Program-made: the position numbers and the translations under genes
Notes under the pieces: generated by a model
Database searches by the model: none
What the model was told of the DNA's origin: nothing
The model's input: only the letters and a program-made list of their open reading frames with translations
NCBI GenBank assembly: GCA_001799285.1
Contig: MGTD01000036.1
Coordinates: 4,863 to 59,417 of the forward strand
DNA: 54,555 nucleotides
Direction: 5' to 3'
From: Deltaproteobacteria bacterium RIFOXYD12_FULL_56_24
GTDB lineage: Bacteria; Desulfobacterota; Desulfobulbia; Desulfobulbales; Desulfurivibrionaceae
Shown: one piece after another, positions 1 through 54,555 of the stretch
Layout of the letters: every line of letters starts with the position of its first letter
How positions within the stretch are numbered: the stretch's first letter is position 1

Positions 1-265
1 CCAGGCAGAGGGTGGGCTCCCCGCCGATGAGGATGGCCAGGTTCACCCCGCGGGCCATCTCTTTTTCCACAAAGGTGTGCCACTTGCCGACGTCCTTTTC
101 TTCGGAGGCCGCCTCGTGCTCGCCCGAGGAAAAGAAGAAGCAGCCCTTGCAACGAAGGTTGCAGCGGTCGGTGACGTCATAGATGGAACTGCGGATATTA
201 AGCCGGGCAATATTTTTATAGCGCTCATACCAGTGCGCATCGAGCAGGGAACTGACGGTTTTCAT
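1..265 (-). CDS. Radical SAM protein, partial (N-terminal 88 residues)
   Basis: The reading frame starts at an ATG at 265 and stays open to the left edge, so only the N-terminus is visible. It shows the radical SAM [4Fe-4S] motif CNLRCKGC (CX3CX2C, Cys35, Cys39, Cys42), then a Gly-Glu-Pro turn (IGGEPTLC), which fits the strand-2 GGE motif that contacts SAM in this superfamily. It closely parallels the next gene upstream: both have an aromatic-rich GCFFF or GCYYF after the cluster motif. The two are therefore tandem paralogues. The gene is last in the visible part of the minus-strand block that also encodes ACPs and ketosynthases. Substrate is unknown; an acyl-ACP or a lipid is an inference from context. 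The start has no clear Shine-Dalgarno sequence. Confidence 0.85.
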   Translation of the reverse strand, partial: MKTVSSLLDAHWYERYKNIARLNIRSSIYDVTDRCNLRCKGCFFFSSGEHEAASEEKDVGKWHTFVEKEMARGVNLAILIGGEPTLCL

Positions 266-284
266 GGTTTATACCGGAGGCAAC

Positions 285-1340
285 TCATTGGTTTGGAGGG
301 GGGATAACCGGCGTCTCGCAGAGGTTAGGGCCTTTTGCATACCCCTTAACCCAGACGGCCAGGTAGGTGTCAACATAGTCAAGCCAGGCGGAGAAGGTCA
401 ACGGGTCCGTGGCGTGCCGGTACATCCTGGCCGTGACCACGGCGCTGCCCGCCGCGTAATGACGGCAGTCATCACAATCGGTATCCGGCACGCAGCAGGC
501 CGCCTCGCGATCCCACTGCAGGTTGGTGCGGTATTGGCGAAATGTTCTGCCAAGACCGATATCCGTTGCCTGGTTCATGCGGGGATAGGAACAGGAAAAA
601 AGCTCATGCAGCCCATGGGGCCGGGTGTGGGTAAGGATATTGTAGGGAGAAAACAGCACGGTTTCCGGGAACTCGGCCAGCAGCTCGGTCATGACCTGCG
701 CCGTTTTCGCAAGGGTTTGAGGAGTATGGCGCAGCGGTCCTTTGTAGCCGACCGGGGAGGAAAACATGTTGAAGGTGATCTGCAGGCCGCCTTTGGCCAG
801 GATTTCCGTAACCTCTCTGGCTTCGTCGATGTTGACCGGGGTAAAAGTATATACCCAGACGGCTCTGGGGTCATTTTGATAGTTGGCCATCTGCCGGACC
901 AGCATGTCCGGGGCCTTTCTGATGGCAAGGCTGGTCCGGTCATTGCCCCAGACCGAGAGATGGATCCGGTAATCAATCCCCGGCGGGAGACGGTGCAGCC
1001 CGTTGCTGGCAATGGCGCCCAAGGGAATCACCCCGTGACACACCTCGCACAGCTCCGGCACCAGGGACGGTTCGGCCCCGGCAAGCACGACAAAGGTGAT
1101 GCCCCGGGCCTTTTCCGCTTCCAGGAGCTGCCGCCAGGCTGCCGGATCCCGGTTTTCCTCGGCAAACTGTTTTTCCCCGGCAAAATAATAGCACCCTTCG
1201 CAGCGGATATTGCAGCGGTTGCTCATGTCATAGGTGGATTCGCGGAGAAAGAAATACCTCCGGACTTTATTCCACCTTTCCCTGATAACCGGGTCTGCGA
1301 TGATCTCGGAGAATTTATACTCCCTGGCCGGGACGATCAC
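285..1340 (-). CDS. Radical SAM protein, ACP-linked, tandem paralogue
   Basis: This 351-residue protein has a CX3CX2C cluster motif (CNIRCEGC, Cys43/47/50) and then a core that reads like a full radical SAM TIM barrel. The C-terminal third has further cysteines (a CCVPDTDCDDC stretch) that could bind an auxiliary cluster or metal, although the spacing is not a standard SPASM pattern. There is no cobalamin-binding domain. The start is a GTG directly after the stop codon of the upstream ACP gene, with no gap, which suggests coupled translation and a job on an ACP-bound chain. The neighbour at the window edge is a paralogue. The reaction cannot be read from the sequence; desaturation, C-C bond formation or ring closure are options. 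Confidence 0.85.
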   Translation of the reverse strand: MIVPAREYKFSEIIADPVIRERWNKVRRYFFLRESTYDMSNRCNIRCEGCYYFAGEKQFAEENRDPAAWRQLLEAEKARGITFVVLAGAEPSLVPELCEVCHGVIPLGAIASNGLHRLPPGIDYRIHLSVWGNDRTSLAIRKAPDMLVRQMANYQNDPRAVWVYTFTPVNIDEAREVTEILAKGGLQITFNMFSSPVGYKGPLRHTPQTLAKTAQVMTELLAEFPETVLFSPYNILTHTRPHGLHELFSCSYPRMNQATDIGLGRTFRQYRTNLQWDREAACCVPDTDCDDCRHYAAGSAVVTARMYRHATDPLTFSAWLDYVDTYLAVWVKGYAKGPNLCETPVIPPPNQ

Positions 1341-1607
1341 TTATTCGCCACTGGTCAATTTGGTGTTGATGTACTCGGCGATGATCTGGACGGTGGTCAG
1401 CTTGGGATAATCGTCTTCATCGATCCGGATGCCGTATTCGTCCCGGAGAACCAGGGCAATGGTCGCCAGATCCATGGAGTCAATGCCCACCTCGTCCACC
1501 AGGTCGAGGTCCGGGTCAAAGGTCTGGGGGGTGACATCCTCCAGCTGCAAGGTGTTGATGATGATTTCAGCGATCCTGGTGATGGTTTGGGGAAGGTCTG
1601 TGTTCAT
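1341..1607 (-). CDS. Acyl carrier protein (ACP 1)
   Basis: An 88-residue ACP with the phosphopantetheine site GIDSMDL, Ser44. The helix pattern and acidic composition fit a type II FAS/PKS carrier. An upstream in-frame start would add 17 residues overlapping the previous gene; the ATG at 1607 gives the family's usual length and lies just after that gene's stop (1616-1618). It sits between a hotdog dehydratase and a radical SAM gene, so it is likely to carry the acyl chain those enzymes act on. It is one of four ACPs in the cluster, and their sequences differ clearly, so they probably serve different steps or chains. Confidence 0.93.
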   Translation of the reverse strand: MNTDLPQTITRIAEIIINTLQLEDVTPQTFDPDLDLVDEVGIDSMDLATIALVLRDEYGIRIDEDDYPKLTTVQIIAEYINTKLTSGE

Positions 1608-1615
1608 GTAGGTCT

Positions 1616-1975
1616 CTATATCTTGGTTTTTTTGGCAAAAAGCATTATCCCGGAACAAACCTCATCATTGCCGCTGGTTATCCGGAACGTATAGTGCTTT
1701 TTAATTTGGACGAATGTGGCATGGATGTCAAGGAGTTCTCCGGGTCTGACGATCTTTCTGAACTTGATCCGGCTCAGGCCGCTCAGGCAAAGGTCATCTT
1801 CCCTGGATGCGACAATAAGATCGGCAACCATCTTTAACTGGGCAATTCCCGGCAGGATCGGATTATCAGGAAAGTGCCCGGAAAACCAGGGCGATTGACG
1901 ATCCGTTGTCACCCGGGCGGCCAGCTCGTCTTGTGGCAATTGTCTCGCTTCGGTTTCGACCAACAAATAGCTCAA
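1616..1975 (-). CDS. FabZ/ApeI-like hotdog dehydratase, catalytic acid replaced
   Basis: A 119-residue single hotdog domain with the FabZ-type signature GHFPDNPILPG (His34), followed by QLKMV. This His is the catalytic residue in 3-hydroxyacyl-ACP dehydratases. The acidic partner (Glu in FabZ, Asp or Glu in aryl-polyene relatives) aligns with Lys48 here, so the enzyme may be a non-dehydrating partner, may act in a heterodimer, or may use another residue. The start is a TTG at 1975, because the frame has no ATG before the upstream stop; an undetected frameshift at the 5' end cannot be excluded. It is followed by ACP 1 eight bases downstream. Confidence 0.8.
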   Translation of the reverse strand: MSYLLVETEARQLPQDELAARVTTDRQSPWFSGHFPDNPILPGIAQLKMVADLIVASREDDLCLSGLSRIKFRKIVRPGELLDIHATFVQIKKHYTFRITSGNDEVCSGIMLFAKKTKI

Positions 1976-2040
1976 GGTATCGCGTCGAGTCCTGGGTAAA
2001 AATCAATCTGGGGAACATGCCGGTGCCGACCCTGCGACCG

Positions 2041-2072
2041 CTTACAAAAAACTTATACCACCGGGGGTATAA
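2041..2072 (-). terminator. Probable intrinsic terminator after the radical SAM gene
   Basis: Read on the minus strand, a 7-base-pair stem (TTATACC with GGTATAA, six-base loop) is followed at once by a run of six T. It lies 33 bases past the stop of the radical SAM gene ending at 2105. The stem is AT-rich and short, so termination may be partial. It would separate the ACP-ketosynthase-radical SAM genes from the dehydratase-ACP-radical SAM genes. Confidence 0.45.
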
Positions 2073-2104
2073 ACACGCAAGAGAGGCCCTGCTGCAAGAA
2101 CAGG

Positions 2105-3451
2105 TTATCCGGCAAGAAATTCCCAGAGCGGCCCGGTATGCCCCCGGTCGTACATCTTCTTGACCATGGCCGCGCTCCGTGCCCCGCCGGAGCCGATGAG
2201 CCAGTTGCCGCGCTTGCCCGCCCGTGCCGTGACCTGAGCGGCAATGGTGTCGCGGTCGATTGCCTCGGCCTGGTAAAAAAGCGGCTGCAGCAGATTTGTT
2301 TCCGGGCGAATCTTCCCTTCCGCAAGGGCGAGGTCGTAAAGGGCGGTATGGGGATAGATCCGGATCCCGATGAAAAAAAAGAGCACCGTCTTGTTGAGCT
2401 GTTCGATGCGGTCAAGGGATTCCGCGACCGTGGCGGGGGATTCCCCCGGACCACCAAGGAGAAAGTAATGGGCCACATGCAGCCCAGCCTCAAGGGCCTG
2501 TTGGTGGGCGGCAAAAACCTCGTCAACCCCAAAGGGTTTTCGGTAGGCGGCCAGCATGGCCGTGGAGAGCGACTCGGTGCCGAATTCCACATGATTGCAA
2601 CCGGCTTCGGCCATGCGGGTAAAATAATCGGTCGGCAGCCTGAGCGGGGCGAAAAAACCACCCCAGGGAATGGAAACTCCGGCATCCTTGAAGGCCTTGG
2701 CCACGGCCAGACTGTGGGCCACATCCGAATTAAAGGCCGAGTCGGTGAGAAAAAGATACCTGGCTCCGGCCTCCTGCAGATCCAGGGCGGTCCTGGCCAC
2801 CTCAGCGGGGGGGGCCAGACGGTGCTTTTTCCCTTCGAGATGGGGATACGGGCAATAGATGCAGTTGAAAGAACAGCCCCGTTTGGTTTGCAGATTCAGC
2901 ATCCCCCCTTTTTTGAGGTAAAATTCCACATGGGAGGCTTGGGGCCGGAAGGCGCGCACCTGTTGGCCGGGCCAGGGCTCGGGCGTTGCCGGAGAGGAAC
3001 CAGGGGAGATCACCCCGGGAATCCGGGTCGGGTCCAGTCCACGGTGCAGGGCCTCCACCAGCAGGCCGAATCGCTCCCCCTCGCCGATGATCCCGTAATC
3101 CACGCCCAGGGCGGCGAAAACCCTCTCCGCCATGATGGTGAATCCGCTGCCGCCGCAGACCAGCACGGCTTGCGAGCGCTCGCGCAGCCAGGCAACCAGT
3201 TCGCCGTAGGCACTGATAAAAAAGAGGGGCTCGCCCGCCTCGGTGTTGTCGATATTGCGGCAGGAGAGGCCGATGATCTCCGGGGAAAAATCGCGCAACA
3301 GCTCTGCCAGGGCCGCTAGGGAGAGGACATTCAGGTCCGCGATTCGGACCTGATGCTCTGCGGCAACACACCCCGCCACATAGTCCAGGCCGATGGGATA
3401 GACTGGATAAGGGACGGTGAGGGTATTGGGCGAGATGAGCAAGATCTTCAT
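2105..3451 (-). CDS. B12-binding-type radical SAM enzyme
   Basis: A 448-residue protein. Residues 1-140 form a Rossmann-like cobalamin-binding-type domain (a MKILLISPNT start, GLSCRN near 61, a CGGSGFTIMAE turn near 99, an IGEGE loop near 122). The radical SAM domain follows with CSFNCIYC (Cys193/197/200). The classical DxHxxG cobalamin ligand motif is not seen, as is common in this class (the BchE/methyltransferase-like class B group), so B12 binding is likely but not certain. Its ATG overlaps the stop of the ketosynthase fusion by four bases (ATGA), implying translational coupling. It probably modifies an acyl-ACP or its product, for example by methylation, cyclisation or rearrangement. A probable terminator follows. 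Confidence 0.9.
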   Translation of the reverse strand: MKILLISPNTLTVPYPVYPIGLDYVAGCVAAEHQVRIADLNVLSLAALAELLRDFSPEIIGLSCRNIDNTEAGEPLFFISAYGELVAWLRERSQAVLVCGGSGFTIMAERVFAALGVDYGIIGEGERFGLLVEALHRGLDPTRIPGVISPGSSPATPEPWPGQQVRAFRPQASHVEFYLKKGGMLNLQTKRGCSFNCIYCPYPHLEGKKHRLAPPAEVARTALDLQEAGARYLFLTDSAFNSDVAHSLAVAKAFKDAGVSIPWGGFFAPLRLPTDYFTRMAEAGCNHVEFGTESLSTAMLAAYRKPFGVDEVFAAHQQALEAGLHVAHYFLLGGPGESPATVAESLDRIEQLNKTVLFFFIGIRIYPHTALYDLALAEGKIRPETNLLQPLFYQAEAIDRDTIAAQVTARAGKRGNWLIGSGGARSAAMVKKMYDRGHTGPLWEFLAG

Positions 3452-5613
3452 GGCCGGGAGAATTCCATGGCGGAAAGATATCGGCCCAGACCCAGCACCA
3501 GGATGGCATTTTTTTTGCCTGCCAGCGCAAGATCATCCCCGGATACGAACGGTCCGGGCACCTCCCCCGAGCGGAGAAAGGAAGCGGCCATAACCGCGGC
3601 GACGGCCGAGGCCGAGGCGAATTCCCCGGTAAATTCGCGGTAGCGGATGATTGGGGCCTGTAATTCGGATTGGCCCAGAAACTCTGCCAGCTGCCCCTCG
3701 CCTTCTTCCCTTACCGCTGCGGGGATACCGGCCAGCAGGAGGGCATACTTGCCGTTTAAGGTTTGGGCCCCACCCAGGGCATCGATCAGGGCCTTGATCC
3801 CCCCCTCGGCTGCGCTGCACTGATAAAAAGGAATCCGGACCAGGCATTGGGCGCCTGCTGCTTTTCTGCTCAGACAAAAACCGCCGCCGCCGTCGGCCAA
3901 AAGGGTGCCCGAGGCAATGGAGGGATCGAGCAGGGGAGAGAGGACCGGGTGCCCCTCATCCGCACCAAGGACGAGGGCGCTTTCCTGTCCCTCGTCCAGC
4001 ATGAGGTCCGCGGCAAACAGCGCCTGCTCAAAGGAGTAATCGCCGCCGCTGGCGGTGATATTGGCTCCAGAGGCCCCGAAGAGGATGGCGGTTTGCCCGG
4101 CAGGCCCGTTATGCACCGAGCCGACAAAGTCGGTGGGGCTGGGAAACTGTTCGCCCGAATCGGTGAGGCGGGTCAGGAAATCATGGGTTTCCGAGAGGGC
4201 GCCCCAGCCGGTTCCCATGAACACGGCACCGGGCTTTGCCTCGAATCCGGAATCCTGGTGGGCGCTCAGGGCCAAGGACAGCGTCAGGCGCGGCAGCCGT
4301 TTCAGGCGGCGCACCAGGTTGGGCGGCAGGTTTGCCGAGATGCCGGCCAGGTCCGCCGTGCCGGCCACCGGCAGACCCTGGGCAAGCAGGGCCAGGGTGG
4401 CGGCGGTATCCCCGGCGCCGGTGAGGCAGGCATAGCCGTGAATGGCCAGCCCGGCCTTGCCTTGCCTGGGAGCGGGGAGTGGAAAACGGTCCGCTTTGGC
4501 AATTACCAGGCAGCCGTTGTTGCCGCCAAAGCCAAAGGAGTTGCTGAGCACGGCGGCGGTGGCCTGGTTGGTCGGCTGGCGCAACGGGGTCAGGCCAAGG
4601 GCGGGATCGGGATTCCGGCAACCGGTGTTGGCGGGCAAAAAGTCTTTGGCCACCGCGATTGCCGCCACTACCGCCTCGATGGCCCCGGAGGCAGCCAGGC
4701 TGTGGCCCGTTGCCCCTTTGATGGAGGAGAGCGGCGGCGGCGCGGCAAAGAGGGTGCGGACGGCTTTGGCCTCGGCCAGATCGTTTTCCGGGGTGCCGGT
4801 GCCGTGGAGATTGATGTAGCTGATCTCTGTAGGATTAAGACCGGCATCGGCAAGTGCCGCCTGCATGGCCCTGAGTGCGCCTCGGCCCTCGGGGTGGGGG
4901 GCGGCCGGGTGATAGGCATCGCAGGAAAGCCCGGCGCCGAGGAGTTCTGCCAGGGGGCGGGCCGGTTTTTCCGTGGTCAGCAGCAGCATGGCCGCGCCTT
5001 CGGCCACCGCCATACCATGCCGGTCCGCATCAAGGGGTCGGCAGCCCTGCTTGTCCACGAGCTGTAGGGAATGAAAACCGAAATAGGTCAGACGGCAGAG
5101 CGAATCCACCCCTCCGGCCAGAACTGCCTTCGCTTTGCCGCTGCGCAGCATTTCCAGAGCCAGGGCAATGGCTACGGCCCCGGAGGAACAGGCGGTGGAA
5201 ACGGTGAGGGGTATGCCCCTGCAGCCGAGCTCTTGGGCAAGATACTCGGCGACACTGTTTAACCCGTGATACCGGTACAATTCCTTATTGTCCGCCTTGG
5301 CCCGGAGCAACGCCTCCGTGGTCAGGATGCCGCCGGTGGTGTTGCCGAGAATGATTGCATCGGGTGGGGTGTGAGAGGAGGCCATGGCCTGCCTGGCGGC
5401 GTTCAGGGCCAGGCGGTGGGTGCGGGGCAGGTCCGACTGCTCGGCCAGGTCGCGGACCTGGCCCGTCGGCAAAGGCTCGCCATGCAAGAGGGGGAAGAGA
5501 TCAAGCGGCCTGATTGCCGAATGGTTGTCGCGCAGCGCTTCTTCTGTGGCGGCGAGTCCCTCGCCAAGCGGGCTGATGATACCCAGACCGGCGATGTAAA
5601 CCCTTTTTCCCAT
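3448..5613 (-). CDS. Ketosynthase fused to a degenerate ketosynthase (KS-CLF-like)
   Basis: 721 residues, about 1.7 times a normal KAS II. Residues 1-375 are a complete FabF-type ketosynthase: STACSSG with Cys142, LHGTGT with His270, Lys299, GHSLAASG with His304, and a terminal NSFGFGGNN loop. Residues 388-721 form a second thiolase-like fold of the type found in the short aryl-polyene ketosynthase-like proteins. At its nucleophile region it reads ASGGDYSF, with no Cys, and no His-rich motifs follow. This arrangement resembles a ketosynthase/chain-length-factor pair, but in one chain. It should condense malonyl-ACP with a growing chain, and the C-terminal half may set length or stabilise the dimer. 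Start and stop both overlap neighbours by one to four bases. Confidence 0.9.
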   Translation of the reverse strand: MGKRVYIAGLGIISPLGEGLAATEEALRDNHSAIRPLDLFPLLHGEPLPTGQVRDLAEQSDLPRTHRLALNAARQAMASSHTPPDAIILGNTTGGILTTEALLRAKADNKELYRYHGLNSVAEYLAQELGCRGIPLTVSTACSSGAVAIALALEMLRSGKAKAVLAGGVDSLCRLTYFGFHSLQLVDKQGCRPLDADRHGMAVAEGAAMLLLTTEKPARPLAELLGAGLSCDAYHPAAPHPEGRGALRAMQAALADAGLNPTEISYINLHGTGTPENDLAEAKAVRTLFAAPPPLSSIKGATGHSLAASGAIEAVVAAIAVAKDFLPANTGCRNPDPALGLTPLRQPTNQATAAVLSNSFGFGGNNGCLVIAKADRFPLPAPRQGKAGLAIHGYACLTGAGDTAATLALLAQGLPVAGTADLAGISANLPPNLVRRLKRLPRLTLSLALSAHQDSGFEAKPGAVFMGTGWGALSETHDFLTRLTDSGEQFPSPTDFVGSVHNGPAGQTAILFGASGANITASGGDYSFEQALFAADLMLDEGQESALVLGADEGHPVLSPLLDPSIASGTLLADGGGGFCLSRKAAGAQCLVRIPFYQCSAAEGGIKALIDALGGAQTLNGKYALLLAGIPAAVREEGEGQLAEFLGQSELQAPIIRYREFTGEFASASAVAAVMAASFLRSGEVPGPFVSGDDLALAGKKNAILVLGLGRYLSAMEFSRP

Positions 5614-5879
5614 CAGGACGATGAACCGGGGGTGTTTTCCTTGATGTATTCGGCCAGGGAGGCAAGGGAGGAAAAGATCTTTTCTCCGACTTCCTGGCTG
5701 TTGATCACGACGCCATAGTCTTTTTCCACCATGACCACCATTTCCAGGACATCGATGGAGTCAATGCCCAAGGCGCCGCCGACCAGTCGGTCGTTTTCGT
5801 CGAAATTCTCCGGGCTCAGATCTTGAAGATTCAGGATGTCAATGATCTTGACCTTGAGTTCTGCTGTCAATGTATTCAT
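5613..5879 (-). CDS. Acyl carrier protein (ACP 2)
   Basis: An 88-residue ACP with the attachment site GIDSIDVLE. Its stop codon overlaps the ATG of the ketosynthase fusion by one base (TGATG), so the pair is probably made in balance and used together. It is the first gene of the minus-strand block, facing the plus-strand block across a 423-base divergent region. Confidence 0.93.
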   Translation of the reverse strand: MNTLTAELKVKIIDILNLQDLSPENFDENDRLVGGALGIDSIDVLEMVVMVEKDYGVVINSQEVGEKIFSSLASLAEYIKENTPGSSS

Positions 5880-6302
5880 AGGATGCGGTCACTGTATGAT
5901 TGTCGTTAGAGGATGAGGAAATACTGGCGGCAAGGCGGCAATGAAGCCGGTCTGGTTTTCGGAAACTTGTGCTGGATAACGTTTACGTGTAATTATATAC
6001 TGCCTAAAAAAAGATAATGCCAAGAATAATTCCACTTCAGGAGTGGCTGGCCGCTGGAAAAAGGGGTATCGTTTCGGCTCTAAGGACCAGGGTCAAGAAG
6101 GTGCCTGATCAGCGCGAATTTTCCGCAAGATGTAATTTGTACAGAGAGAGCTCCTTTGAAATTCTCCCTCTCCCCCGCTTTACTGGGGGAGAGGGCCGGG
6201 GAGAGGGGGTAAATTGCGCTGTCCACCCTCTCCCTGACCCTCTCCCTCAAGGGCGAGGGGATTTTAGGAAAATTAGCGCTAATCAGGAAAAGGTATGTTT
6301 GC
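5880..6302. promoter_or_regulatory. Divergent intergenic region between cluster blocks 1 and 2
   Basis: This 423-base gap separates genes transcribed away from each other, so it should hold both promoters. A weak sigma-70-like pair on the plus strand is TTGTGC at 5967 and TAATTA at 5990 (17-base spacing), in a locally AT-rich stretch (5980-6016). I found no convincing minus-strand promoter or operator. The part from 6164 to 6260 is repeat DNA, listed separately. An open frame on the plus strand from 6017 overlaps the repeat and does not look like a gene. Confidence 0.4.
6164..6260. repeat. CCCTCTCCC-type palindromic repeat
   Basis: A perfect 11-base inverted repeat (CCCTCTCCCCC at 6166-6176 and GGGGGAGAGGG at 6185-6195, 8-base loop) is followed by a second, imperfect and oppositely oriented unit at 6226-6260. 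It looks like a dispersed intergenic palindrome of the kind common in GC-rich bacteria. Its position directly upstream of the block 2 operon could affect mRNA structure. Confidence 0.75.
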
Positions 6303-6746
6303 ATGAGCCCACTAACACTCTCCGATCTCACCCTGGAGGATCTTCTGCCCCATCGCGGCACCATGCTGTTGGTCAAGGAGATTATGGAGGTGGACAGCGA
6401 GAGCGCCCGCGCCCTTTTTTTGGTGGAAAAAACGTGGCCCATGGCCGATGGGCAAGGGGTGGACCCTCTGATTCTGGTGGAACTCGCCGCCCAGACTGCC
6501 GGGGTGTGCAACGGCTGGAGCAGGGTCCAGACTCATGGCCGGGACTCCAATCAGATGGGCTGGCTGGTGGGCATAAAAAAGGCGGATTTTTTTATCGACT
6601 CCCTGCCCTTTGGCGCCAGGATCACGGCCAGGGCAGAAAATACTTATAGTTTTGAAAATCTCCGGGAGGTCGCCTGCGAACTGCACCTGGACAAGCAGCT
6701 CATCGGCCGGGCCATCCTGCAACTTTTTCAGGCAAATCAACAATGA
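6303..6746 (+). CDS. ApeP-like 3-hydroxyacyl-ACP dehydratase
   Basis: A 147-residue hotdog protein. It has LLPHRGTMLLV near the N-terminus (His17) and DPLILVELAAQTAG with Glu60, the pattern of the aryl-polyene dehydratases (ApeP group), in which the His comes early and the acid later in the long helix. It should dehydrate beta-hydroxyacyl-ACP to the trans-enoyl form. It overlaps the next gene, a FabG-like reductase, by four bases, giving a dehydratase-reductase pair that makes conjugated double bonds if no enoyl reductase acts. No FabI-type enoyl reductase is seen in the window. Confidence 0.88.
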   Translation: MSPLTLSDLTLEDLLPHRGTMLLVKEIMEVDSESARALFLVEKTWPMADGQGVDPLILVELAAQTAGVCNGWSRVQTHGRDSNQMGWLVGIKKADFFIDSLPFGARITARAENTYSFENLREVACELHLDKQLIGRAILQLFQANQQ

Positions 6747-7480
6747 CCACAAAAAACGAAAAAAGCATAGCCCTGGTCACCGGGGGCAGCAAAGGGATCG
6801 GCCGGGCAATCTGCGTGGAGCTGGCGCGCTCTGGCTATTATCTGGTCATCAACTACCACAGTGACCAACAGGGCGCAGAGCAGACCCTGGCCATGATCGA
6901 AGGGGAGGGCGGCCGGGGCGAGATCTGCCGGTTTGATGTCCGGGACGGACAGGCGGCGGAAAAGATTGTGGCGGAGCTTGGCGCCAGGCTGGGATCCATC
7001 GACATCCTGGTCAACAATGCCGGGATCGTTGCCGACGGGCTGTTCATGATGATGCCGCCGGAGAGGTGGCAGTCGGTCATTGATACCAGTCTGCACGGGT
7101 TTTACAATATGACCCGGCCGGTGCTGGAGTTGATGGTGCGCCACCGCAAGGGGACCATTGTCTCCGTTTCCTCCGCCAGTTCCCTTATGGTTAACCGGGG
7201 CCAGGCCAACTATTCCGCGGCCAAGGCCGGCTTGAACGCGGCCAGCCGGGTCATCGCCGCCGAGGTCGCCCGCATGGGGATTCGGGTCAATGTCGTGGCT
7301 CCTGGCCTGATCGAGACGGACATGATCCAGAACGCCCCCAAGGAGCATATCAAGACCATGATTCCCATGAACCGCATCGGCAGGCCGGACGAGGTGGCCA
7401 AGGTGGTGGGCTTTCTCTGTTCCGATGCAGCTTCCTATGTCACCGGCCAGGTCATCTCGGTCAACGGCGGGATGTTTTGA
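6743..7480 (+). CDS. FabG-like 3-oxoacyl-ACP reductase
   Basis: A 245-residue short-chain dehydrogenase. It has the NADP(H)-binding motif TGGSKGIG (13-20), NNAG (91-94), Ser144, and the catalytic YSAAK with Tyr157 and Lys161. The C-terminus YVTGQVISVNGGMF is typical of FabG. It should reduce the beta-keto group on the ACP-bound chain. It starts within the ATGA overlap with the dehydratase and ends in a TGATG overlap with the LolA-like gene. Its role in this cluster rather than in general fatty acid synthesis is inferred from position. Confidence 0.93.
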   Translation: MTTKNEKSIALVTGGSKGIGRAICVELARSGYYLVINYHSDQQGAEQTLAMIEGEGGRGEICRFDVRDGQAAEKIVAELGARLGSIDILVNNAGIVADGLFMMMPPERWQSVIDTSLHGFYNMTRPVLELMVRHRKGTIVSVSSASSLMVNRGQANYSAAKAGLNAASRVIAAEVARMGIRVNVVAPGLIETDMIQNAPKEHIKTMIPMNRIGRPDEVAKVVGFLCSDAASYVTGQVISVNGGMF

Positions 7481-8094
7481 TGAAACGGCTGCTGCTCCTT
7501 GTCGCCCTCTCTCTTTTCGTCGCCGTCCCGGCCGTCCAAGCCGGAGCTGCAAGCCGGGGAGAGCCGGTAACGCAGGTCCAGCCGGGGCAATTGCGCTCGG
7601 TCCAGGCCGATTTTATCCAGGAAAAACATCTGAAGATCCTGGCCCGCCCCATCATCTCCACCGGCTCCTTCACCTTTCAGGCCCCCCAGTCCCTGCGCTG
7701 GGAATACCGGACGCCCATCCGCTCCATCCTGCTCATGCATGGCGGCAAGGTGAGGAAATTCGTGGAACGGGATGGCGTGCTCACGGAAGACAAGGGGATG
7801 CGGCTCGATGCCATGCAGGTCGTGCTGGCCGAGATTTCCAACTGGCTCGATGGCCGTTTTACCGACAACGCCATGTTTACGGTTTCCTTTCCCAAAAAAC
7901 AGACCGTATTGCTCACCCCGAAGGAACCGGGCTTTGCCGCCTTGATCAGCAGCATTGAGCTCAAACTCGGCGATCAGGCAGGGCTTCTCGACAAGGTGAT
8001 TATCTTCGAGGGGCCGGGCGCCTTCACCAGCCTCACCTTCAGCAACAGGCTCCTCAATCAGGAGATCCCTGCTGCCGTGTTTACTAAGCAATGA
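7480..8094 (+). CDS. LolA-like outer membrane lipoprotein carrier
   Basis: 204 residues with a signal peptide (MKRLLLLVALSLFVAVPAVQA), then a LolA fold pattern: VQADFIQEKHLKILARPIIS, a SLRWEYRTP strand and further amphipathic strands. I use the ATG at 7480, which overlaps the previous stop, rather than the TTG three bases earlier. Aryl-polyene clusters carry a LolA homologue that is thought to shuttle the lipid product through the periplasm; the same is likely here. The following gene encodes a lipoprotein that is often paired with it. Confidence 0.87.
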   Translation: MKRLLLLVALSLFVAVPAVQAGAASRGEPVTQVQPGQLRSVQADFIQEKHLKILARPIISTGSFTFQAPQSLRWEYRTPIRSILLMHGGKVRKFVERDGVLTEDKGMRLDAMQVVLAEISNWLDGRFTDNAMFTVSFPKKQTVLLTPKEPGFAALISSIELKLGDQAGLLDKVIIFEGPGAFTSLTFSNRLLNQEIPAAVFTKQ

Positions 8095-8768
8095 AGCCGC
8101 CGGTCTTTTTTCTGCTCATCATCCTGCTGCTTGGCCTTACCGGCTGCGCGGCGCAACAGCCCTCCCTGCCGGAGCTGACCGTTGAAGCGGGAGAGGAGCG
8201 GAGGTGTGCGGCGGTCTTTCCCCAAGGACGCTGGGAGTTTGTCCATACCATTGAGTTCTCCATGGCGGATGGCTCCGGCGCCACGGTTCTCGGGGTGACC
8301 AGCCTTGGTGGAGACGAAATTGCCTGTGCCCTGATGACCGTTGAAGGGTTCACCCTCTTTGAGGCGGTGTATCGGGATAAAGAAGGCCTGGAAGTCCGGC
8401 GGGCGGTTCCTCCCTTTGACAAGCTTGCCTTTGCGGCAGGATTGATGGAAGATGTGCGGACGATTTTTCGCGCCCCTTCTCCCGCAAAGGTGCAATACGG
8501 ACGCGCCGGAGGCACGATCCCGATCTGCCGCTACACCGGGGTCGAGGGCCGGATCACCGATATTCTCCCGGCCATGGCTGGCTGCTGGCAGATACGAACC
8601 TATGGCGCCGATCAGGCCCTGAACCGCTCCGTGGTGGGGAGTTCCTGCCGCAAAGAGGGGGAGAGCCTGATCCCCGAACATTTTGAACTCAAGGGGTTCG
8701 GCCACACGAACTACACTCTGAAAATGACCCTGATCCATGTTGAAAATTTAGGAGCCGTTGGCAAATGA
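8091..8768 (+). CDS. DUF3261-like lipoprotein
   Basis: 225 residues. The N-terminus is a lipoprotein signal with the lipobox LTGC (Cys19 region), so it should be anchored in a membrane. The rest looks like the DUF3261 family seen next to LolA-like genes in polyene-type clusters: several predicted beta strands and few helices. It overlaps the LolA-like gene by four bases. The role is probably in product transfer to the outer membrane; no enzyme motif is visible. The family assignment is by pattern and context only. Confidence 0.75.
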   Translation: MKPPVFFLLIILLLGLTGCAAQQPSLPELTVEAGEERRCAAVFPQGRWEFVHTIEFSMADGSGATVLGVTSLGGDEIACALMTVEGFTLFEAVYRDKEGLEVRRAVPPFDKLAFAAGLMEDVRTIFRAPSPAKVQYGRAGGTIPICRYTGVEGRITDILPAMAGCWQIRTYGADQALNRSVVGSSCRKEGESLIPEHFELKGFGHTNYTLKMTLIHVENLGAVGK

Positions 8769-8871
8769 CTATTACATTTTTTTAATCATTTTGTTACGGC
8801 TCCTTATGCCGTTTTCGCTATAAAATACTACTGTTGCCTTATTCCAACGGCTTGAACGGGAAAGCACTGCC

Positions 8872-10137
8872 ATGAAATTCAAACTGATCTATCCCAAATG
8901 GGCCAAGCTGGACCGGCAGACAGAGTTTCACCTGCCGCCCCACGGCCCGGTGGTCTTTGCCGCCGCGCTGCCCGCCTATGTTGATGTTGATTTTATCGAC
9001 GAGAATCTGGAAGCCATCGATTTTGACGAGGCGGTGGATTTTGTCGGCATCTCCATGATGTTGACCGTGCAGGTCAAGCGGGGCTGGGAGATTGCCGATA
9101 TCTACCGGAAAAAAGGGATCAAGGTGATCTTCGGCGGCATTGCCACCATGCTCCATGCCGAGGAGACCATGGAACACGCCGATGCCGTTTTCCTGGGCGA
9201 AGCCGAGGGGCGGATGGAACAGGTCTTTGCCGATTTCCGGAACAACAAGCTACAGCCCTGCTACGACTTTATCAAGGATCGGCCCGATATCGGACTGGTG
9301 GGTCCGGCGCGCCGGGATCTTCTCAACCGTAAGCTCTACAACTACAAGGGCGTGCAGATGGTTGACCTGGTCCACGCCTCGCGCGGCTGCCGCTTCAACT
9401 GCTACCCCTGCGCCGTCTCCTACCTGGGCGGCCGCGTTTTCCGGCCTCGGCCCATCGACAAGGCCGTGGCCGAGATGGCCGGCATCGACAACAACCGGCT
9501 CTTCATCGTGGACAACTCCCTGGCCCAGAATACCCAGTGGGAGATGGATCTGTTCCGGGAAATGATCCCCTTGAAAAAGAAATGGTGCTCCCACCCCATT
9601 GAAGACAAGCCCGAGGTTCTGGATCTCGCGGCCCGGGCCGGGGCCTGGTACGTGTATCAGGCGGTCTTCGACACCTCGGATTACATCAAGGAGCGGATCA
9701 AGCGCTACCATGACCACGGGATCGGGGTTGAAGGCACGATCCTCCTTGGCCTCGACAACCACGATGAAGACTTTATCAAACGGCTGATCGATTTTTTGCT
9801 GGAGATCGAGCTCGATCTGGCCGAATTCACGGTCCTGACCCCTTTCCCCCACACCAAGGCCTGGGAGGAGCTGAACCGGCAGAATCGCATTCTCTCCCAG
9901 GACTGGAACGATTACTCGGCGGACAAGGTGGTGTTTCAGCCCAAACAGATGAGCCCGGACAGGTTGCAGGGACTGCTCGATTATGCCTGGAACACCTTTT
10001 ATCAGGATGAATCGCAAAAGTTCAAGATGGTGAAGCTGTTCCAGCAGGTGGTAAAAAAGGAGATGGCGGACGACACCTTCCAGCCGCGGGACAGAAGTCT
10101 TGCCGGGCAATCTTTTGGTCGGGATGCGAGCAGATAG
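8872..10137 (+). CDS. B12-binding-type radical SAM enzyme
   Basis: 421 residues. The N-terminal Rossmann-like region includes VDFVGISMMLTVQV and FGGIATMLHAEE, corresponding to the cobalamin-binding domain without a clear DxHxxG ligand. The cluster motif is CRFNCYPC (Cys173/177/180). After the barrel comes a C-terminal helical part. A 103-base gap upstream, with a TATAAAAT box at about 8819, may hold a separate promoter, but I could not find a matching -35. It is the last cluster gene before the defence island at about 10,140; the cluster resumes at 18,533. Confidence 0.9.
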   Translation: MKFKLIYPKWAKLDRQTEFHLPPHGPVVFAAALPAYVDVDFIDENLEAIDFDEAVDFVGISMMLTVQVKRGWEIADIYRKKGIKVIFGGIATMLHAEETMEHADAVFLGEAEGRMEQVFADFRNNKLQPCYDFIKDRPDIGLVGPARRDLLNRKLYNYKGVQMVDLVHASRGCRFNCYPCAVSYLGGRVFRPRPIDKAVAEMAGIDNNRLFIVDNSLAQNTQWEMDLFREMIPLKKKWCSHPIEDKPEVLDLAARAGAWYVYQAVFDTSDYIKERIKRYHDHGIGVEGTILLGLDNHDEDFIKRLIDFLLEIELDLAEFTVLTPFPHTKAWEELNRQNRILSQDWNDYSADKVVFQPKQMSPDRLQGLLDYAWNTFYQDESQKFKMVKLFQQVVKKEMADDTFQPRDRSLAGQSFGRDASR

Positions 10138-10261
10138 GATTTGATAGATTACATGGGGGATAGGGAAAGTGATAAGTCACTATTCTGTAAATTCAACTGT
10201 TGCGCACTCCAGCCTCAAACAGCCTTACGTCTCGCTCGCAACCTTCTGGAGTAACCACACC

Positions 10262-10555
10262 ATGACTAAAACAGCTACCACTCGCTATGACGTTGCAGAA
10301 CATCTCAGAACGCAAGAGGAAATGGCTGCTTACCTGGAAGCCTGCCTCGAAGAAGCAAATGGCGACGCCAGTTTTATTGCCAAAGCTCTTGGTGACATCG
10401 CCCGCGCCAAAGGTATGTCCCAAGTTGCTCGGGATGCAGGACTGTCCCGCGAAAGACTTTATAAGGCACTTTCCGGTGAACGTAGCCCAGGCGTCGATAC
10501 CATTTTTATCTCTCGACAAGAGCAACGAAAACCGTTACTTTTAGCGAGTGATTAA
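10262..10555 (+). CDS. HTH addiction-module antitoxin, orphan, C-terminus altered
   Basis: A 97-residue protein starting MTKTATTRYDVAEHL, as do many HigA-like antidote proteins, with an HTH (IARAKGMSQVARDAGLSRER). In relatives the C-terminus continues with a conserved helix after a SPxxDT motif. Here it reads SPGVDT, then diverges to FISRQEQRKP, so the tail seems replaced or frameshifted. A GGAGT ribosome site precedes the ATG. No toxin gene is visible in the 125 bases upstream, so it is probably an orphan or decayed unit at the island's left edge. Confidence 0.7.
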   Translation: MTKTATTRYDVAEHLRTQEEMAAYLEACLEEANGDASFIAKALGDIARAKGMSQVARDAGLSRERLYKALSGERSPGVDTIFISRQEQRKPLLLASD

Positions 10556-10573
10556 TTTAAAGATGGGAACAAC

Positions 10574-11356
10574 ATGCTCGCATCCAGATTCATTTCCGAT
10601 TTGGCGGCACGGGGCCGGTACACCTTTACGGTCGAGGAAGCTGCCAAAGCCCTGCACCAGTCTCCGGTCGCGGCGCGAGCAGCGCTGAGGCGGCTGGGCA
10701 AGAAGGGCGAAATCGCCATGCCCTACCGAGGCTTCTGGGTAATTGTCCCCCCGGAAAACCGAAGCAGCGGTTGCCTGCCCCCGGACCAATTTATCCCGCA
10801 ACTGATGGAGCACCTGAAAGAGCCCTACTATGCAGGTCTTTTGAGTGCGGCAGAGCACCTTGGCGCTGCGCATCATCGCCCCCAGGTATTTCAGGTTGTT
10901 GTGGCAAAAAACCGCCCTCCCATCGATTGCGGCAAGGTTAGAATAAGGTTCATTGCCCGCAAAAATGTCGCGGAAATCCCAACTGTCTCTTTCAAGACCC
11001 CGCGCGGTTTTCTGAAACTCTCCACCCCGGAGGCAACCTCCTTTGATCTGGTAGGTTATCCGGATCGTTCGGCGGGTTTGGATAATGTGGCAACCATTCT
11101 GGCGGAACTGGCCGAACAGCTCGATGCCGGCAAGCTGGTCGAGGTGGCCAGGCTCTCGCCCATTGCCTGGGCACAACGGCTGGGGTATCTCCTTGACCTG
11201 GTAATGGCTGACGACAAGACGGCTGCCCTGGCGAGGTACATCGAGCAGAAACAGCCGGTGGTAACCCCGCTCGCGCGATCCATTCCCTTTAAAGGGGCGG
11301 AAAAGAATTCGCGTTGGCGGGTTATGATCAACACTGCGGTGGAGGCGGAAGTTTGA
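10574..11356 (+). CDS. AbiEi-type antitoxin (type IV toxin-antitoxin)
   Basis: 260 residues with an N-terminal winged-helix part (FTVEEAAKALHQ..AARAALRRLGKKGEIAMPYRGFWVI) and a C-terminal domain typical of AbiEi (PYYAGLLSAAEHLGAAHHRP and TPEATSFDLV). AbiEi represses its own operon and counters the nucleotidyltransferase toxin AbiEii. The toxin gene should follow with a short overlap, and its first codons do, but it is cut short (see next entry). The antitoxin alone appears intact. Confidence 0.83.
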   Translation: MLASRFISDLAARGRYTFTVEEAAKALHQSPVAARAALRRLGKKGEIAMPYRGFWVIVPPENRSSGCLPPDQFIPQLMEHLKEPYYAGLLSAAEHLGAAHHRPQVFQVVVAKNRPPIDCGKVRIRFIARKNVAEIPTVSFKTPRGFLKLSTPEATSFDLVGYPDRSAGLDNVATILAELAEQLDAGKLVEVARLSPIAWAQRLGYLLDLVMADDKTAALARYIEQKQPVVTPLARSIPFKGAEKNSRWRVMINTAVEAEV

Positions 11357-11418
11357 TACCACTCGACTTCATTACGGAATGGAGATCAAAGGCGCCCTGG
11401 CAGGGAGGAAGTAAGTAG
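11353..11418 (+). pseudogene. AbiEii toxin stub (first about 16 codons)
   Basis: The frame starting at TTG 11353, overlapping the AbiEi stop by two bases, reads IPLDFITEWRSKAPW, which is the usual N-terminus of AbiEii nucleotidyltransferase toxins. It then loses similarity and stops at 11416-11418. A normal AbiEii is about 300 residues, so nearly all of it is missing. The break point is near 11400, and DNA from a different gene (opposite strand) begins within 30 bases. Confidence 0.65.
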
Positions 11419-11427
11419 AGTTCCTGT

Positions 11428-11649
11428 TCAAGCCTGGTTTCCACCTCGCTGGGCCTGAGCCTGCCGGGCCTGGAGACGGCGAACGATCTTCTCCTGGTCA
11501 ACAACGGGCCACCAGTGGGAAATTGGGGACTTCAGTTTATAAGATTCTTTGCCGTAAACGGGTTCCAGTGCATCAAAACTTATAACTTGAAGTACGTCTC
11601 CCGGCGTGCCCCGTCCCCGTTCTGCCCATCGCTCGGTCTGCCGTCTGTT
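11428..11649 (-). pseudogene. 3' fragment of an unrecognised gene
   Basis: On the minus strand a 73-codon open frame has no start codon near its 5' end and terminates at 11428. It reads like true protein, with segments such as GTPGDVLQVISFDALEP, SYKLKSPISHWWPVVDQE and KIVRRLQARQAQAQRGG. I do not recognise the family. Its lack of a start and its position next to the AbiEii break suggest it is the 3' end of a gene deleted or brought in by the same event. From 11650 to 11880 I see no convincing gene. Confidence 0.4.
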
Positions 11650-11880
11650 TTAATTTTATCACAGAGAGTTTTTCAACATGGGGTGCGGCAAATTTCAAGA
11701 TAGTTTTCCGTTGACTTGTCTGTAATGTCTTGATTTCATTGTTATGATATTGCCTTGTTAGAGATAATCACGCGCTGCCTTTACAGAAGAATATCGCCAT
11801 GCCTTTATTTAACCACCATGATCTACGGGAACGCACCAGGGGCTGGTGTTCCCCAACACGTTCTGTTTATAGTAATTTAT

Positions 11881-11909
11881 TTGTACGTATACACATCGCA
11901 CAGTATAAA
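11881..11909 (+). promoter_or_regulatory. Sigma-70-like promoter for hsdMS
   Basis: TTGTAC at 11881-11886 and TATAAA at 11904-11909, separated by 17 bases, lie about 80 bases before the hsdMS start in an AT-rich stretch. This is the best consensus match in the window. It should drive the restriction-modification operon. Confidence 0.6.
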
Positions 11910-11989
11910 TATGAATAAATTGATATAGGGTGAGCATTATGGACAAGAATAGCTAATTAGCAAGCAATGCCCCCCACCCACCAGGATAA

Positions 11990-14900
11990 ATGATTATGGC
12001 CCGTTCCACTGTCCACTACGCTGATAAAGAAACTAACAACATCCTCAAAAAACTGCACAATAAGTTGCGGCCCGCCGGCACGCCGGTGCAGCGGGTAGAA
12101 TACATCATCGAGCTGCTGTTGTTGCGCATCTTCGAGGTCAAGCTGGTGCAAGACCCTGAGTACGAACAGTTGCGTGGTGCGTTTGCCGGTGACAACGAAG
12201 CGCGGCTATTCACTTCATTGTTGAGCCTGCCCAACGACCAAATCCTGACTGCGCTCAACACGCGTTTTTTCCCTTTCTATGCCCATATCCTCAGCGAAGC
12301 GCGCAAAGTCTGGCAAGGCAATCTCTCCACCAAGGTGCAGGATCAACTGATTCTGATCGAGGAGGTTTTCGGCAACTCCAACTTCACCAACAACGTGACC
12401 AGCGGCAACATGGCCGAAATCATCGGGCTGGTCGCTGAACTCGACAGCGAACGGCTACTGAAAACCGACCTGTTGGGCGATGCCATCGAATCGGCACTCT
12501 CGGAAACCGGCGGCACCAAAGATATCGGCCTGCATCGTACACCCGACCACATCCGGCAATTCATGGTCGGTTTGACCGCGCCCACTTTCAAGTCGCGGCT
12601 ATTTGACCCGGCAGTGGGCACCGGCGGCTTCATGTTCGACAGCTTTGAATATGTGCTCGAAGGCGTCTATCGCGAAGGCCATTGGCCCGGCACCAAGGCA
12701 CACCCGGAACTCATTGTATGGTTCAAAAATTGGTTCGACCAGTATCCGACAGAGCTGCCGTCGCATGAAGTAACTACCGATTTTTATCGCTCCGGTGTAG
12801 GTGGTATCGAGTATCTCGGCATGGTGCGCAAAATGGCCGCGATCAATTTCTATGTGCGTGGCATCAACCCTGGCAACATCCAGCAGGGCGACGCGCTGGA
12901 AAAATTCGGCAGCGTTATTTTGCCCAACAGCAAAAGTATTGTACTCGCCAATCCGCCTTTTGGCGCGGAACGGGACAAAGAAGCCTATCCCAATGTTTGG
13001 AGCGAATACCCCACCGAGGGCGAAACCACCATCCTCTTCGTCAAGCTGATGCTGGAAACCTTGGAGCAACACGGGGTGTGTGCCGTCATCGTCTCCGAAG
13101 GATTTTTGACCTGGGATCAAAACAGCGCCCGCTCCCTGCGCCGTGCCTTGCTCGAAGAATGCAACCTGCAAGCCATCATCAGCCTGCCGCAAGGGTTGTT
13201 TGTCAGTAAGGGAGGGCAAGGGCCGAAAACCTCTATCCTGCTATTTGTCAAAGGCCAACCCACCAAGCGCGTCTGGTTTTACAAAGTCACCAATGACGGC
13301 TACACGATGGGCACCAACCGTAAGCCCATCGCCGGTAGCCAATTGGTCGAGGCACTCGACCTGTTTCACACCCATGTGCGGCAAGGCAAAGAACCGCCCG
13401 AGAGCAGGCATTCTTTCTGCATCCCAGCCGAATGGATCAAGATACTCGACCCCCGCATAAAGGATCGCATTCGCGCCGAAACGCGCGCCGATATGACCGC
13501 AAAGGAAACCGACGACAGAGCTAAGCAACTGGAAAAGTGGAATGCCCAGATTGCCGCAAAGAAGCTCACGACCGCCGAGCGCGACCAGCGGCTCGCGCAA
13601 CACGCCGAACTCTGGTTTAGCAAAACCGAAAATGAAATTGCCCGCAAGATCGAGCGGTCACATCTCTATTCTTTCAACTTGCCCAACTACCGCAGCAGCT
13701 TGACCTTGGAGCAGATTAAGGCATGGAAAAGTTTCGCAGCAACGCGCCTGCGCGAGGGCGCTGAAGAAAAAACGTTGGAAGGAAAATACCGCACCATCGC
13801 CGCCGCCCGTACCGAGGAACTGGACGAGATGCTGTCCTCGCTCGATCCGAGACATACGCTGGAACTCGACTGGGCGCGGCAGTTTCTGACCAGCGTGCCA
13901 GCGGAGGAATTCCAGCGGCACCCGCATTTGAATACTTTGCAGGTAGTGATTGCTTCGCAGGCAAAGGCACTACGCATACAACTGAAAGACCTAATTAAAC
14001 CGCGTCAGGAAAAAGTAAAAAAAGACGACTACGATGGTGCATTGCCCATTGTCGAAAAAATCAGCTTTGCCGATGGCCTTCTACATTTCAGGGATGAGCG
14101 CGAAACAGGGATGGACTTGTATAAGGCGTACAAAGGCGACCTCGTTACATCAAAGATCAATTTGCACCAAGGAGCGTTAGCTCTTGCACCCTGCACCCTT
14201 GTTACCTCGACGCATTACTTGCCATACGAAATTAATGTGGGCGAAATTGATCCAGACTATCTGGTTGCAGTGCTACGTTCCACACAGTTTCGTGCGTTGA
14301 TTGATGCGCAGAAGAACAGCGGAATCAAAAATGAACAGGGAGCAGAGTTTCTTGGTGGGTTTGAGATTCCGCTCCCCGCTCTTGAAGAACAGAAGAAAGA
14401 GGTTAGCGAACTGAAAAAATTATCGGCCATGCAATTCCATGCCAACGGTTTTGTTGATGCATGGAGTGTAGATTTGTTCCTGTCTTTCGATGGCGAATCT
14501 ATGTTGTTGGGCGACATGGCCGATGTCGATGCCAAGGTCATCAAAGACCTAAATGTGGTGTCAGATGTCCGGTATGTCGGGGGCGAGCATATTGAATCAG
14601 GAACAGGGCGGCTAGTCGCAACGCAGACAGTCGCAGAGGCCGGAATAATTGGACCATCGTATCCTTTCAGGGCAGGTCAGGTTGTTTACAGCAAGGTGCG
14701 GCCTAATTTGAGGAAGTGTTTTTTTGCTGACTTCGATGGCGTGTGCAGTTCCGATATTTACCCATACACGATCAAATCAGAAAAGATTTTCGCAGAGTAT
14801 TTTGCTATTGTTTTGGCATCGAACTGGTTTGCGGAGCAGACGCTAGAGTTTCAAGAGCGCGCAGGTATGCCGAAGGTGAATCGAGACCAACTTGCGACTA

Positions 14901-15049
14901 TTCGGATCATTGTCCCGAGCATTGAAGATCAATTGAGGTGCGTAAGTAACTACAAGGCAAACCGATTCGTCATTGATGGGTTAGAGGCAAGTGCCAAAGT
15001 TTGCAGACAAAAAGCACTGAATATCATTAGCTTAATCTGGGAGTCCTAA
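11990..15049 (+). CDS. hsdM: Type I methylase fused to specificity subunit (HsdM-HsdS)
   Basis: 1019 residues. Residues 1-500 are an N6-adenine DNA methylase: a HsdM-type N-terminal helical part, SAM motif DPAVGTGGF near 205, and catalytic NPPFG near 320. Residues about 500-690 are a charged helical linker (EKWNAQIAAKKLTTAERD and similar). Residues about 690-1019 have two target-recognition-like segments, each ending in the typical specificity-subunit pattern (GGFEIPLPALEEQKKEV and VNRDQLATIRIIVPS). Normal type I systems use separate M and S genes. Two ATGs (11990 and 11996) are possible; AGGA at 11982 fits the second slightly better. It is followed two bases later by hsdR. Confidence 0.92.
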   Translation: MIMARSTVHYADKETNNILKKLHNKLRPAGTPVQRVEYIIELLLLRIFEVKLVQDPEYEQLRGAFAGDNEARLFTSLLSLPNDQILTALNTRFFPFYAHILSEARKVWQGNLSTKVQDQLILIEEVFGNSNFTNNVTSGNMAEIIGLVAELDSERLLKTDLLGDAIESALSETGGTKDIGLHRTPDHIRQFMVGLTAPTFKSRLFDPAVGTGGFMFDSFEYVLEGVYREGHWPGTKAHPELIVWFKNWFDQYPTELPSHEVTTDFYRSGVGGIEYLGMVRKMAAINFYVRGINPGNIQQGDALEKFGSVILPNSKSIVLANPPFGAERDKEAYPNVWSEYPTEGETTILFVKLMLETLEQHGVCAVIVSEGFLTWDQNSARSLRRALLEECNLQAIISLPQGLFVSKGGQGPKTSILLFVKGQPTKRVWFYKVTNDGYTMGTNRKPIAGSQLVEALDLFHTHVRQGKEPPESRHSFCIPAEWIKILDPRIKDRIRAETRADMTAKETDDRAKQLEKWNAQIAAKKLTTAERDQRLAQHAELWFSKTENEIARKIERSHLYSFNLPNYRSSLTLEQIKAWKSFAATRLREGAEEKTLEGKYRTIAAARTEELDEMLSSLDPRHTLELDWARQFLTSVPAEEFQRHPHLNTLQVVIASQAKALRIQLKDLIKPRQEKVKKDDYDGALPIVEKISFADGLLHFRDERETGMDLYKAYKGDLVTSKINLHQGALALAPCTLVTSTHYLPYEINVGEIDPDYLVAVLRSTQFRALIDAQKNSGIKNEQGAEFLGGFEIPLPALEEQKKEVSELKKLSAMQFHANGFVDAWSVDLFLSFDGESMLLGDMADVDAKVIKDLNVVSDVRYVGGEHIESGTGRLVATQTVAEAGIIGPSYPFRAGQVVYSKVRPNLRKCFFADFDGVCSSDIYPYTIKSEKIFAEYFAIVLASNWFAEQTLEFQERAGMPKVNRDQLATIRIIVPSIEDQLRCVSNYKANRFVIDGLEASAKVCRQKALNIISLIWES

Positions 15050-15051
15050 TC

Positions 15052-17457
15052 ATGCCCAAGCCCACAAAGACCGGAGTGTTCGACAACGAGGCTTCGGCAG
15101 TTGATCTCAAGGTCTATGATGTTCTGAAGTCACTGGGCTGGACTGTTGAAAATAAGGGGCTGCTCTATCAACCGAGCTATGCGCTGACCGAGGAAGAGCA
15201 GAAGGATTTTCCCGGTAGCAAGTCCATCAAGCCGGATTTCGTGTTGCAGGATATGCAGGGGTTTTCTCTGGCGGTGATCGAAAACAAGCTGGACGATCCG
15301 GCGAAGGCGTTGCCCAAGCTGCGACTGAAATATAGCCGCGTGCTGAAACCCCGTTTTCTTTATGCCTGTGCGGCGGATGGTTCTGGTGGGCTGAAGGTGT
15401 TGTTTTTCGACCTCGCATGGCGTGGGGTGGATGCGGCTGATTTTCGTGTGGTCGATAGCTTTATGTCGTTGACGGACATGAAGCTGAAGATTGAGCAGGA
15501 CAAGCTGAAGCGGCAGGAACAGGAAATACGCATCGACACGACGCTGGCTGGCGGCTTTGATCCGGCGGCGGGCAAGGAGCGCGCTTATCAATTGACCTGC
15601 ATCCTCATACTGCTCAATCTTTACCGCGAGGGCAAGATGAAGATGCTGGTACACATGGCGACCGGCTTGGGTAAGACGCGGACGATGGTTGCGCTGGTCA
15701 AGGCGTTGCTTGAACATGCGCTGGCCAGGCGCATCTTGTTCGTGGTGGATAGGCGCACGCTGGCGCGACAGGCAATCAGCAAGGGGTTCCAACTGCTTGC
15801 GCCTACCTACAACAGCCACTGGATTACCTCGGCCAGTTGGCGGGCGCACAAGAACAAGAATATCCATGTGGTGGTGATCGACACGCTGGAACAGCTCTAC
15901 GACAAAATTCCGAGCAACTTCTACGACCTCATCATTGTGGACGAGTGCCACCGCTCAATCACGGTGAACCGCAATCTGGTGTTCGATCATTTTGTTTGCC
16001 CGCGTATCGGCCTGACCGCGACCCCGCGCATTGCTGTTGCGCCGAAGGGCGGCAAGCTCGACGATGAGGATGCCGCCATCAACGATACCTATCGCCTGTT
16101 CGGCTGCGAGACCGGTGAGCCAGATTTTAAGTTTGACCTTGACCGGGCTATCGAAGAAGGCTTTTTAGCACCCTACCGAAAGGAGGAGCACATTACCGCG
16201 CTCACCAAGGAGGCCATGGAAAATGGCGTGCTCTACGACCATTTGCTCGACCCGGAAACCCGCGATCGCATTGAGCTAGGAGCGCAACAAACAATCGAGC
16301 TGGAGAAGCTTAACAAGCGCATCTTGAGCGACGAACAAGCCAACCGCTGGGCGGAGATTCTGCGCAAGGAAACCGAGTACGGCGAAAAAATTATTCTGTT
16401 TGCGGCCAGCCAGGCGCATAGCCTGATGCTGGTGAAAGCGATCAACAAGGCATTCAACGATTCAAGCCAAAGCCCGCGGTACGCCGAAGCAATTATTTCG
16501 GAAAACGAAGACATCAACGAATCGCTCAAGGAGTGGTTTGATCGCCCTTACTCAAATCCTCGCGTGGTGGTGTCGGTGGACATCATGAGTACAGGCGTTG
16601 ATATTCCGTGCGTGCGTTACATCGCTTTTGGTGCGATCACCAAATCGGTAGGAAAGTATTTGCAGATGCTGGGACGTGGCACGCGGCTCGACCCGAAAAC
16701 CGGTAAATTCAGTTTCAAGATTCTCGATTTTGTCGGCCTGTGCAATCGGATGGGCGATAACGGCAAGGGTACGTTGATACCGAACGAAAAGGTGGTTAAA
16801 CCCGGCGCGGGGGGTAATGGTGGTGGTGGGGGCGGCGGCGGTGGAGTTGAGGGGATTCTGGATAACCCTGATCCCGCGAGCCTGATTCAGCGCGTGCAGA
16901 TTACGGAGGAAGGCATCAAGATTATTGACAACATCCCCATTGCCAAGGCACGCGAACTGTTCGAGGAAGGCGTTAAATCAACGATGGACCCGCGTATCGC
17001 CCTGCTGCGGCGCAAGGCATGGGAAGACAAGGATTACCAGCCAACCGAGGAAGAACTCGCGCTCATCAAAGAATGGGCGGCAGCACCCGACGTGATTTTG
17101 TCCGAGGAACAATTGCAGCGGATTTACGAGTATCCGGCCGGATCGGTTTGGGATTTTTTTCTCGCCGTGCTGGGCGTAAAAAAGATACCAACCACGCGCG
17201 AACTTATCGAGGCGGGTTTCGAGAGTTATCTAGGGCTTTACAATTTCACCGACGATCAAGCCAAGGCGCTGCGCAAGATCAAGGATGTATTTGTCGCCAA
17301 CCTTTCGTCGCACGGACGGGTTGATCTCGACACGATTTTTGCCGATCCTATTTATGCTCGGCTGATTGGCGACTTTGAGGATATCAACCGCAAGTTCGAC
17401 GGAAAATTGCGTAAGATAGTGGCGGAAATGCAAGGTTGTTTCAGGACGGCGGCTTGA
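15052..17457 (+). CDS. hsdR: Type I restriction endonuclease, HsdR-like
   Basis: 801 residues. N-terminal nuclease motif: PDFV (Asp62) with AVIENK (Glu77-x-Lys79), a PD-(D/E)xK core. Then come the translocase motifs: Walker A MATGLGKT (202-209), DECH (297-300), LTATP, and a second RecA domain with GRGTR. A run of glycines near residue 590 links to the C-terminal helical part. It cuts unmodified DNA after translocation with the M-S protein. It is at the shorter end for HsdR but looks complete. It starts two bases after the hsdMS stop, so they form one operon. Confidence 0.93.
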   Translation: MPKPTKTGVFDNEASAVDLKVYDVLKSLGWTVENKGLLYQPSYALTEEEQKDFPGSKSIKPDFVLQDMQGFSLAVIENKLDDPAKALPKLRLKYSRVLKPRFLYACAADGSGGLKVLFFDLAWRGVDAADFRVVDSFMSLTDMKLKIEQDKLKRQEQEIRIDTTLAGGFDPAAGKERAYQLTCILILLNLYREGKMKMLVHMATGLGKTRTMVALVKALLEHALARRILFVVDRRTLARQAISKGFQLLAPTYNSHWITSASWRAHKNKNIHVVVIDTLEQLYDKIPSNFYDLIIVDECHRSITVNRNLVFDHFVCPRIGLTATPRIAVAPKGGKLDDEDAAINDTYRLFGCETGEPDFKFDLDRAIEEGFLAPYRKEEHITALTKEAMENGVLYDHLLDPETRDRIELGAQQTIELEKLNKRILSDEQANRWAEILRKETEYGEKIILFAASQAHSLMLVKAINKAFNDSSQSPRYAEAIISENEDINESLKEWFDRPYSNPRVVVSVDIMSTGVDIPCVRYIAFGAITKSVGKYLQMLGRGTRLDPKTGKFSFKILDFVGLCNRMGDNGKGTLIPNEKVVKPGAGGNGGGGGGGGGVEGILDNPDPASLIQRVQITEEGIKIIDNIPIAKARELFEEGVKSTMDPRIALLRRKAWEDKDYQPTEEELALIKEWAAAPDVILSEEQLQRIYEYPAGSVWDFFLAVLGVKKIPTTRELIEAGFESYLGLYNFTDDQAKALRKIKDVFVANLSSHGRVDLDTIFADPIYARLIGDFEDINRKFDGKLRKIVAEMQGCFRTAA

Positions 17458-17667
17458 ACAGGCCGCGGCGCTGTTTCTTATGACAGATAGGCCAAGGACT
17501 TTGCGATATGACTACTCTTCCCGGAGAATTTTGTCAAACAGGACAGGCCGCACTGTGTTGGCTAAGTCCGTTGCCAACCTGATGCATCTTCGCAAAATCC
17601 CACCCTTTTGAGTATTGATTGCTGTTTGGCATTCTGAAGGAAATTAACAATTAGGCAAGGAGCAGAC

Positions 17668-18321
17668 ATGCCAGCCGTCTCAGAAATAATCGTCCGGCGC
17701 TTCCAGAAGCTTGAGGACCAAGCTAGAGCTATTCAGATAATACGTACGGAATCGAGCAACATAGCTGACCACGAGCAGTTTTACTCTTGGGCCATGAGCG
17801 CTCTTTCGGCTATCCAGGACGCATTTGGAAGTGACTCACCACACTATTTGGCTTTCCAAAAGGAGATGAGTACTATTCAGAACAACTACATTGATTCTAA
17901 GCGACTCGCGAGTATTCGCGGAATTTTCTTCGGAGCCAAGAACGACATCGATGGTGGTTATGTGTTCGATCTTCAGCGTTCTATCTCTGGCGAACTATTC
18001 GGAGATTTCGTAGCAGTGGCGAAGGCAGCTCTGGCTGATGGATATCACACTGTCGCGAGTGTTCTAGCGTGCGCCGCACTTGAAGACGTACTCAAACGAT
18101 ACGCAGTTTCGAAAGACCTTCAGGTTGATGGTAAGACGATGGAAGATGTCGTGAACGCTCTCAAGAGCAAGGGACTCGTCTCGGGCGCACAGAAGACGCT
18201 GCTCGCTGCCATGCCAAAAGTCAGAAATGCCGCCATGCATGCTGACTGGGACAAGTTGACGCCGCAGGACGCTGGAAGTGTCATTGGCTACGTCGAGCAA
18301 TTCTTGCTCGTACACTTCTAG
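17668..18321 (+). CDS. HEPN-like / DUF4145-like protein
   Basis: 217 residues, mostly helical, with no signal peptide or membrane segment. The C-terminal half (from GYHTVASVLACAALEDVL) resembles HEPN/DUF4145-type domains, and KVRNAAMHADW supplies an Rx4H motif (Arg186, His191), the catalytic signature of HEPN ribonucleases. A GGAGC ribosome site lies 7 bases before the ATG. It sits 210 bases after hsdR in the defence island; HEPN proteins often accompany restriction systems. A toxin or RNase role is inference. From 18,322 to 18,532 no gene is convincing. Confidence 0.6.
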   Translation: MPAVSEIIVRRFQKLEDQARAIQIIRTESSNIADHEQFYSWAMSALSAIQDAFGSDSPHYLAFQKEMSTIQNNYIDSKRLASIRGIFFGAKNDIDGGYVFDLQRSISGELFGDFVAVAKAALADGYHTVASVLACAALEDVLKRYAVSKDLQVDGKTMEDVVNALKSKGLVSGAQKTLLAAMPKVRNAAMHADWDKLTPQDAGSVIGYVEQFLLVHF

Positions 18322-18532
18322 GCGAAATTCGACTCGTGGAGTTCATTTATGTTGGTACGCACGAAAAAGCACCATACTGAAAGCGTCCGCTTTGTCGGGT
18401 CACCGGCGGCAATCGAGCGCCTGGGCAAGAGAGGGGACATCCATAAGATTATAAGTTGACTCTGGTCGGGGCATCTGGTCAGGGGAAATTAAGGGCACTG
18501 CCCAAATTAGGAATATCGCAAACCACCTGTTC

Positions 18533-19888
18533 ATGTTGAATAATTCCCAAGACATCCAAGCCCTGCTGACGGGGCCAAAATTTCCGGTCCGGGAGTTTAT
18601 CCGTTCCGGCGCCACCTTCGGCGAGGTCTATGCCATGGCGGCCGGATTTCGTGCTGCCTTTTCCGGCCCGGAATACGAGGGGGTAGCCGTCTGTCTTGCC
18701 GTGGACGACCGGGCTGTCATGGCCGCTGTCCTGCTGGCTGCCATGGCGGGCGGCCCGACCCTGCTTCTGCCCTACGCCTTTTCCGCCCAGGCCCTGGCCC
18801 GGATGCACCAGCTCACCGGCTTTACCACGGCCATTGCCGATGCCGATTGGGCGCTGCCCCCAGGCACCACGATCATCCGCCCGCCGGCAGGAACCCCGGC
18901 TGAGCGTGCACCCTGCGCCTCGATATCGCCGCAAGCGGAACTGCTCAGGATCTTCACCGGCGGCTCAACCGGCACGCCGCAGCTCTGGGCAAAAACAGGG
19001 GACAATCTTTTCGGCGAGGGATTGTCCCTGGCCCGCCACTTTGCCGTAACGGAAAAAGACTGCCTGGTCGCCACCGTGCCCCCCTATCATATCTACGGCC
19101 TGCTGTTCTCCGTTATCCTGCCCCTGGTTTCGGGTGCCTCGGTCGTCATGGCCACCCCCTCTTTCCCCGGCGAGATCGGTGAGGTGATCCAGGAACAGGG
19201 AGCCACGCTTCTTGCCGGCATCCCCCCCCATTACCGGGCCCTGCGGGGGAAAAAGATAGCGGCATCCTCCCTCAGGCTGGCCTTTTCCTCCGCTGGTATG
19301 CTGGACGCGGAAGACAACGAGACCTTCTCCCGCCTGAATAACGTAGGGATTGTCGAGGTGTACGGCTCCACGGAAACTGGCGGCATCGCCACCAGAAACA
19401 GACACCTGGGCGAGACCGCATTCACCGCTTTCCCGGATGTTTCCTGGCAGATCAAAGAAGAGCGCCTCTGCGTGCGTTCCCCCTTTCTCTCCCCCGAACT
19501 GCCCGTGGCCGACGATGGCTTTTTTACCACCGGCGACCGGGTGGCACGAAGCGGGGCAAGCCAATTTATCCTGAAGGGACGGGTGGACGGGGTGACCAAG
19601 GTGGGGGGCAAACGGGTGGATCTGGAAGAGGTTCGCGCCGTCATCAAGAAAGTGCCCAAGGTCAGCGACTGTGTGGTCATGGCCCTGCCCGAATCCGGGG
19701 GGAGGGAGCACCGGATTGTGGCCCTGGTCCAGGGGGCCGAAGTGGATATGAATCTGCTCAGGCAAACCCTGGCCGATTCCCTGGAATTCTACGCCCTGCC
19801 GCGAGTGCTCAAGACGATCAACCGGATTCCGTTGCAAGAAAACGGCAAGTACGACCGGGATGCCATTATCCAATTCCTGGAGACATGA
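18533..19888 (+). CDS. Acyl-AMP ligase (ANL superfamily), aryl-polyene type
   Basis: 451 residues, shorter than most acyl-CoA synthetases (about 550) but usual for aryl-polyene-type ligases. It shows the ATP loop FTGGSTGTP (141-149), YGSTETGG (277-284), TGDR, KVGGKRVDLEEV (356-367) and the C-terminal catalytic lysine in NGKYDR (Lys439). It should activate a free acid as acyl-AMP and pass it to CoA or ACP, supplying the starter unit. It is the first cluster gene after the island and overlaps the next gene by four bases. The substrate cannot be read from sequence. Confidence 0.88.
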   Translation: MLNNSQDIQALLTGPKFPVREFIRSGATFGEVYAMAAGFRAAFSGPEYEGVAVCLAVDDRAVMAAVLLAAMAGGPTLLLPYAFSAQALARMHQLTGFTTAIADADWALPPGTTIIRPPAGTPAERAPCASISPQAELLRIFTGGSTGTPQLWAKTGDNLFGEGLSLARHFAVTEKDCLVATVPPYHIYGLLFSVILPLVSGASVVMATPSFPGEIGEVIQEQGATLLAGIPPHYRALRGKKIAASSLRLAFSSAGMLDAEDNETFSRLNNVGIVEVYGSTETGGIATRNRHLGETAFTAFPDVSWQIKEERLCVRSPFLSPELPVADDGFFTTGDRVARSGASQFILKGRVDGVTKVGGKRVDLEEVRAVIKKVPKVSDCVVMALPESGGREHRIVALVQGAEVDMNLLRQTLADSLEFYALPRVLKTINRIPLQENGKYDRDAIIQFLET

Positions 19889-21582
19889 GCATGCGCAACG
19901 CCTTTGTCAGCGGTTACGAAAACCTGTCGGCCTGGGCCGATCTCCTGGACCGGATCAACGTCTTTCCCGTGGCCGACGGGGACACCGGGGCCAATCTGCG
20001 CATCAGCCTGGCCCCCTTACGTGACGGCACGGCCGAGACAACGCAAACCCTGAACCTGCTGGCCCGCTGCGCCACCGGCAACTCCGGCAATATCGCCGCC
20101 GCCTTTTTTCAGGAATTTTACCAGGCGAAAAGCTTTGCCGAGCTGGCCGAAAAAGCGGCGCTGGGCAGGACCAAGGCCTGGCAGGCCCTGGCCAGACCGC
20201 AATCCGGCACCATGCTCAATGTCTTTGACTGCCTGGCCACAAGCCTGGTTGGCCAAACGGACCCGGTTCTGCTCTATCCCCTGCTCTGCAAGGAGCTGCA
20301 AGAGACGGTCCTTGCTACCTCCCAGCTGCTGCCTGATCTCCGGGAGGCAGGCGTCGTCGATGCCGGAGCCCTTGGCATGTATGTCTTTTTTGAGGGGTTT
20401 TTCCGGCAGCTTGCGGGGCAACAGACCATGTCCGCCCCCATCCCGGAACTTTTTGCCGGCAGGCTTGCGATCAGCGGTGATTTTCAGGCCAGCCCCACCG
20501 GCTGTTTTTGCGTGAATGCCCTCATTCACACCAGCGACAGGCAGGCTGCCGCCGGAGAAGAGCTGGCAAAATTGGGGCAAAGCGTGGTCGTGCTCCCGGC
20601 GGAATCCGGCTTCAAGGTGCATATCCATACGGCGGACCGGCAGCTGTTGCGCACCCAGCTTTCCGCCCTGGGCGAGATCGTCGATTGGTCCGATGAGGCC
20701 ATGGACGCAGGCAGTATTCCCGGCCCTGGGAAAAGGCAGGCCATCCATATCATGACCGATGGGGCCGGTTCCCTGAGCAGGGAGATGGCACAGCGCTACG
20801 GCATCACCCTGCTGGACAGCTATATCCTGGCCCAGGGCCAAAGCAGGCCGGAAAGCCTGCACGCGCCGAGGGAGATCTATGGACTGATGCGGGAGGGCGT
20901 AAAGGTCACCACTGCTCAGGCCTCTATCTTCGAGCGGCATCAGCACTATCAGAGCGTCTGCCAGCAGTTCGGCCGCACCCTCTACCTCTGTGTCGGTTCC
21001 GCCTTTACGGGCAACCATGATACTGCCCGGCGCTGGAAAGAAGAACACGATCCGGACAACCTGCTGGAGGTCGTGGACAGCGGCGCCGCCTCCGGCAGGC
21101 TGGGTCTTGTTGCCCTGCTTGCCGCCCGCTATGCGGAACAAGCCACAGATCCGGAAGAGGTTATCCGCTTTGTGCAAAAGGCCCTGCTCGACTGCGAAGA
21201 GTATGTCTTTATTGACGAGCTGCGCTACCTTGCGGCCGGCGGCAGGATTTCCCGGGCAGGGGGATTTTTCGCTGATCTGCTCCAGATGAAGCCCGTGATC
21301 AGTCCGACCAGCGAAGGGGTGCGCAAGGTGGGCGTTGTCCGCAGCAGGGAGGGCCAGCTCGCTTTTGCCTTGGCGAAGCTGCGGGCAAGACAGTCCACCG
21401 CCCCGGTGATTATGCTCCAGCACACCGACAACGAAGCATGGCTGGTACAAACGGTGCAGCCCCAGGTGCGGGCGTTGCTGCCGGACGCGGAGATCGTGCT
21501 TATGCCCCTCTCCCTGACCTCCGGGGTGCACATGGGGCCCGGCACCTGGTCCCTGGCCCTGGCAGGAAGGGAGGGACGATGA
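19885..21582 (+). CDS. DAK2-DegV fusion (fatty acid kinase FakA-FakB-like)
   Basis: 565 residues. Residues 1-200 are a DAK2 kinase domain with the nucleotide/metal loop INVFPVADGDTGANL (24-38), as in FakA. A middle segment follows. Residues about 290-560 are a DegV domain (IMTDGAGSLS, GVKVTTAQAS, VGSAFTGNHDT, VDSGAASG, LRYLAAGGRISR), which in FakB binds a single fatty acid. In most bacteria FakA and FakB are separate proteins that together make acyl-phosphate. A single-chain version in a lipid cluster suggests that the pathway activates a free acyl chain as acyl-phosphate. It overlaps the ligase (ATGA) and the glycosyltransferase. Confidence 0.88.
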   Translation: MSMRNAFVSGYENLSAWADLLDRINVFPVADGDTGANLRISLAPLRDGTAETTQTLNLLARCATGNSGNIAAAFFQEFYQAKSFAELAEKAALGRTKAWQALARPQSGTMLNVFDCLATSLVGQTDPVLLYPLLCKELQETVLATSQLLPDLREAGVVDAGALGMYVFFEGFFRQLAGQQTMSAPIPELFAGRLAISGDFQASPTGCFCVNALIHTSDRQAAAGEELAKLGQSVVVLPAESGFKVHIHTADRQLLRTQLSALGEIVDWSDEAMDAGSIPGPGKRQAIHIMTDGAGSLSREMAQRYGITLLDSYILAQGQSRPESLHAPREIYGLMREGVKVTTAQASIFERHQHYQSVCQQFGRTLYLCVGSAFTGNHDTARRWKEEHDPDNLLEVVDSGAASGRLGLVALLAARYAEQATDPEEVIRFVQKALLDCEEYVFIDELRYLAAGGRISRAGGFFADLLQMKPVISPTSEGVRKVGVVRSREGQLAFALAKLRARQSTAPVIMLQHTDNEAWLVQTVQPQVRALLPDAEIVLMPLSLTSGVHMGPGTWSLALAGREGR

Positions 21583-22280
21583 AAGCCGCAGTCATTATCC
21601 CGGTTTACAATCACGAGCAACGCATCGGTGAGGTGATTGGCCAGGCCCTGAAGCTGGGCCTGCCCCTCTTGGTGATCGACGACGGCTCAACTGACCGCAC
21701 TCCCGAGATCATCCGCCAGATCCCGGGGATTTCCGTAATCCGCCATCCCGTCAATCTGGGTAAAGGCGCGGCCCTGCTTACCGGTTTTGCCGCTGCCGTG
21801 GAACAGGGCTGCGCTTGGGCAATCACCATCGACGGCGACGGCCAACACCTGCCGGAAGATGCCACCTCCCTGCTGCGGGCGGCGGGGGAAGGCAGGCGGG
21901 CCATCGTGGTGGGCAGGCGGCAGGGAATGAGCGGGGAAAACGTGCCCTGGACCAGCAGGTTCGGCCGCGGCTTTTCCAACTTCTGGGTCTGGGCGGCCGG
22001 TGGGCCGTTCATCTCGGATTCCCAGTCCGGCTTCAGGCTCTACCCTCTGCCCGAGACCCTGCATCTGGGGGTCAAGGCAACCCGCTACCAGTTCGAGGTG
22101 GAGGTGCTGGTCAGGGCAAAGCAAAAGGGGATCAACACCATTGAAGCGCCGGTCCGGGTTGTCTATCAGGCCAAGGGAGAGCGGGTCAGCCACTTTCGGC
22201 CCTGGCTTGATTTCCGGCGCAACTCCGCCACCTTCAGCAGATTGATCTGGCAACGAATCTTTGGAGCCTTCCGGTCATGA
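21579..22280 (+). CDS. Family 2 glycosyltransferase (GT-A)
   Basis: 233 residues from the ATG at 21579, which overlaps the previous stop and follows GGGAGGG. An upstream extension is possible but would overlap the fusion gene by about 140 bases. It has AVIIPVYNHEQRIGEV, VIDDGSTDRT and DGDGQH, the nucleotide-sugar and metal-binding motifs of GT2 enzymes such as dolichyl-phosphate mannosyltransferase-like proteins. There is no long membrane segment. In aryl-polyene clusters a GT2 and an LpxL-type acyltransferase occur together or fused; here they are adjacent with a four-base overlap, so they probably build the glycolipid anchor of the product. Confidence 0.88.
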   Translation: MKAAVIIPVYNHEQRIGEVIGQALKLGLPLLVIDDGSTDRTPEIIRQIPGISVIRHPVNLGKGAALLTGFAAAVEQGCAWAITIDGDGQHLPEDATSLLRAAGEGRRAIVVGRRQGMSGENVPWTSRFGRGFSNFWVWAAGGPFISDSQSGFRLYPLPETLHLGVKATRYQFEVEVLVRAKQKGINTIEAPVRVVYQAKGERVSHFRPWLDFRRNSATFSRLIWQRIFGAFRS

Positions 22281-23146
22281 ACGGCTTTTGGTACAAGTTT
22301 TTTCTCCGGATGGCCAGGCTCTGCGGCCCCTGGCTGCTGGTCGTGACCTCGCGGATCATCGCTACGGGCTTTTTCCTTTTTTCCGGCCGGGTTTCGGAAA
22401 GCCGCCGGTTCTATGGGGCGCTTTTCCCGGAACGGGGAGGCCTCTATCACCTGTGGTGCGCCTTCAGGCAGTATCAGAATTTCACCACCATCCATCTTGA
22501 TCGCTTCCTTGCAGAGAGAAACGACACCACCATCTTCACCTCCCAGGGCTGGGAAAAACTTGAGGGAGTCATCGGCAGGCAGGGCGGGATTTTGCTTATG
22601 TCCCACCTGGGCAACTGGGAGATGGCGGCCAGATTGCTGCGTCGGCAGAAAGAAGACCTGCGGCTTCTGCTTTATATGGGGGTGAAGGAAAAAGAGGGGG
22701 TGGAGCGGCTGCAAAAGGAGGATCTGCGCCGGGCCGGGGTAACGATTATCGGGGTCGATCAGGAGAGGGGCTCACCCTTTGCCGCGGTGGAGGGCATCCG
22801 TTTTTTGCAGTCAGGCGGCATAGTCTCCCTGACCGGGGATATTGTTTGGCGCAGCGATCAGCGCAAGGTCCGGGTCAGCTTTCTCGGCCATGAAGCCTGG
22901 CTCCCCGAGGCGCCCTATATCTTTGCCCTGCTCTCCGGGGCGCCGCTGTTTGTCTTTTTCGCCTTCCGCACCGGGAAAAACAGCTACCGCTTCACCTTAT
23001 CTGACCCCATTGCCATCAGGCCGCACGCCAGGGCAGATCGGGATCGGGCCATTGGGGAAGCGGCCCAGCAGTATGCGGATCTGCTGGAAAAAAGGCTCCG
23101 GGAACATCCCTTTGAATGGTATCATTTTGAACGCTTTCTCCAATAA
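22277..23146 (+). CDS. LpxL/HtrB-type lysophospholipid acyltransferase
   Basis: 289 residues with a short N-terminal membrane stretch (PWLLVVTSRIIATGFFLF) and the HX4E catalytic motif in MSHLGNWE (His110, Glu115). The rest follows the lipid A late acyltransferase pattern (VDQERGS, GGIVSLTGD, AEAPY-like EAPYIFALLSGAPL, and a C-terminal PFEWYHFERF). It should transfer an acyl group, from an ACP or CoA, to a sugar or lipid at the inner membrane. It overlaps the GT2 gene by four bases. Confidence 0.88.
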   Translation: MNGFWYKFFLRMARLCGPWLLVVTSRIIATGFFLFSGRVSESRRFYGALFPERGGLYHLWCAFRQYQNFTTIHLDRFLAERNDTTIFTSQGWEKLEGVIGRQGGILLMSHLGNWEMAARLLRRQKEDLRLLLYMGVKEKEGVERLQKEDLRRAGVTIIGVDQERGSPFAAVEGIRFLQSGGIVSLTGDIVWRSDQRKVRVSFLGHEAWLPEAPYIFALLSGAPLFVFFAFRTGKNSYRFTLSDPIAIRPHARADRDRAIGEAAQQYADLLEKRLREHPFEWYHFERFLQ

Positions 23147-23171
23147 GTGAACCCAGCAATAGGACTCTGCA

Positions 23172-24716
23172 ATGGATCAGGCAAGGGTTAAGCATTATGG
23201 CTCAAAAGAAGATTTTAAAAAAATCTATTTGATAGCCCCCAGGCATCCAGACAATTTCTGGTCCATGCAAGGAACAGCAGATATTCTGGGGGCTAAAACA
23301 TTGATGCCGAATTCAGCCCTGGCTACCTTGATGGCCTTGACCCCGAGAGGCGTCAGCATTCAGTATGCCCTCGCGGATGAGAATGTAACTGAAATAGATT
23401 TTGATTTTATTTGCGATCTGGTGGTCATAACCGGGGGCACCCTGCATGCACACAGAATCCATGCGCTCTGCGAAGAATTTAGAAAAAGAGGGCGGCAGAT
23501 AGCTCTGGGGGGGACATACGCCTCCATTGAATATGACCGCTGCGACGGACTGGCGGATTATCATTTTATCGGAGAAGCTGAATACACCTGGCCGCTTTTC
23601 CTCAAGCAATGGAGAGAGGGTAAAACTGAAAAAATTTATAAGCAGGAACAGTATGTTGACATGAAAGACAGTCCTCCCCCGGACTGGTCTTTAATCCGGG
23701 CAGGGAACTATGTTAATCTCAGTATTCAGACCAGCAGGGGCTGCCCGAATCAGTGCGATTTTTGCGATGTTATCCAGTATGTGGGGAGAAGATACCGCAC
23801 AAAATCCATTGCCCAAATTTTGCAGGAACTGCAGAACGCTCTGGACCTTGGCGCCCGAACGGTTTTCTTTTCCGATGATAATTTCCTTGGCAACAAAGGA
23901 TTCACCCAGGAACTGCTCGCCAGCGTAATCGCCTGGAACGTCAAACAGTCCAGGCCCTTGTCATTCTCAACCCAGATCACCGTCCAGGTTGCTGATGATG
24001 ATCAGTTGCTGAAAATGTTCGCGGATGCGCGATTTTCCGTCCTGTTTCTCGGGGTAGAAACGGTGCGGCGGGAGAGCCTGGCCGAGGTACACAAGAGCCA
24101 GAATCTAGAAAAAGACCTCTTTGAGAGAATCAGAAAAATATCCCGTTTTGGCATCGTCCCCTTTATTGGTCTCATAGTCGGTTTTGATAACGATGATGAA
24201 GATGTCTTTGAGGAATTGGAGCAGTTCCTGATTGCCACTGACAGCCCGATTGCGGGCATCAGCCTGTTAAACGCCCCTCGACACACTACGCTCTATGAAA
24301 GGCTGAAGAAAGAAGGGCGACTCACGGAAAACAATTTCTCCGGGGAATGGCAATTACACACGAATATCATTCCCAAGCAGATGAGCCTTGCGAGACTCAG
24401 TTTCTTATACTGGGGTCTTTTCCGGAAAATTTATCAACCGGAGTTTTTTGAGGAGAGACTGCTTAACTGGTTGAAAAACGTTGAATATTTTAGCGAAATT
24501 TATGTGAACAAGAAGGCTGATCCCAAGCAGCTGCGGTTTGGGATCAGGATTTTCAGCCATTTCATTTTCAACGAGAACCGGCAGGTTCGAGCCCTTTTCT
24601 TTAGAATGCTGAAAAAGACCTGGAAAATAAACCCCAAGCTTATGAGGCGTTTTTTTACCGTTATCACCCAGTACAGCCATTTTTATCGCTTTGTGAACAG
24701 GGATCGGACAGAATAG
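23172..24716 (+). CDS. B12-binding-type radical SAM enzyme with DUF4070-like tail
   Basis: 514 residues. A cobalamin-binding-like N-terminus (LVVITGGT, ALGGTYASIEYD, FIGEAE) precedes CPNQCDFC (Cys191/195/198). The approximately 150-residue tail after the barrel (from about 370, WQLHTNIIPKQMSL onward) is of the type named DUF4070. It resembles the HpnJ/HpnP-like group, but no close function can be claimed. AGGAC lies about 9 bases before the ATG. Base composition is visibly richer in A and T than its neighbours, which may mean a separate origin. Confidence 0.9.
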   Translation: MDQARVKHYGSKEDFKKIYLIAPRHPDNFWSMQGTADILGAKTLMPNSALATLMALTPRGVSIQYALADENVTEIDFDFICDLVVITGGTLHAHRIHALCEEFRKRGRQIALGGTYASIEYDRCDGLADYHFIGEAEYTWPLFLKQWREGKTEKIYKQEQYVDMKDSPPPDWSLIRAGNYVNLSIQTSRGCPNQCDFCDVIQYVGRRYRTKSIAQILQELQNALDLGARTVFFSDDNFLGNKGFTQELLASVIAWNVKQSRPLSFSTQITVQVADDDQLLKMFADARFSVLFLGVETVRRESLAEVHKSQNLEKDLFERIRKISRFGIVPFIGLIVGFDNDDEDVFEELEQFLIATDSPIAGISLLNAPRHTTLYERLKKEGRLTENNFSGEWQLHTNIIPKQMSLARLSFLYWGLFRKIYQPEFFEERLLNWLKNVEYFSEIYVNKKADPKQLRFGIRIFSHFIFNENRQVRALFFRMLKKTWKINPKLMRRFFTVITQYSHFYRFVNRDRTE

Positions 24717-24922
24717 TGGCTGATTGCCATTTTACCCCATGCTCTTGATTATCTCCGGCAGAATTCATGCTCAAGCAGGAAGAATCACTTGGTTTCCTTT
24801 AAAAGGAGATGCTATAAGGAATGAACTTGCGTATATACTTCTTGGCCATTGGCTCAAGAGAGATAGCGGTTGGACACAAACTGAAGTTTTTGTTTTTTTA
24901 AGCCCTTGCCTGGACACCGGTT

Positions 24923-25180
24923 ATGAATAGAGATGTTTTACAAAAGAAAATCCTGGCCATCCTGATCGAGGATTTTGAGTTTGAACAGCCGGGTCTCAAC
25001 GATAACCTCCGGGACGATCATGGCTTTGACAGTATCGACGCCATTGAACTGCTGGGGAAAATCGAGTTGATCCTCGGCTATTCCCTCACCTGGGAGGAAA
25101 AGGAAAAGGCCATGGGGATCAGGACCATCAACGATATTCTCGACTACATTGAAGTCATCGCCGCATCCCGTAAACCCTAA
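24923..25180 (+). CDS. Acyl carrier protein (ACP 3)
   Basis: 85 residues with HGFDSIDAIELL as the pantetheine site. It lies 20 bases upstream of a ketosynthase gene, so the two probably work as a pair. The 206 bases before it are AT-rich and could hold a promoter, but I do not see a clear match. A 69-codon open frame there overlaps this start and is not supported. Confidence 0.92.
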   Translation: MNRDVLQKKILAILIEDFEFEQPGLNDNLRDDHGFDSIDAIELLGKIELILGYSLTWEEKEKAMGIRTINDILDYIEVIAASRKP

Positions 25181-25199
25181 TGCCCTTCAGGCAAATCCC

Positions 25200-26453
25200 A
25201 TGAAGCGACGCGTTGTCATTACCGCCTGCTCGGCCATCACCCCCATCGGTTATGGGAAAGACGATATCGTCGCTAGTCTCCGGCAGGGCAGATCCGGGGT
25301 CAAGCCCCTGCGGGATGACGGGCTGCTGAACAGGCATATTCACTCCCGGGTCTTCGGCACCGTGGATTATGAAATAGATTACGGCTTCAAGCGGCTGTAC
25401 CGCAAGACCATGGGGCCGGTGGCCTATTATGCCTGCCAGGTGGCCAAGGATGTGCTGGAGAGCTCCGGCCTGGATCAGGAATTTATCACCTCCGGCCGTC
25501 TGGGCGTGGCCTTCGGCTCCACCCATGGCAGCCCCACGGTCCAGCGCGAGATCTACAAAACATTTTTTCAGGAGCTGGAGACGAAATTCGCCTCCATCGG
25601 GGCGGTGGATTATCTCCGTTCCATGGTCCATACCACGGCGGTGAACATCACCCGGATGTTCGGCATTACCGGCCGGGTTATTGCCTCGTCAACTGCCTGC
25701 ACCACCAGCAGCCAGGCCATCGGTTTCGGCTATGAAATGGTCAAGTACGGGATGCAGGATGCCATGCTCTGCGGCGGCGCCGATGAGTACGACACCACCA
25801 CCGTGGCGGTCTTTGATAACCTGCTGGCCTGCTCCACCGCCTATAATGAGACGCCGCATTGCACGCCGAGGCCCTTTGACAGCGGCCGCGACGGCCTGGT
25901 CGTGGGCGAGGGCGGCGGCGCGGTGCTCCTGGAGGAATACGAGTCGGCAAAACGGCGCGGGGCAACGATTCTCGGCGAAGTCATTGGTTTTGCCTGCAAC
26001 AACAACGGTGGAGACCTCATCCTCCCCAACCTGGAAGGGATCACCACCACCCTGCGCCTGGCCCTCGCCGATGCCGGGATCACCCCCGCGGAGGTGGATT
26101 TTGTCAGCGCCCATGCCACGGCGACCAAGATGGGCGATGTGATCGAATCCCAGGCCATTGCCGCGGTGTACGGGGACGGTCCTTTTGTCAGCGGCCTGAA
26201 GAGCTACATGGGCCATACCATGGGAACCTGCGGGGTGATTGAGACGATCCTGACTCTCTACATGATGGAGCAGGGATTTGTCGCACCCACCCTGAACCTT
26301 GAAAACATCGACGAACGCTGCCGCATGTTGCGGCATGTCCAGGAGATAACCCCGGCAACCATAGGAATCGGTGCCATCCAGAACTTTGCCTTCGGCGGGG
26401 TCAACACCTGTTTGTTGATTAAATCAGGTGAAAGGATGAAGGCTGAAGATTGA
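25200..26453 (+). CDS. Beta-ketoacyl-ACP synthase (KAS I/II-like)
   Basis: 417 residues from ATG 25200 (MKRRVVITACSAITPIG). Catalytic triad: STACTTSS with Cys167, AHATAT with His305 (HATAT instead of HGTGT), KSYMGHTMG with Lys334 and His339. The full thiolase fold is present with an FAFGGVN loop near the end. It should perform decarboxylative condensation on ACP 3. The last residues (about MKAED) are encoded inside a hairpin repeat, so the tail may have been altered by that insertion. Confidence 0.9.
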   Translation: MKRRVVITACSAITPIGYGKDDIVASLRQGRSGVKPLRDDGLLNRHIHSRVFGTVDYEIDYGFKRLYRKTMGPVAYYACQVAKDVLESSGLDQEFITSGRLGVAFGSTHGSPTVQREIYKTFFQELETKFASIGAVDYLRSMVHTTAVNITRMFGITGRVIASSTACTTSSQAIGFGYEMVKYGMQDAMLCGGADEYDTTTVAVFDNLLACSTAYNETPHCTPRPFDSGRDGLVVGEGGGAVLLEEYESAKRRGATILGEVIGFACNNNGGDLILPNLEGITTTLRLALADAGITPAEVDFVSAHATATKMGDVIESQAIAAVYGDGPFVSGLKSYMGHTMGTCGVIETILTLYMMEQGFVAPTLNLENIDERCRMLRHVQEITPATIGIGAIQNFAFGGVNTCLLIKSGERMKAED

Positions 26454-26499
26454 AGGTAAAATTCACTTCAGTTTTCAGCCTTTTACCTTCAGCCTTCAG
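26443..26499. repeat. Imperfect hairpin repeat overlapping the ketosynthase 3' end
   Basis: Two 19-base arms (26443-26461 and 26481-26499) are inverted copies with two mismatches around a 19-base loop. The left arm contains the ketosynthase stop codon. It has no T-run typical of a terminator. It looks like a small dispersed palindrome rather than a coding feature. Confidence 0.65.
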
Positions 26500-26526
26500 T
26501 CTTAACAACCTGAGTAGCTCCCCAGC

Positions 26527-27279
26527 ATGAAAGTTGATCGGTTATTAGATTTTTTGGTCACCATCCTCTGCTGGGTCTGGTTCATTCTTGGTTTTTTTCT
26601 GTTCTTTTCCTGGTTGTATCTTGGTGCAGCCATGTTTGTCAAAAACAAGGAAGCCGCCTTCCAGCGGTTGAACAGCCATTTTTATCAGGTTTTCTTTTGC
26701 CTGCTGCGCGTGACGGCTCCCAGGCACAAATGGGTTATTAATCAGGAGGTGGCGTCGATCAGGTCGGCGGTGATCGTCTGTAATCATCTTTCCTATCTGG
26801 ATCCATTGCTGTTCATTGCCCTGTTTGAACGTCAACGAACCCTGGTCAAGACGCGTTTTTTCTCCATGCCGGTCTTCGGCTGGATTATCAAAAAATCAGG
26901 CTATTTCCCGGCCAGCGGCGAGGGACAGTTCACCAGAATGATGCTCAAGCAGATGCAGACAATGGAGAGTTTTTTCCAGAAGGGCGGGAATCTCTTTATC
27001 TTTCCCGAAGGCACCCGGAGCCGTGACGGGGGAGTCGGCAACCTGAACAGAGGAGCCCTGAAAATTGCCCGGCTGTGCAAAGCGCCTATTTATGTCTTGC
27101 AACTGACACATACGAACAAGCTGTTTCCCCCGGGCAGGTTTCTTTTTCAAACCAGGATAAAAAACAGGATCACTCTGCGGATCCTTGACCGTATCGAGCC
27201 CGACTACCAGCATCAGGTCCCGTCTGCAGCCGTGCTGGAACAGCGGGTGATGGCAGCCTACGCAGGACAACAGCCATGA
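26527..27279 (+). CDS. PlsC-type 1-acylglycerol-phosphate acyltransferase
   Basis: 250 residues. An N-terminal membrane segment (about 10-37) precedes NHLSYLD (His87, Asp92: the HX4D motif) and FPEGTRS (159-165). These are the two hallmark motifs of PlsC. It should place an acyl chain on a glycerophosphate or a related acceptor at the inner membrane. It is flanked by the ketosynthase and a radical SAM gene and overlaps the latter by four bases, so it probably handles the cluster's product rather than general phospholipids. Confidence 0.9.
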   Translation: MKVDRLLDFLVTILCWVWFILGFFLFFSWLYLGAAMFVKNKEAAFQRLNSHFYQVFFCLLRVTAPRHKWVINQEVASIRSAVIVCNHLSYLDPLLFIALFERQRTLVKTRFFSMPVFGWIIKKSGYFPASGEGQFTRMMLKQMQTMESFFQKGGNLFIFPEGTRSRDGGVGNLNRGALKIARLCKAPIYVLQLTHTNKLFPPGRFLFQTRIKNRITLRILDRIEPDYQHQVPSAAVLEQRVMAAYAGQQP

Positions 27280-28766
27280 AGGTTCTTCTCATCTCCATGC
27301 CCGATGTAGTGCCGCTCATCATCCATGAGGCAGCATTTCACATGCCCAATCACGGCATTGCCTCAGTTGGCGGCAATATCGATGCAGAACATGAAGTCTA
27401 TCTGGTTGATCTGATCCGCAAGCGCCGTTCCATCAAGAAATATCTGACCAAGGTGATCGGCAAGATCAAGCCCGACCTGGTAGGCCTTTCGGCCATGACC
27501 TGGCAGTATGATACCTGCATCAAGATCTCCCACCTGATCAAGGAACTTAGCCCCGAGGTCAAGATTGTTATCGGTGGCTACCATGCCACCCTGATGCATG
27601 AAGAGATAGCCTCCGCCAAAGAGGCAAGGTGGATTGATTTCATGATCCGGGGAGAAGGCGAAGAGGCCTGCCGCCGTTTGGTGAATGGTCTTGACGGCCG
27701 TGATGATCTGGCGGCGATTCCTTCTCTTTCCCATAAAAAAGACGGGGTGTTCGTCCATAATCCACGGGGTGAAAACCTTGATCTGAGTACCCTCAAGCTC
27801 CCTGTCCGGGATAAACGGAGGCTGACCTGGGGCTATCATATTATGTACTCCAAGATCGAACTCGTGGAGACATCCAGGGGATGCACCCGTGCCTGTAACT
27901 TTTGTTCCATGAGGCATATGTACGGCCGCACCTTTCGGACCTATCCTGTAATCCGCGTCCTGGAAGACATCGATGACATATACTATAAGCGTAAGACCAG
28001 GTGGATATTCATCGTCGACGACAATATGGTCCTGAATCCTTCCCGGGTCGTGGAACTCTGTGACGCGATTATTTCCAGAAAGTATAAGGGGCTCAACTTT
28101 GTTGTTCAGGCCGATTGCGTGTCCATGGCAACTAATGAAGGGATGGTCGCCAAAATGGCGGCGGCGGGTTTCCGCTCGGTTTTTCTCGGCATCGAAAACG
28201 GCTCGGCCAAAAACCTGAACTGTGCCGGCAAAAGCGATATTCTTGCCTACGTAAAGAAGGCCATTGAAAACTGCCACCGATACGGGATAATGGTGGTCGG
28301 CGGCTTGATCTTCGGCTTTGCGGAAGATGACGAGGAATCGATTCGAGAAAACTACGAATTTTTTAATGATATCGGCGCGGATGCCGCCTACTGCCAGATC
28401 CTGACCCCCTATCCCAAGACCGCCATGCGGGATCAGCTTCTGGAGCAAGGGCTGGTGAGCAACAGCAGCGATTATAAAAAATATAACGGCCTGTGGGCCA
28501 ATGTCCGCACCAGACACCTTGACTCTGCCCAGCTCCAGTATCAGTTCTGGTACCAGCGCCAAGTGGTGCTGGGGTGGTGGAATCCTCCCGCCCCCGCCCG
28601 AAGTCAGGGGCGGATATGGACCTCCATCTGGCGTTTTCTGTTCAAGCCCTTTTTGAAGATCCACTATCGAATGATCATGAAAAAATATGGCTGGGAAGGC
28701 CGTTACCAAAAGGAAGTTGCGCGGTGGGAAAGAATGAATCGTTTTACAGACCTCGAACCTTACTAA
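27276..28766 (+). CDS. B12-binding-type radical SAM enzyme
   Basis: 496 residues. The cobalamin-binding-like N-terminus (MKVLLISMPD, LVGLSAM, IVIGGYHATLMHEE, GEGEEA) leads into CTRACNFC (Cys203/207/210). A C-terminal helical part of about 110 residues follows, with basic residues near the end (MKKYGWEG). It overlaps the PlsC-type gene (ATGA). Together with the other four members in the cluster it forms a diverged family; they are not simple duplicates, since their sequences differ throughout. Confidence 0.9.
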   Translation: MKVLLISMPDVVPLIIHEAAFHMPNHGIASVGGNIDAEHEVYLVDLIRKRRSIKKYLTKVIGKIKPDLVGLSAMTWQYDTCIKISHLIKELSPEVKIVIGGYHATLMHEEIASAKEARWIDFMIRGEGEEACRRLVNGLDGRDDLAAIPSLSHKKDGVFVHNPRGENLDLSTLKLPVRDKRRLTWGYHIMYSKIELVETSRGCTRACNFCSMRHMYGRTFRTYPVIRVLEDIDDIYYKRKTRWIFIVDDNMVLNPSRVVELCDAIISRKYKGLNFVVQADCVSMATNEGMVAKMAAAGFRSVFLGIENGSAKNLNCAGKSDILAYVKKAIENCHRYGIMVVGGLIFGFAEDDEESIRENYEFFNDIGADAAYCQILTPYPKTAMRDQLLEQGLVSNSSDYKKYNGLWANVRTRHLDSAQLQYQFWYQRQVVLGWWNPPAPARSQGRIWTSIWRFLFKPFLKIHYRMIMKKYGWEGRYQKEVARWERMNRFTDLEPY

Positions 28767-28774
28767 GAAAAATT

Positions 28775-28927
28775 GTAACTATCCAGCTCAAGGCCGGAAG
28801 CGAACAATTACAACCCAAACTGTAACTATTCAGCAGTGCCGTAGCTGCTAGGCAGAAGCCTGCGAAGTGTGCTGGTGCCCATGAGCAGGCTGATAACAAC
28901 GCAGATGCGGTGCTGCTGGATAGTTAC
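28775..28927 (-). repeat. Long palindromic repeat family R1, copy 1 (inverted, short form)
   Basis: Arms GTAACTATTCAGCAG (28822-28836) and CTGCTGGATAGTTAC (28913-28927), plus an outer GTAACTATCCAG at 28775. On the minus strand it matches the copies at 44067 and 52412 almost throughout, but lacks a 54-base block present there (207 minus 54 equals 153, the length here). It lies between two radical SAM genes. Confidence 0.85.
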
Positions 28928-28942
28928 GAAAAATTAAAAAAC

Positions 28943-29980
28943 ATGCAGATATATAATCTTGAATTTACCGAGCAGGAAATCCGCGAGGCCGTAGCGGCGG
29001 GCAGGTTGCTGTCCATGGAGATCGAATTCAGCCGCATCTGCAACTTCCAGTGCTCATACTGTTACGTGCCGGAGAGAAGCACCTGCCGCAATGAACTCTC
29101 TCGGGAGGAGATCCGGGATGTTATCCAGCAGGCCAAGGAACTTGGGGCGCGCAAGATCATCATCTTGGGCGGCGAGCCGAGCATCTATCCGCACCTGGTG
29201 GAGATGATCCGGTTTCTTGGCCGGGAAGGGCTTGAGATCGAAATGTTCACCAACGGTACCGGGATTGATCCAGCCCTCGCCGCCGTCCTGGCCGAAGAAA
29301 AGGTCCGGGTGGTCCTGAAGCTGAATTCCCGGGACGAGGCGATCCAGGATCGGTTGGCCGGGAAAAAGGGGGCATTCCAGATTATCAACCGGGCCTTGGC
29401 CACCTTGCAGGCGGCAGGATACCCGTCAGCGGAGCAATTCCTGGCCATCAGCACCGTGATCTGCCAGCAGAACATCAAAGAATTGCCGGCCATGTGGCAA
29501 TGGCTGCGAGAGGAGAAGATAGAGCCTTATTTCGAGGTTATCACCCCCCAGGCCAATGCCCTGGAGAACATCTGGCTGGGGGTTGATTCCAGCCAGTTGA
29601 AGGAGCTGTTTGTCCGGCTCTCGGCCATCGACCGGGAACAGTTCGGCCGCGATTGGGAGCCCCAGCCGCCCCTGGTGGGAAATAAGTGCATGCGCCATCA
29701 GGTTTCCTGTGTGGTCACCGCCAGCGGCGATGTCATGCCCTGTGTCGGGGTAACCATCGCGCTTGATAATATCCGCGACAACAAGCTTGCCCATATCCTG
29801 AAACACAGTGAGGTGGTCAACAACCTGAAAAACTTCCGGAACATGATCAAAGGCCCCTGCCGCACCTGCGAAAAGGCGGAAGAATGTTACGGCTGCCGCG
29901 GGGCGGCCTTCCAGATGACCGGTGATTACCTCGCCTCGGACCCCACCTGCTGGCGCAATGCCGAAAATAACGAGCGCTGA
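28943..29980 (+). CDS. Radical SAM enzyme with SPASM-type auxiliary domain
   Basis: 345 residues from the ATG at 28943; the 11 codons before it lie partly in a repeat and are less likely to be used. Cluster motif CNFQCSYC (Cys33/37/40), SAM motif LGGEPS. The C-terminus has the cysteine pattern of SPASM domains (CMRHQVSC, GDVMPCVG, then CRTCEKAEECYGCRG and a terminal Cys), which hold auxiliary Fe-S clusters. SPASM enzymes modify peptides or small molecules. No cobalamin domain is present. It is the last gene of block 2; a probable terminator follows. Confidence 0.88.
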   Translation: MQIYNLEFTEQEIREAVAAGRLLSMEIEFSRICNFQCSYCYVPERSTCRNELSREEIRDVIQQAKELGARKIIILGGEPSIYPHLVEMIRFLGREGLEIEMFTNGTGIDPALAAVLAEEKVRVVLKLNSRDEAIQDRLAGKKGAFQIINRALATLQAAGYPSAEQFLAISTVICQQNIKELPAMWQWLREEKIEPYFEVITPQANALENIWLGVDSSQLKELFVRLSAIDREQFGRDWEPQPPLVGNKCMRHQVSCVVTASGDVMPCVGVTIALDNIRDNKLAHILKHSEVVNNLKNFRNMIKGPCRTCEKAEECYGCRGAAFQMTGDYLASDPTCWRNAENNER

Positions 29981-30064
29981 GGCGATTCTCTTCAAATCAA
30001 GATGGGTAGAAACCTCTTGGTCGTTTTTCGATATTCTTGGTAGGCGGGATGCCCGGAGTTTTCC

Positions 30065-30083
30065 CCCCCTTTGTTAAAGGGGG
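30065..30083. repeat. CCCCCTTTGTT-type hairpin repeat, copy 1
   Basis: Perfect 8-base inverted repeat, CCCCCTTT and AAAGGGGG with loop GTT, followed by GAGGT. The same sequence with the same flank recurs at 34521, so it is a dispersed element. Confidence 0.75.
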
Positions 30084-30102
30084 AGGTAGAAGAGTACTGC
30101 CG

Positions 30103-30131
30103 CCGTGGGCGGCCCACGGTTTCATTTTTTT
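30103..30131 (+). terminator. Intrinsic terminator at the end of block 2
   Basis: CCGTGGG (30103-30109), loop CGG, CCCACGG (30113-30119), then TTTCATTTTTTT. This GC-rich stem with T-run lies 120 bases after the SPASM radical SAM gene and before a convergent gene. Confidence 0.65.
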
Positions 30132-30146
30132 GGCACACCCAGCAAA

Positions 30147-31304
30147 TCAGACAACCGTTAGCAGCATCCAACCCACCGAAAATCTGCCGCTTTCTGGAAT
30201 AAAGCCGAGAATCCTCTCTCCCTTGTGCAGCCGGTCGGAAGAAAACAGCTCTTCCAGCATGATATAGAAAGAGGCTGAACCGGTGTTGCCCTTGCGCGCC
30301 AGGTTGGTAAACCAGCGCTCTTCGGGGATTGCAAACCCTATATCCTGCAGTTGTTGCCGGAGCGGTTCCCGGAAGTATTGCGAGGAGTAATGCGGCAGGA
30401 ACCAGTCAATATCCTCGGGCCGCAGGTCATGTTTTTCCGCCACCGCAGGCAGGCTTTTTCCGACCAGAGTCCGGATCACCTCCCGATTCAGCAGCCTGGC
30501 ATCCTGTTTGATGGTTAGCATACCGTTTTGGGCTGCCTCGCCTTCCCCAGCATATTCCCGCCAGCCCCTGAGGCTCCCGTCTGCCTGTTTCACGGCGCCG
30601 GCATACATGCAGGTCTCCAGAGAGTGGGCATGGGAGATGATCTCAATCCCGTCAATGCCGAGGGAGAGTCCCTCTGTCGCCGGTTTATTATCGATCAATA
30701 CCGCTCCGGCGCCATCGGAGAGCATCCAGCGCAGGAACTCCGCCTCAAAGCAAAAGGTGGGATGATCCGGTTTCTTTTCCGGTTGAGCATCCGCCCCCTG
30801 CATGGCCTGGAAAAAAGAAGTTCGCAGAAAGGTGGAGGCTAGTTCGGAACCGGCGGCAACCGCACGGGTGTTCAACCCCTGGGCCACCGACATGGCCCCG
30901 TATTTCAAGGCGGTGATGCCGGAAAGACAGACCCCGGCGGTACTGATAACCTCGAAGGGCCCGCAGGCCAATTCGCCATGCACCATGGAGGCATGCCCGG
31001 GCATGAGCTGATCGGGCGATGAGGTGCCGCAGCAGAGGCATTCGATAAAATCAGCGGAAAGTTCACTGCCTGCCGGCACCAAGCGGCGCACGGCCTCGGC
31101 CGTCAGCATGGCGTTGCTGTGCGTTGTGGCGCCGGTTTCCGGGTCGATGGCATAGTGGCGGGATTCGATGCCGTTGCCGGAAAGAATGATCTGTCTGGTA
31201 CGGGCCGCGATCCGGTCCACCTTCCCCAGATATTTCTCCAGATCGTCATTATGCACCGGTAAGCCGGGGAGAAAGGCGGAAACCGCAGTGATAAAAGCAT
31301 TCAT
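30147..31304 (-). CDS. KAS III-like ketosynthase (FabH/DarB-like)
   Basis: 385 residues with the KAS III triad: Cys126 in STAGVCLSG, His305 in LPHYSSQYFR and Asn340 in LARKGNTGSAS. KAS III enzymes start chains or join two acyl units; the length and the HYSS-FR pattern also fit the DarB group, which joins two acyl chains. The gene is the last of block 3 and overlaps nothing. The start is ATG 31304, preceded by a GGTTAACC palindrome. The substrate is unknown. Confidence 0.88.
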   Translation of the reverse strand: MNAFITAVSAFLPGLPVHNDDLEKYLGKVDRIAARTRQIILSGNGIESRHYAIDPETGATTHSNAMLTAEAVRRLVPAGSELSADFIECLCCGTSSPDQLMPGHASMVHGELACGPFEVISTAGVCLSGITALKYGAMSVAQGLNTRAVAAGSELASTFLRTSFFQAMQGADAQPEKKPDHPTFCFEAEFLRWMLSDGAGAVLIDNKPATEGLSLGIDGIEIISHAHSLETCMYAGAVKQADGSLRGWREYAGEGEAAQNGMLTIKQDARLLNREVIRTLVGKSLPAVAEKHDLRPEDIDWFLPHYSSQYFREPLRQQLQDIGFAIPEERWFTNLARKGNTGSASFYIMLEELFSSDRLHKGERILGFIPESGRFSVGWMLLTVV

Positions 31305-31350
31305 AGTAGGTTAACCTGGTTGCGTTTTGTCAAAAGAGATGGTGAAGACA

Positions 31351-32658
31351 TTATAGTCGCGCGTTTTGATGGCTGTTGTCAAGGAGCTCCGCATAACGGC
31401 GGTAAAACCGCTGTTCATCAAGCTTGGTCGGGGTGACGGCATTGGTCAGGGTGTAATAATCCAGGTTGTGGTTGCTGATCCGGTGCTGCTCTTGCCTGTA
31501 AAGGGCAGTGCCCGGCAGGGGGGTCATGACCGTGATCATCGGCAAATCGATCCGCCTTGCCCCGAGATACTTTTCCAAGCGGTCAAAGTCATTTTCATCA
31601 TAGTCAGAGGAGATGATGAAATCGCCCACGATGGTAATTCCCAGGGTATTGAGAATGGCAATGGCCTCGGCGTTCATGGCAGCCTGATTGGCCTTGTTCA
31701 TGGCCGAGAGGCTGGCATCGTCAATTCCTTCAAAGCCGCTGATCACGGCCCTTAGGCCGGCCTCTTTCCATTGCCGCAGCATTTCTGGGTGGCGGACAAC
31801 CGTATCGGAGCGGATATCTGCCAGATACTGTTTATTGAGACCCGAGGCGAGCAGGGCGTGGCCCAAGGCGGTGGCCCGTTTGACATCGCCGAAGGTGTTG
31901 GCATCTACCAGCCGGATGACCGGGATCTCGGGCAGCATGGAGATATCCCGGATGACCGCCTCGATGGATTTTGTCAGATAGCCGCCGCCGGTCTGGCCTT
32001 GAATGGAGCAGAACAGACACCGGTGCGGGCAGCCGAAGGCCGAGGCGACAAAGCCCATGGTGAGGCCCAGTTTCTCAAGAATGTAATGGGAGCGGTAGCG
32101 CTTTACCAACTCATAAGCAGGGGGGCGCTCCATGACCAGATCGGCAAGACAGTTCCGCACTACCGGCCTTGCAATCTGCTGGCCCGGTCTGGTCCGGATC
32201 ACCCCGGGCAGAGCAGTAAATTCATCATCGCTCGCAGTGCCGTTCTCCAGGGCGCAGACAAGCTCAGCAAAAACCTTCTTGCCGATCCCGACCACGATAT
32301 AATCCACCGCCGCTTTATTGAAAAATCCCGGATCATTGCTGGCATGAATCCCGCCCACCACCACGGTGGCCGGGCAGGATTCTTTGACCCTGGCGGCAAT
32401 CCGCAGCATGGTGTTTGCCTCGCAGGTCACCCCGGTAATGCCGACCAGCTCCGGTTGAAATTCGCTCAGCTCCCTGTCCAGGCCATCGGGCTCAGCCTTC
32501 AGGTCAAGGATCCGCACGGGATGGTCCGGGAGATTTCCGGCCAGCTCTTCCAGGGCCAGGGGTTCGCCGCGAAAAATCTGCTTGAGCGAGGTTATCCCAT
32601 AACGCTCTTCGGGAATGCTTCGCCCGCAATTCGGGGGATTGATAAGGAGAATTTGCAT
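31351..32658 (-). CDS. B12-binding-type radical SAM enzyme
   Basis: 435 residues from the ATG at 32658 (an in-frame GTG lies six bases upstream; AGGTG just before suits the ATG). The cobalamin-binding-like N-terminus (MQILLINPP, VGITGVT, VVVGGIHASND) precedes CPHRCLFC (Cys210/214/217). The short C-terminal part after the barrel ends in a basic helix. It is one of five B12-type radical SAM enzymes here. It is 46 bases upstream of the KAS III-like gene, so they may act in sequence. Confidence 0.9.
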   Translation of the reverse strand: MQILLINPPNCGRSIPEERYGITSLKQIFRGEPLALEELAGNLPDHPVRILDLKAEPDGLDRELSEFQPELVGITGVTCEANTMLRIAARVKESCPATVVVGGIHASNDPGFFNKAAVDYIVVGIGKKVFAELVCALENGTASDDEFTALPGVIRTRPGQQIARPVVRNCLADLVMERPPAYELVKRYRSHYILEKLGLTMGFVASAFGCPHRCLFCSIQGQTGGGYLTKSIEAVIRDISMLPEIPVIRLVDANTFGDVKRATALGHALLASGLNKQYLADIRSDTVVRHPEMLRQWKEAGLRAVISGFEGIDDASLSAMNKANQAAMNAEAIAILNTLGITIVGDFIISSDYDENDFDRLEKYLGARRIDLPMITVMTPLPGTALYRQEQHRISNHNLDYYTLTNAVTPTKLDEQRFYRRYAELLDNSHQNARL

Positions 32659-33001
32659 CAACACCTGGAGAGTGTAATTTTTTCGGGCGCCAGCCCTTTC
32701 ATCACCCCGGATACCGCGACTCAGCGTGAAAAATCAACCGGCAAAACATACCAACCGGAATGGCCCTTGGCGATTAAAAAAACGGTTGGTCGGAACGATT
32801 GCGGGAAACTGTCCGGACGCCTGGCAATTCAGGAAAATTCCTTAATTCGTAACCATCCGTCTCAATACCGGAAATAACTTAAACCACCGAACCGTAACTG
32901 TTCAGCAGTGCCGCAGATTGCGGCAAGCGGGACGGCGAAGCGTACATCAGGTACGTGAGCCGGACCGATCGTCGCAAGATGTGGTGCTGCTGGATAGTTA
33001 C
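32659..33001. other. 343-base gap with no gene; right third is a repeat
   Basis: Both flanking genes run leftward, so this gap should hold the promoter for the radical SAM gene. The part from 32659 to 32893 is moderately AT-rich and shows no open frame or clear promoter consensus. The part from 32894 on is repeat copy 2. Confidence 0.5.
32894..33001 (+). repeat. Long palindromic repeat family R1, copy 2 (different interior)
   Basis: Arms GTAACTGTTCAGCAGTGCCG at the left and GTGCTGCTGGATAGTTAC at the right match the other copies, but the middle 60 bases are unlike them. It abuts the stop codon of the flavoprotein gene (33002-33004). Confidence 0.8.
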
Positions 33002-34468
33002 CTAAATTCGTACCTCTTTCTGGAACCGTTCAGGGCCGATGATAAACTGGACCGTGGCCAGCGAGCCGATAATCGTGCCCAGAATGCCGGGAGCCATGAC
33101 ACTCTGTCCGGCCAGGAACAGGCCCCGCAACGAGGTGCGGTTCAACAGGGCGCTGGAAAGCAGCTGCTCGGTTGAACGCATGACTCCATAGGCCGAGCCG
33201 TTGGGGCTGTTGGTCCAATCCCGGATGGTCAGGGGGGTGGAAATATCCAGCAACTGGACGCCGCCGAGGGGGCCGGTAACTTTTTTCGCCTGACCGATCA
33301 GCTGGTGGGCAAAGTCCGTTTTGGCCCTGAGATATTCCTCGCCCCGCCGGCCGCTGACGGTATGCTGCCAAGGCTTCCACAGGGCTTCATGGCCGGAGGT
33401 GATCAGGGAGAGCAGATTCTGGTCCGGCCTTTCGCTGGGCCGCAGTTGCACATAGATCAAATCGCTGGTATCGCCGCAGGCGTCGGTCTGGATGGCAAAG
33501 AGGTTATGGGCGAAAGCCGGATGTTGGGCAGCCGGCACCAGGGCATGGACCGCGGTCATTCCGTGGGTATTCTGCAAGGCCTCAATACGCCTGCGATACG
33601 AGGGTTTTACGCTTTCGGGCGGCAACAGCCCCAGTGTCTCCTTGGGGTGGAGGGTGGAGATGACCAGATCGGCGTCAAGGGTTTCCCCGGAGGCCAGGGT
33701 GACCCCCTGCACCCCGCCGTCCGTGGTGTGGATCCGGACGACGGCATCGTCGGTGCGCACTTGGCCGCCGAGGGAGGCCAGACGGTGGGCGCAGACATCG
33801 GCCATCTGCGCCCCGTTGCTGGTCAGGCGCCAGGCGGAGAAGAGATAACTGGCCAGGGCCATGGTGTGATAAAATTGCGGGCATACTGCCGGCGGAACGC
33901 CGATCAGGACCGAAGGCAGGCCAAAGACCGCCCGCAACCCGGGGCTGCAACCGAGTCGCTCAAAAACCGCCCCCAGGGGCTCCATTTGTTCAAACCAGGA
34001 AAGGGCCGGCCTTTCCGAGTAGAGAAAGTCCAGTTGCTCGAACTGAGAACCGCTGCGGCGCAGCATCGCCATCAAAGCATCGATCTGCGGCTGTTGCGTA
34101 GGAAAGGCTGTCCGCAAATTGCTTTCATAGGCAGCAAATCCGGCGGGCACATCGAACGACTCAATTCCCAGGCGCTCATCGCTGAAGAGGTAGCGATCGA
34201 TGGGGCCATCTGTTCCCATCCGCATGAGTGGTAAATCGGCGGTGATCCCGAGATGATCGAAACAGCGGCGCAGAACCTGCCCTTCATCCAGGGCACCGAG
34301 ATAATGCAGGCCGACATTGCAATGCACTCCCTGGCGCACATAGCTGCGCATCATCCCGCCGGGCTGCCTGTTCTTTTCGACCACCGTGACCTCAAAACCG
34401 AGCCGGGCCAAAATGATGCCGGTGCTCAATCCGCCGATTCCGGAGCCGATGATAACGACTTTTGCCAT
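33002..34468 (-). CDS. CrtI-like FAD-dependent oxidoreductase
   Basis: 488 residues from the ATG at 34468 (MAKVVIIGSGIGGLS); a longer form is possible but would cross a hairpin repeat. The N-terminal FAD motif GSGIGGLSTG is followed by VVEKNRQPGG. The C-terminus LRGLFLAGQSVMAPGILG is the second FAD-contact region of the phytoene desaturase family. Such enzymes desaturate, saturate or isomerise polyenes. Homologues occur in the radical-SAM-rich FAS clusters called ladderane-like. It is flanked by an ACP and a radical SAM gene, so a role on the polyene chain is likely. Confidence 0.9.
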   Translation of the reverse strand: MAKVVIIGSGIGGLSTGIILARLGFEVTVVEKNRQPGGMMRSYVRQGVHCNVGLHYLGALDEGQVLRRCFDHLGITADLPLMRMGTDGPIDRYLFSDERLGIESFDVPAGFAAYESNLRTAFPTQQPQIDALMAMLRRSGSQFEQLDFLYSERPALSWFEQMEPLGAVFERLGCSPGLRAVFGLPSVLIGVPPAVCPQFYHTMALASYLFSAWRLTSNGAQMADVCAHRLASLGGQVRTDDAVVRIHTTDGGVQGVTLASGETLDADLVISTLHPKETLGLLPPESVKPSYRRRIEALQNTHGMTAVHALVPAAQHPAFAHNLFAIQTDACGDTSDLIYVQLRPSERPDQNLLSLITSGHEALWKPWQHTVSGRRGEEYLRAKTDFAHQLIGQAKKVTGPLGGVQLLDISTPLTIRDWTNSPNGSAYGVMRSTEQLLSSALLNRTSLRGLFLAGQSVMAPGILGTIIGSLATVQFIIGPERFQKEVRI

Positions 34469-34520
34469 GTCTGCCAGGTGCCTTGCCTTGTTTGAAAAAT
34501 CAGGGGGATTCATCTTATTC

Positions 34521-34539
34521 CCCCCTTTGTTAAAGGGGG
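34521..34539. repeat. CCCCCTTTGTT-type hairpin repeat, copy 2
   Basis: Same hairpin and flank as at 30065: CCCCCTTT, loop GTT, AAAGGGGG, then AGGTG. It lies between the ACP and flavoprotein genes. Confidence 0.75.
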
Positions 34540-34576
34540 AGGTGAAGAGTGCCATCGCTTTGGGTGGGTTATTCCC

Positions 34577-34834
34577 CTATCTGTTCGCTTTAATATAGTC
34601 GGCAAGCCGCGCCACCGACTGCAACACAATCCGGCTGGTGTTTTCCGAGTCCATTCTCACTCCGTATTCCTTCTGGATGGTCACCGCAATTTCCAGGGCA
34701 TCCAGGGAGTCGGTGCCCAGGGGGGAATCCGGACCGATTAAGGGATCGTCGGGACCAATGGTGGCCAGATCCACATCGGGGAGGTTGCAGGTGGTGCAGA
34801 TCAGTTCGAGGAGCTCTTGCTGTAGTTGGTCCAT
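34577..34834 (-). CDS. Acyl carrier protein (ACP 4)
   Basis: 85 residues with the site GTDSLDALEIA. The N-terminus and helix 3 differ from the other three ACPs. It lies between the ABC permease and the CrtI-like gene. It may carry the chain for the BtrH-like transferase or the flavoprotein. Confidence 0.92.
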   Translation of the reverse strand: MDQLQQELLELICTTCNLPDVDLATIGPDDPLIGPDSPLGTDSLDALEIAVTIQKEYGVRMDSENTSRIVLQSVARLADYIKANR

Positions 34835-34875
34835 GGTCGTTAAGAGAGCCTCTGGCAGTGGTTAAAGGGAAGGGG

Positions 34876-36168
34876 TTATTTGCGGATTCCGGCAAGCTTC
34901 CAGGATAAAAAAACGGTTACTACGAAAAAAAGCAGCAAGCGGCTCAGGTCATCGAGGATGGCCGACAGGGAGTAGCCACGCAACAGCAGATCCTGGAAGG
35001 CGGTCAGCCCCCAGTTGAGCGGCGAGATAATGCTGATCTGCTGCATCATTTGGGGCATGGCATAGACCGGCACCATCACCCCCCCGAGGGCGGCTGCGGC
35101 CACTACGGTGGTGGAGCCTAAGGTGGACGCCTGCTCGTAGGATTTGCAGGCCAGGCCAAGGAGGATGCCGTAACCGCAGGCAGCGAGGCTTGAGAGCACA
35201 ACAGTAAGCAGCACTGCGGCTGGATGCATGGAAACGGTAAAAGCCGGCAGCCCGAGCGAGGGGAAGAGAAAAGCGCCGATCAGGGCGATGAGCAGGAACT
35301 GGCAGAGGCAGACGCCCATATAGGCCACGGCCTTGCCGGTAAAAAGCACCAGGGGGGAGACGGGAAGGGAGGTCAGCCGGATCCAGATGCCGGAGTTCCG
35401 TTCCTGCAAGATTGAGCCGGCAATGGGGATGGCGGTGAAAAACATCCCGAACAGAGCCCAGGCCGGCACGTTTTGCTGGACCGGCTTATACAACGATACT
35501 CCGATTGCCTCGGATTCGCCCTGGTTTTCCTGTAAATCAAGAAGGGGTTGCCGGAACAGGGCAGGGAGTTTGTCGCCGGCCAGGGGGCTGCGTTCCGGCG
35601 GCACCCCGGCCTGGGCCATGGTTTGCGTAAGCACCGCGCCGAGCCGGGTCAGCTTTGCCTCCATGGCAATGGTGGTTAAGGCCATCTCAAGCTGGGCAAT
35701 CACGCCTGAGCGCAATCCGGCCATGATTCCGGGATCAACAAAGAGCTGCACGGAAGTGGCGGCCATCTCCCTTGGAGTTCCCTTCCCGTTGCCCTGTTGG
35801 AAAAGGCGCGCCGTCTCCTCCAGGAACCGGGCGGAGGCGCCCTTGGGAATCACAACCCCGACCTGATAGCCGCCGCCCGTCACGGCGGCCTGGATGACCG
35901 CGATATTTTTCTGCCCTTTATCCCAGAGCACAAGATCGAGATTGGTTGCTGACAGATGGTTTTGCAAGGATATGCCGAGATCTCCCTGGTCCAGGTCGAG
36001 AAACAGCACCTGGGTCTTTTTCTGGCCGGTGAGTTCCATGACATTTTCCTGCACCAGGGTGATCAACACCACCAGGATCGCGGGCATGAGAAAGAGGACA
36101 AGCAGGCCTGTCCGGTCCCGCCGCAAAAGCAGGAGTTCCTTGGCCGTGGCGGCAAAAATCTTCAGCAT
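34876..36168 (-). CDS. ABC-2 type transporter permease
   Basis: 430 residues. An N-terminal membrane helix (LLVLFLMPAILVVLITLV) is followed by a large extracytoplasmic domain of about 200 residues and then five hydrophobic segments, ending with FVVTVFLSWKLAGIRK. This is the ABC-2 layout of lipid or drug exporters. The cognate ATPase gene lies 40 bases upstream. It probably exports the cluster product. Confidence 0.9.
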   Translation of the reverse strand: MLKIFAATAKELLLLRRDRTGLLVLFLMPAILVVLITLVQENVMELTGQKKTQVLFLDLDQGDLGISLQNHLSATNLDLVLWDKGQKNIAVIQAAVTGGGYQVGVVIPKGASARFLEETARLFQQGNGKGTPREMAATSVQLFVDPGIMAGLRSGVIAQLEMALTTIAMEAKLTRLGAVLTQTMAQAGVPPERSPLAGDKLPALFRQPLLDLQENQGESEAIGVSLYKPVQQNVPAWALFGMFFTAIPIAGSILQERNSGIWIRLTSLPVSPLVLFTGKAVAYMGVCLCQFLLIALIGAFLFPSLGLPAFTVSMHPAAVLLTVVLSSLAACGYGILLGLACKSYEQASTLGSTTVVAAAALGGVMVPVYAMPQMMQQISIISPLNWGLTAFQDLLLRGYSLSAILDDLSRLLLFFVVTVFLSWKLAGIRK

Positions 36169-36208
36169 AAAAGCGTGTTTGGGGGAAGAGAGGATTCGGG
36201 AATGTTCA

Positions 36209-36991
36209 TCAGGTGTCGCGCAGTTCCTTGCCGGTCAGATGGAGAAAAAGTTCTTCCAGGTTGCGTATCCCGCTTTGCTGGAGCAAGGCGGCGGGATTTC
36301 CCTGCTCCACCAAGCGGCCGTTGTCGATGATCCCGATCCGGGAGCAGAGTTCCTGGGCCTCTTCAATGTAGTGAGTGGTGTAGAGGATGGTGGTCCCTTG
36401 CCGGTTGATTTCTTTCAGCTGCTCGTGGATCAGGTGCCGGGACTGGGCATCAATCCCCACGCAGGGCTCGTCAAGGACCAGCAGTTGCGGACCGTTTAAC
36501 AGACCCACGGCCAGATTGAGGCGCCGTTTCATCCCGGTCGAAAAGGTGGCCACTTGATGGTGCGCATGCTCGGTAAGCCGTGCAAACTCAAGACCCTGTT
36601 GGATCCGCTCCGCAAGTTTCTGGGCGCTGAGGCCGCAGAGTTTGCCGAAAAAGTTCAGGTTTTCCCGGGCGGTGAGGGTGTCATACAGGCCGATATCCTG
36701 GGGCACCAGGCCCAGAATCTGTTTGATTTCGTGCTCTCGCTCTTGAAAAGACCTGCCCCCGATCCGAACGCTGCCGCTGTCTGCGGGAAACAGACCGGTG
36801 AGAATGGAGATAACTGTGGTTTTTCCAGCCCCATTTGGGCCAAGCAGACCGAAGAATTCCCCTTGCTGCACCTCCAGGCTGAAATCATTCAGCGCCGGGC
36901 GGTCGCTGTTTTTGTATTGCTTGACCAGTGAGCGGGCGGAAACCACGCAGTTTAGCCCCGGCTCAAGCAAACACGGGTTGCCGGGTGTCAT
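36209..36991 (-). CDS. ABC transporter ATP-binding protein
   Basis: 260 residues from the ATG at 36991, whose bases overlap the previous stop (ATGA); an earlier ATG at 37009 is possible. Walker A GPNGAGKTT, Q-loop LVPQDIG, signature STGMKRR (a variant of LSGGQ), Walker B LLVLDEP and the switch His in YTTHY are all present. It powers the ABC-2 permease downstream. Confidence 0.93.
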   Translation of the reverse strand: MTPGNPCLLEPGLNCVVSARSLVKQYKNSDRPALNDFSLEVQQGEFFGLLGPNGAGKTTVISILTGLFPADSGSVRIGGRSFQEREHEIKQILGLVPQDIGLYDTLTARENLNFFGKLCGLSAQKLAERIQQGLEFARLTEHAHHQVATFSTGMKRRLNLAVGLLNGPQLLVLDEPCVGIDAQSRHLIHEQLKEINRQGTTILYTTHYIEEAQELCSRIGIIDNGRLVEQGNPAALLQQSGIRNLEELFLHLTGKELRDT

Positions 36992-37995
36992 GGCTGCTGT
37001 CTGGTCCATTGTCTCAGTTCCGTAAAAACCTTTTCTTCCATGGCAGCGCATCTGTTGAGGCACGCCACCATGGCGGGATAGCTGTCCTCCGGTCGGCCGC
37101 GTTTCTTGCAGAGCCGGGCGGCCATGGCGGCAAACTCGCGCCAGGTGTCGCCTGCCGCGGTCAGGGAGGCGGCGCATTCCTGTAACCGGGGTTCCTGCAT
37201 GGCCGCCGCACTTTCCTGGAGAAAGGCGGCGTACATGAAACGGAAGCCGCCCCCGCCGGTGCCGATTTCCTCCTGCATGCGGACAACGTGCCCCAGGTGC
37301 AGGTCCGCCTGTTCCGGGCCCAACCGCTGCGGCCATTTGCCAAGCCGTTTTGCCAGAAAGCGGATGCCCTTGACCCCGATCAGGGGAAAGGGGCTGGCCA
37401 GCATCATTTTGCAGACGAATCGAATCCCCTGGACGATATGGGGTTTAAGTTTCAGTTCTGCCGGCACCCGAGTCAGATAATACATTTTTCCCTTGGGAGC
37501 AAGGGCGCCGGAGGCAAATCTAGCCCTGGCCAGATCTGTGGCCGGGCAGCGGACCGGGGTGGGGAAAACAGGGTCGCTGATCAGATACTCATTTCCCTCT
37601 TTCCCATAGACGACCAGGTTGTGGGCGTTGAAGTGAAAACGCAGCGCCTTGGGGAAATAGGGGAGCCAGAAAACCCCGGTCTGTAACCCCACAGGGATGG
37701 AGGCGGCCAGGGCTTGATCCAGCTCCGCCATGGCCTCATCCTGGTTGCGGAATTTCTTTTCAACCATGCTGACCCCGTCAATGGAGGCAATCTGCCGGAG
37801 GATGTTTCCGGCCGCGGCCCGGTAGGTGACAAGGGGCAGCCCATTGATTCGGATAAAGGGAAAATAGCCGAAAAAAAGGCCCCCGCCGAGGCCAAAGGCC
37901 ATGGCCTCGGAAATGGTGAGACCTTGGTGGGTGAGGAGGTTGGCGGCCACGCCGCTTTCACAGTGGGCGGATTGGGTGTGGGGAAAATCGAGCAA
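36988..37995 (-). CDS. BtrH-like acyl-ACP:amine acyltransferase
   Basis: 335 residues with an N-terminal BtrH-type domain: HCESGVAANLL places a Cys at position 12, and FNAHNLVVYG with YLISDPV supply the His and Asp of a cysteine-protease-like triad. The C-terminal 150 residues are helical (DUF4872-like). BtrH moves an acyl group from an ACP to an amine in butirosin synthesis. Here it could move the finished chain from ACP 4 to an amine acceptor. The start is a TTG at 37995; no ATG is available before the upstream stop. It overlaps the ABC ATPase gene. Confidence 0.82.
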   Translation of the reverse strand: MLDFPHTQSAHCESGVAANLLTHQGLTISEAMAFGLGGGLFFGYFPFIRINGLPLVTYRAAAGNILRQIASIDGVSMVEKKFRNQDEAMAELDQALAASIPVGLQTGVFWLPYFPKALRFHFNAHNLVVYGKEGNEYLISDPVFPTPVRCPATDLARARFASGALAPKGKMYYLTRVPAELKLKPHIVQGIRFVCKMMLASPFPLIGVKGIRFLAKRLGKWPQRLGPEQADLHLGHVVRMQEEIGTGGGGFRFMYAAFLQESAAAMQEPRLQECAASLTAAGDTWREFAAMAARLCKKRGRPEDSYPAMVACLNRCAAMEEKVFTELRQWTRQQP

Positions 37996-38009
37996 ATGTG
38001 CGCTCCGGG

Positions 38010-38429
38010 CTATTCGTTGTTGTAAATGGGGGCAAGGAGCCTGCCATTGCGCAGGTCAGCCAGGGAAACCCTGTACATATCGGCATACTTGCGCAGGGTG
38101 TCGGCAGACACTCTGGCAAAAACAAAAGGGATGAGATGCAGGCAAACCTTCCAGCGCGGCTGCCTGGTGTACTGAGCGACGAGGCCGATGTCCATCTGGT
38201 TGGCGGTCATATAATAGTGGAGGCAACTTACCCGTCCCGCTGTCACTTTATTCCTGGAGATGCTGATTTTCTTGGCAATCTCTTCCCATGCCTGATGATT
38301 GACGACGCCCACCGGCTGCCAGACAAAATCCTGGGTCAGCTCGTATTCGCCATTGCTGTTGACGGCATAGCTCACAATCTTGAGGCCATCGGTTACATCT
38401 TCAGCGGAAGAACGGTCGGGCAGCTCCAT
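38010..38429 (-). CDS. Hypothetical protein with HTH-like C-terminus
   Basis: 139 residues; I do not recognise the family. No signal peptide or membrane helix is seen. The C-terminus (SADTLRKYADMYRVSLADL) resembles a helix-turn-helix of the XRE type, which could make it a regulator, but the middle has unusual Trp, Tyr and Cys content (HYYMTANQMDIGLVAQY). It is 14 bases upstream of the BtrH-like gene, probably the first gene of block 3, and 8 bases after the PagL-like gene's stop. Confidence 0.65.
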   Translation of the reverse strand: MELPDRSSAEDVTDGLKIVSYAVNSNGEYELTQDFVWQPVGVVNHQAWEEIAKKISISRNKVTAGRVSCLHYYMTANQMDIGLVAQYTRQPRWKVCLHLIPFVFARVSADTLRKYADMYRVSLADLRNGRLLAPIYNNE

Positions 38430-38437
38430 GGCGTCTG

Positions 38438-39022
38438 TTAAAAGGTGATGCCGAAAAGAGCTTTGACGGAGTTCAGAGGGTCGTTGGGTTCTTCACTGCC
38501 GCCATTGGAGATATGATGGTAGCGCATTTCAAACAAAAAATCGTGGGCCGGGTTTATCCGGTAGCTGAGCCCCATGCCGAACTGATAATTGCCGTTCAGC
38601 TCTGATCCCATTCCGGGAACATCAGCAAAACTGTAGACCGGTCCGCCGCCGCCAAACAGGTAGGGACGGATATCCTGATTGGCGGTAAAGGTGTAACAGG
38701 CCAGAAAATTCATCCCGATCATGCTGGAGACATCGGGGCTGACCACAACATGTATAGGCAGTTCCAGGAGGATGGAGTGAAAGCCGCGATACCATCCCGA
38801 ACCGAGGTTGTCAAAGATGAGATGATTGTAGCGCAAGGCAAGGTCAATGGTTTCGACTCGTTGGCTGGTTCTTCCCCAGCCGGGAATACTCTGACCATAG
38901 CCGCCCAGAACAGCCCAGCTGTCTTTTGAGGTATCAAAGACCGCTGCTTCGGCAAAATCAGTTCGGGAGAGATTGCTCACAAGCAGAAGGAGTAATAAAA
39001 AGGCGGCATGTTTACCAGGCAT
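38438..39022 (-). CDS. PagL-like acyloxyacyl hydrolase (lipid A deacylase family)
   Basis: 194 residues from ATG 39022; the upstream ATG would add 11 residues before the signal peptide (AAFLLLLLLVSNLS..EA). The beta-barrel pattern ends in FEMRYHHISNGG, holding the His and Ser of the PagL catalytic site. Where PagL has its third residue (Glu, 12 after the Ser) this protein has Asn, as in several relatives, so activity is not certain. It should sit in the outer membrane and remove an ester-linked chain from lipid A or a related lipid. It is 8 bases from the hypothetical gene. Confidence 0.82.
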   Translation of the reverse strand: MPGKHAAFLLLLLLVSNLSRTDFAEAAVFDTSKDSWAVLGGYGQSIPGWGRTSQRVETIDLALRYNHLIFDNLGSGWYRGFHSILLELPIHVVVSPDVSSMIGMNFLACYTFTANQDIRPYLFGGGGPVYSFADVPGMGSELNGNYQFGMGLSYRINPAHDFLFEMRYHHISNGGSEEPNDPLNSVKALFGITF

Positions 39023-39163
39023 AATTTTTTTCCCAAAAAGCCGACAAATGATCATGATGTTTACCCCCTGGCAGACAGCGTAGAGCCGTATAATGGGAAA
39101 TTGGGTAAAAGACGGTTAAATCGGCTGCTGAAAAAATTTCCGCCGAAAAAGATTGAAATACTG

Positions 39164-39193
39164 ATATGATTGACTTGACCTCTACCTAGTCAA
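39164..39193 (-). promoter_or_regulatory. Possible promoter for the PagL-like gene
   Basis: On the minus strand TTGACT (39193-39188) and TCATAT (39169-39164) are spaced by 18 bases, about 140 bases before the start at 39022. A second TTGACA lies 16 bases further upstream. The gap 39023-39320 shows no gene. Confidence 0.3.
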
Positions 39194-39320
39194 TATATCC
39201 TTGATATTTGTCAATTTAAAAAACACCTCGGCTGACAGTCAGGAAGTTTTGTCTGGTGCATTTTTGAGTATCTGCCATTACCGAAAACCATTCACACATT
39301 TGCGTGGCGAACTTGTTTTT

Positions 39321-39908
39321 CTAAAGCTGTAACGCTAATCTGAGCGCGGTATCATTGAGGGCTTTGTCCACTGTCTCCCGAAGGGTACGCTCTAATGTTG
39401 CCCGAAGGTCATCAACCGACGCAAAGACCCCTGTCTTCATACTGAGAATGGATCCATCCAAATTGCTGGCGCTGTAAGTTCGCGTGAAATGTGGTTGCCC
39501 TGCGGCATCCAGGATGTGAACCTCAATTTCGACGTTCGCCTCACGGCGAACGATTTGATTGCAGTCCAGTTTCCTGATTATTCCTGTCAGATGATATTTT
39601 GGCGATTGCGAGTCAACAGTGACGCCGCGCGCTCGAAGTCCATCGACAAAAGCCAACCTGACTATATCGCATACGGGTTGGTCTGTTTCCAAATTCTTCA
39701 GCGGGTTGCCATAGCCACCGCGAATAGTCCCCAAATAATTGGCAGGCTCCCCTCGTTGATCTATAAAAGATCCGACCAAAAGAGGAGGCGCTGAGGCGGA
39801 TGCTTTTTTCACTTCTGCGGTGGACGGGTACGTCATGCCAACGTTTGACGTTGAGGCGCAAGCAGATAAGACTGAAAGGCTAAGTGCGATAAGGACGGTC
39901 CTGATCAT
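39321..39908 (-). CDS. YajG-like lipoprotein
   Basis: 195 residues. The N-terminus MIRTVLIALSLSVLSACAS is a lipoprotein signal with lipobox LSAC. The rest reads as a YajG-type fold: a conserved DQRGEPANYLG start and beta strands, then two predicted helices (ATLERTLRETVDKAL). YajG-family proteins are outer membrane lipoproteins of unknown function. It is separated from the PagL-like gene by about 300 bases. Confidence 0.7.
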   Translation of the reverse strand: MIRTVLIALSLSVLSACASTSNVGMTYPSTAEVKKASASAPPLLVGSFIDQRGEPANYLGTIRGGYGNPLKNLETDQPVCDIVRLAFVDGLRARGVTVDSQSPKYHLTGIIRKLDCNQIVRREANVEIEVHILDAAGQPHFTRTYSASNLDGSILSMKTGVFASVDDLRATLERTLRETVDKALNDTALRLALQL

Positions 39909-39968
39909 TATGTGATTCCTTATAAGTTTAACTAAGGTTAACCAAGGGACAACGCGGTTATCTATTTT

Positions 39969-40271
39969 CTATTCTATTGCGCTCATGATTTTCTTCAACA
40001 GCACCGAAGTTGCCTTCAGAATCTTCTCTCCGCGTCTTGAGGACAGGCTGTCTCCTGTCGGCTCCAGATGGAAAAATTTACGAGCTTTATGGCATACCTG
40101 AACATCTTCTCCAAAAAGATTAGGATATCTACCCTTTCCCATGTGATTTATATAACGAGCGGGATTTTCGATGGCAAGCATAAAGTTTGTTGGGCAGGTT
40201 TTGTTTGCAATCGATGCTTTGCCGGGGGACAACAATAGTTTGACATTCCGGAATAATATCGAAGCCTCCAT
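39969..40271 (-). CDS. Hypothetical protein, doubtful
   Basis: A 100-residue open frame with reasonable composition at its C-terminus but no recognised family, no clear ribosome site and an overlapping open frame in another phase (40129-40311). It could be a decayed gene. It lies in the 591-base gap between the YajG-like and Mrp genes; the rest of that gap shows only the GGAGG ribosome site of the Mrp gene. Confidence 0.3.
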   Translation of the reverse strand: MEASILFRNVKLLLSPGKASIANKTCPTNFMLAIENPARYINHMGKGRYPNLFGEDVQVCHKARKFFHLEPTGDSLSSRRGEKILKATSVLLKKIMSAIE

Positions 40272-40499
40272 TCTCGTTACATCCCGTAGTTTTCGTCCAA
40301 TTCCGCATCAAGCTTGATAGTTTGTCTCACCTGTGATCTTTTCCATATCAGCGGCGCCGAGTCGGAGAAAATCCCTGGCTGTCATCTGGAGGCCCGCCGG
40401 GCTTTTGCCTTTTAAAGCGCCATGTTTTGCGGTATAAGATTAAGCTTCCCATTGAATCCATTTATTGTTTGATTTTTTTTATATTTTTGGAGGTAAGTA

Positions 40500-41474
40500 A
40501 TGTCGAAGTGCAGCAGTGGAACCTGTGGCAGTAAAAAAGCGAGTGGCTGCGGCTCTGCCGATGCGGCGGTGGCCCAGCAGAATACGGCGATTGCCGCTTC
40601 TCTAGACCGGATCAGAAACAAGATTCTGGTGATGAGCGGCAAGGGCGGAGTGGGCAAATCCACCATCTCGGTGAATCTGGCCTTGGGCCTTGCCGGCAAA
40701 GGCTACAAGGTTGGCCTCATGGACGTTGATCTCCACGGTCCGGATATTGTCCGCATGCTCGGCCTGTCCGGTCGGATGGACGGCCCACTTACCAAGGACG
40801 GCAAGATGCCGCCCCTGCAATACAATGACCGGCTCAAGGTCATCTCCCTTGAAAGCATGATGGAAAACCGGGATGAGCCGATCATCTGGCGCGGCCCCCT
40901 CAAGAATCAGGCGATCCGCCAGTTTATCGCCGATGTGAATTGGGGAGAGCTGGATTACCTGGTTATCGACGCGCCCCCCGGCACCGGAGACGAGCCCATG
41001 ACCGTGGCCCACACCATCAAGGACGCCAAGGCTCTGGTCGTGACCACCCCCCAGAATATCGCCTTGGCCGATGTGCGCAAGTCCCTCAATTTCTGTAAGC
41101 ACGTTTCCATGAAGATCCTTGGGATTGTCGAGAACATGAGCGGTTTTATCTGTCCGCACTGCGACAAGACGGTGGATATCTTCAAGACCGGCGGCGGCGA
41201 GCAGCTGGCGACCGAGTTTTCCGTGCCGTTTTTGGGCCGGATTCCCGTTGATCCCCGGGTGGTTATTGCCGGGGATGACGGCAAGCCCTATCTCTCTTCC
41301 GAGGCCGCCAGCCCTGCCACCCTGGCGTTTGCGGAGTTTCTGGCCGCAGTCGAGAAAGAGCTACCCGTCCATGCCGCGGCCGGTTCTATTCCCATGGCCA
41401 AGCCTTTGGCTAAGGCCGGATCGAGTTGTGGTTGCGGTACCGGACCCTGCAATCCAACCACCTGTGATTGTTGA
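40500..41474 (+). CDS. Mrp/NBP35-type Fe-S cluster carrier ATPase
   Basis: 324 residues. The deviant Walker A SGKGGVGKST (46-55), the DAPPGTGDE motif and FICPHCDK (CxxC) define the Mrp/NBP35 family, which assembles and delivers Fe-S clusters. Cys-rich ends (Cys4, Cys9, Cys17; a C-terminal CGCGTGPC) are extra metal-site candidates. GGAGG lies six bases before the ATG. An Fe-S carrier next to a radical-SAM-rich cluster is useful but may be coincidence. Confidence 0.93.
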   Translation: MSKCSSGTCGSKKASGCGSADAAVAQQNTAIAASLDRIRNKILVMSGKGGVGKSTISVNLALGLAGKGYKVGLMDVDLHGPDIVRMLGLSGRMDGPLTKDGKMPPLQYNDRLKVISLESMMENRDEPIIWRGPLKNQAIRQFIADVNWGELDYLVIDAPPGTGDEPMTVAHTIKDAKALVVTTPQNIALADVRKSLNFCKHVSMKILGIVENMSGFICPHCDKTVDIFKTGGGEQLATEFSVPFLGRIPVDPRVVIAGDDGKPYLSSEAASPATLAFAEFLAAVEKELPVHAAAGSIPMAKPLAKAGSSCGCGTGPCNPTTCDC

Positions 41475-41485
41475 GGGGGTCGAAT

Positions 41486-42124
41486 ATGATCGTTAAACAG
41501 CTGACCGTGGGCTCCATGGCTGTGTGCTGCTATGTGGTGGGCTGCGAGGAGACCAAAAAGGGCGGGATCATTGATCCCGGCGGCAACGAGGCGGAGATCC
41601 TCGCTTTCTGCCGGACGGAAGGGCTCGGTGTCGAGGCGATTATCTGCACCCACGGTCATCCGGACCATGTCTGCGGCAACAGGGTGATCCAGCAGGCCAC
41701 CGGCGCGCCCATCCTCATGCATGCGGCCGATGCCGAGTTTTTTGCCAGGCCGGAGGTTATCGACTATTTCTCCATGCTCGGCCTGCCCCCTTCGCCGCCG
41801 GTGGACAGGTGTGTCAGCGATGGCGAGGCGATCGTGATCGGCAAGCTTACCCTGACGGTACTTCATACCCCCGGCCATACCCCGGGCGGGATCTGTCTCT
41901 ATGCCGCTCCCCATCTTTTTACCGGAGACACCATGTTTGTCGAAGGGCTGGGCCGCACCGATTTCCCCGGCGGCGACACCGAGCAGTTGCTTGCCGCGAT
42001 CAAAACGAAGATCCTGACCCTGCCTGCGGAAACCGTGGTCTGGCCGGGGCATGGCTATGGCGGGGCCAGATCCACGGTGGGCGAGGAAGCCCGCCACAAT
42101 CCATATCTCAAAGGGAACTGGTAG
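41486..42124 (+). CDS. Metallo-beta-lactamase-fold hydrolase (glyoxalase II-like)
   Basis: 212 residues from ATG 41486, with GAGGGGG upstream; a longer frame starts in-frame at a TTG 18 bases earlier. THGHPDH (the HxHxDH zinc motif), HTPGHTPG and TGDTMF are present. The family includes glyoxalase II and persulfide-type hydrolases; the substrate cannot be told. It is followed by selB three bases after its stop. Confidence 0.9.
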
Positions 42125-42127
42125 CAG

Positions 42128-44047
42128 ATGCGGGAGATCGTTCTCGGCACGGCCGGCCATGTGGACCACGGCAAGACCAGTCTGGTCAAGGCTCTCACCG
42201 GCATTGACACCGACCGGCTCAAGGAAGAGAAGAAGCGGGGCATCACCATCGAGCTCGGCTTTGCCTTTCTTGATCTGCCCTGCGGCCATCGCCTCGGGAT
42301 CATCGATGTGCCCGGCCACGAACGCTTTGTGAAAAACATGGTGGCCGGCGCCACCGGCATCGATCTCTTGGCCTTTGTCATCGCGGCGGACGAGGGGATC
42401 ATGCCCCAGACCAGGGAGCATTTCGAGATCTGCCGTTTGCTCGGGGTCAAGCGGGGGCTGGTCATCCTCACCAAGAAGGATATGGTGGATGCGGAGTGGC
42501 TGGCGCTGGTGCAGGAGGATGTCCGTCAGTTCCTGGCCGGCAGCTTTCTCGAAGACGCACCCATGCTCACGGTTTCCTCTACCACCGGCGAGGGGCTCGC
42601 CGAGGTCCGAGAGGTGCTGGACACCCTGGTGCGGACCAGCGAGTTTTCCGAGGCCCATGGCCCGTTCCGGTTGCCGGTGGACAGGGTCTTCAGCATGAAG
42701 GGCTTCGGGGTGGTGGTCACCGGCACCTCCATCTCGGGCCGGATCGCGGTGGGCGAGGATATCACCGTTTATCCCCAGGGCCATACCGCCAAGATCCGCG
42801 GCATCCAGGTGCATGGTCAGGATGTGGCGCTGGTCGAGGCGGGTAAGCGCACCGCCATTAATATCCAAGGGTTGGATACCGAGATGATCGACCGGGGCAA
42901 CATGCTCGCCACCTCGGGGACCCTCGCGCCCTCCTACCTGATGGACGCCGATTTTTTCTATCTCTCCGTCAACGCCAAACCCCTTAAGAACCGTAGCAGA
43001 GTGCGGGTGCACATCGGCACCGCCGAGATCATGGGCCGGATCGTCCTGCTGGAGGACGAGGCGCTTGCCCCGGGCAGCCGGGCCAATGTGCAGATTCTGC
43101 TGGAGGAGCCCTTCGGCGCGTGGCCCGGCGACCGCTATGTGGTGCGGAGTTATTCGCCCGTGGCCACCATCGGCGGCGGTGGGATCTGGAGCGGGGCTCC
43201 GCCCAAGCGGCGGCGTTTCAAGGAGGCTAACAGTCAGGTCTTTGCCCTTTATCAAGCGGGTTCGACCGAGGACATCTCCCTGCTGCATCTCCGGGAGGCC
43301 GGGGTTGCCGGGCTCACCTTCGAGGCACTCTGCGTGAAGATGGGGCAGTTCGGCAAGCGTTTCCGCAAACTGCTGGACACCCCCATCTCCAGCCGGAAGA
43401 TCATCATGGTGGATTCGGAGCGGCAGCGTCTGGTAGCGGCGGAAGTCTTCGAGGCCATGGGTACCTCTTTGCAGAAGATTCTGGCTGATTTTCACCGGGA
43501 CAATTCGATGAAGCCGGGGCTCTCCAGAGAGGAGTTGCGTTCCCGGCTGCCCGGCGACCTGGATCAGCGGTTTTTTCAGCTGCTGATCAACACCTTGGGC
43601 AAGCAGGGGATGATCGTGGTCGATGAGGCAACGGTCAGGCTGGCGGGGCATCAGGTATCGCTTAAGGCGGATGCCATAAGCATCCGGGCGGAAATGGCGG
43701 CCTTTTACACCGAGGCCGGGCTGACCCCGCCCACCGTGCGGGAGCTGCAGGAACGCTTTGCCAAATATCCGGCTCCCCTGGTCCGCGAGGTGCTGGAGCT
43801 GCTGGTCCGCGAGCAGGTTCTGGCCAAGATCAGCGAGGAGCTTTATTTCCCGGCTCGGGCTCTGGCCGAGCTGCAGGCGCAGATGGTGGCCTTCATCAAG
43901 ACAGAAGGGGAGATCGACGCGCCGCGCTTTAAAAATCTCACCGGCTTGACCAGGAAATTTTCTATCCCCCTGCTGGAGTATTTTGATAGAATCAAGGTAA
44001 CCATCCGGGTTGGCGACCGACGTTTGCTGCGAGAGCGGATCAGTTGA
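42128..44047 (+). CDS. selB: Selenocysteine-specific elongation factor SelB
   Basis: 639 residues. The GTPase motifs GHVDHGKT (10-17), DVPGHERF and TKKDMVD are followed by elongation-factor beta domains and a C-terminal run of winged helices (for example [19 protein letters not shown]), as in SelB, which binds the SECIS element. Its presence implies that the organism makes selenoproteins; selA, selC and selD are not in this window. It starts three bases after the hydrolase stop. Confidence 0.95.
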
Positions 44048-44066
44048 GCAGTTTTATTGCGGAGGC

Positions 44067-44273
44067 GTAACTATCCAGCAGCACCGTATCTGCGTTGTTG
44101 CACCCAGAGGGTATAAGTTTCGTTTGAGCAGACAAGCTGCTCAACTCAGCTATATCAGCCTGTTCATGGGCACCAGCACACTTCGCAGGCTTCTGCCTAG
44201 CAGCTACGGCACTGCTGGATAGTTACGATTTGGGTTGTTTTTGTTCGTTTCCGGCCTTGAGCTGGATAGTTAC
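44067..44273 (+). repeat. Long palindromic repeat family R1, copy 3 (with nested R2)
   Basis: Arms GTAACTATCCAGCAG (44067-44081) and CTGCTGGATAGTTAC (44212-44226), with an outer CTGGATAGTTAC ending at 44273. A 54-base block (44100-44153) interrupts the sequence found in copy 1, and it matches repeat R2. It lies between selB and hflX. Confidence 0.9.
44100..44153 (+). repeat. Nested repeat R2, copy 1
   Basis: Inserted block absent from R1 copy 1. It begins GCACCCAGAGGGTATAAG and contains TTGAGCAG and CTGCTCAA arms around ACAAG. R2 also occurs alone at 48885 and 49043. Confidence 0.85.
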
Positions 44274-44293
44274 GCGGAGGCACGGCCATCGGC

Positions 44294-45925
44294 ATGATAA
44301 CCGGCAATACCGGCGGCCTGAAAACCGCCCAGCTGAAAGCGCTTGAACGCCTTGCCGGGCGCCGGGTCAACCCGGATTTGATTATCAGCCCGGAGCTGGC
44401 CAAAGAGCTAAGTACGCTTGCTTTCGAGCTCGGCCGTCAGGTGGGGGTGCTGCTCAGTCGGTCCGGGCAGGTCGAGGCGATCATGGTCGGGGATCATAAA
44501 TCCATCATGATCCCTGCCCTGAAGCAGTTCCGGGCCTCGGGGGGGCGCCTAAAGGGCTTGCGTTGTGTGCATGTCCATCTTGCCGGCGAGGATCTCAGCG
44601 AAGACGATCTGATGGATCTGCTCTTCCTGCGACTCGATATGATGACCGTGGTAAAGATGGAGCAAGGACAGGCCACCCGGCTTTATTCAGCCCATCTGGT
44701 TCCCCAGCCGGTGGCGGGGAAGGACTGGGTTTTGTTGCCCCCGGAGATTCCAGGCCGACCGGCCAATTCCTGTAGGGAACTCATCGCCGCGCTTGAGGAG
44801 GAGTTCGCCAAGGCCAGGCCGGTGCGGGAGATTGATTCGGGTCGGGACCGGGCAATTCTGGTCAGTGTGACCCCGCTCTCCAAGGGTAAGGCTCAAGAGT
44901 CCATGGACGAGCTTGTCGAGCTGGCGCGCTCCGCAGAGGTTATCGTTCTTGACACCGTGGTGCAGCGGCGGGAAAAGATCAATCCTCGCCTGATTCTGGG
45001 CAAAGGCAAGCTCGGCGAGATCATGCTTTCCGCCCTCAGGCTCAATGCCAATCTGCTGATTTTCGACCAGGAGCTCAATCCTTCCCAGGTCCGGTCGATA
45101 ACCGATCATACCGAGTTGAGGGTTATCGACCGGACCCAGTTGATTCTTGATATCTTTGCCCGGCGGGCCTTGAGCCGGGAAGGCAGGCTGCAGATCGAGA
45201 TGGCCCAGCTCAAATATATGCTGCCCAGATTGACCACCAGGGATGACGCCCTTTCCCGGCTCACCGGCGGCATCGGCGGGCGCGGCCCCGGCGAGACCCG
45301 ACTTGAGGTGGATCGCCGCCGCATCAATGACCGTTTGGGCAAGCTGGCCAAAAAACTCAAGGAGGTCAGCCGCGAGCGGGAACAGCGGCGGGCGCGGCGG
45401 CGCAAAAAGGACTTGCCGGTTCTCTCGCTGGTCGGCTATACCAATGCCGGAAAATCAACTCTGCTCAATACTCTGACTAAGAGCGCCATTGTCGCGGAGG
45501 ACAAGCTGTTCGCCACACTGGATCCGACCAGCCGACGGCTGCGTTTCCCCGAGGATGTGGAGGTTATTATCACGGATACGGTGGGCTTTATCCGCCATCT
45601 TCCGGAAGAGTTGCTCAAGGCCTTCAAGGCGACCCTGGAAGAATTGCACGAGGCGGACGTGCTCGTGCATGTTATTGATATCAGCAATCCGCGCTGCGCT
45701 GAGCATATCCGGGTGGTGGATGAACTGCTGCGGGAGCTTGAGCTGGATGCCATTGTCTGTCTCAAGGTTTTTAACAAGATCGATCTGGTGACGCCGGAGG
45801 TTGTTGCCGAGCAGTTGCGGCTGCATGAGGCGGTGGCCTTGAGCGCCCATGATGCCGCGACCTTTGGCTCGTTTCTGGACCGGGCCAGGAGTCTGGTTCT
45901 GAAAAAATGGCGGACGAGAGAATAG
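44294..45925 (+). CDS. hflX: HflX-family GTPase
   Basis: 543 residues. An N-terminal HflX domain is followed by GIGGRGPGETRLEVDRRR, a coiled helical linker and the G-domain GYTNAGKST, DTVGFI and NKIDLV. HflX splits ribosomes under stress. The N-terminal region (1-180) is longer than in E. coli HflX, as in some other bacterial members. GGAGG lies 13 bases before the ATG. Confidence 0.93.
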   Translation: MITGNTGGLKTAQLKALERLAGRRVNPDLIISPELAKELSTLAFELGRQVGVLLSRSGQVEAIMVGDHKSIMIPALKQFRASGGRLKGLRCVHVHLAGEDLSEDDLMDLLFLRLDMMTVVKMEQGQATRLYSAHLVPQPVAGKDWVLLPPEIPGRPANSCRELIAALEEEFAKARPVREIDSGRDRAILVSVTPLSKGKAQESMDELVELARSAEVIVLDTVVQRREKINPRLILGKGKLGEIMLSALRLNANLLIFDQELNPSQVRSITDHTELRVIDRTQLILDIFARRALSREGRLQIEMAQLKYMLPRLTTRDDALSRLTGGIGGRGPGETRLEVDRRRINDRLGKLAKKLKEVSREREQRRARRRKKDLPVLSLVGYTNAGKSTLLNTLTKSAIVAEDKLFATLDPTSRRLRFPEDVEVIITDTVGFIRHLPEELLKAFKATLEELHEADVLVHVIDISNPRCAEHIRVVDELLRELELDAIVCLKVFNKIDLVTPEVVAEQLRLHEAVALSAHDAATFGSFLDRARSLVLKKWRTRE

Positions 45926-45948
45926 GGAAAAGAAAAGATTCAAGATTC

Positions 45949-46026
45949 AAGGTCAAAGATCAATAAAGCTGGTTTCACCTTGCGCCTTGAACCTAGTTGC
46001 GTCTTGCATCTTAAACCTTTGACCTT
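45949..46026. repeat. Imperfect inverted repeat after hflX
   Basis: AAGGTCAAAG at 45949-45958 and CTTTGACCTT at 46017-46026 flank a loop with TCAAG and CTTGA words. Same style as the hairpin at 26443; no clear T-run. Confidence 0.5.
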
Positions 46027-46054
46027 ATAACCCTAAACCTTAGGTTTTTCACCT

Positions 46055-46636
46055 TTGCTACTATTTAATAGACGACAATTTCGCGGCTTTACCGTTTTTC
46101 TTTTTACCCTGGCAATTTTCTGGGGAGGAGGGCAACCCGCCCTTGCCCAGAACGCGACCATAGATGAGCTGATTGTTACCAATTCCAGCACGGATCTGTT
46201 GTTGTTTCTGACGGTCAACAATGCCTTTACCAAGCAGATGGAGGAGGGGATCAAAAACGGTATTCCGGTGGCCTTCAATTTTTATGTGAAGCTGGAACGG
46301 AAACGCATGTGGCTGAATCAGGAGCTTGTTTCCCTGAAGTTTGACCACACCCTGAGCTATGACACCTTGAAAGAGGAATACACCATTGTCCGTTCGGAGC
46401 TGGCTGGGCAGACGCTCCGCACCAAATCGCTGGCCGAGGCGAAAAAGGCCATGGTCCAGCTCAATGGCCTTATGGTTACGCAGCTCAAGGTCCTGCTGCC
46501 TGAGGCGGGATATCTGCTTCGGGTTAAGGCCAAGCTCTCGGAAAAAACTCTGCCGCTTTATGTTCACTATGTGATCCCCTTCTGGAGTCTCTGGGATTTT
46601 GAAACCCAGTGGTACACCGTGGAATTCAGGTATTAG
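46055..46636 (+). CDS. DUF4390 protein
   Basis: 193 residues. The start is a TTG at 46055; no ATG precedes the signal peptide (FTVFLFTLAIFWGGGQPALAQ). After cleavage, a beta-rich domain with NNAFTKQMEEGIKNGIPVAFNF is the DUF4390 pattern. It is followed one base later by the NtrY-like kinase gene, a linkage seen in several proteobacteria. Function unknown; probably periplasmic, perhaps part of signal sensing. Confidence 0.8.
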   Translation: MLLFNRRQFRGFTVFLFTLAIFWGGGQPALAQNATIDELIVTNSSTDLLLFLTVNNAFTKQMEEGIKNGIPVAFNFYVKLERKRMWLNQELVSLKFDHTLSYDTLKEEYTIVRSELAGQTLRTKSLAEAKKAMVQLNGLMVTQLKVLLPEAGYLLRVKAKLSEKTLPLYVHYVIPFWSLWDFETQWYTVEFRY

Positions 46637-46637
46637 G

Positions 46638-48872
46638 ATGGACGGATCCTGCGAGGAGGCTCTCTGGCAAGACCGGCAGCGCCGCAAAAAGCGCATCCGC
46701 CTGGTAATCCTTGCCTGTCTCGTCCTGATTCCGCTGCTGACCTATTTTGAAACCAGGATAGTGCAGCTGGGAGCCATTCCTTTTCCGGTCAGCGGCAACG
46801 TCCTGATCTTCGTGCTAATCAACTTCAACGTCCTCCTGTTGTTGTTGATGGTTTTTCTGGTTCTTCGCAATCTGGCGCAGCTTGTTTTTGAGCGACGCCG
46901 CCGTTTCCTGGGGACAAAGCTGCGCTCCAAGCTGGTGATCGCCTTTGTTTCCATGTCCTTTTTCCCAACCGGGCTGCTGTTTTTCATCGCTCTGCAGTTT
47001 GTCTCCACCAGCATGGATTACTGGTTCAATATCAATGTCGCCCAGTCCCTCGAGGAATCGATCGTCGTTGCCAAGAATATTTACCTGGAGGCGCAAAACC
47101 AGGTCGACCGTCAGGGCCGTCTTATCGCGGAACGATTGGAGTCAAAACGCTATGGTAATGTTGCCGGGGCAAATCTGACCCCGGTGCTGGAAGGGATGAT
47201 GAAAAGCCATGGCCTGGCCGGAATCGAGTTGATTTCCGGGCAAAAAGTGGTGTTGGCCAAAGTTTACCGGCCAGAGATAGCAGGCGAAGGTATCCCGGAA
47301 ATTTCGTTGCAGATGATCCGTAATGCTTATGCCGACAATCAGGAGCATACAACCATCCAGCCGGTGGCGGCAGGGGAGCTGGTGCGCGGGGTAAGTTTGG
47401 TCCGGATTGGCGAAGACAACGGCCATTCGGGGGTACTGGTTGTCTCGCTGCTTATTCCCCAGGAACGGGTTCGGCAGATGCAGACCATTTCCGCCGGCTA
47501 TGAGGGCTACAAACAGCTGATGATGCTCAAGGCTCCCATAAAAACCAGCTTGCTGGTCATGCTGCTGATCGTCACCCTGTTGATCGTGTTCTGCGCGATC
47601 TGGTTTGCCTTTTATGTGGCCGGCGGCCTGACCGGGCCCATCGGTAGACTGGCCGAAGCCACGCGGCGGGTGGCCGAGGGGGAGCTGGATTTTGTGCTGG
47701 AAAAGACTTCCGGCGACGAGATGGGAACTCTGGTTGATTCCTTCAACCGGATGACCAGCGATCTTTCCGCCGGCAAAAGGCAGCTCGAAGAGGCAAACGC
47801 CGCCCTGCGCCAGGGCAATCTCGATGCCGAAACAAGGCGGCGCTACATGGAGATTGTTTTGCAGAATGTGGCGGCCGGGGTAATCTCTCTGGATGAGGAG
47901 GGCCGGATTACCACGATCAACCGGTTTGCCGAGGAACTTCTCCGGATTGATCGCAGGGCTTTGGAGGGCAAGGATTATCGCGTGGTTCTCAAGCCGGAGC
48001 ATCGGGCTATTCTGGACGGATTTTTTGCCGAACTCTCCCGTAGTGGCAAGTCTTCCCTGGAAAAACCGTTGCGCCTGACCTTGGGCGAGGAAACCTTTTC
48101 GCTGCGGGTAAATTTAACCAGGCTGGAAGACGAGAACAGTCAGCCCCTTGGCGTGGTTCTGGTGTTCGATAACCTCACCGAGCTGGAAAAGGCGCAGCGA
48201 ATGGCGGCCTGGCGTGAAGTGGCCCGGCGGATCGCCCATGAGGTGAAAAATCCCCTTACCCCGATCCAGCTTTCCGCCCAGCGGCTCCGCAAAAGATACC
48301 TTGATCGGCTGTCCGGGGATCAGGAAGTTTTTGATGTTTGCACCAAGACCATTGTCAACCAGGTTGACGAGCTGAAAAAACTGGTCAGCGAATTTTCCAA
48401 CTTCGCCCGAATGCCTGCGGTTCATAAGGCCATGGGCAACCTGGCCGAAATGGCCAACGAGGTTTTTGTCTTCTACCAGGAGGCCCATAAGGACAGGCAT
48501 TTCAAGTTGCGGGTGGAAGGGCCGATTCCGCGCTTTTCCTTTGATGCCAAGCAGATGAAGCGGGTGCTCATCAACCTGCTCAATAATGCCGTGGCCGCCA
48601 CCGGCAGCGGTGGGGTAATCGAGATCGTTATCGCCTGCGAGGAAGAGCGCAAGGCTGTCAGTCTCGAGGTGCTTGACAATGGCTCCGGGGTTAGTGATGC
48701 GGATAAGCCGCGTCTCTTCGAACCTTATTTCTCGCGGAAGAAGACCGGCACCGGCCTGGGGCTGGCCATTGCCGGCACGGTGGTGGCGGACCATCACGGC
48801 TATATCCGGGTCAAGGACAACGAGCCCCGGGGCGCCAGGTTCATTGTGGAGCTTCCCTTAGGTAACGGCTAG
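46638..48872 (+). CDS. NtrY-like sensor histidine kinase
   Basis: 744 residues from ATG 46638 (TTAGG just before; an earlier in-frame ATG would overlap the DUF4390 gene). Membrane segments at the N-terminus (about 20-45, 55-80, 100-125), an extracytoplasmic part, another segment near 310, then HAMP, a PAS region (VAAGVISLDEEGRITTI), HisKA with RRIAHEVKNPLTP (His near 534), and an ATPase domain with DNGSGV and GTGLGLAI. This order is typical of NtrY. The regulator gene follows after repeats. Confidence 0.92.
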   Translation: MDGSCEEALWQDRQRRKKRIRLVILACLVLIPLLTYFETRIVQLGAIPFPVSGNVLIFVLINFNVLLLLLMVFLVLRNLAQLVFERRRRFLGTKLRSKLVIAFVSMSFFPTGLLFFIALQFVSTSMDYWFNINVAQSLEESIVVAKNIYLEAQNQVDRQGRLIAERLESKRYGNVAGANLTPVLEGMMKSHGLAGIELISGQKVVLAKVYRPEIAGEGIPEISLQMIRNAYADNQEHTTIQPVAAGELVRGVSLVRIGEDNGHSGVLVVSLLIPQERVRQMQTISAGYEGYKQLMMLKAPIKTSLLVMLLIVTLLIVFCAIWFAFYVAGGLTGPIGRLAEATRRVAEGELDFVLEKTSGDEMGTLVDSFNRMTSDLSAGKRQLEEANAALRQGNLDAETRRRYMEIVLQNVAAGVISLDEEGRITTINRFAEELLRIDRRALEGKDYRVVLKPEHRAILDGFFAELSRSGKSSLEKPLRLTLGEETFSLRVNLTRLEDENSQPLGVVLVFDNLTELEKAQRMAAWREVARRIAHEVKNPLTPIQLSAQRLRKRYLDRLSGDQEVFDVCTKTIVNQVDELKKLVSEFSNFARMPAVHKAMGNLAEMANEVFVFYQEAHKDRHFKLRVEGPIPRFSFDAKQMKRVLINLLNNAVAATGSGGVIEIVIACEEERKAVSLEVLDNGSGVSDADKPRLFEPYFSRKKTGTGLGLAIAGTVVADHHGYIRVKDNEPRGARFIVELPLGNG

Positions 48873-48884
48873 AAAACCGTATTT

Positions 48885-48934
48885 CACCCAGAGGGTATAA
48901 GTTTCTTTTGAACAGGCAAGCTGCTCAACTCAGC
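48885..48934 (+). repeat. Nested-type repeat R2, copy 2 (free-standing)
   Basis: CACCCAGAGGGTATAAG..., with TTGAACAG and CTGCTCAA arms. It starts 12 bases after the kinase gene stop and is not inside an R1 element. Confidence 0.8.
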
Positions 48935-49042
48935 TTTATCTGCTTGTCAGTGCATGGTATACTGGGTAGCAGCAGACAAAATTCGATGAAACGGCGTAAC
49001 CTGTCACGGGGGAGTTCCCCGGAAGTCAAATAACCACGGAAT

Positions 49043-49093
49043 CACCCTTCGGGTATAAGTTTCGTTTTGAGCAGATAAGCTGCTCAACTCAGC
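49043..49093 (+). repeat. Nested-type repeat R2, copy 3 (free-standing)
   Basis: CACCCTTCGGGTATAAG..., arms TTGAGCAG and CTGCTCAA around ATAAG. The first hairpin has compensating changes (ACCC with TTC loop and GGGT), which suggests that structure is kept. It ends 25 bases before the NtrX-like gene. Confidence 0.8.
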
Positions 49094-49118
49094 TAAAAGC
49101 GTTCACAGTGAAGCGGCG

Positions 49119-50489
49119 ATGGCAAAGACAATCCTGATAATTGACGATGAAGCGAGTATTCGCGAGTCTTTGTCCGGCATCCTGTCGGACGAAGGGTTTC
49201 AGACCATTTCCGCCGAGGACGGGCAGCAGGGGCTTTCCCTGCTGGAGGAAGAGCAGGTTGATCTGGTTCTGCTCGATATCTGGATGCCGGGGCTGGATGG
49301 TCTGGAGGTGCTGAAAAGAATCAAGGAATCCCTTGCCGAGTTGCCGGTGATCATGATCTCCGGGCACGGCACCATTGAAACCGCAGTACAGGCCACCAAG
49401 ATGGGGGCTTACGATTTCATCGAAAAGCCGCCTTCCTACGACAAGATCATTCTTGCCATCAACAACGCCTTGGATCTTGCCAGGTTAAAAAAAGAAAACC
49501 TGTTTTTGCGCCAGCAGACCCAGCGTGCCAGTCAGCTCACCGGTAACTCGCCGGCCATGGTGGAACTCCGGCAGCTGGTAGAAAGGGTGGCGCCCAGCGA
49601 GGCCTGGGTTTTGATCCGTGGGGAGCATGGCACCGGCAAGGAGCTGGTGGCCCAGAGCATTCACCGTTTGTCAAAAAACGCGGCCAGGCCGATGATCGAG
49701 CTGAACTGCGCTGCCATCCCGGAAGAACTGATCGAGTCCGAGCTGTTCGGCCACGAGAAGGGATCGTTCACCGGCGCCACCGCCAGCCGCCGGGGCAAAT
49801 TCGATCTGGCTGATGGCACCACCCTTTTTCTGGATGAAATCGGCGACATGAGCCTGAAAACCCAGGCCAAGGTGCTGCGCATCCTGCAGGAACAGAAATT
49901 TGAGCGGGTGGGCGGCTCGAAAACCATCCAGGTCGAGGTGCGGGTGCTGGCCGCCACCAACAAGGATCTTGAGCAGGAGATTGAAAAAGGTACCTTCCGG
50001 GCGGATCTCTATTACCGGCTCAATGTGGTGCCTATCCAGGTGCCGCCGCTCAGGGAACGAAGCGAGGATATTCCCCTGTTGGTCGCCGATTTTGTGGCGG
50101 ACAACGCCAAAAAAGGCTTGGGGGAAAAGGCGTTCAGCCCAGGAGCTCTACAGGCCGTGATGCGGCATGGCTGGCCGGGCAATGTCCGCGAGTTGCGCAA
50201 TTTTGTGGAGCGGGTCATGATCATGTGCCCGGCGGAAACGGTTGACGAAGCAAAAGTCGGGCAGCTGCTCGGCCTTGCTCCGGAAGAAGGTGCGCCGTCG
50301 GCGCCCGGTCTGCAGGCGCTGTACCACTCCTTGAGCTATAAAGAGGCCAAGAGGATTTTTGAGCGGGATTTTCTCACAGCCCGTCTAGCCGGAAATGACG
50401 GGAATATTTCCCAGACCGCGGAACAAATAGGCCTGGAACGGAGTCATCTGCACAGAAAGATGAAGTCCCTGTCCCTGGATGAAGAATGA
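49119..50489 (+). CDS. NtrX-like response regulator, AAA+ sigma-54 activator family
   Basis: 456 residues. Receiver domain with Asp53; central AAA+ domain with GEHGTGKE (168-175) and LFLDEIGD; C-terminal Fis-type HTH (GNISQTAEQIGLERSHLHRK). The sigma-54-contact loop reads GSFTGA (215-220) instead of GAFTGA. Together with the NtrY-like gene upstream it forms a nitrogen/redox-type two-component pair. Two R2 repeats lie in its leader. Confidence 0.92.
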   Translation: MAKTILIIDDEASIRESLSGILSDEGFQTISAEDGQQGLSLLEEEQVDLVLLDIWMPGLDGLEVLKRIKESLAELPVIMISGHGTIETAVQATKMGAYDFIEKPPSYDKIILAINNALDLARLKKENLFLRQQTQRASQLTGNSPAMVELRQLVERVAPSEAWVLIRGEHGTGKELVAQSIHRLSKNAARPMIELNCAAIPEELIESELFGHEKGSFTGATASRRGKFDLADGTTLFLDEIGDMSLKTQAKVLRILQEQKFERVGGSKTIQVEVRVLAATNKDLEQEIEKGTFRADLYYRLNVVPIQVPPLRERSEDIPLLVADFVADNAKKGLGEKAFSPGALQAVMRHGWPGNVRELRNFVERVMIMCPAETVDEAKVGQLLGLAPEEGAPSAPGLQALYHSLSYKEAKRIFERDFLTARLAGNDGNISQTAEQIGLERSHLHRKMKSLSLDEE

Positions 50490-50524
50490 TGATCGTGTAA
50501 CAACTGAAAAACGTAACGCCAAGA

Positions 50525-50590
50525 CGCAGAGGCGCAAAGGCAACATGCTGAGATAAAGGGATAAAAACTTTGCGACTTTGCGCTTCTGCG
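50525..50590. repeat. CGCAGAGGCGCAAAG-type hairpin
   Basis: A 15-base arm at 50525-50539 and its inverse at 50576-50590 (one mismatch), with AT-rich loop. It lies just before the ClpX-like gene and is probably a dispersed repeat. Confidence 0.7.
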
Positions 50591-50597
50591 GTAAAAA

Positions 50598-52409
50598 ATG
50601 ACCTACGAGTCCATCAAGAATGATTTACCCGAGACTTTTGATGAGGATGCCATGAGCCAATACGCTACCAGCCTTCCCGACCAGAAGGCGTTGGAAAAGG
50701 AAATCGGTGAGTATCTTACGAAAAAATATGGGCAGAAGGTGAAGATCATCTCCAGCGGCTTGCTGCCCATGGCCCAGAGCGAGGAGAATGAATCGGGTCA
50801 GCTTGAGGCAGGCGAGGCGGCGGACTTTCATTTCGACACCAATCCGGAAGAGCTCATTGCCTATCTCGACGAGTATGTGGTGCGCCAAGATGAGGCCAAG
50901 GCCATTCTGGCCACCAAGATCTGCACTCATTTCAACCGGATCAGTTACAACCTGGCCAAGCCCAGGCAGGCAAGGCGCAATCTGGGCCAGATTAAGAGCA
51001 ATGTCCTGTTGATGGGGCCGACCGGCGTCGGCAAGACCTTCCTCATCAAGCTCATCGCAAGTTATCTCGGGGTGCCCTTCATCAAGGGCGATGCCACCAA
51101 GTTCAGTGAAACCGGCTATGTGGGAGGGGATGTGGAGGATCTGGTCCGCGATCTGGTCCGGCAGGCGGACGGTGATGTCGAGCGAGCCCAGTACGGCATC
51201 ATCTACCTCGATGAGATTGACAAGATAGCCGCCAGCCCTTTCCGCATCGGGGCAGAGGTTTCCCGAGCCGGGGTGCAGCGTGCTCTGCTCAAACCCATGG
51301 AGGAAACAGAGGTCGAGATCAAGGTTGCCCACGATCCGGTATCGCAGATTGAGGCCATCGAACAGTACCGGGCAACGGGCAAGAGGGCGAGGAGGGTGGT
51401 CAATACCAAAAATATTCTCTTCATCATGAGCGGTGCTTTTGCCGGGCTGGAAGAGATCATCAAAAAGCGGGTACAGCAGCAATCCATGGGTTTTGAAAGT
51501 TCTGTCTCCTCGGTGCGATCCAACCGGCGTTTTCTTAAGCAGATCAAGGCGGAGGATCTCGTTGAGTTCGGTTTTGAAAGCGAGTTTGTCGGGCGATTGC
51601 CGGTTGTCGCCGTGCTTGAAGAACTGGAAGAAGATGATTTTTACGAGATTCTGGCCAATCCTAACAGCTCCATCGTGGTCGCTAAGAAGCATGATTTCCG
51701 GGTGTACGGTATCAATCTGCAGTTCGAAGATGCGGCGTTGCGCGAAATCGCCGGTCTGGCCAAGGTGGAAAGAACCGGGGCCAGGGGACTGGTGAGCGTG
51801 ATGGAAAGGGTTCTGCTTCACTACGAGAAAAAACTGCCTTCCACCAGCATCCGCCATCTTGTAGTGGATGTCGAAATGGTGCGTTCGCCTGCTGTTGTCC
51901 TCGAAAGGCTGCTGGCGAAGTCCGGGGTGCAGGCGGAGCACCGGGCCAGGTTTGAGGCTTTGCAGATTGAGGAGTATGAGCGGTTGACCGGCTTCATCCT
52001 GAAGCGGCTGGGGAATTATCTTGAAGATCATCAGGTGCTCGCCACCCCGGCGCGGCTGCAGCTGATGGCCCGGGAGAGTCAGGAGCAGGATGTTGACCCC
52101 CGCGAGGTTTGTGATACCTTTATCCTGCTGGTTCAGGCAATTCACGACAGCGAGGTGGAGTTCAGCGAAAAATGCGGGATCAGGGTCACTTTCAGCGAAG
52201 AGGCCGTTGACCGCTTGTTGATCAGGGAGCCACGAACCCTTGAGGCCGTCCAGTCTTCATGCGCCTTGATTTTGCAGGCCATGGAATACGGTCTGCGGCT
52301 CATGGGACAGAAAAAAGGGGTTGCGCAGGTGGTTATCCCAGGAGAGGGTATTGATATGCCGGAACGGTATATCAACAACCTGGTCAGGGAAACCTTCAAG
52401 GTTGATTAG
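50598..52409 (+). CDS. ClpX-like AAA+ ATPase without zinc domain
   Basis: 603 residues. Walker A GPTGVGKT (140-147), YVGGDVEDL, Walker B YLDEIDK (203-209), a FESEFVGRLP sensor region, then about 200 further residues with a helical insertion. This is the ClpX core without the N-terminal zinc-binding domain and with a longer C-terminal part than ClpX (about 420 residues). It may unfold or remodel specific partners; a ClpP partner is not certain. ATG 50598 lacks a ribosome site; ATG 50652 with GAGG upstream is an alternative. Confidence 0.85.
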   Translation: MTYESIKNDLPETFDEDAMSQYATSLPDQKALEKEIGEYLTKKYGQKVKIISSGLLPMAQSEENESGQLEAGEAADFHFDTNPEELIAYLDEYVVRQDEAKAILATKICTHFNRISYNLAKPRQARRNLGQIKSNVLLMGPTGVGKTFLIKLIASYLGVPFIKGDATKFSETGYVGGDVEDLVRDLVRQADGDVERAQYGIIYLDEIDKIAASPFRIGAEVSRAGVQRALLKPMEETEVEIKVAHDPVSQIEAIEQYRATGKRARRVVNTKNILFIMSGAFAGLEEIIKKRVQQQSMGFESSVSSVRSNRRFLKQIKAEDLVEFGFESEFVGRLPVVAVLEELEEDDFYEILANPNSSIVVAKKHDFRVYGINLQFEDAALREIAGLAKVERTGARGLVSVMERVLLHYEKKLPSTSIRHLVVDVEMVRSPAVVLERLLAKSGVQAEHRARFEALQIEEYERLTGFILKRLGNYLEDHQVLATPARLQLMARESQEQDVDPREVCDTFILLVQAIHDSEVEFSEKCGIRVTFSEEAVDRLLIREPRTLEAVQSSCALILQAMEYGLRLMGQKKGVAQVVIPGEGIDMPERYINNLVRETFKVD

Positions 52410-52411
52410 CT

Positions 52412-52618
52412 GTAACTATCCAGCAGCACCGCATCTGCGTTGTTGCACCCAGAGGGTATAAGTTTCGTATGAGCAGACAAGCTGCTCAACTCAGCTATAT
52501 CAGCCTGCTCATGGGCGCCAGCACACTTCGCAGGCTTCTGCCTAGCAGCTACGGCACTGCTGGATAGTTACGGTTTGGGTTGTTTTTGTTCATTCCCGGT
52601 CTTAAGCTGGATAGTTAC
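52412..52618 (+). repeat. Long palindromic repeat family R1, copy 4 (with nested R2)
   Basis: 207 bases, nearly identical to the copy at 44067, including the R2 block at the same internal position (R2 core 52446-52495). It begins two bases after the ClpX-like stop. Confidence 0.9.
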
Positions 52619-52712
52619 GATTAACTGTAAATTTTGGCGTATTGGGTTGCCAATTATGAATAATTACGCTGGCGGAAGTTCTTCCCCAGCCAAGAAAAGG
52701 AGAGAATAAAAT

Positions 52713-53687
52713 ATGATTTTTCCAGAGTACCGGGGCCGCAGGCTCAGACAAAACGAAACCTTTCGGGCGCTTATCCGGGAGACCAGCATTTCTCCGGCCC
52801 ATCTTGTCTACCCGCTTTTTGTCATGCCAGGCAAAGGGGTGAGGGAAGAGGTGCCGTCCATGCCGGGGGTATTCAGAATCTCCGTTGACCAGTTGGCTAA
52901 GGAGGCCAAGGAGTGCATGGGTTTGGGGGTTAACTCGGTCATCCTCTTCGGCCTGCCCGACAAGAAGGATTCGAAAGGCTCGGGGGCGCATGCCAAGGAC
53001 GGCATTATTCAGCGGGCCATTAAAGAGCTGAAGAACACGGCGCCTAAGCTCACAGTCTGTACCGATGTCTGCCTGTGTGAGTACACCAGCCACGGCCATT
53101 GCGGGATCATGCTTGATGAGGTGGTGGACAATGACTCTACCCTGGAGGTGCTTGCCAGGGTTGCGCTTTCCCATGCCCAGGCCGGGGCCGACATGGTGGC
53201 GCCTTCGGACATGATGGATGGTCGGGTCGGCGAAATCAGGGCTATTCTGGATGAGAATAACTTCTCCATGGTGCCGATCATGTCCTATGCCGTGAAGTAC
53301 GCCTCCGCGTTTTACGGGCCTTTTCGGGATGCGGCGGAATGCGCGCCCCAGCAGGGTGACCGCAAGAGTTATCAGATGGATCCGGCCAACATCCGGGAGG
53401 CGTTGCGGGAGGCGACCCTGGATGTGGAAGAGGGAGCGGACATCCTGATGGTCAAGCCGGCCATGGCTTACCTGGACGTAATCAGCCGGCTGCGGGACGA
53501 GTTCGACCTGCCTATCGCCGCCTACCATGTGAGCGGGGAGTACGCCATGATCAAGGCTGCCGCAGCCAATGGCTGGATCGACGGGGAAAAGGTCATGCAT
53601 GAGAGCCTGCTCAGCATCAGGCGGGCTGGGGCGGATATTATTATTACCTATTTTGCCAAGGACATGGCCCGTTTGCTCAACGGTTAG
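52713..53687 (+). CDS. hemB: Porphobilinogen synthase (delta-aminolevulinate dehydratase)
   Basis: 324 residues. The zinc-binding cysteines are Cys120, Cys122 and Cys130 in [15 protein letters not shown]. The Schiff-base lysines are Lys195 ([14 protein letters not shown]) and Lys248 ([11 protein letters not shown]). It makes porphobilinogen from two 5-aminolevulinates, needed for haem and cobalamin; the cobalamin link fits a genome rich in B12-type radical SAM enzymes. A strong AAGGAGAG ribosome site precedes ATG 52713. Confidence 0.96.
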
Positions 53688-53767
53688 ACGAACGGTGATG
53701 GGGGGGGAAGGGAGAATAGTCCTCTTACCCCCGAGTTTGCCGGGGTGCATGACGGTTTGATGACTGG

Positions 53768-54025
53768 TTATCTTGTAATTACTATCTCGCTGCCCAGCTT
53801 TTCCACGATTTTGGGGCCGATTCCTTTTACCTTGGTCAGGTCTTTTGTTGTTTTGAATGGGCCATTTTTTTGCCGGTAATCGACAATGGCCTGGGCCTTT
53901 GCTGGGCCGATGCCCTGCAAGCCGGAGAGTGCCTTGGTGTCGGCGGTATTGACATCCACGGCGGCAAAAGCGACGGTAGCCCAGCATAAACACCCGCACA
54001 GCGTTGAAAGAATAATTTTCAGCAT
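53768..54025 (-). CDS. ComEA-like helix-hairpin-helix DNA-binding protein
   Basis: 85 residues from ATG 54025, with GGAGG eight bases before it. The signal peptide (LKIILSTLCGCLCWATVAFA) is followed by a helix-hairpin-helix pair: VNTADTKALSGLQGIG and VKGIGPKIVEKLG. ComEA-type proteins bind DNA during uptake, but this short form, without a membrane anchor, is common and may only bind DNA in the periplasm. It converges with hemB, 80 bases apart. Confidence 0.88.
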   Translation of the reverse strand: MLKIILSTLCGCLCWATVAFAAVDVNTADTKALSGLQGIGPAKAQAIVDYRQKNGPFKTTKDLTKVKGIGPKIVEKLGSEIVITR

Positions 54026-54082
54026 GTTTTTCCTCCGAAAAGAAATAAAGAGTTTGCCATGCACCCCTGCATGGTTGCGCAA

Positions 54083-54465
54083 CAGGGTAGGCAGGTAATC
54101 CGCCTAACCCTCTCGTGTCACTTTAACGGTATTTATTTGTCAGTTAAATGTCAAGCGTTAACTCGTAATCGTTCACCAGGAACAAAAAACGCGGCTAAAC
54201 CTCTGGACTGTAAACGTTCAGCAGTGCCGTAGGTGCGCGAATGAGGTATGCGAAGTGCCGGTGAAGTATAGGGGGATGACCGGTGAGTCGGTCGAGAAGA
54301 ATGAAGGGAAAAAAGAAAGGAGTTACCGGGGGGCGGGAGGTTGACCGTCAGCAACGCCAGGGCCAAGAGCAGGCGAAGTCTGCCGTAGCTTATGGTTGTT
54401 TGTAACCAATCACGGGATGAAGAACCATGGTTCAGTCATTATCCAATCCTGTGATCGCGCTTACT
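54083..54465. other. Gap with repeat fragment, no gene seen
   Basis: About 380 bases between the ComEA-like gene and the IS-like end. It should include the ComEA-like gene's promoter. Apart from the R1 fragment at 54210 I found no supported feature; an open frame on the minus strand overlaps the repeat and has low-complexity content. Confidence 0.4.
54210..54233 (+). repeat. R1 fragment (left arm only)
   Basis: GTAAACGTTCAGCAGTGCCG matches the R1 left arm with a few changes. No right arm is visible nearby, so it is a decayed copy. Confidence 0.5.
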
Positions 54466-54555
54466 TGTGAATCGGCATGCAATAATGACCCACCTGGGGG
54501 GATAATCGGCGTTCAAAATTGACCCACCTCAGCTCATCCTTCTTACTCTTTGGAA
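54466..54555. mobile_element. Probable end of an IS21-family element
   Basis: Two spaced near-direct repeats (ATCGGCATGCAATAATGACC at 54471 and ATCGGCGTTCAAAATTGACC at 54505), each ending in CACCT, follow TGTGA at 54466. Multiple repeats of this type are typical of IS21-family termini. The transposase would lie beyond the window, so this remains a proposal. Confidence 0.5.

Follow-up and report, generated by a model that had tools for sequence, protein, structure and literature searches.

The closest described relatives of the protein studied here are the fatty acid kinases, which normally consist of two proteins, the kinase FakA and the DegV-type binder FakB. According to the available part of PMC9136124, the DAK2 domain of FakA carries a two-Mg site made of Asn32, Asp38, Asp40, Thr41, Asn82 and Asp185, the middle domain carries Cys240, His282 and His284, and the protein ends in two FakB-like subdomains which dock FakB. 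The C domain of the Staphylococcus aureus FakA binds FakB, and FakA_NL, from which this domain is absent, remains active as a Fak, its KM for FakB1 being raised (same part of PMC9136124). Lipid exchange with membranes is a further activity of FakB proteins (available part of PMC8892158). The closest described gene clusters are those of the aryl polyenes and the ladderane-type clusters. In the portion of PMC8253772 at hand, the anchor molecule of the E. coli aryl polyene is given as still unknown at the time of writing and the Xenorhabdus doucetiae lipid as already solved.

We analysed a stretch of 54,555 nucleotides (the window) from Deltaproteobacteria bacterium RIFOXYD12_FULL_56_24, an organism of the sulfate-reducer type. 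An earlier note had placed a DAK2 and a DegV domain in one protein between an AMP ligase and a glycosyltransferase, and this arrangement was confirmed by ORF and Pfam analysis. The ORF at 19885-21582 (+ strand) starts with ATG and encodes one protein of 565 amino acids, a putative acyl-phosphate synthase. Pfam matches above cut-off were obtained for Dak2 (residues 28-172, 19966-20400, +; E 4.2e-15), FakA-like_M (residues 208-274, 20506-20706, +; E 1.8e-8) and DegV (residues 287-559, 20743-21561, +; E 2.2e-40), giving the order DAK2, FakA middle domain, DegV/FakB. The ORF of this fusion is not due to chance, since full-length homologues are 41-90% identical to it and comparison with four relatives gives a dN/dS (NG86) of 0.18-0.26. 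Comparison of the structure model (pLDDT 88.7, pTM 0.90) with known structures showed that residues 1-182 match FakA_N 7rm7 (Z 23.1, 2.2 Å, 180 aligned) and residues 283-565 match the lipid-binding DegV 1pzx (Z 31.9, rmsd 2.4 Å, 281 aligned).

Residues were counted in 99 distinct homologues, from 109 collected, after 2 truncated and 8 repeated sequences were left out; of the 5 sources of standalone DegV proteins set beside them, 4 could be used, L176 having yielded none. The catalytic set of the kinase half is complete by alignment with FakA: N25, D31, D33, T34 and D159 of the two-Mg/nucleotide site are present in 99/99 homologues and N66 in 98/99, and C209, H246 and H248 of the middle domain, assigned by Pfam range, alignment and conservation, in 99/99. 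The metal ligands that the earlier note had singled out are thus intact. The NCBIfam FakA/YloV models scored far under their cut-offs on the fusion (NF038248, 79.1 bits for a cut-off of 975; TIGR03599, 137.1 for 396.1). The FakA-like C-terminal docking domain PF13684 had no match in the fusion at E 0.001 or better, and DegV stands in its place. A FakB in place of the C domain is chemically coherent, because FakA_NL, as described in the available part of its source, is active without that domain, which binds FakB.

The DegV half was recognized by PF02645 (139.2 bits, cut-off 27) and TIGR00762 (149 bits, cut-off 99.7), while the FakB1 equivalog NF038249 gave 58.1 bits and did not reach its cut-off of 350. 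FakB1 numbering was mapped through the printed 1pzx alignment and phmmer ranges. R454, at the position of FakB1 Arg173 which is needed for phosphorylation, is found in 99/99 homologues. Within the FakB1 carboxylate network of Thr62, Ser95 and His270, T343 (Thr62 position) is Thr in 97 and Ser in 2 of 99, and H549 (His270 position) is present in 98/98 homologues without a gap there. The position of Arg205, involved in FakA docking and membrane contact, is R in 62, H in 22, K in 13 and S in 2 of 99 homologues, a relaxation expected if docking occurs in cis.

The fusion is the only DegV match and the only DAK2 match in its own genome (95% complete), and a second DegV had no match in the seven named relatives searched. 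An ordinary FakA requiring a separate FakB is therefore disfavoured, and the claim of a FakA-like kinase and a FakB-like binder in one chain is supported. It is highly improbable that the DegV-like C-terminus is a mere docking module served by a separate FakB, or that the protein is a lipid carrier without kinase activity. The FakB-like subdomains at the end of FakA and the lipid exchange by FakB, in the parts of PMC9136124 and PMC8892158 cited above, offer precedents for these two roles; however, the lack of a second DegV, the match to DegV rather than PF13684 and the retention of the Arg173, His270 and Thr62 positions and the full constraint on the kinase residues argue against such a reading.

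Other positions of the pocket appear remodelled. The position of FakB1 Ser95, which contacts the carboxylate, is Gly in 99/99 homologues, and that of Ala158, the tunnel Ala, is an invariant Glu in the fusion clade. Gly371, Gly404, Glu439 and Trp555 are invariant in the clade and missing from all 10 DegV domains used for comparison, which came from six standalone proteins (the start of one being incomplete) and four other one-chain proteins. The pocket thus differs from that of an ordinary FakB at the Ser95 and tunnel Ala positions, the core Thr, His and Arg being kept. Because of these two changes, judged against the available part of PMC8892158, fatty acid binding by the fusion is not assured, and the altered acid-binding half suggests, from sequence, a substrate different from that of an ordinary FakB.

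These differences bear on the possibility, which we consider rather unlikely, that the fusion is an ordinary fatty acid kinase. It would turn common fatty acids, recycled or scavenged, into acyl-phosphate that feeds PlsY/PlsX or supplies an anchor lipid with its acyl chains, and its place in the cluster would be a matter of acyl supply. The best structure matches of the DegV half are lipid- and fatty-acid-binding DegV structures, the fusion is the only Fak-like gene of the genome, and PlsX and PlsY have one match each there, all of which would suit such a role. The four clade-specific residues would not. Three fusion-free genomes of the source family (G002, G004 and G006) have no DegV match, which shows that this family can live without Fak.

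The probable product of the cluster in which the fusion lies is an unusual polyene lipid. Overlaps of 4 bp (ATGA) were found at three junctions, between an AMP-binding acyl/aryl-acid ligase in an ApeH-like slot (18533-19888, +) and the fusion, between the fusion and a family-2 glycosyltransferase (GT2; 21579-22280, +, start read from the sequence), and between GT2 and an LpxL-like lipid A acyltransferase family protein (22277-23146, +), the last at 22277. The AMP ligase in the upstream slot of the window could make a kinase redundant. Further downstream on the + strand are a radical SAM protein with DUF4070 (23172-24716), an 85-aa acyl carrier protein-like ORF (24923-25180), which was assigned by eye and is a recurrent neighbour in other loci, a ketosynthase ORF (25149-26453, true start probably near 25200), a PlsC-like acyltransferase (26527-27279), a B12-binding radical SAM protein (27276-28766) and a radical SAM/SPASM protein (28910-29980). 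A StlD/DarB-family ketosynthase (30147-31304; above the NF005293 cut-off), a B12-binding radical SAM protein (31351-32664) and a phytoene-desaturase-like FAD protein (33002-34555; below NCBIfam cut-offs) follow on the - strand. Upstream, the - strand carries a B12 radical SAM protein passing TIGR04072 'lipid biosynthesis' (2105-3451; 363.8 bits, cut-off 360) and a double ketosynthase (3448-5613), and the + strand a ketoreductase (6743-7480), a LolA-like protein (7477-8094), a hypothetical protein with a sub-threshold DUF3261 match (8091-8768) and the B12-binding/radical SAM protein that marks the cluster type (8872-10137; Radical_SAM itself below the Pfam cut-off). Except where noted, these assignments rest on profile matches.

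The fusion recurs near other radical-SAM-rich clusters, where the earlier note had proposed to look for it, and its clade is tied to one cluster type, radical-SAM-rich and aryl-polyene/ladderane-like, a linkage that argues against the recycling of common fatty acids. In a phylum sample of 395 genomes, the fusion was present in 26/26 genomes with the close form of the marker radical SAM (at least 67% identity) and in 0/24 genomes with the next form (59-64% identity). Thirteen sister loci, all without the fusion, had GT2 in 12 cases, the LpxL-like gene in 11 and a thioesterase in 10, which indicates that GT2/LpxL-like chemistry can run without the fusion and that the thioesterase does not require the kinase. 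The gene directly downstream of the fusion was GT2 in 59, the LpxL-like gene in 3 and neither in 5 of the 67 loci with enough sequence. One scan retained 80 relatives out of at least 418, and 8 of its 80 loci coincide with loci of the other set, so that neighbour counts overlap. ORF calling missed the fusion in 2 of the 50 loci of the second set, in all of which tblastn finds it (50/50). The in-frame stops that G273, G253 and G093 show in their radical SAM homologues proved to be ordinary C-terminal stops, and recoding was rejected.

In the 600 bp upstream of the fusion, 68 loci were found to hold an AMP ligase (44 loci), a 4HBT-type thioesterase (19) or an aromatic ammonia-lyase (4); two of these occur together in three loci and none occurs in four, so that an enzyme of free acids fills the slot in 64/68. 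These neighbours fit the idea of the earlier note that phosphorylation of an acid, either a free fatty acid or a product acid, may run alongside the AMP route. In the second set, which overlaps in part with the first and comprises 50 loci at 49 distinct places (L039 and L131 being one), a thioesterase lay upstream in 20 and a lyase in 13. In all 13 loci having it, the lyase lies about 530 bp or less upstream on the same strand; its identity was checked by Pfam for one locus and rests for the others on 53-82% identity to that one.

The lyase neighbours raise the question of an aryl-acid kinase, which would convert cinnamate, coumarate or 4-hydroxybenzoate to an acyl-phosphate for starter loading, either alongside the AMP ligase or in its place. 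We regard this as unlikely. The constant position of the lyase is in its favour, as are the AMP ligase found in the slot of other loci, that of the window having the 4-coumarate ligase TIGR02372 as best NCBIfam match, below cut-off, and the change of two pocket positions to Gly with the gain of Trp555 and Glu439. Yet the long-acyl DegV fold is retained, no aromatic ammonia-lyase was found in the source genome, and an AMP ligase homologue also occurs within the stretch examined in 7/13 lyase loci. A thioesterase lies within 600 bp upstream of the fusion in 10/13 lyase loci, standing between lyase and fusion in L051, which suggests a released chain rather than a starter.

We judge the chances to be evenly balanced that the fusion is a carboxylate kinase of the Fak type, carried on a single chain and dedicated to a cluster-specific acid. 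The DegV domain would hold a lipophilic carboxylic acid that the cluster makes or uses, presumably a polyene or aryl acid that has been released and not a bulk fatty acid, and the DAK2 and middle domains, either in the same chain or in the partner chain of a dimer, would move the gamma-phosphate of ATP to it. The acyl-phosphate would most likely be an activated acyl donor, used directly or through PlsX as acyl-ACP, and would serve, on a presumed acceptor, the assembly of a pigment glycolipid anchor by the products of the next two genes (GT2 and LpxL-like). Against this reading, the sole PlsY match sits on a different contig, so that no known acyl-phosphate-using acyltransferase lies in the cluster, and the source genome has no aromatic ammonia-lyase. 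More tentatively, and with some doubt, we propose that specialised metabolism captured a fatty acid kinase, the binder of which was re-tooled (Gly371, Gly404, Glu439, Trp555) for a released polyene or aryl acid: a thioesterase would free or a ligase handle the acid, the fusion would re-activate it, and the adjacent GT2 or LpxL-like enzyme would use the acyl-phosphate for a pigment lipid. If true, this activation logic would differ from the AMP/thioester route that aryl polyenes follow. A Fak-type enzyme within a biosynthetic cluster of deltaproteobacterial-type bacteria also matters in practice: if a dedicated acyl-phosphate maker adjoins glycosyltransferase and acyltransferase genes, one attachment route becomes directly testable, and the joined kinase and binder chain could help to capture the Fak catalytic complex.

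Among the matches listed from the open PMC literature, titles and abstract openings described no cluster of this kind with a DAK2-DegV fusion. The main text of PMC2649909 on ladderane-type clusters contains neither 'kinase' nor 'DegV' nor 'DAK', and the available part of PMC4790861 neither 'kinase' nor 'DegV'. Comparison with the ladderane-type clusters of anammox bacteria and Desulfotalea psychrophila (available part of PMC2649909) showed a common radical SAM set, phytoene-desaturase-like gene, glycosyltransferase and ketosynthases, a likeness to which the TIGR04072 match at 2105-3451 adds. Comparison with the E. coli aryl polyene cluster ApeA-R (available part of PMC8253772) showed a common AMP ligase, glycosyltransferase with LpxL-like protein, PlsC-like protein, ketosynthases, ketoreductase, thioesterase, LolA-like protein and acyl carrier protein (by eye here), with an ApeP-like dehydratase in a relative. 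The ligase, acyl carrier protein (by eye), ketosynthases, ketoreductase, glycosyltransferase/acyltransferase and LolA-like protein all occur at one locus, as in an aryl polyene cluster. The ApeA-R gene table in that part of the paper has no kinase, whereas the source cluster adds several radical SAM genes and the phytoene-desaturase-like gene.

The fusion shares with FakA/FakB of S. aureus, and with the S. suis complex 7w7h, the DAK2 domain, the Cys-His-His middle domain, the DegV binder and the catalytic residues. It differs in being one chain in which the binder replaces the docking C-domain of FakA, in its Gly and Glu at the Ser95 and Ala158 positions, in its relaxed docking Arg205 position, and in its occurrence in Desulfobacterota-type bacteria within a biosynthetic cluster. 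The two proteins that the earlier note gives as normal for a fatty acid kinase are joined here in one chain, but not uniquely, distant one-chain versions being found in Listeria innocua, Acetoanaerobium noterae, Enterococcus raffinosus and G577 (phylum of Allochromatium palmeri). These proteins have the same DAK2-DegV order (by Pfam for three of them and by motif only for E. raffinosus), while they are 25-28% identical to the fusion, have none of its four clade-specific residues and form a separate branch in both domain trees, the second of which carries a long-branch warning; the neighbourhood of the Listeria gene holds no such radical-SAM-rich cluster. The one-chain architecture is thus already known, and the distinctive feature is a separate clade tied to one radical-SAM-rich cluster type.

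The fusion gene (19885-21582, + strand) encodes a protein of 565 residues, in which Pfam placed Dak2 at residues 28-172, FakA-like_M at 208-274 and DegV at 287-559, each above its curated cut-off. Comparison with NCBIfam showed that the DegV/EDD domain model scored over its cut-off while the FakA, YloV and FakB1 models scored well under theirs, which makes the fusion Fak-like yet places it outside the curated Fak equivalogs. In the AlphaFold2 model (43 sequences; pLDDT 88.7, pTM 0.90), the N-terminal part resembled S. aureus FakA_N (7rm7: Z 23.1, rmsd 2.2, 180 aligned) and the C-terminal part resembled the lipid-binding DegV 1pzx (Z 31.9, rmsd 2.4, 281 aligned) and FakB1 (5uto: Z 26.9, rmsd 2.9, 275 aligned). 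The FakA residues Asn32, Asp38, Asp40, Thr41, Asn82, Asp185, Cys240, His282 and His284, taken from the available part of PMC9136124, corresponded to N25, D31, D33, T34, N66, D159, C209, H246 and H248, respectively. N66 was kept in 98 of 99 distinct fusion proteins and the other eight in all 99. This constraint, together with a dN/dS of 0.18-0.26, makes it likely that the fusion works as a Fak-type kinase.

The DegV half was compared at Thr62, Ser95, Arg173, Arg205, His270 and the tunnel residue Ala158 of FakB1, as named in the excerpt of PMC8892158 that was used; we infer their equivalents by carrying the FakB1 numbering to the fusion through 1pzx and phmmer ranges. Among the 99 distinct fusions, the Thr62 position held threonine in 97 and serine in two, Arg173 was kept in all, and His270 was kept in all 98 without a gap. 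The Ser95 position was Gly371 and the Ala158 position Glu439 in 99/99, while the Arg205 position varied (R 62, H 22, K 13, S 2). Gly404 (99) and Trp555 (98/98) were also invariant. None of G371, G404, E439 and W555 was present in the six standalone DegV and four other one-chain proteins compared.

In the window's genome (95% complete), DegV and DAK2 were each matched once, in both cases by the fusion gene, and PlsX and PlsY were each matched once elsewhere. A DegV match was found in 35 of 390 phylum genomes, 30 within the fusion and five standalone, and seven named genomes had exactly one each. In plasmid records, tblastn picked up Listeria, Enterococcus raffinosus and Acetoanaerobium sequences that matched over a long stretch with 25-26% identity, and a sample of 398 genomes of Allochromatium's phylum gave, beside Allochromatium's own genome, one further match at 28% (G577). 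Pfam confirmed all three domains (DAK2, middle, DegV) for the proteins of Listeria innocua, Acetoanaerobium and G577; judged by these domain matches, the one-chain DAK2-DegV architecture is not new. Trees built from either half placed the cluster-linked fusions in one group (support 100/100), apart from the two-protein Fak and the distant one-chain proteins; the DegV stem was long, and the program warned of long branches. Directly downstream of the Firmicute one-chain genes (L203, 3504-6007; L204, 3423-6006) lies a DUF1295-type gene, annotated in Listeria and assigned by eye in Acetoanaerobium, and the two may possibly form a functional pair.

The fusion gene was found in five of 27 Desulfurivibrionaceae genomes, the window's own included. 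An even sample of the phylum gave matches in 33 of 395 genomes, 30 of them the fusion (including three split or contig-end-cut copies, in G109, G143 and G197) and three the kinase half alone. Among the matches listed, named carriers included Desulfofustis, Desulfogranum, Desulfobulbus and Desulfatitalea, with two Chromatiaceae and two Spirochaetes bins besides. Other cluster genes were present at all 28 fusion loci read (L034-L061). In a second set of 80 loci out of at least 418 relatives, many on short contigs and eight repeating the first 28, at least one other cluster gene was present in 78, the partners being GT2 (71), LpxL-like (70), the B12-binding/radical SAM gene of window 8872-10137 (53) and the ligase (50). 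Of the 395 phylum genomes, 26 carry this radical SAM marker with at least 67% identity, and all 26 have the fusion, whereas the 24 further genomes whose best copy was at 59-64% had none. The four remaining fusion genomes had a marker copy at 47-52% in three cases and none at threshold in G035; the in-frame stops reported in marker homologues of L044, L047 and L060 are normal gene ends. Thirteen loci from the 24 genomes (L159-L171), which represent a sister group of clusters that are rich in radical SAM genes and aryl-polyene-like, contained GT2 in 12 and LpxL-like in 11, and neither the fusion nor an AMP ligase homologue in any. The fusion thus belongs to one cluster lineage and is missing from a related one; by this linkage, a role of the fusion in serving the cluster is well supported. 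Among the sister loci, L165 has an MMPL gene, whereas L159 and L160 have a gene resembling phenylacetate-CoA ligase.

ATGA overlaps join the fusion to the preceding AMP ligase (18533-19888, +) and the following GT2 (21579-22280, +), and GT2 to LpxL-like (22277-23146, +), so that the four genes look translationally coupled. Within 600 bp upstream on the same strand, the 68 loci with enough sequence had an AMP ligase in 44, a 4HBT-type thioesterase in 19 and an aromatic amino acid lyase in four, with two of these in three loci and none in four; in another set of 50 loci (49 places), which overlaps the first, the thioesterase was present in 20 and the lyase in 13. A free acid is a product or substrate of all three enzymes, in keeping with phosphorylation of a released acid by the fusion. 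GT2 was the commonest downstream partner (59/67 loci), followed in the window by LpxL-like; together they would correspond to ApeJ of aryl polyene clusters, proposed in the consulted text of PMC8253772 for anchoring the polyene acid. However, a simple rule is countered by the thioesterase in 10 of 13 sister loci without the kinase, by the window's own upstream gene, a ligase perhaps itself able to activate the acid, and by the absence of such a lyase from the window's genome. Weighing these facts with the invariant pocket changes and the neighbouring genes, the best explanation is that the fusion would form an acyl-phosphate in cis that would serve anchor assembly, with a presumed acid and acceptor; we give this full statement an even chance, which the upstream-gene counts did not shift.

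By profile, the window cluster contains the ligase and GT2, acyltransferases of the LpxL-like and PlsC-like types, a ketoreductase, ketosynthases and a LolA-like protein, together with a phytoene-desaturase-like gene and several radical SAM genes. The contig also carries, upstream of the window, two ketosynthases and a dehydratase (ORFs assigned by eye) and a 4HBT_2 thioesterase (Pfam). Inside the cluster, 11990-18321 holds two type I restriction genes, read by eye as HsdM-like (1019 aa) and HsdR-like, and a DUF4145 gene; the cluster genes bracketing this stretch are separated by about 40 and 12 bases in L036 and L037, respectively, and by 0.9-1.6 kb in L034, L035 and L059. A StlD/DarB-family ketosynthase, a kind named for dialkylresorcinols, lies at 30147-31304 (-) within this ladderane/aryl-polyene-type cluster and passed its NCBIfam cut-off, with a homologue near the fusion in 11 of the 80 loci (out of at least 418 relatives). 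ABC transporter genes lie within 34876-37995 (-) with an adjacent ORF at 36988-37995, homologues of which recur with an XRE-like ORF in fusion and sister clusters (these two ORFs named by eye). The product of 2105-3451 passes TIGR04072. The window cluster shares a gene set with aryl polyene clusters, as listed in the gene table of PMC8253772, and also contains the radical SAM set of Kuenenia and Desulfotalea psychrophila, as described in the portion of Rattray et al. (PMC2649909) consulted. By its predicted gene content, it is the aryl polyene gene set crossed with the Kuenenia/D. psychrophila radical SAM set.
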